A DNA stretch of 51,923 nt from an uncultured Granulosicoccaceae bacterium (GTDB taxonomy: Bacteria > Pseudomonadota > Gammaproteobacteria > Granulosicoccales > Granulosicoccaceae), in the NCBI GenBank assembly GCA_937928685.1, contig CALGJU010000225.1, positions 1 through 51,923 of the forward strand, written 5' to 3'. The notes beneath the pieces were generated by a model. It saw only the letters and a program-made list of their open reading frames with translations. It was not told where the DNA came from and made no database searches. Positions 1 through 51,923 of the stretch are shown piece by piece. The position numbers and the translations under genes are program-made. Numbering within the stretch: position 1 is the first letter of the stretch; each line of letters opens with the position of its first letter.

Positions 1-785
1 GGCCAGCCGTAGTTTTGCCCGACGACAATCCGGTTGAGTTCATCGCCGCCTTTAGGGCCATGTTCGTGAGCCCAGATCTCACCGGTGACGGGATGCCTCT
101 CCATGCCTTGAGGATTGCGATGCCCCCACGACCAGGTTTCAGGAGTCGCACCAACGGTATTGACGAAAGGGTTGTCACCCGGCACACGGCCGTCATCGTG
201 CAGTCGAAATATCTTGCCCCGGTAGTTGTCAAGTGACTGTACTTCATCGCGACCACCGCGGTCTCCCACAGTTAGATAGACATAGTGGTCATTATCAAAT
301 GTGATCCTGCCACCGTAGTGTCGTCCGGCTCGATAGTTTGGCAGTGCCTTGAACAAGTGTTGCTGATCAACCAGTTGATGATTTGTTATCTTTGCTCGCA
401 TCAACGCTGTGTTAGCACCTTTGCCTGGTTCTTGCGCAGCTGCCGGGGAGGAATAGGAAAGGTAGATCCAGCCATTGCTTTGATAGTCAGGGTGAATCGC
501 CACGTCAAGCAGGCCGCCTTGTCCGCCTGTAGCGACATCCGGTACTCCTGTGATTGGTTCCGGGTGAAGGTTGCCATCTGCCTGCAGTAACCTGAGCGAT
601 CCACTTCGTTCGGTGATAAGCATTCCTCCGCCAGGCAGGGCGGCAAGACCCCAGGGAGTACTTAAGCCGCTGGTGATTGTTTCTATCTCATAAGTCAGTT
701 TTTCTGATCGTTCTATGTCTGCAGAAACGTGGGATACGCCAGTGGCTAGAAACAGGTAAAAGAGCAGGGTGAGTAGACGCTTCAT
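1..785 (-). CDS. PQQ-dependent sugar dehydrogenase, secreted (3' part missing)
   Basis: The frame is open from an ATG at 785 to the window edge, about 261 residues, so the C-terminal part lies outside. A signal peptide (KRLLTLLFYLFLATGVSHVSA) is followed by the features of the soluble aldose sugar dehydrogenase / YliI beta-propeller family: STPWGLAALPGGGMLITER, GGQGGLLDVAIHPDY, HYGGRITFDNDHYVYLTVGDR, WSWGHRNPQGM and EHGPKGGDELN. Family members are periplasmic and oxidise aldoses using PQQ; the HYGGR and GHRNPQG motifs lie in the active-site region. The gene is transcribed away from the downstream peroxidase-related gene. Substrate cannot be told from sequence. Confidence in family is high. 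Confidence 0.9.
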   Translation of the reverse strand, partial: MKRLLTLLFYLFLATGVSHVSADIERSEKLTYEIETITSGLSTPWGLAALPGGGMLITERSGSLRLLQADGNLHPEPITGVPDVATGGQGGLLDVAIHPDYQSNGWIYLSYSSPAAAQEPGKGANTALMRAKITNHQLVDQQHLFKALPNYRAGRHYGGRITFDNDHYVYLTVGDRGGRDEVQSLDNYRGKIFRLHDDGRVPGDNPFVNTVGATPETWSWGHRNPQGMERHPVTGEIWAHEHGPKGGDELNRIVVGQNYGW

Positions 786-912
786 AGTGTGAGTGCCGGG
801 TTGGTTTAGCAGTGGTAGATTGAAGATATTACCGTTGATTAAACACGCTTCGGAAGGTTCCGGCAATATTATTATCGATGTGTTGAACTTCGGGTTTCCT
901 GACGTGTGGGGA

Positions 913-942
913 CTTGATCCGCTCGCTGACGCGTCGGTTTCC
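913..942 (+). repeat. dispersed intergenic repeat, copy 1 (diverged)
   Basis: The core CTCGCTGACGCGTCGG is shared with copies at 7883-7913 (same strand) and 20685-20715 (opposite strand). This copy differs by a G for A before the core and has a shorter, changed 3' end. It lies between the sugar dehydrogenase and the peroxidase-related gene. Confidence 0.6.
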
Positions 943-1033
943 AGCTCTGTCAGATGGGTACTGTCGCTGATTGCCAAAGTGAACGGTTGATAAGGTAGAC
1001 TCTCAGCTACTCTATCACCCACTGGAAAATTCT

Positions 1034-1600
1034 ATGAGCCATCCGATCAGTCGCTTCCCGGTACCTGAAATTAGCTCACTGCCAAAAGACATGCAGGAGC
1101 GGATTCTGGCGGTGCAGGAGAAAGCCGGCTTTGTTCCCAATGTATTTTTAGCATTGGCGCACCGGCCTGCTGAGTTTCGGGCGTTCTTTGCCTACCATGA
1201 TGCATTGATGGAAAAGGAGAGTGGATTGAGTCTTGCTGAGCGCGAGATGATAGTGGTGGCTACTTCAGGGGCTAATCAGTGTTTGTACTGTGTGGTCGCA
1301 CATGGTGCGGTGCTTCGGATCAGAGCTAAAAACCCATTGATAGCGGATCAAGTGGCAATCAACTATCGTAAAGCGGATATCACTGACCGTGAACGTGCGA
1401 TGCTTGATTTTGCCATGAAGGTTTGTGACAGCGGTGCGCGTGTGGATGCTACCGACTATGAAACGCTGGCCACACACGGGTTTTCTGAGGAAGACGTGTG
1501 GGACATTGGGGCGATTACCGGTTTTTTCGGTCTTTCAAATCGAATGGTCAACGTGATGGGTATGCGACCGAACGATGAGTTTTATTCAATGGCTCGATAG
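1034..1600 (+). CDS. peroxidase-related enzyme, AhpD/carboxymuconolactone decarboxylase fold
   Basis: A 188-residue cytoplasmic protein with no signal peptide. The central motif ANQCLYCVVAHGA (Cys83, Cys86, His90) is the CxxCxxxH redox centre of AhpD-like proteins; the preceding SLAEREMIVVATSGAN is typical of the 'uncharacterised peroxidase-related enzyme' subfamily. AhpD relatives use the two cysteines for peroxide or alkylhydroperoxide reduction or as a thiol-disulfide relay. The ATG has no strong ribosome-binding site. The gene stands alone: the next gene starts about 310 bp downstream. The physiological reductant and substrate are unknown. Confidence 0.85.
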   Translation: MSHPISRFPVPEISSLPKDMQERILAVQEKAGFVPNVFLALAHRPAEFRAFFAYHDALMEKESGLSLAEREMIVVATSGANQCLYCVVAHGAVLRIRAKNPLIADQVAINYRKADITDRERAMLDFAMKVCDSGARVDATDYETLATHGFSEEDVWDIGAITGFFGLSNRMVNVMGMRPNDEFYSMAR

Positions 1601-1912
1601 GCTTGCAGTTCTTAACTGCGCTCTTAGAAAATAGTCGTTGGTTTAAGTTTTTGAGGTAGCAGATTCAGGGGTAGAAAGTTCATCTATGAGGTGGCTATAC
1701 AATAAGATTTATATCTTATGTTTAGAGCGTTCACTTATTTTTCACTCGGCAATCACTGCCGGAACACTCTTTGTTCACGGCATGTAGTTGAGCTTGAGTT
1801 GATCATGGGCGTAGCATTTGTCGTTGGCAAATGGCTGATCAAACAACAGTGTCGAAAGTCTATGGATAGAGGCGCTTGTTGGCATTCAACCTCGTGAACA
1901 TAAGGAACTCTC
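1601..1912. other. intergenic region upstream of the fasciclin gene
   Basis: No convincing gene. A 6-bp stem (GCAGTT, loop CTT, AACTGC; 1605-1619) directly follows the peroxidase-related gene but lacks a T-run, so it is at best a weak terminator. The rest is AT-rich and presumably holds the promoter of the fasciclin gene. The AAGGAA ribosome-binding site lies about 1902-1907. Confidence 0.4.
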
Positions 1913-3040
1913 ATGATAACTAAAGGCTCGAAGCGCACGCTCATTGCAGCTTTCTCTTGTATAGCACTTTCAACATTGGCACTAAACAGCACTGCTGTTG
2001 CACAAACGGTTACTGTTAACACGTCAGTGTGTATCGATACCGATGGTGACGGCTGGGGGTGGGACGGTGTTAAGTCCTGTCGTATTGATACGTTCATACC
2101 AGTGAAAGGTGAATGTATAGACATCGACGGTGATGGCTGGGGATGGAATGGTCTTGACTCTTGCCGGCCTGCTGCCGTAACACCGGTGCATCCGGCCCCC
2201 GCCGCTGGTAATCTGGTGCAAACAGCTGTAGCTGCAAACAATTTTTCAATACTCGCTACCGCTCTTCAGCTCACTGGTCTGGATTCAGTGTTGAGTGACG
2301 ATAGTACTGATTTCACAGTATTTGCACCCAATGACCAGGCATTCGAGCAGCTTGGAACTGATGCAATTAATGCGTTAATTGCTGATCCGTCGGCACTGCA
2401 GCAGATATTGCTGAATCATGTTTTGCCTGGCCGTATTGATTCCGCCACAGCATTAAGTGCAGTGGGTTCTGCAGTTGATAATGCCGGTGGCGCAAAGCTG
2501 GCGCTATCTATAAATGACGGTTCGCTGTACGTGAATGCCTCAAAGGTGATAGCGACAGACATAAATGCCAGTAACGGGGTAATACATGTGCTTGACCGTG
2601 TAATACTTCCACGTCCACTCACAGTCGCCAGTGGCACTATCGTTGATGTCGCGATTGCCAATGGGAGTTTCAATACATTGGTAGCTGCTTTGCAGGCGAC
2701 CGGGCTAGACGCGGTGCTTGCTGATGCGCAAGCGGAATTCACGGTGTTCGCACCGACAGATGATGCCTTTGCCGCACTGGGCTCCGATACCATTGCTGCA
2801 CTGTTGTCGGATACTGATACTCTATCTGACATATTGCTCACGCATGTAATCGCGGGTGCGTCTGTTGATTCAACGACAGCGTTGTCACTTACCGGCGGAT
2901 CAGTAGACACTGCCAGCGGGGCGACAGTCAGCCTATCGGTTCGAGGTCATGAGTTGTACGTGAATAATTCGCAGGTGATTATTGCGGATATTGTTACGGA
3001 TAACGGGATTGTCCATGTGATTGATGCTGTTATTCAGTAG
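1913..3040 (+). CDS. secreted protein with two fasciclin (FAS1) domains and two DGDGWGW motifs
   Basis: 375 residues. A signal peptide ends near TAVAQ (about residue 31). Two copies of a Cys-bounded motif follow, CIDTDGDGWGWDGVKSC (40-56) and CIDIDGDGWGWNGLDSC (68-84). The DxDGDG part resembles calcium-binding loops, and the paired Cys suggest disulfides. Two FAS1 domains follow (about 101-235 and 238-375), each with the DFTVFAPNDQAF / EFTVFAPTDDAF and GVIHVLDRVI / GIVHVIDAVI hallmarks. FAS1 proteins mediate adhesion or matrix binding at the cell surface. AAGGAA precedes the ATG. A strong bidirectional terminator follows. A close relative of the Trp motif recurs in the DUF11 protein at 36621, which suggests a shared extracellular role. 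Confidence 0.88.
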   Translation: MITKGSKRTLIAAFSCIALSTLALNSTAVAQTVTVNTSVCIDTDGDGWGWDGVKSCRIDTFIPVKGECIDIDGDGWGWNGLDSCRPAAVTPVHPAPAAGNLVQTAVAANNFSILATALQLTGLDSVLSDDSTDFTVFAPNDQAFEQLGTDAINALIADPSALQQILLNHVLPGRIDSATALSAVGSAVDNAGGAKLALSINDGSLYVNASKVIATDINASNGVIHVLDRVILPRPLTVASGTIVDVAIANGSFNTLVAALQATGLDAVLADAQAEFTVFAPTDDAFAALGSDTIAALLSDTDTLSDILLTHVIAGASVDSTTALSLTGGSVDTASGATVSLSVRGHELYVNNSQVIIADIVTDNGIVHVIDAVIQ

Positions 3041-3052
3041 TCAGGTCACAAT

Positions 3053-3103
3053 GTAGTAAAAGTGGCAGGGCCGCGAATGCTGGCTCTGCCACTACCGTTT
3101 TTT
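3053..3103. terminator. bidirectional rho-independent terminator between fasciclin gene and pyc
   Basis: A 12-bp stem with one mismatch (AGTGGCAGGGCC 3061-3072 with GGCTCTGCCACT 3082-3093) is followed on the + strand by six T at 3098-3103. On the - strand an A-rich flank (GTAGTAAAA) supplies the U-run. It serves the converging fasciclin and pyc transcripts. Confidence 0.9.
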
Positions 3104-3104
3104 A

Positions 3105-6100
3105 CTACGCTTCAGCGGTTTCGCTAAGTTTTACCAGCAGATCTTTAGCATCAATCTGATCGCCAGTTTTAACTAACAGCTCGCTCACTACGCCAGATGC
3201 TTCGGCATAGATTGCGGTTTCCATCTTCATTGCCTCGATCGACAATAGCACATCACCCGCTTCAACCTTCTGACCGGCGCTGACGTTCACAGTTGAGATA
3301 ACACCGGGCATGGGCGCACCCACCTGAAGTTTGTCTTCAAGGTCAGCTTTGGCTCGTGTGACATTGCCACCAGGTGCACCGTGGATACGATCAGGTACCT
3401 GGATTGAGCGCGGTTGGCCGTTCATTTCAAAGAACACTCTGACCAGACCCTTCTCATTTGTTTCACCAATGGCTACACATCGCACCACCAGTGTTTTGCC
3501 TTTTTCAATTTCAATTAGCAGTTCATCAGCTACTTTGATGCCATAGAAGTAAACCCGGGTAGGTAATACACTGGTGGGACCATACTCATTCTGCGCCCCG
3601 ATAAAATCGGTGAACACTTTCGGGTACATATTGTACGAGGCCAATTGCTGTTCAGTGATGTCCTGCTGTAGCGTTTCTTCAAGTTCCTTTTTGGTCACTG
3701 GCAGATCAACCGGTGGGATCGAGGCACCGGCGCGTTCAGTCAACGGTGCTTCGCCTTTCAGCACTTTGTTTTGCAGTGTTTCCGGCCAGCCTTCAGGGAT
3801 CTGGCTTAGTTCACCTTTCATTAGAGAGACAACGGAATCGGGAAACGCAATTTCTTTGTCAGGATGCTCTACATCTTCAACCGTTAAGTCTTGACTCACC
3901 ATCATCAACGCTAAGTCCCCCACGACCTTTGAAGAGGGGGTTACTTTGACAATATCGCCAAGCATTTTGTTAACGTCTGCATAGGTTTGTGCTACTTCAT
4001 GCCAGCGGGGGGCAAGTCCAAGTGAGCGTGCTTGTTCTTTAAGATTGGTAAATTGACCACCTGGCATTTCGTGCAAATAAACTTCAGAGGCCGGGCTTTT
4101 CAGGTCGCTTTCGAATGCCGCGTACTGCGCTCTTACAGACTCCCAGTAGAACGAGATTTTTTGAATCGCGTTTTGATCAAGCTGAGGGTCTCGTTCATTG
4201 CCCTCAAGTGCTGCGACTATAGAGCCAAGACAAGGCTGCGATGTACCACCCGATAAGGCGTCCATGGCGGCATCTACCGCATCAACACCGGCTGATATCG
4301 CTGCGAGTACGGTGGCTGCCGAAATGCCAGAGGTGTCGTGTGTATGAAAGTGCACCGGTAAGCTTACCTCCTGACGCAACTCTTTAAACAACACCTGTGC
4401 AGCAGCCGGTTTCATTAAACCGCCCATGTCTTTAATACACAGAATATGTGCGCCCGCTTTTTCAAGCTCTTTGGCCATATCGATGTAGTACTTGAGATGA
4501 TACTTGGGCTTGGCATCGTTCAGCATGTCACCGGTATAGCAAATGGCTGCCTCGCACAGTTTGTCTTCCTCAAGCACGGCGTCCATTGAGACACGCATGT
4601 TGTCTATCCAGTTAAAACAGTCAAACACACGGAACAGATCAACGCCGCCCGCGGCAGCTTGTTTAACAAAGTGCTTAACCACATTGTCTGCATAGTTGGT
4701 ATAACCCACACCATTTGCGCCGCGTATTAATGCCTGTAATAAAATGTTAGGCGCGCGTTCTCTTATAAGTTCCAATCGTTCCCACGGATCTTCGGTTAAA
4801 AAGCGCATGCTCACATCAAATGTGGCGCCGCCCCAGCACTCAAGTGAAAGCAGCTGTGGCAGTGATTTAGAATAAGCTGCTGCTACATTGACAATGTCAT
4901 ACGTTCGCATGCGTGTGGCAAGCAACGATTGCGGTGCGTCACGCATGGTGGTGTCGGTGATTAATACTTGTTTTTGCTCTCGCATCCACTTAGCAAAAGC
5001 CACAGGCCCGTCTTTGTCTAATCGTTGTTTGGTGCCGTCAATGACAGGCAAGTCAAACCATGGCGCTTCCATCAGTTTGTCATCGCTACGAGGTTTTACC
5101 CGATCGCGTGCATCCGGATGGCCATTGACGGTGACATCGGCAATGTAGTGCAATAATTTGGTTGCCCTGTCTTTGCGTTTTACCTGCTCAAAAAGCTCGG
5201 GCGTGGTGTCTATAAACTTAGTGGTATAGGTGTTATCGAGAAACTTCGGGTGAGTGATAATGTTTTCAAGGAAAGTTAAGTTGGTAGCGACACCGCGAAT
5301 TCTGAATTCGCGCAAAGCACGATCCATACGTTTGATAGTCTCTTGCGGCGTAGGCGACCAGGCAGTGACCTTTTCAAGTAATGGATCATAAAAGCGATTT
5401 ATCACCGCACCGGAGTAGGCGGTACCGCCATCGAGTCGAATACCAAACCCCTGCGCACCACGATAAGCTGTGATGCGACCATAGTCCGGAATGAAATTCT
5501 GTTCCGGGTCTTCTGTGGTAATGCGGCACTGCATTGCATGGCCGTTCAGCTTGATGTCTTTTTGGGGTGGCACACCGGATTCCGGCGTACCAATGACTTC
5601 GCCACTTAACAAATGTATTTGCGCTTTGATGATATCAATGCCGGTCACTTCTTCGGTGACGGTATGTTCTACCTGTACCCGCGGGTTCACTTCAATAAAG
5701 TAAAACTCTTCGGTTTCAATATCCATCAGAAATTCGACGGTACCAGCACCCTTGTAGTTACTGGTAGCACCAATCTTTAGTGCGTAGTCTGCGATTTCCT
5801 GACGTTTGGCATCGCTTAGGTACGGTGCCGGTGCGCGTTCAACCACTTTCTGGTTGCGTCGTTGTACCGAGCAATCCCGCTCAAACAAATGCACAATATT
5901 GCCGTGGGTATCGCCGAGTATTTGGGCTTCGACATGGCGGGCGTTTTCTACCAGCTTTTCAAGATAGATCTCATCCTTGCCAAATGCAGCCCGCGCTTCG
6001 CGTTTGGCTTCTTCTACTTCTGTATCCAGATCGGCTTCAGAACGAATAACCCGCATGCCGCGACCGCCGCCACCCCATGATGCTTTCAGCATAATCGGGT

Positions 6101-6581
6101 AGCCTACTTCTGCAGCCATCTTTTTGATGGTGGGTAAATCATCGGGAAGTGGGGCTGTGGCGGGTACCACCGGCACTCCTGCCTTTATGGCCAGGTTGCG
6201 AGCGGCTACTTTATTGCCCAATGAGCGCATTGTGTCAGCGCTCGGGCCGATAAACAGAATGCCAGCCTCATCGCAGGCATCAACAAATTCCGGGCTCTCT
6301 GACAGCAAACCATAGCCTGGATGAATCGCGTCAGCGCCCGAGAGTTTGGCGACGCGCAGCACTTCTTCAATGGACAGATACGATTCGATCGGACCCATGT
6401 CTTTTTCAAGGTGCGGGCCGCGGCCAACGCAATAGGCTTCATCTGACTTGAATCGGTGCAGCGCGAGTTTGTCTTCTTCCGCCCAGATGGCGACAGTTTT
6501 GATGTCGAGCTCATTAGCGGCGCGAAAAACGCGGATAGCGATTTCCGAGCGGTTGGCGACGAGTATCTTATTTATGGCCAA
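3105..6581 (-). CDS. pyc: pyruvate carboxylase
   Basis: 1158 residues, the full length of single-chain pyruvate carboxylase. It catalyses ATP- and biotin-dependent carboxylation of pyruvate to oxaloacetate (anaplerosis). Biotin carboxylase comes first (KILVANRSEIAIRVFRAA; ATP-grasp loop WGGGGRGMR; EVNPRVQVEHTVTE), then the carboxyltransferase domain (TDTTMRDAPQSLLATRMR; metal-site HFHTHDTSG) and a C-terminal biotinyl domain with EAMKMET, target lysine Lys1119. The only reasonable start is a TTG giving AINKILVANR. A promoter candidate ends about 30 bp upstream. The cistron is single and ends in the shared terminator. Confidence 0.97.
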   Translation of the reverse strand: MAINKILVANRSEIAIRVFRAANELDIKTVAIWAEEDKLALHRFKSDEAYCVGRGPHLEKDMGPIESYLSIEEVLRVAKLSGADAIHPGYGLLSESPEFVDACDEAGILFIGPSADTMRSLGNKVAARNLAIKAGVPVVPATAPLPDDLPTIKKMAAEVGYPIMLKASWGGGGRGMRVIRSEADLDTEVEEAKREARAAFGKDEIYLEKLVENARHVEAQILGDTHGNIVHLFERDCSVQRRNQKVVERAPAPYLSDAKRQEIADYALKIGATSNYKGAGTVEFLMDIETEEFYFIEVNPRVQVEHTVTEEVTGIDIIKAQIHLLSGEVIGTPESGVPPQKDIKLNGHAMQCRITTEDPEQNFIPDYGRITAYRGAQGFGIRLDGGTAYSGAVINRFYDPLLEKVTAWSPTPQETIKRMDRALREFRIRGVATNLTFLENIITHPKFLDNTYTTKFIDTTPELFEQVKRKDRATKLLHYIADVTVNGHPDARDRVKPRSDDKLMEAPWFDLPVIDGTKQRLDKDGPVAFAKWMREQKQVLITDTTMRDAPQSLLATRMRTYDIVNVAAAYSKSLPQLLSLECWGGATFDVSMRFLTEDPWERLELIRERAPNILLQALIRGANGVGYTNYADNVVKHFVKQAAAGGVDLFRVFDCFNWIDNMRVSMDAVLEEDKLCEAAICYTGDMLNDAKPKYHLKYYIDMAKELEKAGAHILCIKDMGGLMKPAAAQVLFKELRQEVSLPVHFHTHDTSGISAATVLAAISAGVDAVDAAMDALSGGTSQPCLGSIVAALEGNERDPQLDQNAIQKISFYWESVRAQYAAFESDLKSPASEVYLHEMPGGQFTNLKEQARSLGLAPRWHEVAQTYADVNKMLGDIVKVTPSSKVVGDLALMMVSQDLTVEDVEHPDKEIAFPDSVVSLMKGELSQIPEGWPETLQNKVLKGEAPLTERAGASIPPVDLPVTKKELEETLQQDITEQQLASYNMYPKVFTDFIGAQNEYGPTSVLPTRVYFYGIKVADELLIEIEKGKTLVVRCVAIGETNEKGLVRVFFEMNGQPRSIQVPDRIHGAPGGNVTRAKADLEDKLQVGAPMPGVISTVNVSAGQKVEAGDVLLSIEAMKMETAIYAEASGVVSELLVKTGDQIDAKDLLVKLSETAEA

Positions 6582-6611
6582 AGCGTGGGGTTCCGGTTTT
6601 GAGGAGGCAGT

Positions 6612-6641
6612 ATTCTACCGCGTTTGGCTTGTGTTTGTCCG
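6612..6641 (-). promoter_or_regulatory. candidate sigma70 promoter of pyc
   Basis: On the - strand, -35 CGGACA (6636-6641) and -10 TAGAAT (6612-6617) are separated by 18 bp. The predicted start of transcription lies about 25 bases before the TTG start codon. Matches are 4/6 and 5/6. Confidence 0.45.
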
Positions 6642-6871
6642 TCGGTGCTGAGCGTGGGGCAGTTGTTGTTTGCTTGCCTCGTTTTAAGGTATGGCATTTT
6701 GCTGTGCCCAACGGGAGCGGCGCGCCATCCATGGCGTTTTCCATGCGCAGTCGGGGTTGGCGGAGGGCTTTTTCTATCGCAAAAACTAACGAAAAAGTGT
6801 TTTCACGGCATTAGCGTCGATCGCGTGTCTACGCCTTTTTTTGAAATAATCTGCCGCATGGCCAGACATCA

Positions 6872-7687
6872 CTAAAAATCAAATTCACTCCAGACCGGAG
6901 CATGATCAGAGGGTTTTTCCATTCCCCGGATATCGTAATCCATGCCGCTGTCCACCAGGCAGTCTGTGAGTGGTTTGGTTGTAAGCAAGTGGTCAATCCT
7001 GAGTCCGCTCTTCGGTTCACGATCAAAGCCGCGTGTGCGGTAGTCAAACCAACTTAAAAACTCTTTCGAATCGGGATACTTCACCCGGTAGGTATCGTCT
7101 AAACCAAACGCGCTTAGTGTTTCGAACCATTCGCGTTCTTCTGGTAGGAAGCTTACATGGCCTGTGCGAAGCCATGTTTTTACACTGTTTGCGCTGATGC
7201 CGATGTCTTCATCGACCGGTGCTATATTGAAGTCACCAATTACAGCGAGGGGTTGATCGTTTTTATACTCTGCATGCAGAAGCTTGGTTAGGCCTTTGTA
7301 GAAATTTTCTTTGTCGGGAAACTTGGTGGGGTGATCACGCTTTTCGCCATTGGGGAAGTAGCCGTTCATGACGGTGATTTTTTTGCCACTGTTGGTGGTA
7401 GTTGTGCCTGTGATTAAACGACGTTGTGAATCATCGGTATCACCAGGCAGGCCTTTGACGACGGATTCGAATGGGGTTTGTGACATTAGTGCCACGCCGT
7501 AGTGCGTTTTTTGACCGTGGTATTCTACGCTGTAGCCAAAATCCTGGATGATCTCCAACGGAAACTCTTCGTCGGTGACTTTGGTTTCCTGTAGGCCAAT
7601 GATGTCTGGCTGGTGTTTCTCTATCAGTGCTTCCAGCTGATGAAAGCGCAGGCGTAGACTGTTGACATTAAATGATACGATTTTCAT
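6872..7687 (-). CDS. xthA: exodeoxyribonuclease III (AP endonuclease)
   Basis: 271 residues, close to the 268 of E. coli ExoIII. The enzyme cleaves at abasic sites and removes 3' blocking groups in base excision repair. Visible active-site elements are Asn7 in SFNVNSLR, Glu34 in LQETKV, the MNGYFPNG loop (107-114), Asp152/Asn154 in GDFNIAP and Asp261/His262 in SDHAPV. It is transcribed towards pyc across a gap of about 290 bp that seems to hold the pyc promoter. No strong terminator was seen after it. Distance to rapA upstream is 370 bp, so it probably has its own promoter. Confidence 0.96.
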   Translation of the reverse strand: MKIVSFNVNSLRLRFHQLEALIEKHQPDIIGLQETKVTDEEFPLEIIQDFGYSVEYHGQKTHYGVALMSQTPFESVVKGLPGDTDDSQRRLITGTTTTNSGKKITVMNGYFPNGEKRDHPTKFPDKENFYKGLTKLLHAEYKNDQPLAVIGDFNIAPVDEDIGISANSVKTWLRTGHVSFLPEEREWFETLSAFGLDDTYRVKYPDSKEFLSWFDYRTRGFDREPKSGLRIDHLLTTKPLTDCLVDSGMDYDIRGMEKPSDHAPVWSEFDF

Positions 7688-7882
7688 TGGCTAGGCCTAA
7701 TTTCCGGGTGCTGACACGATGTGGTGTATTTTACCTTGCTTGTGGCTGGAAAACAGGTCAGTTTGTTTTACTGCCTTGAATAACCTGCCGGATACCTGAT
7801 GCTTCGTGCTTTGCTTCCTCAAGGTGAATCTGTGAGGTTTTACGTATGGCTCGAGCAGAGATCAATGATCTGACCAGCTGTT

Positions 7883-7913
7883 CTTGATCCACTCGCTGAC
7901 GCGTCGGGCTTCC
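7883..7913 (+). repeat. dispersed intergenic repeat, copy 2
   Basis: The 31-bp unit begins CTTGATCCACTCGCTGACG and ends CGTCGGGCTTCC. It matches the reverse complement of 20685-20715 at 30 of 31 positions. It is intergenic between xthA and rapA. Confidence 0.8.
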
Positions 7914-7918
7914 TTGAT

Positions 7919-7961
7919 CGCGGCACGTCGTAGGGCTGTAGCGAAGAGCCCCTGTGCCGCG
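7919..7961. repeat. two-tier inverted repeat next to dispersed repeat copy 2
   Basis: The outer arms are perfect 8-mers (CGCGGCAC 7919-7926, GTGCCGCG 7954-7961); the inner arms are GGGCT (7933-7937) and AGCCC (7947-7951). There is no T-run on either side, so it is not a standard terminator. It may be part of the same element as the adjacent repeat. Confidence 0.6.
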
Positions 7962-8058
7962 GAATGACATACTTAAAGTATCTTGCAAAAGTATCTAAGG
8001 TGCGACCCTATGCGCTTTCAGCGCTGCAAGCGAAGCGGCGTGAATAACAAATCGATTC

Positions 8059-10809
8059 CTATGCGATACCAAATACTCGTACCGCATCTAACACACAGCG
8101 CAGTTGGGCCAGTGCTTTTACAGACCCTTGCATGCGGGCTTTGAGGCCTTCAAGCTCTTCTTCACGCACTGAGTCATTGCGTTTGGCAAGTTGCGTCAAA
8201 CGGCTGAGTTCCGCGCCTAGCTGCGCGTTTGCCTGTTCAATAGCCTGCGTTTTTAGTGTTTCAAGCTCACTGTTGGCGATGCTCTCGGCCGATGTAATCA
8301 TTGTTTGAAGATCCTGGCGCTTTGCATCAACCAGCTGTTTGGCCAATGGTCGTTTTATCGCGTGGAAGGCTTCATTCAATTCTTCGTGGTCGAATTCTTC
8401 TGTCAGGTTGCTGCCGTCGCTCGATAGCACGACGCGTAGTAGATCACCGCTTAGAAATTGTTCCAGATTGAGAGATTTGGGGGCAGGGCAGTCAAATACG
8501 TAGTGGGCTTCCAGCAGCACACTGCCTCGCTTCAATTTTTCATTCTGCATGGCACCAACGGATACCTGGCCGAATCCGCCAGAGATGATCTGTTCCATGG
8601 CAGTTTCTACCAGCGGGTGTTCCCAGGTGAGAAACTGGACATCTTCGCGGGCCAGCGCAACGTGCCTTCTAAAAGTTACCGTGGCGCCGTCTTCGTTGAG
8701 CCCGGGAAATTCAGTGACTGCCATGTGCTCACCGGGCTTAATGATATAGGCATGGGTGGATTGATCTTCGACATCGACACCCAGGTTGTCGAGCGCCTGA
8801 TCCATGTATTTTTGTAATATATTTTCTGTATCGAACTGGTCTATTTCTGAAATCAGTTCACTTGATACGGCTTCTTTGTGGGAGCTTAGTTCCAATAGTC
8901 TGTCACGACCGGACTCTATTTTTTCACGATGCTTCTGAGCAATTACATTGGCATCGTCAACCAGTTTGTTGATGTCTTCATCGCCATTGAGGGCGTTGTC
9001 AAAACGTTCTTTTAGTTCTGCTTTAACCAGCTCACCGACCTGACAGGTTTGTTCGAATGCGTTCAGACCTTCGTGATACCAGTGTTGTAAAAAGTCATCA
9101 CGGCTTGCCTTTACATAGGGCACCAGCACTTTTATTTCCTGGCTTTGGCCGATGCGATCAAGGCGACCAATACGTTGTTCTAACAGGTCGGCATTGTCTG
9201 GAAGGTCAACCAGAATCATCTGGTGTAAAAATTGGAAGTTTCTGCCTTCACTGCCTATTTCTGAGCACAGAAGAATGGGGCTGCCGGATTCGTCATCTGC
9301 GAAGAATTCGGCCGCTCGGTCACGTTCAACGATAGACATTTCTTCATGGAAGACGGCAGCATGAATGCCGAAGCGTGTTCTGAGGGTTTCGTTTAACATT
9401 TCTACGTGGCTGACTGATTTACAGATCAGGAGTAGCTTTTCCGGAGTAATCTCGGAGATTTTATCTGCCAGCCAATCTACTAATCCGTCGGCGTCATTTA
9501 GCATGTAGGGTTCGAACTTGCGTTCAGGGAATCCAGTCACGGCACGGCGGGTGTTGCGAAACATGACACGACCAGTGCCGTGATAGTCAATCAGTGCATT
9601 GATGGTTTGATCGGTGGCGCTTAGACCTTGCTCGTCTGCGTCAGAATCCGGCGTATCGGTTGGAGCTGGTAAGTCCAGAGAGTCGACCAGCGCCTGTTGT
9701 TCGCTATTGAGTGCCTTGCCGTTTTCAATCGCGGTGGCAACATCTGCCAGAGATCGGTAATTGGCTTCCTCAGCGGTGAATTGGTCAAGCGATACAAATC
9801 TGTGTGGGTCGAGCAGTTGTAGTCGTGCGAAGTGACCTTTGTGGCCCATCTGTTCTGGGGTAGCAGTGAGTAGCATCAGTGAAGGCACGGCGGCTGCCAA
9901 TGCGGCTATGCAGTCGTAGCCTGGTGTTTCGGCGGCTTCATCCGGTGTTTCAAGGTGATGTGCTTCATCGACAATGAGGGTGTCCCAGCCGGCGTCAATC
10001 GCGTGGTCGGTGATTTTATCGTCAGATAGCAAGACCGGTAGGGTGGTAAGTACCAGTTGCCGATCAAGAAAAGGGTTGCCGTCAGTGGCGGATGGCAGTG
10101 ATTCTTCATACATTACTTCATCAATGATGCTGAATCTAAGGTTGAAGCGGCGCTTCATTTCAACCAGCCACTGATGCAATAGTGGTTCTGGAACCACTAT
10201 TAATACTCTGGATATCGCATCACGAACCAACTGGCTGTGGATGATCATACCGGATTCAATGGTTTTACCCAGGCCCACTTCGTCCGCCAACAGCACCCTG
10301 GGGTGGAGTCTTGACGATACTTCGTTGGCAATATAGAGCTGGTGCGGAATCAGATCGACGCGGGCGCCGCACAAACCGTGCACCGGGGAGCGGGCAAGTC
10401 GCTGTTGGATTTCGCGAGTGGTCAGGCGAATGTGATAGCGGCGCTCTTTATCAAATTGGCCGTTGAACAATTTGTCAGAAGGTCGATTGAACTGCATGAA
10501 ATTATCAAGCTGGGTCTCACTCAGGGTGGCATTTGACCCGTCATCGCTTACGCCGTGATAGGCCAGCAGACCGTCAATTTCCTCTACTTCGTTGACAATG
10601 AGAGTTGTCTCGTCGGCGGCGCGAATGCGATCACCGGCACCAAATTGAACTCTGGTCAGTGGTGCGGTTTCAGTGGCGTAAGTTCTGATTTCGCCACTTG
10701 CCATGTATACGATCGTGACGAGACGGTGTTCGGTTTTTAGGATGGTGCCGAGGCCAAGATCACTTTCGGTGTCGCTGATCCAGCGTTGTCCGGGTATAAA
10801 ACTGTGCAT
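8059..10809 (-). CDS. rapA: RNA polymerase-associated SNF2-type ATPase RapA
   Basis: 916 residues against 968 in E. coli RapA (HepA). RapA binds RNA polymerase and promotes its recycling after termination by Swi2/Snf2 ATPase action. The N-terminal FIPGQRWISDTESDLGLGT matches the RapA Tudor-like region. Walker A is DEVGLGKT (Lys182), the DEAH box begins at Asp281 (VDEAHHLE), followed by LLTATPEQMG, and the C-terminal helicase half has SEIGSEGRNFQF and QRIGRLDRIGQ. The C-terminal region ends in helical segments as in the family. There is no clear ribosome-binding site. It is monocistronic, flanked by more than 280 bp on both sides. Confidence 0.95.
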   Translation of the reverse strand: MHSFIPGQRWISDTESDLGLGTILKTEHRLVTIVYMASGEIRTYATETAPLTRVQFGAGDRIRAADETTLIVNEVEEIDGLLAYHGVSDDGSNATLSETQLDNFMQFNRPSDKLFNGQFDKERRYHIRLTTREIQQRLARSPVHGLCGARVDLIPHQLYIANEVSSRLHPRVLLADEVGLGKTIESGMIIHSQLVRDAISRVLIVVPEPLLHQWLVEMKRRFNLRFSIIDEVMYEESLPSATDGNPFLDRQLVLTTLPVLLSDDKITDHAIDAGWDTLIVDEAHHLETPDEAAETPGYDCIAALAAAVPSLMLLTATPEQMGHKGHFARLQLLDPHRFVSLDQFTAEEANYRSLADVATAIENGKALNSEQQALVDSLDLPAPTDTPDSDADEQGLSATDQTINALIDYHGTGRVMFRNTRRAVTGFPERKFEPYMLNDADGLVDWLADKISEITPEKLLLICKSVSHVEMLNETLRTRFGIHAAVFHEEMSIVERDRAAEFFADDESGSPILLCSEIGSEGRNFQFLHQMILVDLPDNADLLEQRIGRLDRIGQSQEIKVLVPYVKASRDDFLQHWYHEGLNAFEQTCQVGELVKAELKERFDNALNGDEDINKLVDDANVIAQKHREKIESGRDRLLELSSHKEAVSSELISEIDQFDTENILQKYMDQALDNLGVDVEDQSTHAYIIKPGEHMAVTEFPGLNEDGATVTFRRHVALAREDVQFLTWEHPLVETAMEQIISGGFGQVSVGAMQNEKLKRGSVLLEAHYVFDCPAPKSLNLEQFLSGDLLRVVLSSDGSNLTEEFDHEELNEAFHAIKRPLAKQLVDAKRQDLQTMITSAESIANSELETLKTQAIEQANAQLGAELSRLTQLAKRNDSVREEELEGLKARMQGSVKALAQLRCVLDAVRVFGIA

Positions 10810-11093
10810 TTATATTTTAGTTTTTTTTGCTGGGGGAGAGTGGTTCAATCTGAGCCTCAAGTCTAATCGTTAACGCGCTAGCTTTCCATTTGCAATACAG
10901 AATTTACCCGTCGATGTACGGTAACTAAAGACGTTGAATTAGCAGAGAATGCCGTAGGTGATCACTGCTACCAGCCGGAACGCATTGAAATTCCTCCCGG
11001 TTTGCCCGGCCTAAAGAGCGTCCCTGCTTTTTATCATCGGCCAGGTGGATTTTTCGATTTTTTGTCCGCTCCTCCCATTCCATAGATCGCCCT
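10810..11093. other. intergenic region upstream of rapA
   Basis: No gene recognised; a 94-codon open frame on the - strand starts inside matB and has no family features. It presumably carries the rapA promoter, but I see no clear -35/-10 pair. Confidence 0.4.
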
Positions 11094-11117
11094 GAAAAAA
11101 TCGGCAACTTGTTGCCG
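11094..11117 (-). terminator. rho-independent terminator after matB
   Basis: On the - strand CGGCAAC and GTTGCCG (11102-11117) form a tight hairpin followed by ATTTTTT (11095-11101 as A-run on +). It lies just downstream of the matB stop codon. Confidence 0.85.
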
Positions 11118-11123
11118 GGTGAA

Positions 11124-12635
11124 TTAAGAAAAACTGTCTGCGACCTGATCTCTGAGAACGTTTTTCTGTACCTTGCCCATGGTGTTGCGAGGCAACTTTT
11201 CCAGAACAATGTACTTCTTAGGTTGTTTGAATTTAGCCAGGGTGGTGGCTACTTCGATTTTCACGGCTTCAATATCGATTGTTTGTCCGTTGTGGGCGAC
11301 GAGAATAGCTACCACGCCTTCTCCGAAGTCCGGATGTGGGGCTGCGACAACCGCTGATTCTACTACTCCTGCCTGCTCATCCAGCACCAGTTCAATCTCT
11401 TTGGGGTAAATATTGAATCCACCTGAAATAATTAAGTCTTTGTCTCGACCCACAATATGAATGTAGCCGTCGGCATCCTGCTTGGCGAGATCACCGGTGA
11501 TGAAGAAACCATCGGGGGTAAATTCCAGAGCGGTTTTTTCTGGCATCTGCCAATAGCCATTGAAGACATTTTCTCCACGGACTTGCAGCACGCCAATGTC
11601 ATCGGTGCCTGTCATGGCGCCGCTTTCCGGGTCGACAATTCGTGTTTCGACTCCGGGAAGTGCAAAGCCGACGGTGCCTGCTCGCCGTTCACCGCTGTAT
11701 GGATTCGAGGTATTCATATTGGTTTCTGTCATGCCGTAGCGCTCCAGGATGCGCTGTCCGGTGAGTGACTCAAACGATTCGTGGGTTTCTGCAAGCAATG
11801 GCGCGCTGCCGGAAATAAACAACCGCATGTGGCTCACCAGCTCCTTTGTCAATCGACCGTCTGCCAACAATCGCGTGTAAAAAGTTGGTACGCCCATCAT
11901 CATGGTCGACTGTGGCAGGTAATTGACAAAGTCATCAGTATTAAACGACGGCAGAAAGATACAACTTGCCCCCGCCAACAGGGTGGTATTGGTAGCGACG
12001 AACAGACCGTGCGTGTGATAGATCGGCAATCCGTGGAGCAACACGTCAGAGTCGCTTATCTGCCAATAATCCACCAGAGTGACAGTGTTTGACAGTAGGT
12101 TCCGGTGTGTCAGCATCGCGCCTTTTGAGCGGCCAGTGGTGCCGGAGGTATAGAGAATAGCGGCAAGATCATCCGCACCACGGGGTTCTATATGTTTTGT
12201 CGGTGCCAGCGCGCTCGCTTGCTGATGAAAACTGCCGCTACCGTCGGCATTTAATGTAGCCAGTTGACAGCTATTGGCGTCGGCGATGGGTTGTAGAGCG
12301 TCTCTGTTGGCGTCATCACATACCAGAATCACGGGTTTTGCATCAGTAACGAAATATTCCACTTCTGAAGCGGTGTAGGCGGTATTCAAGGGAAGAAAAA
12401 TGCAGCCGCGCTGTAGACACCCGGCGTACAGCGCGATGGCCTCAGCAGACTTGTGTACCTGCACGGCGACCCTGTCTCCGGCTTTTGCCCCTATCGCAGA
12501 AAGCTGTGCGGCATATTGTGCTGCCAGTTTGATCAGATCCTGATAGCGCAGAGCTTCCTGATCTTTGAGTAGCAGTAATGGCTTATCGTTTGTTTGGTGC
12601 GGCGCGAGCAGCGCGTCGTAGAGCACATTGGCCAT
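11124..12635 (-). CDS. matB: malonyl-CoA synthetase (acyl-CoA synthetase family)
   Basis: 503 residues, adenylate-forming enzyme. MatB converts malonate, ATP and CoA to malonyl-CoA. The phosphate-binding loop is LYTSGTTGRSKGAML, the A5 motif ERYGMTETNMNTSNPYSGE is the form typical of MatB rather than general acyl-CoA ligases, and ITGDLAKQDADGYIHIVGR, SGGFNIYPKEIE and the C-terminal catalytic lysine in LPRNTMGKVQKN are all present. There is no malonyl-CoA decarboxylase (MatA) gene or malonate transporter next to it, so the role may be supply of malonyl-CoA from free malonate. Single cistron with its own terminator. Confidence 0.93.
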   Translation of the reverse strand: MANVLYDALLAPHQTNDKPLLLLKDQEALRYQDLIKLAAQYAAQLSAIGAKAGDRVAVQVHKSAEAIALYAGCLQRGCIFLPLNTAYTASEVEYFVTDAKPVILVCDDANRDALQPIADANSCQLATLNADGSGSFHQQASALAPTKHIEPRGADDLAAILYTSGTTGRSKGAMLTHRNLLSNTVTLVDYWQISDSDVLLHGLPIYHTHGLFVATNTTLLAGASCIFLPSFNTDDFVNYLPQSTMMMGVPTFYTRLLADGRLTKELVSHMRLFISGSAPLLAETHESFESLTGQRILERYGMTETNMNTSNPYSGERRAGTVGFALPGVETRIVDPESGAMTGTDDIGVLQVRGENVFNGYWQMPEKTALEFTPDGFFITGDLAKQDADGYIHIVGRDKDLIISGGFNIYPKEIELVLDEQAGVVESAVVAAPHPDFGEGVVAILVAHNGQTIDIEAVKIEVATTLAKFKQPKKYIVLEKLPRNTMGKVQKNVLRDQVADSFS

Positions 12636-13307
12636 AGGGTGAGTCAGCCTCGCAAAGTCTTTTGACAGCGTAGTGGTGGAAGTTTGAGGCTTAGGAAGGT
12701 AACAGGCTTTTGCAGTGGGTTGAAGTACTGAGTGCCGGTTTTTTGGCTGCGGAAGCTCAGCCGTCGGGATGAGAGCTTCCGGTATTCAGGTGAATTGAAT
12801 GCGCCGTTAGGAGTTTATCGTGCTGAAGCAAAGTAACAAATGAGAGTGCCCAATTAGATTGATGATCTTCTTGAGATAATGGCTAAGCACAACATTGAAA
12901 CGGTAACACAGGCTAGTACGGTCATGAAAATCTCCAGATTGAATAAGAACGCTTGCTAAGTGGGCGAACTATAAACCATTGGACTTCTCAAGGTCCGTGC
13001 AATGGGCGCTAAGTTGCTGTTGTTTGCATTTCCAGTTTTGGTTTCAATGCAAGTAGACGTTGGCTTCATTATATTGAATACCACGTCTCACTTTCTTGCC
13101 CATATCGATCAAGTTGTGCTCTATTTCGATGCGTAGTTTTCCGCTTTTTACCAAGACAGTGTTACACGGTTCTCAAGCGTTGGTATTTACCTGTCGTTAT
13201 GTGAGTATCAGCGTGGCATTTGGTCTGCGAACTGCAATGTAGACGCTGTCAGTCGGGAGCTATAGCCGGCTATCGATACGTTCCAACACACATTAATAGG
13301 TAACAAC
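12636..13307. other. intergenic region matB / coiled-coil gene
   Basis: A divergent gap of about 670 bp, long for this window. It holds a 9-bp inverted repeat (CGGAAGCTC 12750-12758, GAGCTTCCG 12773-12781) with T residues on the wrong side for a terminator, and a small open frame with a good ribosome-binding site (12854-12925, -). Promoters for matB and the coiled-coil gene must lie here but were not resolved. Confidence 0.5.
12854..12925 (-). CDS. possible 23-residue single-span membrane protein
   Basis: The frame starts ATG and is preceded by GGAGA at ideal spacing (GGAGATTTTC before ATG). It encodes MTVLACVTVSMLCLAIIS followed by a short basic tail (RRSSI): one hydrophobic segment with positive charges after it. 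It is too short for standard gene callers. Its first 17 residues resemble the small frame at 23344-23436 (MTVLNCIAISIICLVIM): 9 identical, the rest mostly conservative. A -10-like TATAGT lies about 45 bases upstream. Expression is unproven; the shared sequence and the ribosome-binding site are the only support. Confidence 0.45.
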   Translation of the reverse strand: MTVLACVTVSMLCLAIISRRSSI

Positions 13308-14003
13308 ATGCACGCACGATTGACTGTTAATCAAAGACACAAGATTGAAAAAGATGTATCCACACTGGTAGCTAGCCTGAGTGAAGCGATCAGTTGCGGT
13401 GATGGTCGAATTAGCGATCTCGAAAAACAGCTTGAAGCAAGTAAATCTGCATTGGCCGATTCAAAGGTTGAAGCGACCCGTGCCGAGCAGGCAAACAAAG
13501 ACTTAGAAGCGCGTTTGGCTGCTGCACGTGATGAATTGAATACTCGTGATACTGATCTTAAAGTTCAGCGTCTTGAGATGAAAAATCTGGCATCTGAAAA
13601 TCAGGAGCTGCAAAAGCGATTGGCAGGCACTGACGCTGAAATTAAAAAGCTTCAAGAGCAACTGGCAGCGGCTAAGTCAGAATCAGAAGCAGGACGTCGT
13701 GATGGTGATGCGCAGCAGCGTGAAATTGTAGAGCTACATGAAGTCATCACTACGTATGAAATGAGTGATGCTGAGCTTCGTGAGCGAATCATAGCACTTG
13801 AGAAGTCACTGGTGACTGAGCGTCAGAGAGCTGGCCAGGAACTGATGAGCCGTATTCTTGAGCTTGAGTCAATGCTTGAAGTTGAGCGCCGTCGGGTCGA
13901 AGATCTTCCGGAAATGACATCTGTCTCAACTATCCGTACTACAGCGAAAGCCGCAAACTCTGTAACAAAGACTAAGCGCACGCTAAATAAGAAACTTGGC
14001 TAG
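13308..14003 (+). CDS. coiled-coil protein of unknown function
   Basis: 231 residues, no signal peptide, membrane segment or recognised domain. From about residue 30 to 200 the sequence is almost continuous charged heptad repeat (for example SDLEKQLEASKSALADSKVE and ENQELQKRLAGTDAEIKKLQ), so a long parallel coiled coil is predicted. The C-terminal tail (TTAKAANSVTKTKRTLNKKLG) is basic and Thr/Ser-rich, which could bind nucleic acid or membrane, but this is a guess. TAGGT precedes the ATG at 7 nt. It is monocistronic with a strong terminator right after it. Function unknown; cytoskeletal or scaffold roles are possible. Confidence 0.75.
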   Translation: MHARLTVNQRHKIEKDVSTLVASLSEAISCGDGRISDLEKQLEASKSALADSKVEATRAEQANKDLEARLAAARDELNTRDTDLKVQRLEMKNLASENQELQKRLAGTDAEIKKLQEQLAAAKSESEAGRRDGDAQQREIVELHEVITTYEMSDAELRERIIALEKSLVTERQRAGQELMSRILELESMLEVERRRVEDLPEMTSVSTIRTTAKAANSVTKTKRTLNKKLG

Positions 14004-14032
14004 CATGTAGTCTGTTACTTAAATGTGTTGAT

Positions 14033-14062
14033 AAATATCCCGCAGTCTGCGGGATATTTTTA
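14033..14062 (+). terminator. rho-independent terminator after coiled-coil gene
   Basis: A perfect 12-bp stem (AAATATCCCGCA 14033-14044, TGCGGGATATTT 14048-14059) with a GTC loop is followed by further T residues. Confidence 0.92.
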
Positions 14063-14343
14063 CTTTAACTAACATAAGTAAGTGCAAATAATATGAGTAA
14101 GTGCGCCTGCCAGGACAGGAGTGCAATGTTCCTGACTGTATGTTATTCGCCATTTTTTTTGCAACTTACCTAACGAGTCGAGCACTGCCGACAAGCTGTT
14201 TACTTTATTGAAGTTGCTTTTTTGAAGTTGCTTTTTTTGAAGTCGATAGTCTGGTGGTGACTAAAAATTCTGGCATTGGTTGTACATTGTTGTAACGAGC
14301 AGCTGCCTGTTCGAATGCCAGCTGTGCAATGCGGTTATTTGAA
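14063..14343. other. intergenic region between two converging terminators
   Basis: No gene. It contains two copies of AGTAAGTGC (near 14080-14110) and the 14-bp tandem duplication at 14208-14243. A 15-codon frame after CAGGAG (ATG near 14125) is too short to support. Confidence 0.5.
14208..14243. repeat. short tandem duplication, 14-15 bp unit, 2.5 copies
   Basis: TTGAAGTTGCTTTT occurs at 14208-14221 and 14222-14235, and a partial third copy (TTGAAGT) follows after a T-run. Confidence 0.85.
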
Positions 14344-14374
14344 CAAAAAAATAGCCGGCACAGTGGCCGGCTAT
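14344..14374 (-). terminator. rho-independent terminator after GH12 gene
   Basis: The stem ATAGCCGGC (14351-14359) pairs with GCCGGCTAT (14366-14374), 9 bp perfect with a 6-nt loop; on the - strand it runs into seven U (A-run 14344-14350 on +). Confidence 0.93.
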
Positions 14375-14398
14375 AACTATTACCTGGGTAGTGGTCTT

Positions 14399-16069
14399 TT
14401 AGCGACTCTGGGTAATAGTCCAGTCGTAGATATTGATGTTACCGGCACCCCAGAAGATCTCTGTTCCAACGATGATGTTGGCAACACACCAGTTGTCCTG
14501 GATCTGAACTGAATTGCTGCGTGCGCCAAATCTTTCACGAACTACGTGTGCATTTTCACGTGCCCAATCGGTGAAATCGTTCCAGTAGATCGTGCCTGTG
14601 GTCTGTGGATTTTGCGCGACGAATGCGATGTAGCGGGGGTCTGCACCTTTGGTATAAACCTTAAACGCTTCACCACGGATATTGAGGTCGGCAACAAAAT
14701 CATTGGGACCAGCTGGCAGCCTTTCCGCACCGGCGTCAAGCCATACCATCACTTCGTAGACGTGATTTGAACCACCGTTGCGAGTCACAATGCCTTCTGA
14801 ACAGTTGCCTGCGGCATCGGCGTTGTATAGGAAAGATTCGATAGCAACATTACGCTCACCGGAGATGGTTGTACCATTCGGGAATCGAGCATTGTTCGAA
14901 GCATCAACCGTGCGGGAGTCGCCGTACTGTGGGCCATCGTATGAGTAGTCAATGCGAATGTTAGGCATGGTATCCATACGAACCGGAAAGCCAGTGACTG
15001 ATTTTGGCGCGCTTGTGCGGAATTCATCTTTTACACCGTAGATCAATTCCGGGTATGAGCGTACATAGTAGTCACCTGAAGGGTTCGGGTTGCCGTTGAT
15101 ACCGGTGCGACCAGGACCCCAATCGTATGTCCAGCCGGCTAGTGAGCCGTTGGTGTTCGTGTTTATGCACTGTTCCCATTCATAACCTTCAAAAGCACGC
15201 CATGGACGCCATGCGTTGTTGTGTAGTATGAAGTCACCTACCCGGGTATCACCAAAGTTGTTTTGGTTACTCGCGGTAGTACAAAGGCTGCGAGTAGAAT
15301 CTGATGCAAGTGACGATACTCGTAGAATGTCTCCACCTGCATTGTCAGAGGCAAAGTCTCCAGCGTCAGTATTCACAGCGCCTTGAGTGCTTTCACCGCC
15401 ATCTGAAGTTCCACTGGCTGCATCGTCTGCTATCTGGCCACCATCTGAGCTACCACTGGCCGCATCGTCAGCTACCTGACCACCGTCTGAAGTACCGCTT
15501 GCTGCGTCGTCTGCTACCTGACCGCCATCTGAAGTGCCACTTGCTGCGTCGTCAGCTACCTGGCCACCATCTGAAGTGCCACTTGCTGCGTCATCTGCAA
15601 TTGGTGTGTTATCTGAGTTATCGTTGCCTGTGTCTTCATTGACCTGGCCACCGTCGGATGTGCTGCTGCCGGCGTCGTCACTTATTACGTTTTCAACGGG
15701 CTTTGCATCGTCACCTGGCTTTACATCGTCATTGGTGTCATCAAGTTCGTCGGAGTCGAAGTCGTACTTATCTCCGTTCTCGTTGCTTGTGCCATCGGTG
15801 GTATCAGTACCGTTGTTGACGACAACAGTCATTGTTTCACCACCGTCCGAAGAGCTGCTTCCAGCATCGTCACTTATGGGTGTTTGTACGTTGACAGGGG
15901 TGTCGTTTGATACAGGTGTTTCACTAACGCCTGACGTGTTAGTTTCGACGACTGAAGTATCGTTGTCTGCCGCTGTGTCGATGCTGTTGTCATCATTCAG
16001 AGTGAGTGACTTTCCGTCACATGCGCTCAACGACAAGATGATAACGCTCGCCAGTAATGTTCTTTGCAT
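14399..16069 (-). CDS. surface lipoprotein with GH12 endoglucanase domain and Asp/Ser-rich repeat linker
   Basis: 556 residues. The signal peptide ends in a lipobox, LSLSAC, with Cys17 as the lipidated residue. Residues 18-245 are acidic, low-complexity and repetitive, including five tandem copies of a 14-residue unit (ADDAASGTSDGGQV type, 158-225) and earlier single units. The C-terminal 300 residues match glycoside hydrolase family 12: LAGWTYDWG, YPELIYG, the nucleophile in YEVMVWL (Glu439) and the acid/base in VGTEIFWG (Glu537). GH12 enzymes cleave beta-1,4-glucan, mixed-linkage glucan or xyloglucan with retention. Lipid anchor plus long spacer suggests display on the outer membrane. AAGGA lies 8 nt before the ATG. 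No neighbouring cellulase or transporter genes. Family confidence is good; exact substrate unknown. Confidence 0.85.
   Translation of the reverse strand: MQRTLLASVIILSLSACDGKSLTLNDDNSIDTAADNDTSVVETNTSGVSETPVSNDTPVNVQTPISDDAGSSSSDGGETMTVVVNNGTDTTDGTSNENGDKYDFDSDELDDTNDDVKPGDDAKPVENVISDDAGSSTSDGGQVNEDTGNDNSDNTPIADDAASGTSDGGQVADDAASGTSDGGQVADDAASGTSDGGQVADDAASGSSDGGQIADDAASGTSDGGESTQGAVNTDAGDFASDNAGGDILRVSSLASDSTRSLCTTASNQNNFGDTRVGDFILHNNAWRPWRAFEGYEWEQCINTNTNGSLAGWTYDWGPGRTGINGNPNPSGDYYVRSYPELIYGVKDEFRTSAPKSVTGFPVRMDTMPNIRIDYSYDGPQYGDSRTVDASNNARFPNGTTISGERNVAIESFLYNADAAGNCSEGIVTRNGGSNHVYEVMVWLDAGAERLPAGPNDFVADLNIRGEAFKVYTKGADPRYIAFVAQNPQTTGTIYWNDFTDWARENAHVVRERFGARSNSVQIQDNWCVANIIVGTEIFWGAGNINIYDWTITQSR
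15395..15598. repeat. 42-bp coding tandem repeat inside the GH12 lipoprotein gene
   Basis: Five near-identical units of 14 codons encode ADDAASGTSDGGQ plus a variable residue. Near-identity at DNA level suggests recent expansion or contraction by slippage or recombination. Confidence 0.85.
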
Positions 16070-16099
16070 TGCAGTCGTCCTTATTTAATTCTTGACAGG

Positions 16100-16109
16100 T
16101 TTGTGAAAT
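16100..16109. promoter_or_regulatory. half-site TTTGTGAAAT upstream of GH12 gene
   Basis: The same 10-mer that forms each arm of the palindrome at 16260-16281 occurs once here, about 30 bp upstream of the GH12 start codon. This placement would allow repression or looping with the distal site. Confidence 0.4.
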
Positions 16110-16259
16110 CGCCAAGACGTTTAAGATGGCGGGTTCATATGGTGTGGCCGAGTGTACTAATTTGGTCTCTGTGATGATGTGTATTACGTATCAGTCTTGA
16201 TACAAATGGGCGTGAATATCGGGAGTGTTATCGGGTTTTGTGATCGGGGTCTAGTTTTT

Positions 16260-16281
16260 TTTGTGAAATGGATTTCACAAA
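16260..16281. promoter_or_regulatory. perfect palindrome, arms TTTGTGAAAT with GG spacer
   Basis: The 10-bp arms are exact reverse complements separated by GG, about 190 bp upstream of the GH12 start. The TGTGA/TCACA spacing is 8 rather than the 6 of CRP sites, so it is more likely the site of another dimeric regulator. Confidence 0.5.
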
Positions 16282-16352
16282 CTGGGTTCTTGTTTGGTCT
16301 TATCTGAAATTACCCGCGGCGGTTGCGATAAAACGCTGAAATCAAGAGATTG

Positions 16353-16372
16353 CATTGACTGATCAGTCAATG
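16353..16372. promoter_or_regulatory. 20-bp perfect palindrome centred on TGATCA
   Basis: CATTGACTGA followed directly by its reverse complement. TTGACTGATCAGTCAA-type palindromes are typical of TetR-family operators, but no TetR gene lies in the window. It could control a transcript in either direction. Confidence 0.45.
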
Positions 16373-16383
16373 GCGTCTCCACT

Positions 16384-16622
16384 AGCCTGCATTATTCACA
16401 AGGCGACCAGTGAAATAGGCGCTAAGTCTTTATATGCAGTGTATTAAGGCGATAAACGAATTATTTCGATTTAGCAGTGTGTCTATTCGACACCAGAGAA
16501 AATCTCGAGTCACATCTCAGCCGATCCGCATCGCTAGTGGTGGGCCACTCTTCTCAGGCGAGCAGCTGACCGGTTTAGCGAGATTTCCTCTGACTGCTGA
16601 ATCCTCATGAATAATGCAGGCT
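16384..16622. repeat. 15-bp perfect inverted repeat, arms 209 bp apart
   Basis: AGCCTGCATTATTCA at 16384-16398 has its exact reverse complement at 16608-16622. Weaker similarity continues beyond the arms (AGTGAAATAGGCGCTAAG against AGAGGAAATCTCGCTAAA). It may be a decayed mobile element or a large foldback. Confidence 0.5.
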
Positions 16623-16735
16623 GATATTTGCGAGGTGCTAGCCAGGAGCCAGGCAGAATTGCCAGAAGTGATTAGCGATGGAGCAGCAAGACCAGACAAG
16701 CCTTTAATAAGAGTAAGCTTGTTGGTGGGTTAGAG

Positions 16736-16782
16736 AGTAAATCACCGGGGTGAGTTGAAACACCCCGGTACTTACTTTTTTT
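16736..16782. terminator. hairpin terminator between metH end and palindrome region
   Basis: ACCGGGGTG (16744-16752) pairs with CACCCCGGT (16761-16769); outer AGTAA/TTACT extends it, and seven T follow on the + strand (16776-16782). On the - strand it lies just past the metH stop but has only GATTTACTCTCT after it. The stronger T-run is for + transcripts, for which no gene is visible. Confidence 0.75.
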
Positions 16783-16811
16783 CAGTGAAATGCCCATTGA
16801 GAGCAAGTAAT

Positions 16812-19800
16812 TTACGCCGCGTTTTTAGCGGTTTTGTTTTCAGTGGTTTTAGAATCAGCTGGATCATAGGCAAGATTGGTTGCCATCCATTTTTCTGCCA
16901 CTTGTATGTCTATGTCTCGCCGTGATGCGTAGTCATGGATCTGATCCTTGCCGATCTTACCGACACCGAAGTAACGTGATTCTGGATGTGCGTAGTACCA
17001 ACCGCTGACCGATGATGCGGGCCACATGGCGAGTGATTCTGTGAGAGATATGCCGGTATGTTTTTCTACTTCAAGCAAATCCCATAGAATGGGTTTTTGT
17101 GTGTGATCAGGGCAGGCCGGGTAGCCGCTGGCGGGTCGTATACCACGATACTTCTCTGCTATCACTTCGTCTTGCGTTAGCTGCTCATCTTTTGCATAAC
17201 CCCAGTAGTCGGTTCTGACTTCCCTGTGTAAGTACTCGGCAAAGGCTTCTGCGAAACGATCACCGATGGCTTTGGCCATAATGCTGGAGTACGTATCATG
17301 TGTTTCATCGTACTCTGCGATTAACTGATCAAGGCCCATACCCGTGGTTACCGCAAAGCATCCGATGTAGTCAGTCACCCCCGTGGATGAAGGAGCGATA
17401 AAGTCTGCCAATGCAATATTGGGTTTGCCTTTCGGCATAGGCGATTGCTGTCGTAAGCCTGGTAGTGTTGCCAGTACGGATTGGGGCTGTTCGTGATGGT
17501 ATATTTCTATGTCATCGGCATTGACTGAGTTGGCTGGGAATAGGCCTACTACCCCACGGGCTTTAATCTCTGGTCGATCAATGAAGGTTTGAATCATTTT
17601 TTGAGCGTCAGCAAATAACTCTGTGGCTTGCTCACCAAGTTTTTTGTCAGTGAGTATTCGAGGGTATTTTCCTTTTAGCTGCCAGGTATGAAAGAACGGT
17701 GTCCAATCGATATATGGCTTGAGCGTTTCAAATGAAATATCTTTAATGACCTGTATACCGGGTTTTGCCGGAGGGGTAGGTGGATTTTCCGCCCAGTCTG
17801 TCTTTAAAGAATTGGCTCTCGCCTGATCAATTTTTAATAGCTTGCGCTCTTCGTTCTGAGTTTTATAACGAGTGCAAACCTTGGCATAGTCTTCTTTTAG
17901 TTCTGAGAAGAAAGCGTCTCGGTGCTCATGGCTGATTAACTTGCCTGCCACACCGACACTTCGGGATGCATCTGCAACATAAACCACCGGGTGCTGGTAG
18001 TGAGGTGCGATTTTTACCGCAGTGTGCATTTTAGAGGTAGTGGCGCCGCCTATCATTATCGGGATATCAAGTTCGAGACGTTGCATCTCCTGTGAAAAGT
18101 GAGACATCTCTTCAAGGGAGGGGGTGATAAGGCCTGATAATCCTATAATGTCTACATTCTCAGCCTTGGCAGTTTCGATGATTTTGTCCGCAGCAACCAT
18201 CACACCCAGGTCTATCACTTCATAACCATTGCATTGCAGTACCACGCCGACAATATTTTTACCGATGTCATGCACATCACCTTTAACGGTTGCCATTAGG
18301 ATCTTCCCGTTGCTGCGAGATTCCTTTCCTTCTTTTTCTTTGTCCATATATGGTAGCAGCCATGCAACTGCACGCTTCATTACACGCGCAGATTTAACAA
18401 CCTGTGGCAAAAACATTTTACCTTCGCCGAAGAGATCGCCAACGATGTTCATACCGTCCATCAATGGACCTTCAATAACATGTAGAGGCCGGTCAAATTG
18501 CAGTCGTGCTTCTTCGGTATCTTCTTCGATGTAGTCGGCTATGCCTTTGACCAGCGCATGCGATAACCTTTCGGTCACCGGTAGTTCACGCCATTCCTGG
18601 TTTTGAACTTCTGCCTCCATTGCATCACCACGATATTTTTCTGCGGTTTCCAGCAGTCGATCTGTGGCATCGTCTCTGCGGTTTAGTACTACATCTTCCA
18701 CGCGTTCTTTTAACTCTGCAGGAATGTCTTCATAGATGGCCAGCTGACCGGCGTTAACAATTCCCATTTTCATGCCGGCTTTAATCGCGTGGTACAAAAA
18801 CACCGAGTGAATTGCTTCGCGGACAAAGTTGTTACCGCGGAATGAAAACGACACATTAGAAACTCCGCCGCTTACCATGATGTGTGGCAACGTTTGAGAT
18901 AGCTGTCTCGTGGCTTCTATAAATGCCATCCCGTAGTCGTTGTGTTCTTCAATACCAGTAGCGACAGCGAAGATGTTGGGATCGAATATGATGTCTTGTG
19001 GCTGAAAACCTACTTCATTAACAAGAATGTTATAGGCTCGGGTACAAATGCGAACTTTACTTTCGGTGCTGTCTGCCTGGCCTTGTTCGTCAAAAGCCAT
19101 CACCACCACCGCAGCGCCGTGCTTTTGGCAAAGCTTCGCGTGGCGAATGAATTCTTCCTCACCTTCCTTCATGCTAATGGAATTGACAATACACTTGCCT
19201 TGAGCGCACTTAAGGCCAGCCTCAATCACATTCCATTTAGAGCTGTCGATCATCAAGGGTACTTTGGAAATGTCCGGTTCACCGGCAATCAGTTTTACAA
19301 ACTGTTCCATGGCGGCTTCGGAGTCCAGTAAGCCCTCATCCATATTGATGTCAATGATCTGTGCGCCGTTTTCAACCTGCTGTCTTGCCACCTCCAGTGC
19401 TTTGTCCAGATCTCCATCGATAATCAGGCGCTTAAATACCGCTGAACCTGTGACATTGGTGCGTTCTCCAACATTTACGAATAAGCTGTCAGTATCAATG
19501 GTGCAGGGCTCTAGGCCGGATAACCGGCAGGCAATATCGATCTCTGGTGCCACTCTGGGTGAGATGTCTTCAAGCGCTTGTGCAAATGCGGTGATATGTT
19601 CAGGTGTGGTGCCACAGCAGCCGCCCACAATATTGAGAAAACCAGAGTCAGCCCATTCCTTAATGTGCTCCACCATTTGTTCCGGTGTTTCATCGTATTC
19701 ACCGAAGGCATTGGGTAGTCCGGCATTAGGATGAGCAGACACGCCTACATCGGCAATGCGAGAAAGTTCTGCCACGTACTGCCGTAATTCCTGTGGCCCC

Positions 19801-20534
19801 AGTGCGCAGTTTAATCCGATGGATATCGGCTTGGCGTGTCTTACCGAGTTCCAGAAAGCCTCTGTGGTTTGTCCACTGAGTGTCCTACCGGAGGCATCGG
19901 TGATGGTGCCGGAGATCATGATAGGTGTTTCTACCCCGGTATCTTCAAACAACTGCAACAGTGCGTAGATAGCGGCTTTTGCATTCAGCGTATCGAAGAT
20001 TGTTTCGATCATTAATATGTCTGCACCGCCTTCGAGCAGGGCAATAGCCGCCTCGGTATAAGTCTCAACTAACTCGTCAAAGGTCACGTTTCGAAAGCCC
20101 GGATCATTCACATCGGGGGAGATGGAGCCTGTCCGATTGGTCGGGCCGATGACCCCGGCTACAAAGCGCGGTTTGTCCGGAGTGCTGTATTTGTCAGCGG
20201 CTGCTCTTGCGAGCTGCGCCGATTCGCGGTTGATGCGAGGCACCTGATCTTCCATGTCATAGTCTGCCATGGCGATACGGGTCGCGTTAAATGTGTTGGT
20301 CTCGATAATGTCAGCACCGGCGGCCAGGTAGTCCTCATGGATTTGCGTGATGATGTGCGGTCGGGTGAGAGACAAAAGATCATTGTTTCCGCGTAAATCG
20401 CTGCCGTGTTCGCTGAATTCCTTGCCACGATAGTCCTCCTCCACCAGCTTGTACTGCTGAATCATGGTGCCCATAGCGCCATCAAGAATGAGTATTCTCT
20501 TGTTTAACTCGTTGAATAAATTTGAATTTTTCAT
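16812..20534 (-). CDS. metH: cobalamin-dependent methionine synthase
   Basis: 1240 residues (E. coli 1227). The enzyme transfers methyl from methyltetrahydrofolate through cobalamin to homocysteine. Domain order is complete: homocysteine/Zn domain (Cys243 in GLNCALG; Cys306 and Cys307 in [10 protein letters not shown]), pterin-binding domain ([29 protein letters not shown]), cobalamin cap and binding domains with [10 protein letters not shown] and His755 as lower Co ligand, and the AdoMet reactivation domain near the C-terminus ([16 protein letters not shown]). The ATG has only a weak ribosome-binding site. No B12 riboswitch was recognised in the leader. A palindromic operator candidate lies about 63-82 bp upstream. 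Confidence 0.97.
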
Positions 20535-20596
20535 CGATTGAGTGCCTAAGGTGCGGTTTTTCTATTGATATATGGGAAATATAGCAAGAAATATAC

Positions 20597-20616
20597 ATAT
20601 AAGGATATCTTTATGT
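20597..20616 (-). promoter_or_regulatory. candidate SahR-type operator upstream of metH
   Basis: An imperfect palindrome centred on GATATC (ATATAAGGATATCTTTATGT on +). Core and most arm positions pair. It resembles the AT-rich, GATATC-centred sites I recall for SahR, the ArsR-family SAH-responsive repressor of methionine-cycle genes in MetJ-lacking proteobacteria. The match is from memory, not from a scan. Confidence 0.45.
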
Positions 20617-20639
20617 AATATTATTCTTTCAAAGGTGGG

Positions 20640-20664
20640 CTCTGTAGCTATTTTTAATACAGAG
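20640..20664 (-). repeat. 7-bp inverted repeat in metH upstream region
   Basis: CTCTGTA (20640-20646) and TACAGAG (20658-20664) are perfect arms with an 11-nt AT-rich loop. It lies between dispersed repeat copy 3 and the operator candidate, in the same relative place as the hairpin beside copy 2. Confidence 0.5.
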
Positions 20665-20684
20665 TTGATCACTCAGAAATCCAG

Positions 20685-20754
20685 GGAAGCCCGACGCGTG
20701 AGCGAGTGGATCAAGTCCAGCATGTCGGTGAAGCCAGAACGCGTTAGCGAGTGG
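20685..20754 (-). repeat. dispersed intergenic repeat, copy 3, plus a degenerate tandem copy
   Basis: 20685-20715 is the reverse complement of the 7883-7913 unit with one mismatch. A second, diverged copy follows at about 20729-20754 (GAAGCCAGAACGCGTTAGCG against GAAGCCCGACGCGTGAGCG). It is intergenic between metH and an SDR gene. Confidence 0.75.
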
Positions 20755-20793
20755 TACGCCACGTTCAGCGCTGGTTGTACAGGGGCTGGTTGT

Positions 20794-20822
20794 AAATATC
20801 GTGTTTTTAAATATCGTGTTTT
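20794..20822. repeat. 15-bp tandem duplication
   Basis: AAATATCGTGTTTTT at 20794-20808 is repeated at 20809-20822 (last T missing). The sequence just before also carries GCTGGTTGTA twice (near 20770-20794). Confidence 0.85.
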
Positions 20823-20965
20823 AATGAGCCCGAAAACATCATTCTCGTATTACTCAGGGTTCGGACGAACTTGTGCTGGGTGGTTGATGGTTTCATGCTT
20901 GAGCTGTTAGTAGATACCGCATATGGTTGCAGCTTTATTGCTCATTTATCATTTATAGGAATATT

Positions 20966-21694
20966 TTGAACATAATAGTATGTGGCGGCAGTGGTGGCAT
21001 TGGCAAAGCGATTGTTCATCAGTGTATAAAGCGGTTTCCGGGTGCAACAGTAGTTGCGACATGGAATTCGTCACCGCCTACCAATGATTCAGTGTTAAAC
21101 AGCGTGCGTTGGTCACAAGTGAATTTAACTTCTGAGCAGAGCGTGCAGTCTTTTTCCAAACAATTCGACAAAGTACATTGGTTGATTAACGCTGCAGGGG
21201 TGTTACATACGGAAGCCACTCAGGGTAGCCCACAGTTACCAGAGAAATCCATACGGCAGCTTGACCCGGATTTTTTTCTTCGAAATATACAAGTAAACAC
21301 TCTGCCTACGCTGTTGCTTGCAAAGCATTTTGAGTCAGTCTTGAAGCATGATGAGCGCGCTCACTTTGCCACCATCTCTGCAAAAGTCGGCAGCATTGAA
21401 GATAATCGACTGGGAGGCTGGCATAGCTATCGATGTTCTAAGTCTGCTCTGAACATGGCCCTGAAGAATATCAGTATTGAATGGCGTCGGCGGTTAGCGA
21501 ACGTGTGTGTCACCGCACTGCACCCCGGTACCACAGATACTGATCTGTCAGCACCTTTTCAGCGCAATGTGCCAGAGGGAAAACTATTTACCGCGGACTA
21601 TACGGCAGCCTGTCTTGTGGAATTGCTGTCATCCCTGACTGCTGCTGACAGTGGGAAATTTCTTGCTTACGATGGACGGGAAATACCTTGGTAA
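20966..21694 (+). CDS. short-chain dehydrogenase/reductase, C-factor (CsgA)-like
   Basis: 242 residues from a TTG start at 20966, chosen because AGGA sits 5 nt upstream and the dinucleotide-binding strand begins at once (NIIVCGGSGGIGKAI); an in-frame start 39 nt earlier lacks a ribosome-binding site. The SDR hallmarks are GGSGGIG, INAAG, the catalytic Ser in FATISAK and YRCSK (Tyr/Lys), then HPGTTDTDL. The end pattern SAPFQRNVPEGKLF resembles the CsgA/C-factor subgroup of NAD(P)-dependent SDRs. Substrate unknown. It stands alone between metH (divergent) and an orphan response regulator. Confidence 0.85.
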   Translation: MNIIVCGGSGGIGKAIVHQCIKRFPGATVVATWNSSPPTNDSVLNSVRWSQVNLTSEQSVQSFSKQFDKVHWLINAAGVLHTEATQGSPQLPEKSIRQLDPDFFLRNIQVNTLPTLLLAKHFESVLKHDERAHFATISAKVGSIEDNRLGGWHSYRCSKSALNMALKNISIEWRRRLANVCVTALHPGTTDTDLSAPFQRNVPEGKLFTADYTAACLVELLSSLTAADSGKFLAYDGREIPW

Positions 21695-22150
21695 AAGACA
21701 ATAAGGAAAGATAATTTACCCTTAAAAGTCTGCGTCGTGTGCAAGCGGCCATGTGGTTGGTGATTACATGTGGTTGGTGATTAATAGTCGGCGGCTAATA
21801 GTTGGCGAAAAAAATGAAGTCGCTGTTGGGGCGAGCGGCGTTGCGGTTCTAAGAAATTTTCAAGTAGGAAGAAGTAAGTTCAGAATCGCTGAGTAATACC
21901 TTCGAGTCCCCCCGTATTCCAGTACCAAGCTGTTCAAAGCTCTGGTACGCATTGTTTACATTGTCTAGCGATATTGTTCACATGTTTATACTTCCTGGCT
22001 GTCCTCACACACCGTTAAAATACTCTTGTCGACTTAGATGTTGTGGATCTTGTCGGCACTCTCTTGACCCTTGTTGCTGAAATAGGAGTCGTTGGCTTCA
22101 TCAATTAGGAAGCGCGAAGTAATCATGCGGAACACCGGTATATAAACTAT
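21695..22150. other. intergenic region SDR / response regulator
   Basis: No gene recognised; a 118-codon - strand frame (22034-22390) overlaps the regulator and has no family features. It contains a perfect 17-bp tandem duplication (21750-21783). No clear promoter was resolved. Confidence 0.5.
21750..21783. repeat. 17-bp perfect tandem duplication
   Basis: CATGTGGTTGGTGATTA occurs at 21750-21766 and again at 21767-21783 with no mismatch. Confidence 0.92.
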
Positions 22151-22918
22151 ATGAGCATAAAACCAATGTTGGCTAATAACCAGAAACTTCGAGTCGCAGT
22201 GCTCGAAGATGATGTCGATCAGGCAAACAGGGCCAGCAGCTGGGTCAGGGGGCATGGTCATGTATGTGAGGTCTTTCAAAGACCGGTAGATTTTCAGCGT
22301 GCCTTTAGAAAGAGCAGTTATGACGTGATTACGCTTGACTGGAATCTTCCTGATACGACGGGCTTTGAGATTCTTAAATGGATCAGGCAAAGTCTTGTGA
22401 GTGATGTGCCAGTAATATTTATCACCGCACGTCAGGGTGAGTCAGATATCGTTTCAGCCCTTGAAGCAGGTGCTGATGACTTTCTTGCTAAACCGATAAG
22501 ACAATTTGAACTGCTTGCCAGAATAGGTGCGCTAGCGAGGCGGGCGCAGCCGGAAACGGATATCCGCGAATATGGAATTTACTTGTTTGACACAATTAAC
22601 CGACACGTAGCGGTAGATGGCGAGCAAGTCAGGTTGACTGAAAAAGAATATGACCTGGCCTTGTTTTTATTTCGTAACCGAGGGCGGGTGTTATCGCGGC
22701 AGCATTTACTTGCCTCTGTGTGGGGTACATCGGCTGAGTTAAATACGCGCACCGTAGATACTCACATCAGTAGGTTGCGCCGGAAGCTGAAGTTACCCAC
22801 CACGGATAAATGGCAACTCAATTCCATATACCAGCACGGGTACCGATTGGAAGAGCGCACGATCACCAGCAAGGTTGATCCAAAGCACATTGATCAAGCG
22901 GTTGTCAGTGCTGTATAG
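22151..22918 (+). CDS. OmpR/PhoB-family response regulator (orphan)
   Basis: 255 residues. Receiver domain: acidic pocket Glu19/Asp20/Asp21 (LEDDVDQ), phosphoacceptor Asp63 in VITLDWNLPD, Thr92 in FITAR and Lys114 in FLAKPIRQ. A winged-helix DNA-binding domain follows from about residue 140 (VRLTEKEYDLALFLFRNRGR; RTVDTHISRLRRKL; YQHGYRLEE). An extra C-terminal tail of about 20 residues follows the wing. It is a DNA-binding transcriptional regulator; no histidine kinase gene lies next to it, so its partner is encoded elsewhere. The ATG lacks a good ribosome-binding site; Met6 is an alternative start. Confidence 0.92.
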   Translation: MSIKPMLANNQKLRVAVLEDDVDQANRASSWVRGHGHVCEVFQRPVDFQRAFRKSSYDVITLDWNLPDTTGFEILKWIRQSLVSDVPVIFITARQGESDIVSALEAGADDFLAKPIRQFELLARIGALARRAQPETDIREYGIYLFDTINRHVAVDGEQVRLTEKEYDLALFLFRNRGRVLSRQHLLASVWGTSAELNTRTVDTHISRLRRKLKLPTTDKWQLNSIYQHGYRLEERTITSKVDPKHIDQAVVSAV

Positions 22919-23278
22919 ATCAGATTGAGGGTTCTCTGTTGTTGGTTTTTCGGTTTACTCCCCGGCAGTATTTTTCTTTCGTCGTTGACGAAGAAAAACT
23001 GAATGCTCAGTCGCTTTCTCTTCCTTAATTCTGCCCTCATTCGGTCTCCTCCATAACCAACGTGTGTGTAAAAGGATCCGTAAGTATACGGCGGGTGTTG
23101 ATTACTTTGTGCAACGAGATCGATTCCAAATATATTGCATAGCTAGGTAGCTTACGGATATCAGGCGATGGCCGTCGCTGATATTATGAGTGGCTTATGT
23201 TTAAATTCGTAAAAAATGCAAAGGCTGTTCGTAGCAATTTTTAAATTCGGATCTCTTTTAGACAAGGAGCAGTAAGCA
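22919..23278. other. intergenic region after the response regulator
   Basis: An imperfect hairpin (TTTTTCTTTCGTC 22971-22983 with GACGAAGAAAAA 22987-22998) has T before and A after the stem on both strands, so it is not a normal terminator. TTTAAATTCG occurs twice (near 23199 and 23241) before the small frames. No larger gene recognised. Confidence 0.45.
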
Positions 23279-23335
23279 ATGCTTTATATAATTATCGCTA
23301 TAGTTTTTTTCGTTCTTACTTTTGATCAAATATAG
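23279..23335 (+). CDS. possible 18-residue hydrophobic peptide
   Basis: ATG is preceded by AAGGAG at 9 nt (23264-23269), one of the best ribosome-binding sites in the window. The product MLYIIIAIVFFVLTFDQI is a single hydrophobic segment, the size of KdpF-like or regulatory micro-proteins. Its stop codon is 8 nt before the next small frame, so the two could be translationally coupled. No homology is claimed. Confidence 0.4.
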   Translation: MLYIIIAIVFFVLTFDQI

Positions 23336-23343
23336 ATGTAATC

Positions 23344-23436
23344 ATGACTGTATTGAACTGTATTGCTATCTCAATTATATGCCTTGTTATTATGTTCCAG
23401 TACACTAGCGTCAACCAGGACCCATCTTTGAATTAG
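23344..23436 (+). CDS. possible 30-residue membrane protein, similar to the one at 12854
   Basis: The product begins MTVLNCIAISIICLVIM and continues with a polar tail (FQYTSVNQDPSLN). The first 17 residues match those of the 12854-12925 product at 9 positions (MTVL, Cys6, Ser10, Cys13-Leu14, Ile16), and the remaining positions are mostly conservative. It lacks its own strong ribosome-binding site and probably depends on coupling to the preceding 18-codon frame. Stop codon and tail overlap a 13-bp tandem duplication. Expression unproven. Confidence 0.42.
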   Translation: MTVLNCIAISIICLVIMFQYTSVNQDPSLN

Positions 23437-23452
23437 CGTTTTGAATTAGCGT
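23427..23452. repeat. 13-bp perfect tandem duplication
   Basis: TTTGAATTAGCGT occurs at 23427-23439 and 23440-23452 with no mismatch; the first copy contains the stop codon of the small frame ending at 23436. Confidence 0.9.
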
Positions 23453-23579
23453 GGAACCTTAATCGGTGGGGTAAACAGGGCATTGTGTTTCGGGAGCGCT
23501 GTTGTTCAAAAGGCATCGCTTACTCGGACATCCCATTCCATGTAAACTCGCTGCTGGAAAAAACCTCTACGGTGAGTTT

Positions 23580-23945
23580 ATGAGTGACCACGAAAAAATC
23601 GATTACGTTGAGCTACCCGCAAATGACCTCAATGCCAACAAGCTTTTCTTTGAAAAAGCTTTTGGATGGGAATTTGAAGATTTCGGGGAGGAGTACACCG
23701 CGTTTTCAAATCAGGGGGTTGACGGTGGGTTTTATCAATCTGATCTAAAATCGTCAACCGGTAATGGTGCGGCGCTTGTGGTGTTTTTTAGCGATGACCT
23801 TACGGCTACACAAAAGAAAGTGACCGACAGTGGTGGCACGATCCTGCGACCCATATTCTCGTTTCCGGGGGGTGAAAGATTTCACTTTTCTGATCCGTGC
23901 GGCAATGAATATGCCGTCTGGGCTAAACCGGCCTCTTCACAGTGA
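23580..23945 (+). CDS. VOC (glyoxalase/bleomycin-resistance) family protein
   Basis: 121 residues from ATG 23580, preceded by GGTGAG; an in-frame start 78 nt earlier would add 26 residues with no family match. One VOC module: KIDYVELPANDLNANKLFFE at the start, GWEFEDFGEEYTAFS, and a final FHFSDPCGNEYAVWAK carrying the usual metal-side Glu. Single-domain VOC proteins act as dimers in detoxification or as isomerases or dioxygenases; reaction not predictable. It converges with the yciK-like gene, the stop codons being only 3 nt apart. Confidence 0.88.
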   Translation: MSDHEKIDYVELPANDLNANKLFFEKAFGWEFEDFGEEYTAFSNQGVDGGFYQSDLKSSTGNGAALVVFFSDDLTATQKKVTDSGGTILRPIFSFPGGERFHFSDPCGNEYAVWAKPASSQ

Positions 23946-23948
23946 ACA

Positions 23949-24707
23949 CTATAGCTCTATGTGTGTGCCGTTGATGGTTCGGGCTTCGTCGCTTAGTAGG
24001 TAAAGATAAGCGGGTACTTTCTCTTGCGGGGCAGAGACTGAATTCGGGTCTTCACCCGGGTAGGCTGAGCTGCGGATGCCAGTACGCATAGGGCCCGGGT
24101 TAATCGCATTGCAGGTGACTGGAAACTGCTCGTTTGCGTCTTTCAACGTATCGAGCTCGTCCGCAATTATCTTCATTGTCGGTACGATAGACGCCTTGCT
24201 AATTCCATACGCTCCCCAATAGGCCGAGCTTTTATCATCTGCTGTAAATACAATGCTTGCATTGCCACTACTGCACATTAGCGGCACCAGTGCTTTGGTT
24301 AAGAACAGTGGTCCATGCAAATTGATGGAAAAAGTTTCATGCCAGTTTTTAGCATCAATGGACTCAATAGGGCTGACTTGGCCAAGTGTTGCTGCGCAAT
24401 GTATGAGTCCGTGTAGTCCGTTAAAAACATCCGCGACGGTTTCTGCCAGTTTCTGGTAGTCATCTTGTGTGGCGCCGCGAAGGTCAAGTGGATACAAGCC
24501 TGGTTGTTTGCCGACGTCGCTCTCTATTGTATCGTGCAGTTGATTTAACTTTTTTTCGTTGTTATCCAACAAGATCAGATCAGCGCCTAACCGGGCTGCA
24601 GCCAGCGCAATAGCACTACCCAGTCCGCCGGCTGCGCCGGTGATCAGAAGCGTTTTGCCTGCCAGGGCATTGTCTTGCGGCTGGTAGTTGTTTATCAGTT
24701 CTGGCAC
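23949..24707 (-). CDS. yciK: YciK-family short-chain oxidoreductase
   Basis: 252 residues from a GTG start with AAAGGAT about 8 nt upstream. The signatures are LITGAAGGLGSAIALAAARLG, HCAATLG, IVFTADDKSS and YGISKAS (Tyr/Lys), then CNAINPGPMRTGIR and LLSDEARTINGTHIEL. This fits the YciK group of NAD(P)-dependent SDRs, whose substrate is undefined. In Pseudomonas yciK sits beside ubiG and mupP; here it is 22 kb away from them and follows the photolyase gene by 28 bp on the same strand, so it is likely cotranscribed with phrB. Confidence 0.85.
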   Translation of the reverse strand: MPELINNYQPQDNALAGKTLLITGAAGGLGSAIALAAARLGADLILLDNNEKKLNQLHDTIESDVGKQPGLYPLDLRGATQDDYQKLAETVADVFNGLHGLIHCAATLGQVSPIESIDAKNWHETFSINLHGPLFLTKALVPLMCSSGNASIVFTADDKSSAYWGAYGISKASIVPTMKIIADELDTLKDANEQFPVTCNAINPGPMRTGIRSSAYPGEDPNSVSAPQEKVPAYLYLLSDEARTINGTHIEL

Positions 24708-24735
24708 AGCGAGTATCCTTTGGATAAAATTAAAA

Positions 24736-26193
24736 CTAGTTTTTAATGGCTGTTTTTATTCTAGTAAATCGATCCAGAGCTTCAATCCGGGAAGATTTTA
24801 AATCGACAATCGGGTGTGGGTAGGTCTCGCCGAGTATTATAGCCGCGTGCTCTAATTCCGCCGCACTTGCTGTCCATGGGCTGTGTATGTGTTTGTCCGG
24901 TAGACTGGCTATCTCGGGTACCCATTGGCGAACATAGTCGCCCTTCGGGTCAAATCGCTCACCCTGTCTTACCGGGTTGAATACCCGAAAGTAGGGCGCG
25001 GCGTCTGCGCCACTGCCTGCCACCCACTGCCAGCCCATGGTGTTGCTGGCCAGATCTGCGTCTACCAGGGTATCCCAGAACCAACGGGCGCCTTGCAGCC
25101 AGTGATAACCCATATTTTTGATCAGCAATGAGCCCACCACCATTCGTACTCTGTTGTGCATCCAGCCGGTCTGCCACAGCTGGCGCATGCCTGCATCAAC
25201 CAATGGAATGCCAGTGTTTCCATGCTGCCAACGCGCAATTTCTTTGGTTTTGGGTGTTTTCCATGGAAATTTCTTAAAGCGGGCATCCAGAGGCTGGTCG
25301 ATGGTATGCGGGTAGTGGTACATCAAATGATAGGCGAACTCCCGCCAGCCAATTTCTTTTAAAAACGTCTCGACGTTATCGTCTGCGATCAGTGTTTTGT
25401 TTTTAAGTTTTGTCGCAACCGAGGCGTTTATCTGCCGTGGTGAAATTTCACCGAACGCCAGATGTGGTGAGAGTTGTGAGGTGCCGGGCGCGGACGGTAT
25501 ATCTCGCGCTTGATCGTAGGCGGTGATCCGACTCTTAAGTAGTGCCTTCAGATTCTTTGCGGCACCTGCTTCACCGGGTGTCCAGTGCGACGGAAATTCG
25601 CGGGCCCAAGGCAGTGTGGGGAGTAGGTGAAGGGCGTCCAGGCTCTGTTCGTTGGGTAGCTTTTTGCCGATAGTGGCGATGGTTTTTGGCGTCGGGGTCA
25701 CTGGCAAGCTGTCGTGTTTCAAGGAGGCACGCCAATAGGCGGTAAACACTCTGTACGGGTCTTTGTTTTCTTTTGTTACCTGCCAGGGTTCGTGGCAAAG
25801 ATTGCCAGCGGCCGAGTGCACTTCGATGCCTTGTTGCTGGTAGCGAGCCTTTATGCGCTTGTCCATTTCTATCGCATGTGGCTCGTAACGGCGGTTCCAG
25901 GCAATTGATTTTGCGCCGGTATCACTCATGACCTGGTCAATGATGGTCTCGGTATCGCCCGCGAATAACCTCAATTGATTGCCAGCCAATTTTAAATCCG
26001 CTGCAAGTGATTGTAGTGAGTGATGCAGCCACCAAAGCGATGCTTCGCCGAGCGGCCATTCGCTGTGTTCGTCAAAAATGAAGACGCAAATAACCGGTTG
26101 TTTCTGTCTTGACGCCCAGTGCAGCGCTGGATTATCGCGCAGACGTAAGTCCCGTCGGTGCCAAAAAATGATGGGCGAGGTGTCAATGGCCAT
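24736..26193 (-). CDS. phrB: deoxyribodipyrimidine (CPD) photolyase
   Basis: 485 residues from ATG at 26193; a TTG 21 nt further upstream is possible but neither has a clear ribosome-binding site. N-terminal antenna domain: PIIFWHRRDLRLRDNPALHW. C-terminal FAD domain: TSQLSPHLAFGEISPRQ, EIGWREFAYHLMYHYPH, TGIPLVDAGMRQLWQTGWMH, NRVRMVVGSLLIKNM and GSGADAAPYFRVFNP. The enzyme splits UV-induced cyclobutane pyrimidine dimers with blue light. It is first in a likely two-gene unit with yciK. Confidence 0.95.
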   Translation of the reverse strand: MAIDTSPIIFWHRRDLRLRDNPALHWASRQKQPVICVFIFDEHSEWPLGEASLWWLHHSLQSLAADLKLAGNQLRLFAGDTETIIDQVMSDTGAKSIAWNRRYEPHAIEMDKRIKARYQQQGIEVHSAAGNLCHEPWQVTKENKDPYRVFTAYWRASLKHDSLPVTPTPKTIATIGKKLPNEQSLDALHLLPTLPWAREFPSHWTPGEAGAAKNLKALLKSRITAYDQARDIPSAPGTSQLSPHLAFGEISPRQINASVATKLKNKTLIADDNVETFLKEIGWREFAYHLMYHYPHTIDQPLDARFKKFPWKTPKTKEIARWQHGNTGIPLVDAGMRQLWQTGWMHNRVRMVVGSLLIKNMGYHWLQGARWFWDTLVDADLASNTMGWQWVAGSGADAAPYFRVFNPVRQGERFDPKGDYVRQWVPEIASLPDKHIHSPWTASAAELEHAAIILGETYPHPIVDLKSSRIEALDRFTRIKTAIKN

Positions 26194-26407
26194 AGAAAGG
26201 TGGGTTGAGGGCAAAGAACCGGGATGTTACGGCAAATTTGTGGCGCTGGCGACAGCAATACTGTCTACAAAAAGCTGGAAATCTGTGAGCCTCTTCAAGT
26301 ATTCGAAGTGTTAATACCTATTTAACAGTTTGCGGGGATTTCTGGCTCTACGTGAGGAATGGGACTTGCTCTGTCTGTTCTTACCGCGTCATTTAACAGG
26401 AAACCCT

Positions 26408-26893
26408 ATGCGAAATGTAATTCTTGCTTCTCTGATGTTGATCCCGTTTATCGGCATGTCGATCGGCCATGCGGATGCTCCGATCCAAGGAACAATGCAA
26501 GCGTTTATTGTTGAGATTCAAGACGATAAAGAATCCCTCAAAGCAGCGACTGATGTTGAGCCTGATCAGCTGGTTGAATATCAGCTTACCTACGTCAACA
26601 AAGGCGCTTCCAATATTAATGGTTTGTCAGTCGTTGGACCGGTTCCGGAAGGTACTTCGTACGTTTCCGATACAGCTAATGCTGATGTCGCTGCGTCGCT
26701 GCTGGTGAGTATCGATGGTGGAAAGACGTTTGAATCTGAGCCAGTAGTAAGAACAGAGACCAAAAGTTCGGGGGAGGTAGTGGAAAAAATTATCCCACCG
26801 GCTGAATACACACATATCAAATGGAATGCAGAGAGTGCTATCAAATCTGATGGCGGAACTCAGTTCTATACGTACCGCGTTCGAGTTAAGTAG
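26408..26893 (+). CDS. small secreted DUF11-like protein
   Basis: 161 residues from ATG 26408, chosen because AGGAAA precedes it and a signal peptide starts at once (RNVILASLMLIPFIGMSIGHA); a longer frame starts 78 nt earlier without support. The mature part is one beta-sandwich module of the DUF11 type: PDQLVEYQLTYVNKGASNIN, VVGPVPEGTSYVSDT and the final strand TQFYTYRVRVK. It is the first gene of the six-gene cluster and 101 bp before the large DUF11 gene. It could be a minor subunit, chaperone or cap for the large proteins. That role is inference; the single-domain size is unusual because DUF11 normally occurs in long arrays. Confidence 0.75.
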   Translation: MRNVILASLMLIPFIGMSIGHADAPIQGTMQAFIVEIQDDKESLKAATDVEPDQLVEYQLTYVNKGASNINGLSVVGPVPEGTSYVSDTANADVAASLLVSIDGGKTFESEPVVRTETKSSGEVVEKIIPPAEYTHIKWNAESAIKSDGGTQFYTYRVRVK

Positions 26894-26928
26894 TCCCTAT
26901 TCACATTTTATAACCCAACCAATTTAAA

Positions 26929-26954
26929 AACAGGCACATCGTATACGACCTGTT
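26929..26954 (+). repeat. inverted repeat between first and second cluster genes
   Basis: Arms AACAGG (26929-26934) and CCTGTT (26949-26954) enclose the palindrome TCGTATACGA. No T-run follows, so it may be an mRNA-stabilising stem or an operator rather than a terminator. Confidence 0.45.
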
Positions 26955-26994
26955 GAAAAAATTATGGTGAGAGCAACAAAGGTAATTGAGAAAG

Positions 26995-29934
26995 ATGAAA
27001 TTTAGGAAAATGAAAGATCCAGCATGGCTGTTATTGCCACTGACGGCTGCGATGATCGCAGCCGGTGCCAGTTCTAATGTATATGCTGCGACTGCGGCGG
27101 GCACCGAAATTAAAAACCTCGCGACCGTGAGCTATGAAGATGCGACTGGTAACTCTTATACAGCGCAATCGAATGAGGCCGTAGTCACTGTTGCGCAGGT
27201 ATACTCTGCTACCGTTAACTCAACAGACACGACATTGACCGCATCACCCGGTCAGCCTGTTGATATTTCCTATACCTTGGAAAACACGGGTAACGGTGCC
27301 GATATCTTCTTACTTTCTGCGGCAGATGACATTGTCGGTGGCGATGTACTGGATGCAGACAGCATCACTATTTTCGACGATCTCAATAACAATGGACAGG
27401 CTGATTCCGGTGAGCCTGTTATCAGTAGTCTGACGCTAAACGCTGGTGAAATAAAAAGCATAGTAGTTCGAGCCGAAGTGCCCACTACAGCGTTATCTGG
27501 TGAAGATCTCGGTATCACTCTGACGGCCCAGGCGGAAGAGGGCACCGGCGCGGCAGTAGCGGCGAGTGTGACTGATCTAACTGCAGCTAAAGGCCCTGAT
27601 ACTTTTGATAGCACGGTTGAAACGTTGATCACTGTCACGGGTGATGCCGTTGTGATAGCAACGAAAAGCTCGGTACATAATCCTGCGACATCAGAAATAA
27701 CCTATACCGTGGAAATCAAAAATAACGGTAATGCAAATGCAACCAATGTGTTGTTGAGAGATGCGATTCCGTTGAACACCACTTACGTGACTGGCAGTGC
27801 AACCACCAGCGGCTTGATTACCAGTAACGGTGATACTTTGCCAGCGGAGCTTCTACTGGACGAAGTCGCTGACAATATCGACTACAACGGAGATGGCAAT
27901 ACGCTTGATACCGCAGTTGACGGGTTGGGTGCGGTTGATGCGAGTCTGCCTGCTAATGCCACTGTAACCATTACCTACACCGTTGCTTATGATCCCGCTC
28001 TGGTGGCAGGTGGCACGGTGATTTCAAACATCGCGCATGTTATTGCTGATCTCGACGGTGATGGAAATGCAGATCTGCCTGAGTCTACAAACCAGGTGAA
28101 TGACATAGTGGGTGACACTTTATTGGTGTCTATCACTGATACTGATGAAGCCACAGGTGGTGACGGAGTCAATGACGGTCAGGATGATGACGGCGACAAC
28201 GAAATTCAATTGGTTGATCAGGTTACCGCCGGTGAAACGGTAGTATTCAAAAACCTTGTGACCAATAGCGGTAACGTCGCTGATGTGCTGGAACTCTCGG
28301 TCAACAGTGGCAACTTCCCTGCAGGCACGGTATTCACCTTCTGGAACGACGCTGGCACGGTTCAGTTGAGTGATTCGAATGGTTTATTCGGTGTTGATGC
28401 CGGGCTAATTCCAGCCGGCGGGTCTGAGACCATTACGGTCCTTGCGCAATTGCCAGCAGCCGTAAATGGCCCTGGAAACTATGATGCGGTGGTCACTGTT
28501 ACTTCTGCCACAGATCCGACAGCGACGGATACCGTGACGGAAAGGCTTGCTCTGATCGATGCATCGACTATTGATATACACAACGCTTCCGGTGGTACTT
28601 TAGGCACTAATGAAAATCCAATTGGTGCTCCTGACTATACTGCGGTAAATACAATCCCTGCTGATATTAATACTTCGGTAAATATCCCGTTGTTTATTGA
28701 TAACGATGGCGACTCCGGCAACTCTTTCCAGTTGTCTTCCGGTAGCGTTTACGACGCCGCAACTGAAACCGTCAACGGTCTGCCGAATGGCTGGACAGTC
28801 GAGTTCTTCTTATCTGATGGTGCAGGCAACCCGACGGGTGGGCCGATCACGACAACCCCGGTTATTGCCGGTCAGACAACAGACTTTGAGATCATCGCTG
28901 TAGTTACCATACCTGCTGACCAAACTCAGGCCGTAGGTGACTTCGTGCTTGATAATGACGCGGATGGAATCGATGAAACACTTGATGGAAATGGCGATGG
29001 TGATGGTGACTATCCCTTATATTTTCAGATAAGCTCAACCAATACAGGTGCAAGCGATGTAACGCTTGAGGCGATTGACGTCGGTGCCGTAGTGGCAGCG
29101 TCATTGACACCAAATGGTTCCGCCCAAGTTGATCCGGGTGGTACTGAAGCGTATCAAAACACCTTGACCAACAACGGTAATGCGACAGAGACCTATGAAG
29201 TTGTTTCTGCCAATAGTCAGCCTGGCTGGACCAGCACATTGTCGATAGACACCGATGGTGATGGGGTTGCTGATACTGAATTAGGTAACCTGACACCAGG
29301 TACCATTCAGGTACAACAACCGGACGGTACTGTTGCCTCTGTAGAGATTACAATAGGTGCATCGGGTCCAGAGTTCACACTGGACGCTGGTGAGGCATTG
29401 CCGATTACAGCCACAGTATTTGCTCCTGCCAACGCTCCTGACGGACAGGTAGATGTGTTGTCTATTGATGCTACCAATGTCGCTTCTTCCGATGTCGTTA
29501 GTGCACAGAATCAGTCGCAGGTTGTTACTGGTAAGGTTCGAATAGATAAGCTGGCGGCAGTTGATTCAGACTGTGACGGTACTGAAGACGCTACTGGTTT
29601 CGCTGCGATTCAACCGGCCACTGTTGAGCCGGGTCAGTGCATTATCTGGCGCATCGTGGCCGAGAACCAAGGTGCTGCAGATGCTTTTAATGTTCAGGTA
29701 CGTGATGCGGCCCCGGCCTTCACAACCTATGTCGCGGGAAGTATGAACTACTGCTTGAACCAGAACTGTGCACTCGGGTCTGTCAGTGACCTGGCTGGTG
29801 ATGATGCAGGCGAAGAGAGTGCTGGTGAGGTCGTGTTCTACGTCGGCTTAGGTGCAACACCTGCTTCTGGACTTGGCGGCGAATTGGTTTCAGGAAACCA
29901 GGCCACTGTGCAGTTCTCAGTGCTCGTCGACTAA
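26995..29934 (+). CDS. large secreted DUF11-repeat protein (979 aa)
   Basis: The start is ATG 26995; a TTG 9 nt earlier is less likely. The signal peptide ends at NVYA (about residue 31). The mature N-terminus has GTEIKNLATVSYED (36-49), a motif shared with two other cluster proteins. A chain of beta-sandwich modules follows: a DUF11 module (about 218-330; ITYTVEIKNNGNANATNVLL, AIPLNTTYVTGSA) and several 'NSGNVADVLELS'-type modules. Acidic loops (DDGDNE, DGNGDGDGDY) could bind calcium. A C-terminal Cys-containing DUF11 module ends VQFSVLVD. There is no C-terminal anchor or LPXTG. It is probably an exported surface or matrix protein. Confidence 0.82.
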   Translation: MKFRKMKDPAWLLLPLTAAMIAAGASSNVYAATAAGTEIKNLATVSYEDATGNSYTAQSNEAVVTVAQVYSATVNSTDTTLTASPGQPVDISYTLENTGNGADIFLLSAADDIVGGDVLDADSITIFDDLNNNGQADSGEPVISSLTLNAGEIKSIVVRAEVPTTALSGEDLGITLTAQAEEGTGAAVAASVTDLTAAKGPDTFDSTVETLITVTGDAVVIATKSSVHNPATSEITYTVEIKNNGNANATNVLLRDAIPLNTTYVTGSATTSGLITSNGDTLPAELLLDEVADNIDYNGDGNTLDTAVDGLGAVDASLPANATVTITYTVAYDPALVAGGTVISNIAHVIADLDGDGNADLPESTNQVNDIVGDTLLVSITDTDEATGGDGVNDGQDDDGDNEIQLVDQVTAGETVVFKNLVTNSGNVADVLELSVNSGNFPAGTVFTFWNDAGTVQLSDSNGLFGVDAGLIPAGGSETITVLAQLPAAVNGPGNYDAVVTVTSATDPTATDTVTERLALIDASTIDIHNASGGTLGTNENPIGAPDYTAVNTIPADINTSVNIPLFIDNDGDSGNSFQLSSGSVYDAATETVNGLPNGWTVEFFLSDGAGNPTGGPITTTPVIAGQTTDFEIIAVVTIPADQTQAVGDFVLDNDADGIDETLDGNGDGDGDYPLYFQISSTNTGASDVTLEAIDVGAVVAASLTPNGSAQVDPGGTEAYQNTLTNNGNATETYEVVSANSQPGWTSTLSIDTDGDGVADTELGNLTPGTIQVQQPDGTVASVEITIGASGPEFTLDAGEALPITATVFAPANAPDGQVDVLSIDATNVASSDVVSAQNQSQVVTGKVRIDKLAAVDSDCDGTEDATGFAAIQPATVEPGQCIIWRIVAENQGAADAFNVQVRDAAPAFTTYVAGSMNYCLNQNCALGSVSDLAGDDAGEESAGEVVFYVGLGATPASGLGGELVSGNQATVQFSVLVD

Positions 29935-29949
29935 AGCTAAAGCGTAATA

Positions 29950-29973
29950 GGGCGCCGGATCTCTCCGGCGCCC
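29950..29973 (+). terminator. GC-rich hairpin between the 979-aa gene and the barrel gene
   Basis: GGGCGCCGGA and TCCGGCGCCC are perfect 10-bp arms with a TCTC loop, followed by GTTGTTATTG (U-rich but no solid run). It could be a leaky terminator or a 3'-end stabiliser that sets the ratio of cargo to barrel. Confidence 0.65.
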
Positions 29974-30001
29974 GTTGTTATTGCGATACAGTCTCTAGAC
30001 A

Positions 30002-33000
30002 GTGTTACGACTAAGAACCTTTTTTACCAAAGCTCAGCTACTTGTGTTGCTGAGTTTTGGTTTATGCGTGGGTGCCTTAGCGATAACCGCTCCAGGTACC
30101 ATTATTTTTAACCGCGCGGTGTTGTCTTATGAAGACGCCGTTACTGAAGAAAAGGTACTCAGAACCAGCAATGAAACCAGTGTGGCGGTCGGCCACATGT
30201 ACAGCTTTGCCGTTGAGAATACGCACGAGCTTGAAGTTGATGCGGGTACTGTAGCGCGCTTCCCGCATCGTATTGTTAATCAGGGAAACAGCGAAGACAG
30301 CTATCGATTCTCATATGCGAGTCTTGATGTCGAGGCATTTGATACCCCGGTAATATTTTTAGATGTAAATCGTAACGGGGAGATTGATCCGGATGAACCT
30401 GCGATCGATCAAACGCCATTGCTTCAAGCAGAGCAGACGATCGACGTTATCGTTACCGCTCGTGTTTCGCACCTGCTTATAAACGGCCAGCAGAGGAATT
30501 TTGACTTTGCGGTTGAGTCAGATAAATCTGACAAGACTAAACCGGTTAGTGACACTATTACAGTGGGGCGCCCGGGCACGCTCGATATTTCACTCAGTAC
30601 TTTTCCTGTGTGCGATGCGACAGTATTCCCCGGTGACATAATTACCCATCGAGTGAACTTACAGCACAGTGGAACGCGTTCGATTGGTTTGGCGAATCAT
30701 GTACTTGATGGTGAGCCGAGTGGCGGAATGATTGTTGAGGTGCTGGTATCGGATAATAATAATTACTTTGGTTTTTCGGATCCGGTCAATAGCACCGTAT
30801 CAGGTACCAATGTGGTAAAGCTTGAAGGCTTTGCTGACAATGAATGGATTAGTGAGAGTAGGTTTAGCGATCCTGCATATGCTGGCGGCCGTGTGATCAG
30901 TACCGGCTATTTTGTTGAGCCCGGAGTATTGCAGGAGGAAGAATTAGCCTCATTCTCGGTGCAACATATTGTAAGAGACACCGTCTTCACAAGTCAGTCG
31001 GTTTTAACAACCGCTTTTATTGACTCCGATTCAGACCGGGTGGCGGATTTTGTTAGTAATTCAACGTGCAACACCTTCTCATCATTTGCGGCGGCCAAGC
31101 GTGGTGACCTTCAGTTTATGGAGCCGGTAAGCGCGCTGAGAGATGCGGGTGAGGCACCGCAGTTTAACTCTGACAAAGATTTTTCCAATGCGGCGCAATA
31201 CACACTAAAGCGCAAAGACACGGACCCTTATTCAACCATGCGCGACGGTATGTATCTTCAGTTGACGCTTGAAGATATTGACCATGAAAATATTCGTACT
31301 GACAGTGCTGGAAACAGATATGTGATAGCCAGTGTAACCTCTGAGCTGACCGGTGATGTGGTTAATGTGGTGATGCTTGAAACGCACAATTCAACTGTGT
31401 ACCGAAGCGTAGCGCCAATTGAGCTTTCCACTCAGGTGCGGTCAGCCGGTGGGACTTGTCCGATATTTCAAAATGCAGAGAATGTAAGCCCGCGTTATGA
31501 ACAGTCAAATCCATCCTGTATCTTACAAAGCGCTGATAACGACCAGTTGCGCGGCAGGTTTGGCAATTCGGAGGCTGGTTTTATTCTGGCTAAGGTGGCC
31601 TTTGTTCACCGCCAGAGTGTGGTGTTCGACTCCAAGACGCTGTTGCCAGTACAAGGCGCGGTAGTTCAGATCAGGCGCGTAGATACTGATCAAATAGAAA
31701 TGGATTCGGTAACGGGTGTGCTTTATGAGTTTGTCACCGGCGCTGATGGGGAGTTTACTTTTCCCAAGGTGGAGGAAGACACAGAATACTATTTACATGT
31801 GAATCCACCAGTGCAATATAGTTTTGCATCCGTGGTACCTGCCTATTTGCTGACAGACTATAACGTGCATGGATTTTCTTATGGGCGCGCAGGTATTGCA
31901 GGTCCGGCAACGTCGACTCCATCGCAACCCGTAGGCAGTGATTCGTGGGATTCGGGTGTTTTTAAAGGTGCCAGTCTTAATTCTCAGGAGTCCATAGATA
32001 TACCGCTTGACCCTAAGGTAGCAGAGAGGCTGCTGGCTGTTGATAAGGTCGCCTCACAGACCATTGTTGATATCGGACAGTCGGTGTCTTACACGATAGC
32101 GATTAAGAATTCATCTGCTGAAGATCTCAATCGCGTGGCGGTGGAAGACACGCTTCCGTTTGGGTTTCGATATGTGCCCGGGACGGCGATGTTGGCGGGT
32201 GTCTCCATGGCAGATCCGGTTCGTTCAGAGGCAGGCGCGCTCGTTTTCACTGTCGGTGAGCTGGCTGCCAAGCAATCGATTATGTTGTCCTACACACTGC
32301 GTGCCTCGGCTGCCGCCATTGACGGAGACGGAATTAATACGGCTATCGCAACTGGCTTAACTGTATCGCGGCATAAGGCCGTGTCCCTGCCCGGCAAGGC
32401 CAAAGTGACGTTACGTCGAGGCGGCGTGTTCTCGAACAAAGCGGCACTGTTTGGTAAGGTTTACGTTGATCAAAACTGTGATGGTCTGCAAAATCATAAA
32501 GAGTGGCCTATAGGCGGTGTACGTCTATATTTGCAGGATGGTAGTTATGCGGTAACAGACGCAGATGGGCTGTTTAGCTTGTACGGGTTGAATCCAGATC
32601 AGTACGTGATCAAGCTCGATCGTCATACCATGCCTGCAGGCTTAGAGCTTAAGCTGCTTTCGGTAGAGCAGGCAGCCGATGCCAGTAGCCGATTTGTTGA
32701 TCTCTCGGAAGGGGATTTTCACCGGGCAGACTTTGCTGCGGGTTGCCCGAAGCAAGACAGTGCCAGAATTTTTAGTGAACTTAAGCAACGCAATCAATCT
32801 ATAGACAACAGCTGGAACCTGCAGCACGCTGAAAAGTTAAGCCAGCTTGATCAACGCGAAGGTAATAACAATCGATCGCGTGTGAGAGCTACTGATGGTG
32901 ACTTATCGAATGGCGTCCTCGACGGGCCGGAAGATTTCGATGCAGGTGCGATCACAGGTGATTTTGGAGCCCGTGATGATGACTCACTTGATATCGATAG

Positions 33001-36000
33001 TGATACTGCTGCCAACGGCGAGAATGACAAGAATAAAGAGCAAATGGCCAATGCGAAAGAAATTGTGGCCGATATCACTAAAGCGCAGGCAAAGAAGGGG
33101 ACCTGGTTATGGCCGCGCGGTGAGCTGAGTGTTAACGGACGATTTATGGCCGTGGTCAGAGCGGGTATCGAGCCTACTTTATATGTAAATGATAAAGCGG
33201 TGCCGGCATCTCAGATCGGTGAGCGCATGGTTAATCGGCGTGAAAAAGCACAGGTGATTGCCTGGTACGGTGTTGAACTTAATGCCGGTGAAAATACTGT
33301 AGAGATAAAAGGCACGGGGCCGTTTGGCAACCAACGTGTATTGGCTGAAGGGGTATTTAAAAGGCCATCTTCAGGAACACAAATAAAATTAGAGGTTGAG
33401 ACGCTGACGGTTCCTGCCGATGGCGGCCGGTCCGTGTTGCCAATAACAGTCAGTATTCTGGATGAAAATGGTTACCCGGCGCTTGGGGTTTACTACATCA
33501 CCGTAGACAGCAGCGATGGCAGTTGGGCTGAGCCTGATATTCAGGATACTGAGCCGGGTCGACAAGTGCGTATTGAAAACGGAGTGCGGACTCTGCACTA
33601 CAAACCATCCGCTGTGACCGGTGAGGTGCGGGTCGACGTGAGCACGGGTAAGTTTTCAGAACAACTCATGCTTCATCAGGTGGCAGAAAGCAGGCCGCTG
33701 GTAGTATCCGGTTTTATCCAGGCGGGAGGGTATTTTTCTACCCGCAGTATGGGGCAGTTTTCGGCCTCTACTGATCTTGGAAACCTTGATACACAGGGTC
33801 GTTTTGAAAGCCGTGCAGCGCTGTTCGTGAAAGGTACCGTCAAAGATAAATACAATTTAACTCTGTCCTACGATTCAGATAAGAAAAGTAATCAGCAGCT
33901 GTTACGCGACCTCAACCCTGTGTTGCATTACCCGATTCATGGTGATGCCTCTATACGTGGGTTTGAGGCGCAAAGTCGAAGCAAACTGTATGTACGCGTT
34001 GAGCATGATAAGGACAGCGTCATGTGGGGTGATTTTATGACAGACGCGGGATCTGACAGAAGAGATCTTGCGCGAATCAATAGAACTTTAACTGGCTTGA
34101 ATAGCCTGTTCCAGGATGGCAAGAATACGCTCCGTGTATTTGCAGCACAGGAAGAAAACCGGAACCTTGTAGAGGAGATTCCGGGTAATGGAAGCGCGTT
34201 GCTGTATCGCCTGCAGCAGTATCCGATAGTGCCTAACAGCGAAACAGTGGATCTGATTACTCGAAGTAGAGAAAACCCCGGCCTGGTACTTGACTCGGTG
34301 CGCCTCAGTAGATTGGGTGATTACACTATCGATGATGAATTGGGGTATTTGTCATTTGCCTCGGCCATACCGACTCTCGATAGCGAGCAGAACCCAGTAT
34401 TTGTTCGCGTCACCTATGATGTTGAAAGTGACGGTACAAACTATATGGTGTCCGGTGTTCGTTTTGATCGTGCTGTTAATGATCGTCTGTCGTTTGGCAC
34501 CAGCGTAACGTACGACGGTCACTCTTCAGAAGGCCGACAACTCGTTGGTTTTTATGGTGACTACAAGCTTGGTAAAAAGACCAGCATATCGGTAAGTGTG
34601 GCGAATTCGAATTCAAAGCGGCAGGGGTCCGGTTCTGCTCACCGTGTTTCCATTGACCATCAGTGGTCACAAAAGAATGCAGCCACTACCACCCTGACAA
34701 GAATGTATGCGGATGAGAACTTTGACAACAGCGGAGCGGCGACAGCGTCTGGTCGAACTGAAACCAGACTTCAACATAGTCAAAAATTGAAAGGCAGCAC
34801 GCGTCTGTTACTCGATGTGAATCGAAGCAGTTCTTCGATTACCCGGGACGATCGTCATACGGCAAGTGCGATTATTGAAACACAGATTAAAGACTGGCAG
34901 GTTCGCGCGGGATTGCGTCAGATTGAACAAAAGTCCGATAGCAATAACGAAGACATTTTAACAACGGTGCTCGGCCTTCGACGTAAATTTAATTGGTTAG
35001 GAAAGAGCGGGCAAACGAACATAGAGTATGAACAGGATACCAGCCAGGCAGAACGCAGGCGTATTGCGGTGGGCGCCAAGGTTAATTTACACAAAGATGT
35101 AACTACTTATTCCAATTACGAGATGACTAACACGCTGCTCGCCGTGGGGGGATTGTCTGCGGATCATGAGTCTGAATCATTCACACTTGGCGTTGAATCG
35201 AAAGTACTGCCTTCTACCCGCCTTTATTCTGAATACAGGATGCGCGGCGCGTTTGAATCCCGTGATTACGAAACCGCCAGCGGTGTACGTGGTGACTATG
35301 AGATTACCGAGGGTCTTCGCATTAGCCCACAGTTTGAATTTATTAAAAGGCTGGGGGCAGCCAATTCAGATTCAATTGCTGCATCATTGGGAATTGTCGA
35401 TACGCGTAATCCGAATAGCCGAAGACTGATTAGGTTGGAAACCCGACATACACACGACAGTGATCATTACGGATTACGCGCCAGTATTGCATCGCGAATA
35501 AACAGAGACTGGACAGCTATCGTCTCAGACAATTACAGCCATCAGAAAAGTACTGGCACTGACCCGGTGCTTAGGCATTCTTTTACTGCCGCAGTTGCCA
35601 GGCGCCCGAAATACAATAATAAACACCACATGCTGTTTATGTACAAGTTGAAGCAGGAAAAAGGTGTGACGAGTGGCGTTGAAAGAACCGCGCATGTGTT
35701 GTCCACACATCAGAATTTGCAGGTCGATGAGAGCACCACACTATCGGGTCGGGTAGGACTTAAGCACGATACCAGTCAATACGATCAGATAATGGTGACT
35801 GACTTTTCGATGCTGGCTGACGCCAGACTGAGCTTTGATCTGAGTCGAAGGTTGAATATCGATACCGGGGTCGGTGCTCTTTCTACCAATAGTTTTGCGG
35901 AGGTCAGATACTCGATGGGTATGGGGGTTAACTACACATTGAATAAAAACCTGCGTCTCAGCCTGGGTTATAACCTGGTGGGTTTTAAAGATGAAGAGCT

Positions 36001-36085
36001 CGACGCTGAAAAATACAACGCTGAAGGCGGACGCATCGGCTTGCAGTACAAACTCGATGAGGAGTTATTTCAATGGTTGAAGTAA
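30002..36085 (+). CDS. giant multidomain outer-membrane beta-barrel protein (2027 aa)
   Basis: The start is GTG 30002, the first possible start after an in-frame stop; no clear ribosome-binding site. A signal peptide ends near ALAIT, then PGTIIFNRAVLSYED (31-45) as in the cargo-like neighbours. Further on: a carboxypeptidase-regulatory-like module (about 540-615), a DUF11 module (679-780), an SdrD-B-like module (816-905; LFGKVYVDQNCDGLQNHKEW), an acidic linker (965-1014), a bacterial Ig-like module (about 1125-1225) and about 790 residues of alternating amphipathic strands (1235-2027) read as an outer-membrane barrel. Within it, YRLQQYPIVPNSETVDL and LGDYTIDDELGYLSF recall a motif of giant barrel proteins. 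The last residue is Lys, not the usual Phe. Likely the export or display component. Confidence 0.72.
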   Translation: MLRLRTFFTKAQLLVLLSFGLCVGALAITAPGTIIFNRAVLSYEDAVTEEKVLRTSNETSVAVGHMYSFAVENTHELEVDAGTVARFPHRIVNQGNSEDSYRFSYASLDVEAFDTPVIFLDVNRNGEIDPDEPAIDQTPLLQAEQTIDVIVTARVSHLLINGQQRNFDFAVESDKSDKTKPVSDTITVGRPGTLDISLSTFPVCDATVFPGDIITHRVNLQHSGTRSIGLANHVLDGEPSGGMIVEVLVSDNNNYFGFSDPVNSTVSGTNVVKLEGFADNEWISESRFSDPAYAGGRVISTGYFVEPGVLQEEELASFSVQHIVRDTVFTSQSVLTTAFIDSDSDRVADFVSNSTCNTFSSFAAAKRGDLQFMEPVSALRDAGEAPQFNSDKDFSNAAQYTLKRKDTDPYSTMRDGMYLQLTLEDIDHENIRTDSAGNRYVIASVTSELTGDVVNVVMLETHNSTVYRSVAPIELSTQVRSAGGTCPIFQNAENVSPRYEQSNPSCILQSADNDQLRGRFGNSEAGFILAKVAFVHRQSVVFDSKTLLPVQGAVVQIRRVDTDQIEMDSVTGVLYEFVTGADGEFTFPKVEEDTEYYLHVNPPVQYSFASVVPAYLLTDYNVHGFSYGRAGIAGPATSTPSQPVGSDSWDSGVFKGASLNSQESIDIPLDPKVAERLLAVDKVASQTIVDIGQSVSYTIAIKNSSAEDLNRVAVEDTLPFGFRYVPGTAMLAGVSMADPVRSEAGALVFTVGELAAKQSIMLSYTLRASAAAIDGDGINTAIATGLTVSRHKAVSLPGKAKVTLRRGGVFSNKAALFGKVYVDQNCDGLQNHKEWPIGGVRLYLQDGSYAVTDADGLFSLYGLNPDQYVIKLDRHTMPAGLELKLLSVEQAADASSRFVDLSEGDFHRADFAAGCPKQDSARIFSELKQRNQSIDNSWNLQHAEKLSQLDQREGNNNRSRVRATDGDLSNGVLDGPEDFDAGAITGDFGARDDDSLDIDSDTAANGENDKNKEQMANAKEIVADITKAQAKKGTWLWPRGELSVNGRFMAVVRAGIEPTLYVNDKAVPASQIGERMVNRREKAQVIAWYGVELNAGENTVEIKGTGPFGNQRVLAEGVFKRPSSGTQIKLEVETLTVPADGGRSVLPITVSILDENGYPALGVYYITVDSSDGSWAEPDIQDTEPGRQVRIENGVRTLHYKPSAVTGEVRVDVSTGKFSEQLMLHQVAESRPLVVSGFIQAGGYFSTRSMGQFSASTDLGNLDTQGRFESRAALFVKGTVKDKYNLTLSYDSDKKSNQQLLRDLNPVLHYPIHGDASIRGFEAQSRSKLYVRVEHDKDSVMWGDFMTDAGSDRRDLARINRTLTGLNSLFQDGKNTLRVFAAQEENRNLVEEIPGNGSALLYRLQQYPIVPNSETVDLITRSRENPGLVLDSVRLSRLGDYTIDDELGYLSFASAIPTLDSEQNPVFVRVTYDVESDGTNYMVSGVRFDRAVNDRLSFGTSVTYDGHSSEGRQLVGFYGDYKLGKKTSISVSVANSNSKRQGSGSAHRVSIDHQWSQKNAATTTLTRMYADENFDNSGAATASGRTETRLQHSQKLKGSTRLLLDVNRSSSSITRDDRHTASAIIETQIKDWQVRAGLRQIEQKSDSNNEDILTTVLGLRRKFNWLGKSGQTNIEYEQDTSQAERRRIAVGAKVNLHKDVTTYSNYEMTNTLLAVGGLSADHESESFTLGVESKVLPSTRLYSEYRMRGAFESRDYETASGVRGDYEITEGLRISPQFEFIKRLGAANSDSIAASLGIVDTRNPNSRRLIRLETRHTHDSDHYGLRASIASRINRDWTAIVSDNYSHQKSTGTDPVLRHSFTAAVARRPKYNNKHHMLFMYKLKQEKGVTSGVERTAHVLSTHQNLQVDESTTLSGRVGLKHDTSQYDQIMVTDFSMLADARLSFDLSRRLNIDTGVGALSTNSFAEVRYSMGMGVNYTLNKNLRLSLGYNLVGFKDEELDAEKYNAEGGRIGLQYKLDEELFQWLK

Positions 36086-36615
36086 AAAATCCAGTAAAGA
36101 GTGCATTGCTGAGATCAGCGCTGTGTATTGCGGTTCTGATTCTCAGTGCTTGTGCCAGCACTGAGGAACTGTTTGCAGAATACGATGACAAGTTTTGTGT
36201 GGTGCCTGAATATCCGGCGCAGTCATTTCGTTGGGAGCCTGCCGTGTATTTTAAGTCTGATTCTGATGAACTATCTTCGCAGGCAATCGACGCTTTGAAA
36301 GTAAATGTCGCCACCTTAAAGCGCCTACCAGCGGGATACAAAATTTCGTTGAAAGGGTTTGCTGATCATCAAGCGTCCAGTGACTACAATCAGGCATTGT
36401 CAACCAACCGGGTTAACTCAGTTCGTAGCTACCTGAACAAAACACTTGGATTAGATGTGGCGCTGATCGTCGGGTCGGCACACGGTGAGGATTCTCCATT
36501 GACAGAAATTACCTCTGGACCGGTTGATGTTGATCGGCGGGTTGAGATGCTGTTGATGCGTTCTGATCTCACACCGGTTGCCAATCAACCCTTGATCAGG
36601 CTTACAGAGAACTAA
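36073..36615 (+). CDS. OmpA-family lipoprotein
   Basis: 180 residues. The ATG overlaps the barrel gene by 13 nt and has GGAG 8 nt upstream (inside the barrel gene), so translation is probably coupled. The signal peptide ends in the lipobox LILSAC. After a short spacer, residues about 55-165 form an OmpA-like peptidoglycan-binding domain: EPAVYFKSDSDELSSQA, LKGFADHQASSDYNQALSTN, RVNSVRSYLNK and DRRVEMLLM. Asp and Arg of the diaminopimelate-binding site appear present. Expected role: anchors the outer-membrane assembly, especially the barrel, to peptidoglycan. It is followed after 5 nt by the next DUF11 gene. Confidence 0.88.
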   Translation: MVEVKNPVKSALLRSALCIAVLILSACASTEELFAEYDDKFCVVPEYPAQSFRWEPAVYFKSDSDELSSQAIDALKVNVATLKRLPAGYKISLKGFADHQASSDYNQALSTNRVNSVRSYLNKTLGLDVALIVGSAHGEDSPLTEITSGPVDVDRRVEMLLMRSDLTPVANQPLIRLTEN

Positions 36616-36620
36616 TCGCT

Positions 36621-39377
36621 TTGACCTATCTGCAGCCAAACAGCAGGTGTGCCAGCGGTCCGGATGGCATCATCCTGGCCATGCTGGTTGTGCTTGTGTT
36701 CTGCAGTCTGGTTGCTACTGCTTCTATTGCGGCGACCAAAGCCGGCACGGTGATTGTTAATCAGGCCAGCGCCTCCTACCGCGATACACAGGGCGTTCGT
36801 CGTATAGCAACTTCCAATGTGGTAGAGACGGTAATTCAACAAGTGGCGGCGTTTGAACTAACCAGTAATCAAAGTAAGCCGGGTGCTGCTGGTCAGAAAT
36901 TGTACTTTACACACACCTTGATCAATACTGGCAACGGACCCGATAGTTTCGCGCTTGCTGCTGTGAACGGGGCAGCCGATAGCTATGATCTCAACAATAT
37001 TGTCATTTATAAAGACGACGACAGAGACGGACTGCCAGATGCTTATCTGCCGATCAGCACCAGTTACCTGTTGGAACCCGGTGAATCGCAGAGCATAGTT
37101 ATCAGTGGCGGGATTCCAGTGGGCACAGCCAATGGTGCGGCGGCGCTGGTGGAGGTCACTGCATACAGCCTGTTTAACAATGCGGTGACGGCGCTGAATA
37201 CGGACACAGTGACAGTCACTGACTCTGCTGTTATCGAGCTGACAAAAAGTATCAGCTCGTTGCAGGGAGCCTCACCCGGTGGGCCTTTTACTGTCACCAT
37301 TAATTACCGCAACACCAGTACGGTGGATGCCACTGACGTCACGCTTATTGACGCATTGCCGCAAGGGATGACCTATCTGCCAGCAAGCGGACGCTGGAGT
37401 GAGAGTGGTATTGTTGTTTTAACAGATGCTGATCCAAACGATGCGCAGCTAGGGCTAAGGTACTGTGCGTATGACAGTAGCTGTACAGCTTTGCCAGAGG
37501 CAAACACTGATAGTGATGCTCTTTCAAGTAATCAAGTCACGGCAATTATTGCCAACGTTGCGGCAGGCGGGAGTGGATACGTTGAATTTCAGGTATCCGT
37601 AGATAGCGGTCTGCTTTCATCGGTGCTTTTTAATGTCGCAGAGATCGAATACACCACCGCTGGTGCGTTGATTGGGCGCATCAATAGCAACCCGGTGCCG
37701 TTCAAAGTGATGCAGGGTGCAGCGGTAGTCATTAACGGCTCGAACGTTACCAGTGTTGATGGTGCGGATGAGCCGCGGGAAATACTCGATAGCGTGTTCG
37801 GCGCAGGCAGTAATCTGCCAGAATGTCAATTGAGTAATCCTGATCCGGATGGGGATGGTTATGGGTGGGAGAACTCTGCTCAGTGTATTGTGTTGAATCT
37901 GCAGTCCGGCAACTCGGTCTACTTTAAAAATACAGTGTGGAATCTGGGTAACGCAACAGACACTTTTGATATCACTACTGCAATATCTACTTTTCCGGCC
38001 GGCACATTGTTTAGCGTGCTGCAATCTGATGGGCAAACTCCGTTACTTGATACCACTGGCAACGGCATAGTAGATACCGGCCCGCTGGCCGTGGGTGCGT
38101 CCTACGAGATTGTCCTGCAAGTGGTGTTGCCAGCTGGCACTACGGGTAATAACAGTGGCGCTTTTTTTGACGTGTCGACCATTGCGAGCTCCACTGATAA
38201 TGCCGGTGTGTCTAATGCTATGTTGAACCGACTGCGTAATATCACCGCGGGTTCGATAGATATTACCAATGTGGCTGAAGTCGGTAGCGCGCAAGCCATA
38301 GGTGTTGGCACCGGGCCGGAAGCCGCACCCGTATCGTCCGTGAGTGTAGCGCCCGGCGAGACTGCGGTGGTAGACCTTTATATCAACAACACCAGCGATT
38401 TTCCGATGGATTTTGATCTGTCAGCCAGTGTTTATAGTGATTTTTCAAGTATTGAATTACCAGCGCAATGGCAGCTTCAATTTAGCCTGACGGACAACAG
38501 CGTAGTCACTAGCACCGGCGTGGTTGCACCGGGTGAATATGTTCTGGTGCAGGCCAGCCTTACCGTGCCGGCTCAAGCCACTCCACTGGCTGTCAGTATC
38601 TATTTTAAGGCGGAAAATGATAGATACACAGTGACCGACATCAAACACGACCAGGTCATAGTTACCGGTCAGGAATCAGTGTTGTTGGGAATCAACCAGG
38701 AAGCTCAAACCCAGGCTGGTGGATCGCATGTCTATAGTCATTCTCTGGTAAACAGCGGTAATACCGATGTGAACAACATTGCCCTGACGGTGACAGACAG
38801 CCTTGCCAGTGAGGGTTGGAGCTCTCTTATTTACGAGGATATTGATGGCGATGGAGTATTGAGTGCTGCTGATGTAACGGTCAGTGTTACTCAGTTGTTC
38901 GCAGGTGAATCGAAAACTCTGTTTGTAAAAGTATTCGCACCCGGAACGGCAGTTGATAGTCAATTTAACTTTTCACAGCTTTCGGCAACCTGGGGGGCTG
39001 AGTCGTTGTCAGTGACGGATATTACGAATATCAGCTCGGGTGAACTATCAGTCACCAAGGAACAGGCGCTGGATAATGGTTGTGACGGTATTCTTGATAG
39101 TGGCTATACAATGAGCGCTTTCTCGGTTGAGCCCGGTAACAATTGTGTCCGATATCGACTGACGGCAATAAATTCAGGAAGCCAGGCGGTACTGAATGTA
39201 GTGGTGGCGGATGCGACTCCAACCTTTACCTCTTACTATGGCGGCGCTGGCTGCTCGCAATTAAATTGTACGCTTGCTGAACCATTGACTGGTGCTCAAG
39301 GTGACATTGTTGCCTCACTACCTACGCTTGCGGCGGGTGCGTCGGTCGTTGTTGAGTTTATGGTAAGGATTGATTGA
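36621..39377 (+). CDS. large secreted DUF11-repeat protein (918 aa)
   Basis: The start is taken as TTG 36621, 5 nt after the OmpA gene; an ATG at 36681 would leave a signal peptide without a basic N-region. The hydrophobic core LAMLVVLVFCSLVATASIAA ends the signal peptide, followed by AGTVIVNQASASYRD (41-55), the cluster-wide motif. DUF11-type modules follow (ELTKSISSLQGASPGGPFTV; DALPQGMTYLPASG), and a Cys-bounded DPDGDGYGWENSAQC segment (about 402-422) related to the fasciclin protein motif. The C-terminal module has paired cysteines and ends VVEFMVRID. Domain order parallels the 979-aa protein, so the two are likely paralogues. It overlaps the reading region of the next gene start by close spacing (1 nt between stop and ATG). 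Confidence 0.8.
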   Translation: MTYLQPNSRCASGPDGIILAMLVVLVFCSLVATASIAATKAGTVIVNQASASYRDTQGVRRIATSNVVETVIQQVAAFELTSNQSKPGAAGQKLYFTHTLINTGNGPDSFALAAVNGAADSYDLNNIVIYKDDDRDGLPDAYLPISTSYLLEPGESQSIVISGGIPVGTANGAAALVEVTAYSLFNNAVTALNTDTVTVTDSAVIELTKSISSLQGASPGGPFTVTINYRNTSTVDATDVTLIDALPQGMTYLPASGRWSESGIVVLTDADPNDAQLGLRYCAYDSSCTALPEANTDSDALSSNQVTAIIANVAAGGSGYVEFQVSVDSGLLSSVLFNVAEIEYTTAGALIGRINSNPVPFKVMQGAAVVINGSNVTSVDGADEPREILDSVFGAGSNLPECQLSNPDPDGDGYGWENSAQCIVLNLQSGNSVYFKNTVWNLGNATDTFDITTAISTFPAGTLFSVLQSDGQTPLLDTTGNGIVDTGPLAVGASYEIVLQVVLPAGTTGNNSGAFFDVSTIASSTDNAGVSNAMLNRLRNITAGSIDITNVAEVGSAQAIGVGTGPEAAPVSSVSVAPGETAVVDLYINNTSDFPMDFDLSASVYSDFSSIELPAQWQLQFSLTDNSVVTSTGVVAPGEYVLVQASLTVPAQATPLAVSIYFKAENDRYTVTDIKHDQVIVTGQESVLLGINQEAQTQAGGSHVYSHSLVNSGNTDVNNIALTVTDSLASEGWSSLIYEDIDGDGVLSAADVTVSVTQLFAGESKTLFVKVFAPGTAVDSQFNFSQLSATWGAESLSVTDITNISSGELSVTKEQALDNGCDGILDSGYTMSAFSVEPGNNCVRYRLTAINSGSQAVLNVVVADATPTFTSYYGGAGCSQLNCTLAEPLTGAQGDIVASLPTLAAGASVVVEFMVRID

Positions 39378-39378
39378 T

Positions 39379-42300
39379 ATGCCTTACTTAACTGCATCTT
39401 GGCCAAGCATTCGCCAGTGTTTTTTTACCTTTGTGGCGTTGCTTTTCTTTTGTATACCTTTTAAGGGCTTACAGGCCGAGGGCTCCTGGCAGATGGGTCT
39501 GTTCGAAGGGTTGTCCTATCGGCAGCCATTGTACGAAACTAATGTAGGCGCGAATCGTAGCGTGCTACGTGTGGATATTCTGGCTGCCGGTGAAGTCATT
39601 AATATACTTGCCTGTGGAACAAGTAATACCAGTAACCTGCGAATAAGAATATTTGATCCATCTGGCACCCGTGTATATAACACGTCAACAACGGACTCCA
39701 ATGTCAATTGTAACGATGACTTTACCGGTACCTTTGATCCGGTGGCGAGCAATGCACATCAACACACCACCACCACCACGGGTACCTATGAAGTTCATTT
39801 AACCAACTTTAACGGTACGATCTTTAATCGCTTCGACGTCACAGTGACTGACAATGTCACTGATCAAATAGATCCGAAGGAAAATGGTGGTCGCCTATGG
39901 TCTGATTACTGGTACTTCTGGGCGGGTTCCTTTGCAGAATCAGCCTCGACTGATGCAGATCTGTACGTGGTAGCAGATGGAGGTTTTGTCGATACATACT
40001 ACATTTGGAAACTTGATCTGAATAACTTTGCGGGGTTCGGCTATGGCTTGAAAGCGAATAATCTTGGTGTGGTCAGTCCCAACGCTGCGGGTGATGTGGT
40101 AGCTGGAATGAGTGTACCAAGCTCAGGTAATTCTATTGTAGAGCAGTTTCCGATCTATCTGAGCTATCCGGAAAAGATCTACCCGGCGCCGAGTAGCAGT
40201 TTTAATGTATCCCCGTTGGAGTTTCTCGATAGCGATAATGTTGATAACGCGATTACCTCTGGAGGCAATGGTTCGTTTTATTATACGACCGATTATATAT
40301 CATCTGCTGTGTATGAGATTATCATCGATACCAGCAGTCCCACTGGTGGAGGACCAGACGGGATTTACGGACAGGGAGATATATTCCTGCGTGGTATAGC
40401 GCTGCCCGGTGCGAATGTGGTGCCATGGGATGGCAGAGACAATAATGGAGATGTCGTACCACTTGGGGCGTATACAGCAGAGCTCAGTGTGCGAATCGGG
40501 GAGTTTCATTTTTCTGCAGATGATGTAGAAACTTCCGGTGGCCCCAATGATGTTGGATTAAAAATGTATCTTGCAAACCCGAATGGAATTGATACTCCTG
40601 CCACTATTTATTGGGATGATTCCACTGTTTTAAACAGCACCGCACCGAATGCCTTTAATCAGCTGGGTATTTATGATGGTGATCACAACTGGGGTGTGTT
40701 TAACTCTGGTGGAATCGGTAATGTCGCATTAATTGATACTTATACCTATGGGTTGAGCGTCAGCCCGAATCCGACGGGCGTTGCGATTGTGCCGAATGAT
40801 CGACCTCTGGCCACCATTCGTAAGAGCTTTGTACCGGCGATCATACCCCATGGTGGCACCAGTAATATGCAGTTTGAGATTTCTAACAATGGCACCACGA
40901 CGCTGACGGGAGTCAACCTCACCGATACCATGCCCTTCGGTATGACGCTGGTGACTGATCCGTCTGCCATCACAGTGACAGGGGCGGGTTGTAGCGGTTT
41001 TGCGTTTAGTACCGACACAGTGATTGGGGGCGATGTTTTAAATATTACTGATGGCACAATGACTGGAAACGCCACTTGTGTCGTCGCCGCTGATGTGACG
41101 GCTGTGATGCCCGGTGATCTGGTAAACACCACCTCTGGTGTCACCACCAATGAACTTCCTTTTGGTGTTATCAGTAATGGTGCCTCACTTCTGGTTCAGC
41201 CTGAACTGTCCGGAACACCGTTTGCCTGTGATGCAAGCTTGTATGAGCTGGAAGAGGCGGGTAGTTCGACGCGACTCTATAAAGTAAATACTGATGTGTC
41301 GCCGTTCACGCGTACGGAGTTCACAGGCATCAGCTATGGACCTTCTGTCGATTACAGTTATACCGGTTTGGCTTACCATCCTACTGATCACTATCTATAT
41401 GCCATCGTCACTGCATCTAACAATGGGCTCGGTGTGCCTGAGATCGGATCTGTGGTTCGCATAGATGCTGACGGCAAGGTGGTTGATCTTGGTGTGCCGG
41501 AGCGTGGTCCTAACACGATGACCATGCCAGTTGTGTCAGATCAATTTGTCGGTGGTACTTTTACCGCCAGCGGAAATTATGTGGTAGTCACCGATACCAG
41601 CGCAACGGCTTCGAGCGGTACAACCATACCGGTCGGTGAACGTGGCCTGGTGCTGGAGATAGACGTCAGCACCAATCCGCCGCAAGTGTTATTTAATCGT
41701 GTGCATGGACGTGATGTTGGCGATATAGTGGCTCACCCAAATGGTAGTCTGTTAAGTCATACCGCCGCTGAAGGTCTTATTGCTATTGACAGTCAGACAG
41801 GAGCGGTAACATCCATCGGCGGGAATGTCAGTGCTCGTATCAGCAGTTTGATGGCAGATAATTGGGGGCAGTTGTACGCCCACACTGAAAATACAAATGA
41901 ACTATTTAAGATAGATGCCAGCACAGGGGTCGGCACGTTGCTTAGTACTCTGCCGGGTGCGGTGTCTGCAGACGGTGCCTCCTGTGCCTACGGTGTAAGT
42001 ATACAGAAGACGGTGTCCGCATTAGAGATTGAGCCCGGTAATTCGGTGACTTATACGTTATCACTGGTTAACGCGGGGGCCTCACCGGTTAGCTTTGATC
42101 TGTTGGATAATTTGCAGGACACAAGAACTTATGTTGCCGGTTCATTGCTTAATCCGATCGGAGGGTCCGCGAACAGTTATGCCGATACCAACCTTCTTAC
42201 GGTTACCGGTGCAACGCTGGCCGCGAATAGCACGGCAACCGTGCAATATGATGTGATGTATCCCCCGAGTGTCGGTGTGGGCACCCGCACTAATCAAGCG

Positions 42301-43992
42301 GTGGCACAAATAGCCGGTGAGCCACCGGTGTTATCTGATTTTCCGACCACCGCTGCAATAGGGGACGCGACCCCGATAGAGGTGTTGGCAAGTCCGGGGA
42401 TAGGTATAAGTAAGCGTGCAATCGCCTCCGGTTCTGTAGTGTCGTATTGGTTTAATGTAGTCAATACCGGTTCTTCGAATCTTGATGACCTGTCTCTGGT
42501 CGATGACCTTGATGCTGTGTTCGGTGCGGGCAACTATAGTGTGTTGGTGCCACCTGTGTTGGAGATCGATCCGGGAACTATTGTATTGAATAATGCCTTT
42601 ACTGGTAGTGGATTCGGCTCAACTTTAATTGACGCAGCAAGTAATAGCAGTCTTAGTGAAGGAGGCCGGGCTGTGATTCGTATCACTGTGGAGGTCAGCA
42701 CCCTGTCCAATACGGGGTCAGGCTATGGTGTGTATTCGAATCAGGTAGATATATTTGCGTTAACACCAACGGGAAATGTATTGTCGGATCAATCTGTAGA
42801 TGGATACGATGTAGATCCGGATGGGAATGGTGTCGCGGATGAACAGTCTCCGACAATAGTCTCCTTGCAAGCTGCGTTCGCTGTTACGGGAGTGGTGTTT
42901 GAAGATAACGGTGCTACCGGTGTAGCACATGACGGGCAGAAAAGTGGTGGTGAGAGGCCTCTTGGTGGCGTGGTGGTTGCACTACGCGACAATAACGGTG
43001 TGGTTGTTGATACCGCGGTAACCAACACTGATGGTAGTTATGAAATATCAATCCCCGTGGCGCTGGCGGGTACGCAGGTACAGGTGATTGCAGTGGCAAC
43101 ACCCGGCTATCAGTCTATTTCTGAAGCGTTTTCCAATGGTGCTACCGGCAGTGTCATTGACAGTACCGTGCTTTTCAACCCTGATTTATCCGTCGGTAGT
43201 GCTTACCAGATAGATTTCGGTAGAGTGAAACAAGCGACATGGCTCAGTAACAGTGTGGCGGAAAATAATCCGGATACTGTTGTATTTCATGCCCATCAGT
43301 ATCAGCCGAAGAGCAATGGTGATCTGACGTTTTCCTACGCCGATCAATCCAGTTCGCCCAACAACCCGAGCTTTAGTGCGGTGTTGTATCTCGATACCAA
43401 CTGCAACGGTATGATCGATGGTGGAGAGGTGGTTGTGAGCGGATCAATTCCGGTTACCTATAACTCATCTATATGTGTGGTAAACAAAGTGTTCATTCCG
43501 GGGAACGCAGGTAACGATGATACTTATTCAACTACTGTCGCGGCCAGTCTGAATTACTCGGACCCGATAGCAAGTGGTCATGGAGTTTCAAGTTATCTTG
43601 AGCTCACAGACATCACCCGTGTGGTAGCGTTGGGTGAGGGCGTTCTGGTACTTTCCAAAACAGTGCAAAATGTCAGCAACGGTGCGGCGGTGACCACGCG
43701 AAACACAGCGCTGCCTGGTGATGTGCTGCGCTACGCCATTGATTTCAACAACAATGGCACGGGCTCGGTGACAGAAGTTCTGGTCACTGATAGTACGCCG
43801 GCATACTCCATTTTGGAGACGCCGGTGCAGTGCCCTGCAACGCTGCCAGACGGTATTGTCGGCTGTCAGGTGATGGAGCCATCAGGCGCAAGCAATGTTT
43901 CAGGGTATGACGGGGCGGTGCGCTGGCAATTCCATGGTGCGCTTACAGCCGGTGCCGGCGGCACGGTGTGGTTTGAAGTAAGGATCGAATAA
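39379..43992 (+). CDS. giant secreted protein with DUF11 and SdrD-B-like modules (1537 aa)
   Basis: The start is ATG 39379, 1 nt after the previous stop, with AAGGA 9 nt upstream. The signal peptide (CFFTFVALLFFCIPFKGLQA) is followed by an N-terminal beta-rich region unlike its neighbours (to about 470), a DUF11 module (475-600; FVPAIIPHGGTSNMQFEISN), a propeller-like region (about 610-875; SYTGLAYHPTDHYLYAIV, GLVLEIDV, GLIAIDSQTGAVTSIGG) similar to DUF6923-type segments, two further DUF11 modules, an SdrD-B-like module (about 1170-1260; VTGVVFEDNGATGVAHDGQ) and a last DUF11 module ending VWFEVRIE. No anchor motif. Probably the largest exported cargo of the cluster. Confidence 0.8.
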   Translation: MPYLTASWPSIRQCFFTFVALLFFCIPFKGLQAEGSWQMGLFEGLSYRQPLYETNVGANRSVLRVDILAAGEVINILACGTSNTSNLRIRIFDPSGTRVYNTSTTDSNVNCNDDFTGTFDPVASNAHQHTTTTTGTYEVHLTNFNGTIFNRFDVTVTDNVTDQIDPKENGGRLWSDYWYFWAGSFAESASTDADLYVVADGGFVDTYYIWKLDLNNFAGFGYGLKANNLGVVSPNAAGDVVAGMSVPSSGNSIVEQFPIYLSYPEKIYPAPSSSFNVSPLEFLDSDNVDNAITSGGNGSFYYTTDYISSAVYEIIIDTSSPTGGGPDGIYGQGDIFLRGIALPGANVVPWDGRDNNGDVVPLGAYTAELSVRIGEFHFSADDVETSGGPNDVGLKMYLANPNGIDTPATIYWDDSTVLNSTAPNAFNQLGIYDGDHNWGVFNSGGIGNVALIDTYTYGLSVSPNPTGVAIVPNDRPLATIRKSFVPAIIPHGGTSNMQFEISNNGTTTLTGVNLTDTMPFGMTLVTDPSAITVTGAGCSGFAFSTDTVIGGDVLNITDGTMTGNATCVVAADVTAVMPGDLVNTTSGVTTNELPFGVISNGASLLVQPELSGTPFACDASLYELEEAGSSTRLYKVNTDVSPFTRTEFTGISYGPSVDYSYTGLAYHPTDHYLYAIVTASNNGLGVPEIGSVVRIDADGKVVDLGVPERGPNTMTMPVVSDQFVGGTFTASGNYVVVTDTSATASSGTTIPVGERGLVLEIDVSTNPPQVLFNRVHGRDVGDIVAHPNGSLLSHTAAEGLIAIDSQTGAVTSIGGNVSARISSLMADNWGQLYAHTENTNELFKIDASTGVGTLLSTLPGAVSADGASCAYGVSIQKTVSALEIEPGNSVTYTLSLVNAGASPVSFDLLDNLQDTRTYVAGSLLNPIGGSANSYADTNLLTVTGATLAANSTATVQYDVMYPPSVGVGTRTNQAVAQIAGEPPVLSDFPTTAAIGDATPIEVLASPGIGISKRAIASGSVVSYWFNVVNTGSSNLDDLSLVDDLDAVFGAGNYSVLVPPVLEIDPGTIVLNNAFTGSGFGSTLIDAASNSSLSEGGRAVIRITVEVSTLSNTGSGYGVYSNQVDIFALTPTGNVLSDQSVDGYDVDPDGNGVADEQSPTIVSLQAAFAVTGVVFEDNGATGVAHDGQKSGGERPLGGVVVALRDNNGVVVDTAVTNTDGSYEISIPVALAGTQVQVIAVATPGYQSISEAFSNGATGSVIDSTVLFNPDLSVGSAYQIDFGRVKQATWLSNSVAENNPDTVVFHAHQYQPKSNGDLTFSYADQSSSPNNPSFSAVLYLDTNCNGMIDGGEVVVSGSIPVTYNSSICVVNKVFIPGNAGNDDTYSTTVAASLNYSDPIASGHGVSSYLELTDITRVVALGEGVLVLSKTVQNVSNGAAVTTRNTALPGDVLRYAIDFNNNGTGSVTEVLVTDSTPAYSILETPVQCPATLPDGIVGCQVMEPSGASNVSGYDGAVRWQFHGALTAGAGGTVWFEVRIE

Positions 43993-44076
43993 TCCGACTA
44001 ATTTAGTTGGTCTTTAAGCTCACTAAACAAAGCTTGTAGACGGTTTGAAGCATTACTGTGGTGGCCGTCTGTGGTG

Positions 44077-44082
44077 TACAAT
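44077..44082 (+). promoter_or_regulatory. candidate -10 element of fur
   Basis: TACAAT lies 18 bp after a poor -35 (TTACTG, 44053-44058). If used, transcription starts near 44089, which excludes the longer GTG-started reading frame and supports the TTG start at 44112. Confidence 0.35.
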
Positions 44083-44111
44083 TAGGTTCCCCGCTTACTC
44101 TGGAATGCGAC

Positions 44112-44543
44112 TTGAGCAAGTTACTCGACAGATCCCCTCTTAGTCCGACGGCTGATCTCAAGCGTGCCGGTCTTAAAGTCACGCTGCCACGCCTTAAGAT
44201 ACTTGAAATACTGGAAAATGCCGTAGAGCACCACATGAGTGCTGAAGACGTATACAAGGCATTGCTGGCTGAGGATACCGAGATTGGTCTGGCCACAGTT
44301 TACAGGGTGCTGACCCAGTTTGAGTCGGCAGGCCTGGTGACCCGGCACCGTTTTGACAGCGGCCAGGCACTATTTGAACTTGATACCGGTGACAGCCACG
44401 ATCACATTGTCTGTATCAAAAGCGGGCAGGTGGCAGAATTCAAAGACGAGAAACTTGAAGAGCGTCTGCGTGAAATTGCCAGTGAGTTGGGCTATCAGCT
44501 TCAGGATCACAGTATTGTGCTGTATGGAGTCCTGAAGGAGTAG
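44112..44543 (+). CDS. fur: ferric uptake regulator Fur
   Basis: 143 residues from TTG 44112 with GGA 7 nt upstream; the frame extends upstream to a GTG but Fur proteins start shortly before KRAGLKVTLPRLKIL, which is at residue 17 here. Winged helix: EHHMSAEDVYKALL, IGLATVYRVLTQFESAGLV. Metal sites: GDSHDHIVC (His96, His98) and the C-terminal dimerisation domain. Only the first Cys of the classical CxxC is kept (CIKSGQ: Cys101, Ser104), so the structural zinc site is altered, as in several Fur proteins that need no Cys. It represses iron uptake genes with Fe2+. It converges with the gene at 44555, 11 nt between stops. Confidence 0.93.
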   Translation: MSKLLDRSPLSPTADLKRAGLKVTLPRLKILEILENAVEHHMSAEDVYKALLAEDTEIGLATVYRVLTQFESAGLVTRHRFDSGQALFELDTGDSHDHIVCIKSGQVAEFKDEKLEERLREIASELGYQLQDHSIVLYGVLKE

Positions 44544-44554
44544 GCAGCGAACTG

Positions 44555-45403
44555 TCAGCTTTTTTTGGCCACTCTCTCGAATTGTCTCGCGGCTTGTAGT
44601 GCGTGCCAGTAGTTGCGGATGGGGGTGAGACGAATTTCTTTCTCCAGCAGCTCCGCACCGTCTTTCCTGATTGCCTGCAACAACTTTGTTTGCAGCGATA
44701 GATAGACGAATATCGATTTGTATTTTTTTCGCTCTTCAAATTGAGTTTCTGTCACGTGTTGCTGCATTGCAAGCAGGGACTGGTGCATGTCGACTTCAAG
44801 CTCGCTCAGCGCAGTTTTTAAAAATTCTGACACCTTTTTGTTGCCACTGTCGGGGGTCAGGTCTGCAGGGCTGAGGTTGGCCGACTCAAGTGATGACATC
44901 GGCAGGCATAACAAACCGTTTTCGACATGTAATCGCAGATGCCGATAACACCTTAGGCGTGACAGGACTGTGCCAGCGTCATTTAACGCCGCAATTTCTC
45001 CGTCGGCGTCACAGAGAAGGTGGCAGGCACCAGCGCCGGTATGCAGGTGAAAGTGTTTATTCTCGTTATCCGTAGATGGGCTGCCGCTTTGAAGCAACAT
45101 GCTATACGACACTAACAACACCTGCAGCATCTGGCGTGTTTGAGGACTTGGGTTGGCGTTATCGAGTGCCACCATGACAGGATGCTGGAACGTTTCTTTC
45201 TCAAGCTCGCACCGCCACCACTCAAGTTTGTGTTTGGCGACTTCGATTTCCCGACTTTGGAATCCGATCTTGCTGAAGATCGAAATTAATGTGCTGACAA
45301 GCCTTTGCTTTTGCTGCAGTTCAGGATCACTGTGCAACAGAGCATAGTATCTGCCACTGCCGGGCGGTACTGCTTGTTCGATCCACTCATCTGCGCCACT
45401 CAT
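44555..45403 (-). CDS. squalene/phytoene synthase-like protein, probably degenerate
   Basis: 282 residues, all helical in appearance, no signal peptide. The start RYYALLHSDPELQQKQRLVS and EVAKHKLEWWRCELE with HPVMVAL resemble the NDUFAF6-like branch of the trans-isoprenyl diphosphate synthase family. The first DxxxD motif expected near QRLVSTLISIFSKIG is absent, and the second Asp-rich motif is not visible, so catalysis of prenyl condensation is doubtful. NDUFAF6-like proteins assist complex I assembly in mitochondria; a bacterial role is unknown. Its ATG has only a weak ribosome-binding site. Followed on the same strand, 112 bp upstream, by another unknown gene. Confidence 0.55.
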   Translation of the reverse strand: MSGADEWIEQAVPPGSGRYYALLHSDPELQQKQRLVSTLISIFSKIGFQSREIEVAKHKLEWWRCELEKETFQHPVMVALDNANPSPQTRQMLQVLLVSYSMLLQSGSPSTDNENKHFHLHTGAGACHLLCDADGEIAALNDAGTVLSRLRCYRHLRLHVENGLLCLPMSSLESANLSPADLTPDSGNKKVSEFLKTALSELEVDMHQSLLAMQQHVTETQFEERKKYKSIFVYLSLQTKLLQAIRKDGAELLEKEIRLTPIRNYWHALQAARQFERVAKKS

Positions 45404-45515
45404 GATACGGAGTATGCTTTTGCCATGCGCGTAGCACGTTGGTGACAGAGGGTAACGTATTGAATTTTTTGCATTGGTGGCAACAGGTGTAAGTTGCCGG
45501 GTGGGTTAGTGAATG

Positions 45516-46217
45516 CTAACCGGGTATCGGCTCCTCATTGGTCATTGGCAGATCTGGCAACCGGGCGAGCAGCATCTCTCTTTTGCGGTTGGCGAGGATC
45601 AGAAATTTTTCACAATCAAGTGATTCGATGATTGTATCAATTCTTGTCGCCAGATAGTGCTTTCTGTCGATGCTCAACACGTCCAGCGCGGCCTTATAGG
45701 CTTTGTCAGATTCAGAAAGCAGTGCAGCGGTAAGCTGGCCCTGCGGAATAGGGCTGACGGAGCGAAGCAGATCACAAACAATGGGATGCTCAAGGCGACT
45801 GAGTTTGGCCATGCGCCTGCCTTCGTCTTTGATGAGTCGCAGGCGTAAAGCTTCATCTTCGCCTGTCAGTGCGCGGCGCATTGCTGTGGTAATGACTTCA
45901 TTAAGGGTTGCGATCGCTGTTTTTTGCTCTGTCAGATCTGCAGCAAGGCTGAACGCTGTGTCATGGCAGCTATCAAGGTCTTTCTTGATTGCGGTAATGG
46001 TGGCAATACTGGTCTCGGTGTTCAGGTCTGTGCAGCGGCTGATCAGTGCTTTTAAGCTAAGGTGAAATTGACCCAGCTCTTGTTGATCTCTCGATTGTGC
46101 CTCGGTGATATCTTGCGCTGAAGGAGGTGTACAAGAGGAAAAAAAATGCGGGTGTTTGTAGCGTCTGATCAGGTGGCGCTCCCATGCGCCGGGCCAATTT
46201 GAAAACGTATATTTCAC
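45516..46217 (-). CDS. hypothetical protein, helical, 233 aa
   Basis: The start is placed at GTG 46217 because GAGGAG lies 8 nt upstream; a GTG 9 nt earlier overlaps that site. I recognise no family. The basic, aromatic N-terminus (KYTFSNWPGAWERHLIRRYK) is followed by long helices rich in Leu, Thr and Glu (ALISRCTDLNTETSIATITA; LTEQKTAIATLNEVITTAMR) and a conserved-looking LRLIKDEGRRMAKLSRLEHP segment. No signal peptide or membrane span. Same strand as the squalene-synthase-like gene downstream and the phosphatase gene upstream, with gaps of 112 and 124 bp. Function unknown. Confidence 0.65.
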   Translation of the reverse strand: MKYTFSNWPGAWERHLIRRYKHPHFFSSCTPPSAQDITEAQSRDQQELGQFHLSLKALISRCTDLNTETSIATITAIKKDLDSCHDTAFSLAADLTEQKTAIATLNEVITTAMRRALTGEDEALRLRLIKDEGRRMAKLSRLEHPIVCDLLRSVSPIPQGQLTAALLSESDKAYKAALDVLSIDRKHYLATRIDTIIESLDCEKFLILANRKREMLLARLPDLPMTNEEPIPG

Positions 46218-46341
46218 CGTGGGCACTCCTCACAATTGCTTGGGTTGTGCGGTGAGTATAGAACGCATGGGTGAATTGTATTTTTAAGTGATGGATACGT
46301 TCACGAGAAAGCGCAGTGATGGTGGCCGATGGTGTCAATAC

Positions 46342-47007
46342 TCAGGCATTTTGCAGGTGTTCGAGCAGCTCAATGGGGGAATTCAGGTGAAAATCAGCGC
46401 CCCATGCCGTCGTATCATCTGTTTCAGCGTCTATATAGCCCCATTCGGCCACAAAAGTTTGCATTTCAACGACCCGTCCCGCTTCGATATCTCGTGCGGC
46501 ATCGCCCACGTAGAAGCAGTTGGAAGCGTCCACCGATGCTCGGTTGCAAGCCAGCTTCATGGGCGCTGCATGTGGTTTAGCGTGAGTGGTGGTATCGGCC
46601 GCCACTATGCTACAACAGCGCCTGGTCATATCCAGTGCATCAAGGAGTTTCAAGGTAAGTGCTTCTGGTTTGTTGGTCACTATTCCCCACGGTATGCTGC
46701 GTGATTCGAGGGTGTTAAGGACCGTGTCTACGCCATCAAATAACACGCTGTCGCGAGCAATATCCTGCTCGTAGGTGGCAAGAAACTCCAGTCGCAGATC
46801 ATGCATTTCTGTTTTTGGATCGAGCTCAGGGAAGCCCAGTGTCAGCAGAGCAATTGAGCCATGCGATACGCTGGAACGATAATCCGCTTCCGCCACGACT
46901 GGTCGTGAGTACTTAACAAGCATTCTGTTAAGCGCGCCGCCCATATCGGGAGCGGTATCGATCAGTGTGCCATCAAGATCAAAAAATACTGCTTGTGGAT
47001 AGCTCAT
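46342..47007 (-). CDS. mupP: HAD phosphatase, MupP/Gph type
   Basis: 221 residues, HAD-IA fold: nucleophile and acid FFDLDGT (Asp10, Asp12), motif II in GIVTNKPEA, motif III lysine in KPHAAP and motif IV GDAARD. Sequence alone would give phosphoglycolate phosphatase. The order hydrolase-ubiG-phosphatase is that of Pseudomonas, where the gene next to ubiG is MupP, the N-acetylmuramate-6-phosphate phosphatase of the AmgK/MurU cell-wall recycling pathway. I therefore favour MupP on context. It is last of a three-gene unit, 42 bp after ubiG. Confidence 0.75.
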   Translation of the reverse strand: MSYPQAVFFDLDGTLIDTAPDMGGALNRMLVKYSRPVVAEADYRSSVSHGSIALLTLGFPELDPKTEMHDLRLEFLATYEQDIARDSVLFDGVDTVLNTLESRSIPWGIVTNKPEALTLKLLDALDMTRRCCSIVAADTTTHAKPHAAPMKLACNRASVDASNCFYVGDAARDIEAGRVVEMQTFVAEWGYIDAETDDTTAWGADFHLNSPIELLEHLQNA

Positions 47008-47049
47008 GCCAATGGCTTACGTTTAAAAGGAGGGGAAGTTGCTGTGGGT

Positions 47050-47754
47050 TTAGGAGTCAGAGTTGGTGGTATACATGAGGTAGTTAACATCAACGTTTTC
47101 ACCCGTAGAATAAGTCTTGCTGAGCGGTTGATAATGCATGCCGGTGACATCTTCCGTTCGCAGGTTGTTGTGCCGACACCAGCTGGCAAGTTCGGAAGGT
47201 TTGATAAAGCGGTTCCAGTCATGGGTGCCACGGGGAATTAAATTCAGGATGTATTCAGCACCGACAATCGCCATTAACCAGGACTTTCCATTGCGGTTAA
47301 GGGTTGAGAAAAAAGCTGCGCCTCCGGGCTTTAATAATTGTTGGCAGGCCTGCACAATCTGCTCTGGTTCCGGTACGTGCTCAAGCATTTCCATGCAGGT
47401 AACAATATCAAATGTTCCGGCGTTTTCAGCCGCATAGTCTTCAGTGCTACAGCACTCATAATTGATGTTTTCAACACCGGCTTCCATTGCGTGCAGACGC
47501 GCAACATCAATGGCTGCATCTGATAAATCAAGGCCGGTAACTGTCGCACCCAGCAGCGCCATTGACTCAGACAATATGCCGCCGCCGCAGCCGACATCAA
47601 GCACGCGCTGATCTTTAAGTGGTGAGTGTTTATTGATGTATTCGAGGCGCAGCGGGTTGATGTCATGCAGGGGTTTAAACTCGCTTTCCTTATCCCACCA
47701 TCGGCTCGCAATTTCACTGAATTTGTCTATTTCTTTTGCGTCGACTGTGTTCAT
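47050..47754 (-). CDS. ubiG: ubiquinone biosynthesis O-methyltransferase
   Basis: 234 residues, near the 240 of E. coli UbiG. SAM-dependent methylation of two hydroxyl groups on ubiquinone intermediates. The N-terminus KFSEIASRWWDKESEFKPLH and NPLRLEYIN are UbiG-specific; SAM-binding VLDVGCGGGILSE (51-63), VTGLDLSDAAI, CMEMLEHVPEP, PGGAAFFSTLNRN and ILNLIPRGTHDW complete the pattern. Start ATG overlaps the stop of the upstream hydrolase gene by 4 nt (ATGA), so coupling is likely. Confidence 0.96.
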   Translation of the reverse strand: MNTVDAKEIDKFSEIASRWWDKESEFKPLHDINPLRLEYINKHSPLKDQRVLDVGCGGGILSESMALLGATVTGLDLSDAAIDVARLHAMEAGVENINYECCSTEDYAAENAGTFDIVTCMEMLEHVPEPEQIVQACQQLLKPGGAAFFSTLNRNGKSWLMAIVGAEYILNLIPRGTHDWNRFIKPSELASWCRHNNLRTEDVTGMHYQPLSKTYSTGENVDVNYLMYTTNSDS

Positions 47755-49073
47755 GAATTGCTACCGCGAATTTTTTGTGACCATTCTTTTGCGTTGTTAA
47801 TTAATGCCGCGCTATCGATGTTGGTCAGCTCGCCGTTGTTGAGTAAGCGCTCGCCCGCGACCCAGGTGTTTTTTATGTCATTGCGGCTTGCGCTATAGAT
47901 TAAATGCGACACCGGGTCATATACCGGCTGCATTGAAATGCGGTTAAAATCTATGCTGATCAGGTCGGCTTGTTTACCGACTTCAAGTGACCCGGTAATA
48001 CTATCGAGGCCAAGTGCTTTTGCACCATTAATAGTCGCCATACGCAGCAGTTGCTCTGCCGGCAGGGCCGCGGCATTTTGCGCTTCGCACTTGCCAATGA
48101 ATCCGGCAGTACGAGTTTCACCGAGAAGGTCAAGATCATTGTTAGAGGCGGCACCATCGGTGCCCATGGCAATGTTGATTCCTGCATCCATCATTTTTGC
48201 GATCGGTGCTATGCCGCTGGCCAGCTTCAGGTTTGACTCAGGGCAGTGGAGTACATGGCATTGTTGCTTTGCCAGTGATTCAATTTCATCGTCGCTGGCT
48301 TGCGTGACATGAACCGCACAAAGTCTGTCGTTAAGTAAGCCGAGTTGATCAAGTTTTGCCATCGGGCGCATGCCATGTTGTTGCTGAAACTGTTCAACTT
48401 CAGCTGCGGTTTCATGGATGTGCATGTGTATCCCGATGCCGAGTTCTTCTCGTAGTTGCACAATCTTTTTTAAAGGTGCTTCAGAGACGGTGTAGGGCGC
48501 GTGCGGGGCAAGCATGGTCGTGACTAGCTTGCTTGATAGTAGTTGCTTATGCAGTGCCACCCCTTTGCTCAGGTACTCGTCCGGGCCTTGGGCCCAGACG
48601 GTTGGAAAGTCCAGTGCGATTAAGCCGATGCTTGCACGTATGCCGATCTCTTCGGCCACTTCTGCCGCCACGTCGGGAAAGAAGTACATATCGTTAAAAC
48701 AGGTCACGCCGCTTTGCAGTGATTCTGCAATTGCCAGTCGGGTGCCGTCTGCAACGAATTGCCGATCAACATGAGCGCCTTCAGCCGGCCAGATGTGGTC
48801 GGTGAGCCATGTCATCAGGGGCAGGTCGTCGGCGTAGCCGCGCAGCAGACTCATGGCCTGGTGGGTGTGTGAATTCACGAGCCCCGGCAGCAGTGCCTGA
48901 TGCGGCAATTCGATCATTTCGATGTTGCTGTAGCGATCACTGGCTTCGGGCCAGGGGGCGATATCTGATATCACATCGTTGTCGATGATCAGCGCGTGGT
49001 TTTCCAGTACGCGATTGTCACCGTCAACGCATATGATCCAGCGTGGGAGCAGGGCAATGGGCTTTTTATTCAT
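47751..49073 (-). CDS. mtaD: TRZ/ATZ-family amidohydrolase, MTA/SAH deaminase type
   Basis: 440 residues from ATG 49073, the family's usual length; ATG 49085 and TTG 49109 are in-frame alternatives and no start has a clear ribosome-binding site. Metal-dependent amidohydrolase: PGLVNSHTHQ (His69, His71), HMHIHETAAEV, HCPESNLKLASGIAPI and GTDGAASNNDLDLL. Close family members deaminate methylthioadenosine and S-adenosylhomocysteine to the inosine forms, part of methionine salvage. First gene of the unit mtaD-ubiG-mupP, divergent from gyrA. Confidence 0.88.
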   Translation of the reverse strand: MNKKPIALLPRWIICVDGDNRVLENHALIIDNDVISDIAPWPEASDRYSNIEMIELPHQALLPGLVNSHTHQAMSLLRGYADDLPLMTWLTDHIWPAEGAHVDRQFVADGTRLAIAESLQSGVTCFNDMYFFPDVAAEVAEEIGIRASIGLIALDFPTVWAQGPDEYLSKGVALHKQLLSSKLVTTMLAPHAPYTVSEAPLKKIVQLREELGIGIHMHIHETAAEVEQFQQQHGMRPMAKLDQLGLLNDRLCAVHVTQASDDEIESLAKQQCHVLHCPESNLKLASGIAPIAKMMDAGINIAMGTDGAASNNDLDLLGETRTAGFIGKCEAQNAAALPAEQLLRMATINGAKALGLDSITGSLEVGKQADLISIDFNRISMQPVYDPVSHLIYSASRNDIKNTWVAGERLLNNGELTNIDSAALINNAKEWSQKIRGSNS

Positions 49074-49229
49074 GCCGCGAACCATAGCGCTGTGCTCAGC
49101 AGGCAGCAAGTGGTGATTGTTTTCGCCCGGCGTCCACGAGGGCTCGCTGGTCGTCAGTTATTTAGCAATTCGGCCTCAATTTTTATCAATCCTGGTGGCG
49201 CTAAAACTGGCCTATTAATAAGGAGTGTG

Positions 49230-49238
49230 TGGTACAAT
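49230..49238 (+). promoter_or_regulatory. extended -10 promoter candidate of gyrA
   Basis: TGG directly followed by TACAAT gives an extended -10 (TGnTACAAT); no good -35 is visible, as is usual for extended promoters. Transcription would start near 49245, leaving a 65-base leader before gyrA. Confidence 0.5.
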
Positions 49239-49309
49239 TCGGGATTAACGAACTGCCCCTCCAAATTTGCTTTCCTGCAACGGTAACCCCGAGTCAACAC
49301 TGAGTAAAA

Positions 49310-51923
49310 ATGTCTGATTTTGCAAAAGAAATCTTACCGGTAAATCTCGAAGACGAAATGCGCCAGTCGTATCTCGATTACGCCATGAGCGTCATCGTGG
49401 GTCGTGCACTGCCAGATGTAAGAGACGGTTTGAAGCCTGTTCACCGGCGCGTTTTATACGCCATGAGCGAGCTCGGTAACGATTGGAACAAGTCCTATAA
49501 AAAGTCTGCCCGTGTCGTCGGTGACGTCATCGGTAAATACCATCCGCATGGTGACACCGCCGTCTACGACACCATTGTTCGAATGGCGCAGCCGTTTTCT
49601 ATGCGCTACATGCTGGTGGATGGGCAGGGTAACTTTGGCTCGATTGACGGTGACTCACCGGCGGCCATGAGATACACCGAAGTTCGCATGTCACGTATCG
49701 CCCATGAGCTACTGGCCGATCTGGACAAGGGCACGGTCAATTTCACCGCGAACTACGACGGGCAGGAATCAGAACCTGCAGTGTTGCCTGCACGCATACC
49801 GAATTTACTGATCAACGGCTCCTCCGGTATTGCCGTCGGTATGGCAACCAACATTCCGCCGCACAATATTACCGAGGTCATTAACGCCACACTGGCCATG
49901 CTGGATAATCCAGAGATCACCCTGCCTGAGCTGATGGAGCATATGCCGGGGCCTGACTTTCCGACCCATGGCATCATCAATGGCGCGCGCGGCATTCGTG
50001 AGGCCTATGAGACTGGTCGCGGACGGGTGCACGTAAGAGCGGTGGCAAACGTTGAGCACAACGAAAAGACCGGCAAAGACACCATCATTGTTACCGAGCT
50101 GCCGTATCAGGTGAACAAGGCGCGGTTGCTTGAAAAGATTGCAGAGCTGGTAAAAGACAAAAAGATTGAAGGCATCACAGAGCTGCGTGATGAATCTGAT
50201 AAAGACGGCATGCGCATGGTCATTGAGCTGCGCCGCGGTGAGGCCGGTGATGTGCTGCTGAATCAGCTGTACAAGCAAACCCAGCTGCAAACCGTATTTG
50301 GTATCAATATGGTGGCACTGATAGAAGGTCAGCCGCGCTTATTGAATCTGACCGAGATCCTTAATGCCTTTATCAGGCATCGTCGTGAAGTGGTGACGCG
50401 TCGTACTATTTTTGACTTGAGAAAGGCTCGTGAGCGCGCCCATATTCTTGAGGGCTGGACTGTCGCACTGGCCAACATCGATCCAATTATCGAGCTGATC
50501 AAAAGTTCCCCCAGTCCACCAGTCGCCAAAGAGAAGCTTGTTGCCGGTGTCTGGAAGCCGGGCAGTGTGGTAGACATGCTTGAAAGAGCAGGAGCCGCTG
50601 CTTCCAAGCCTGATGATCTGGGTGAAGAATTCGGCTTACTTGAAGACGGTTACCATCTGTCCCCGGCTCAGGCACAGGCCATTCTAGATCTGCGTTTGCA
50701 TCGCTTAACCGGTCTTGAGCAGGATAAAATCATTGCAGAGTATCGTGAGATACTCACTCGCATTGAAGAGTTCATGGAAATTCTTGAAAATCCTGATCGC
50801 CTGCGTGAAGTGATTCGCGATGAACTCCAGGAAGTGCTCGAGCAATATGGTGATGAGCGCCGTACCAAAATCATGATTGATTACTCAGAGATGACGGTCG
50901 AAGACTTAATCTCTGATGAAGATGTGGTAGTCACGCTGTCACATGCAGGGTATGCCAAGGCGCAGCCATTGTCTGACTACACAGCACAAAAGCGCGGCGG
51001 CAAGGGTAAGTCTGCCACCTCAATGAAAGACGAAGACTTCATAGATAAACTGTTTGTCGCCAGCATGCATGACACCGTGCTGTTCTTTACCAGTGTTGGT
51101 AAAGTTTACTGGAAGCGGGTATATGAGCTTCCGATTGCCAGTCGTGGAGCGCGCGGTCGACCTATCGTTAATTTACTGCCGCTCGAAGAAAATGAAAGAG
51201 TCAGTGCGGTACTAACCGTTCGTGAATATACAGAAGATCAATTTGTATTCTTCGCAACCCGCAATGGTGTGGTTAAGAAAACCTCACTGGCAGATTTTTC
51301 ACGGCCTCGCGCAAACGGCATTATTGCTATTGATTTACGGGTGGATGATGAGCTGATCAACGTCGCGCTTACCGATGGCGGTCAAGACATCATACTTATT
51401 TCAAGCAGCGGTCGGGCAATGCGTTTCATGGAAGACGCGGTACGCAAGATGGGTCGAACAGCGGCGGGTGTGCGTGGTATACGAATTGAAGAAGGCGAAA
51501 AAGTCATCTCCCTTATTGTTGTAGAGCAAGAGGGTGAAATTCTTACTGCCACCGAAAATGGTTATGGCAAACGTAGCTCAACTGACCAGTACCCTGCTAA
51601 AGGTCGTGGCGGTAAAGGGGTTATTGATATAAAAACCACAGAGCGCAACGGCGCTGTTGTGGGTGCAACGCAGGTGCAGGAAAGTGACGAAGTAATGCTG
51701 ATCACCAACAACGGCACGTTAATTCGGACCGCCGTGGAAGGCATCAGTGTGCTCGGTCGTAACACGCAAGGCGTCCGGCTGATCAGAGTTGGTGATGATG
51801 AAAAGCTTGTGCAGCTTGTCAGGGTAGTAAATGAAGATGATGATGACGTCATTGATGCTGAAGACGGTGAACCCGTTGATGGCGATACTGCAAAAGATGC
51901 AGAGTCGGACGAAAAGCCTTCAG
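49310..51923 (+). CDS. gyrA: DNA gyrase subunit A (3' end missing)
   Basis: ATG 49310 opens a frame that runs off the window after about 871 residues, nearly complete compared with 875 in E. coli. GyrA is the breaking-rejoining subunit of DNA gyrase. [20 protein letters not shown] and [20 protein letters not shown] start it; the quinolone region reads [12 protein letters not shown] with Thr at E. coli position 83 and Asp at 87; the active tyrosine is in MRYTEVR. The GyrA-box is QKRGGKG in the C-terminal wheel. The acidic tail ([14 protein letters not shown] and after) is as expected. The ATG follows a leader with an extended -10 promoter. Confidence 0.97.

Follow-up and report, generated by a model that had tools for sequence, protein, structure and literature searches.

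Split DUF11 Domains and a Giant Predicted Barrel in a Conserved Gene Cluster Suggest an Outer-Membrane-Anchored Surface Fibre

A cluster of six genes, S-A-B-O-C-D, in an uncultured Granulosicoccaceae bacterium probably encodes a surface fibre that is anchored in the outer membrane and assembled from split Ig-like (DUF11/CLIPPER) domains, with the chain order D-(C/A)n-B. The main evidence lies at the ends of four of the proteins. In A, C and D the C-terminal DUF11 domain is cut off precisely ahead of its final strand and retains the isopeptide Lys and Asp, and once the signal peptide is gone A, B and C open with the missing strand, its Asn included (AGTEIKNLATVSYED, PGTIIFNRAVLSYED and AGTVIVNQASASYRD, respectively).

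Organization of the Gene Cluster

An ORF check of the window, that is, of the whole 51,923-nt stretch of DNA that was analysed, places six open reading frames on one strand at positions 26408-43992, flanked by genes for a photolyase and for Fur. All six collinear genes of the sequence-only reading are thus present. C225, the contig that makes up the window, belongs to a 4.2 Mb genome in 332 contigs, which is 77% complete. All features named below lie on the + strand.

The first gene, S (26408-26893), encodes a small secreted single-domain DUF11-like protein of 161 aa, which is acceptor-like. The second, A (26986-29934), encodes a 982-aa Ig-array protein with an N-terminal donor strand and a C-terminal acceptor domain, and its product is the proposed major fibre subunit. 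The 2027-aa protein B (30002-36085) consists of a donor strand, an Ig/DUF11/SdrD region, two Ig-like domains and a predicted giant beta-barrel, and is the proposed base; Pfam places CarboxypepD_reg-like, internal DUF11 and SdrD_B domains in its residues 541-882 (31622-32647). Next come O (36073-36615), an OmpA-family lipoprotein of 180 aa and the proposed peptidoglycan tether, and C (36621-39377), a 918-aa paralogue of A which also has a donor strand and an acceptor domain. The last protein, D (39370-43992), has 1540 aa in the window and is variable in length; it includes DUF6923, DUF7933, DUF11 and SdrD_B domains, has an acceptor only and is the proposed tip.

B and O overlap by 13 nt and C and D by 8 nt, with a gap of 5 nt between O and C, so that the tight packing described earlier holds for these four genes; the spacing upstream is wider (92 nt for S-A and 67 nt for A-B). 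In the Pfam scan A, B, C and D exceeded the 24.6-bit cut-off for DUF11 (PF01345), and S scored just under it at 22.8 bits. The NCBIfam scan detected the DUF11 repeat TIGR01451 above cut-off in S, so the domain is present in five of the six proteins, B included. Signal peptides of the cluster proteins were called by eye. No Rfam families were found in the S-D region, and sigma-70-like promoter matches in it were fewer than the chance level.

Conservation and Distribution

A profile scan with the barrel gave 417 relatives. The loci analysed are the best 80 of these 417, picked on barrel similarity alone and biased to close relatives. Among these 80 loci, the S gene is present in all 60 that have at least 4.5 kb of upstream sequence, and the same 60/60 holds for an upstream DUF11 gene. 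An OmpA gene lies directly downstream, within 60 nt, in 57 of the 75 loci with at least 1 kb downstream, and a downstream DUF11 gene is present in 65 of the 69 loci with at least 4 kb. These synteny counts exclude chance grouping: S-A-B-O-C-D is a conserved unit. The earlier proposal of a dedicated combination of barrel, OmpA and DUF11 proteins is therefore well founded, and the check by co-occurrence that accompanied it also came out in its favour, as barrel homologues usually have DUF11 and OmpA genes next to them.

The second count was done on 274 genomes sampled evenly across the class. S was found in 25 of them, the barrel in 39 and both in 23; that is, the barrel is present in 23 of the 25 S-positive genomes versus 16 of the 249 others (Fisher p 6e-21). 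As to the two S-positive genomes without the barrel, one locus (L220) is truncated where its contig stops, shortly after the following genes begin, and the other (L219, genome G140) is an orphan S on a short contig, with no barrel beside it, which counts against the proposal. Of all the partners of the barrel, S, to which the sequence-only reading gave an assisting role, has turned out to be the most constant.

Adhesin stalks are commonly built of DUF11 domains (PMC12617251), and one may suppose that ordinary fibrillar adhesins merely adjoin an unrelated barrel here. The synteny over several phyla, with S and the upstream DUF11 gene in 60/60 loci, and the co-occurrence p value make this supposition very improbable.

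Among the best 80 of the 417 relatives, the closest named relatives of the window locus are Granulosicoccaceae, and the 80 come from Granulosicoccaceae, Thiothrix, Leucothrix, Cocleimonas, Alcanivorax, Kistimonas, Photobacterium, Shewanella, Gallionella, Nitrosomonadales, Geobacteraceae, Desulfatibacillum, Balneolaceae and Verrucomicrobia. Plasmid records add Acinetobacter, Pacificitalea, one Synechococcus and Deinococcus radiodurans. The unit is present in Granulosicoccaceae, Thiothrix, Leucothrix, Alcanivorax, Photobacterium, Acinetobacter, alpha- and betaproteobacteria, Desulfatibacillum, Geobacteraceae, Balneolaceae, Verrucomicrobia, cyanobacteria and Deinococcus. At least six bacterial phyla carry the cluster. 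The order S-A-B-O-C-D is retained within the genus of the window. In a sister genus D mostly precedes S, and two additional OmpA proteins often come after C; some loci of the Leucothrix/Thiothrix type have no D gene nearby, which counts against the chain model.

Split DUF11 Domains

What could join these proteins to one another? For the acceptor ends, a DUF11 profile of 115 positions was built from internal tandem domains including the last strand (consensus ...GDGVNTATV...). In 124 A/C and 47 D proteins the terminal domain has its median end at position 84/115, and the protein runs on for a median of 1 residue; the internal domains (n = 420) end at a median of 108/115. Truncation, scored by profile end positions, is found in 169 of 171 terminal versus 29 of 420 internal domains; a regular expression for the acceptor end undercounts, and the Photobacterium A proteins fail it.

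In the window, the terminal domain of A (29530-29934) keeps the Lys of RIDK and the Asp of VRDAAP and stops after strand F. The terminal domain of C (39039-39377) bears Lys 813, and its match to the independent Pfam profile ends at position 84/114, one residue before the protein end, as it likewise does at 84/114 in A of Alcanivorax. The terminal DUF11-like domain of D (43639-43992), with Lys 1430, is truncated too, and in A and D of the window the Pfam profile spans only the first half of the terminal domain. In the alignment the acceptor Lys and Asp are conserved at 99/99% in A/C and at 98/98% in D; an insertion after the Lys is present in the terminal domains, and the Lys was counted on the alignment.

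Internal DUF11 domains carry the full Lys-Asp-Asn triad within one domain in 435 of 637 cases, and the terminal domains keep the Lys and Asp while the Asn strand is absent. The strand missing from the terminal domains of A, C and D is the Asn-bearing one of the DUF11/CLIPPER isopeptide triad (PMC12617251). DUF11 proteins encoded elsewhere in this genome lack a donor, and their domains are complete.

The donor strands of the window lie at 27085-27201 in A (residues 34-72, AATAAGTEIKNLATVSYED..., Asn 44), at 30083-30196 in B (residues 28-65, ITAPGTIIFNRAVLSYED..., Asn 37) and at 36732-36845 in C (residues 38-75, ATKAGTVIVNQASASYRD..., Asn 47). The segment AGTxIxNxA, about 8-9 residues past the signal-peptide core, is found in 118 of 123 A/C proteins and in 72 of 74 B proteins, and its Asn is conserved at 99% in A/C and 96% in B. 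A stricter version of the pattern was detected in 3/40 D, 0/62 S and 16/1259 background ORFs. Judged by these sequence features, the N-terminal strands and the terminal DUF11 domains appear to be complementary halves of one Ig-like domain.

Donors and acceptors are also balanced in number. The window has three donors (A, B, C) and three acceptors (A, C, D), several shorter clusters of S, A/C, B and D have a balance of 2:2, and the pattern S A[da] B[d] C[da] D[a], where d is donor and a is acceptor, recurs across loci. Since A and C have both a donor and an acceptor, B a donor only and D an acceptor only, the arrangement fits the needs of a linear chain D-(C/A)n-B. Against the chain model, A or C could complete its own C-terminal domain by folding its donor strand back into it.

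The sequence-only reading had proposed an exporter or anchor with its DUF11 proteins. The unit itself has stood, and the complementary halves make A, B, C and D look more like parts of one fibre than like an exporter with independent cargoes. B itself, with its donor strand, is the likely base of the chain; that reading overlooked both this and the complementary halves.

Predicted Barrel Protein B

The AlphaFold model of residues 1040-2027 of B was built with 55 homologues and has a mean pLDDT of 82.6 and a pTM of 0.70. In order, it shows two Ig-like domains and eight strands, then a small plug-like insert, another 32 strands and a C-terminal helix. The predicted outer-membrane barrel occupies positions 33698-36082, with the insert near 34244-34357, and its figure of about 40 strands is a hand count from the DSSP listing of the model. 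In structure comparison the strands that begin and end the barrel match the first and last ones of closed porins. The structure prediction that had been suggested as a check on the barrel agrees with it, and the model supports a predicted outer-membrane barrel in B, which may be closed.

FimD ushers are the best structural matches of B (Z 14.5-16.3, 310-366 residues aligned, rmsd 7-14), followed by porins and the SlpA barrel of Deinococcus; SprA is among the Foldseek matches. In the sequence search of solved structures the barrel profile found no convincing relative, with an OmpT porin at E 0.001. When B was compared with 21 SprA sequences, one match of 70 residues was obtained, covering the insert and the next strand (hhalign pairwise E 0.0008 and score 47, where 30 shuffles reached at most 31.5 and the reversed control 20). 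This match hints at a distant relation and not at membership, and at the sequence level both the usher and the SprA resemblances are weak, which counts against the proposal. Pfam gave no match in B to the Usher family (PF00577) at E <= 0.1, to the SprA family (PF14349, SprA_N) or to the autotransporter or TPS barrel families of type V secretion. In the absence of these family matches, membership of B among ushers, SprA proteins or autotransporters was rejected.

Could B instead be a dedicated secretion pore of the type IX kind, which exports A, C, D and S as individual cargoes and recognises their common C-terminal domain end as a signal, so that this end is not a polymerisation surface? All the cargoes do share the same terminal domain edge; type IX cargoes, according to PMC4804311, end in a beta-sandwich signal; and the 70-residue match, which scores above its shuffled and reversed controls, and the Foldseek matches point to SprA. 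However, such a pore leaves unexplained the exact missing strand with its conserved Asn on A, B and C, the 98-99% conservation of the acceptor Lys and Asp and the balance of donors and acceptors, and B has no SprA family match in Pfam. We consider this explanation unlikely. A C-terminal export signal alone was rejected, as it leaves the donor strands unexplained.

For the fibre itself, export of the chain through B is likely as we infer it. The N-terminus of B lies ahead of the barrel and therefore should begin in the periplasm; how it would meet an exported chain is hard to explain, which counts against the model.

OmpA Protein O

O has a PF00691 match of 45.7 bits together with the lipobox LSAC (Cys 27), which identifies it as an OmpA-family peptidoglycan-binding lipoprotein, in agreement with the earlier description. 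Assignment to the proteobacterial sortase-associated family PdsO was rejected, since the PdsO score was 54.5 bits against a cut-off of 152.2.

In one cyanobacterium the barrel carries OmpA as a C-terminal fusion. In other relatives one or three OmpA copies immediately precede the barrel within a single polypeptide, or OmpA closes a giant tandem-DUF11 protein whose gene adjoins the barrel gene on its upstream side; at locus L159 a CshA-GEVED-DUF11-OmpA protein is followed by the barrel 10 nt downstream. DUF11, OmpA and the barrel thus remain associated through several gene arrangements. Giant DUF11 chains of 2500-11777 aa adjoin related barrels or are fused to them.

The various attachments of OmpA, and the presence of SlpA, an envelope barrel of Deinococcus, among the structural matches of B, would also suit a structural layer in which B is an anchor only: B, O and the chain would link the outer membrane, the wall and a surface coat, and the DUF11 proteins would reach the surface by another route. 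The cluster, however, has no other conserved exporter, and the giant DUF11 chains beside or fused to barrels are most easily read as pointing to a conduit. This makes a role as anchor only quite improbable.

Protein S, Hairpin, and Subunit Roles

The AF2 model of S is an Ig-like domain with a pLDDT of 91.5. Its best fold match is TTHA1873 of Thermus, with a middling score (Z 8.4), and the sequence search of solved structures with the S profile gave nothing convincing. In the family alignment S stops after the same strand as the acceptor domains and has neither the isopeptide Lys and Asp nor a donor strand. Lacking Lys and Asp, S could therefore hold donor strands without a covalent link, and it is probably a reversible periplasmic cap or chaperone of these strands.

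The intercistronic stretch that separates A from B contains a strong GC-rich hairpin (29950-29973, z -3.2), which is proposed as a differential-expression element. Computed structures are stable (z below -2) after A in 55 of 66 loci versus after S in 12 of 62, with a mean z of -3.9 after A on mononucleotide shuffles. In pilus operons such a hairpin can delimit the abundant subunit. By this analogy A, which the conserved hairpin follows, is probably the most abundant product, and it is the proposed major fibre subunit. The coefficient of variation of length is 0.03-0.08 for A, B and C and 0.24 for D; a variable D is what would be expected of a tip.

Proposed Assembly

Head-to-tail joining of A and C would proceed through the donor strand at the mature N-terminus of one subunit and the incomplete C-terminal acceptor of the next. 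D, with an acceptor only, would be the tip and B, with a donor only, the base, and strand insertion would link D-(C/A)n-B. Where the Lys and Asp of an acceptor meet the Asn of a donor, an isopeptide bond would form, probably spontaneously, and make the chain covalent. This pairing between proteins, its covalency and the order of the chain are inferred from the sequences. The barrel of B would hold the chain and most likely export it too, and O would tie the assembly to peptidoglycan. S would probably cap donor strands reversibly in the periplasm, and A, with the conserved hairpin after its gene, would probably be the abundant subunit.

Comparison with Known Systems

The sequence-only reading knew of no named system with this gene set in gammaproteobacteria. 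We found no matching system in the open-access literature either, but the cluster extends beyond gammaproteobacteria.

The chaperone-usher pili (FimD/PapC) share with this cluster, as far as sequences suggest, incomplete Ig-like subunits with N-terminal donor strands. They also share, going by the model of B, an outer-membrane barrel base with a plug-like insert, and a hairpin after the presumed major subunit gene. In contrast to them, the predicted barrel of B has about 40 strands and not the 24 of the usher, the subunits are Ig arrays of 900-1100 aa, and the acceptor-donor contact bears isopeptide residues. S would offer a groove-type domain, not a donated strand; a PapD-like two-domain periplasmic chaperone had no Pfam match among the six proteins, S being a single DUF11-like domain.

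Type IX secretion, with SprA and the OmpA-type PorE, resembles the cluster in its giant barrel, its OmpA-type wall link and the C-terminal beta-sandwich on the cargo. It differs in that B has no SprA_N match and the shared stretch is only about 70 residues. A C-terminal signal of the Por_secre_tail or CHU_C type was not found by Pfam in the cluster; one sub-threshold CHU_C match lies in residues 84-140 of D, which is not C-terminal.

CLIPPER adhesins with an OmpA anchor, e.g., Acinetobacter silvestris B9T28_05395 (PMC12617251), have the same DUF11 stalk, Lys-Asp-Asn triad and OmpA anchor. Their domain, however, is whole and their bond intramolecular, while here the domain is split between proteins. 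The CLIPPER survey (PMC12617251) mentions neither a barrel nor a split DUF11 domain. The archaeal thread Saci_0406 (PMC9715654) has head-to-tail donor-strand complementation and a proposed intermolecular isopeptide bond, but it is made of one small subunit in an archaeon, without an outer membrane or barrel, and its chemistry is Asp-Asn between subunits n and n+2. The grappling-hook proteins GhpA/GhlA also form surface filaments with DUF11 beads; they differ in being single giant chains in side-by-side oligomers, and the accessible part of the source (PMC13319060) reports no barrel partner.

Whether these clusters together represent a widespread, still unnamed class of Gram-negative fibres is, in our judgement, an evenly balanced question. 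In such a class the subunits would be welded by a naturally split isopeptide domain, the mount, a barrel with about 40 strands, would exceed that of SprA in size, and a strand-capping protein would replace the strand-donating chaperone. The SprA barrel has 36 strands.

Significance

If the proposal is true, it would describe a new route by which diderm bacteria of several phyla build and anchor surface fibres, and it would occur in easily grown genera, e.g., Alcanivorax and Thiothrix. It would give functions at once to several uncharacterised families, namely the barrel, S, A/C and D, and B may be the largest single-chain barrel. The acceptor and donor ends would then be natural split isopeptide pairs comparable to SpyTag/SpyCatcher.

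Variation of the cluster components across loci

The arrangement of the OmpA component differs among the relatives. For example, in a sister genus, locus L042 carries two additional genes (14871-18052) 3′ of the gene for C, one of the DUF11 proteins; in each product, one or two OmpA domains accompany an 8-strand barrel of the OmpA type. On a cyanobacterial plasmid (L026, 9599-14230), the OmpA-like domain is fused to the C-terminal end of the barrel itself. In Deinococcus radiodurans MP1 (L024), the predicted giant barrel protein B is apparently present in two pieces, one holding the DUF11 region and the other, of 965 aa, the barrel; N-termini of the donor type lie close by.

The only clear orphan found among the S-family genes, which encode the small DUF11-like protein, was that of L219 (204-686), whose 9.3-kb contig has no barrel. 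In the same genome as the window, L060 (G000:C177, 7065-11687) encodes a protein of 1540 aa that contains numerous complete DUF11 domains and lacks a truncated one at its C-terminus; no barrel is encoded in its neighbourhood. In the window itself, a 556-aa ORF on the minus strand (14399-16069) gave no Pfam match at E 0.001.

A second barrel subfamily (L056-L059, L143-L159) is associated with giant tandem-DUF11 proteins, as in G159:C2 with its open frame of 11777 aa. The two are adjacent, overlap by 4 nt or are fused, with one or three OmpA domains lying between the tandem-DUF11 part and the barrel. These giant proteins are similar to grappling-hook and CLIPPER adhesins, and the second-subfamily barrel may be the exporter or anchor of its giant neighbours.
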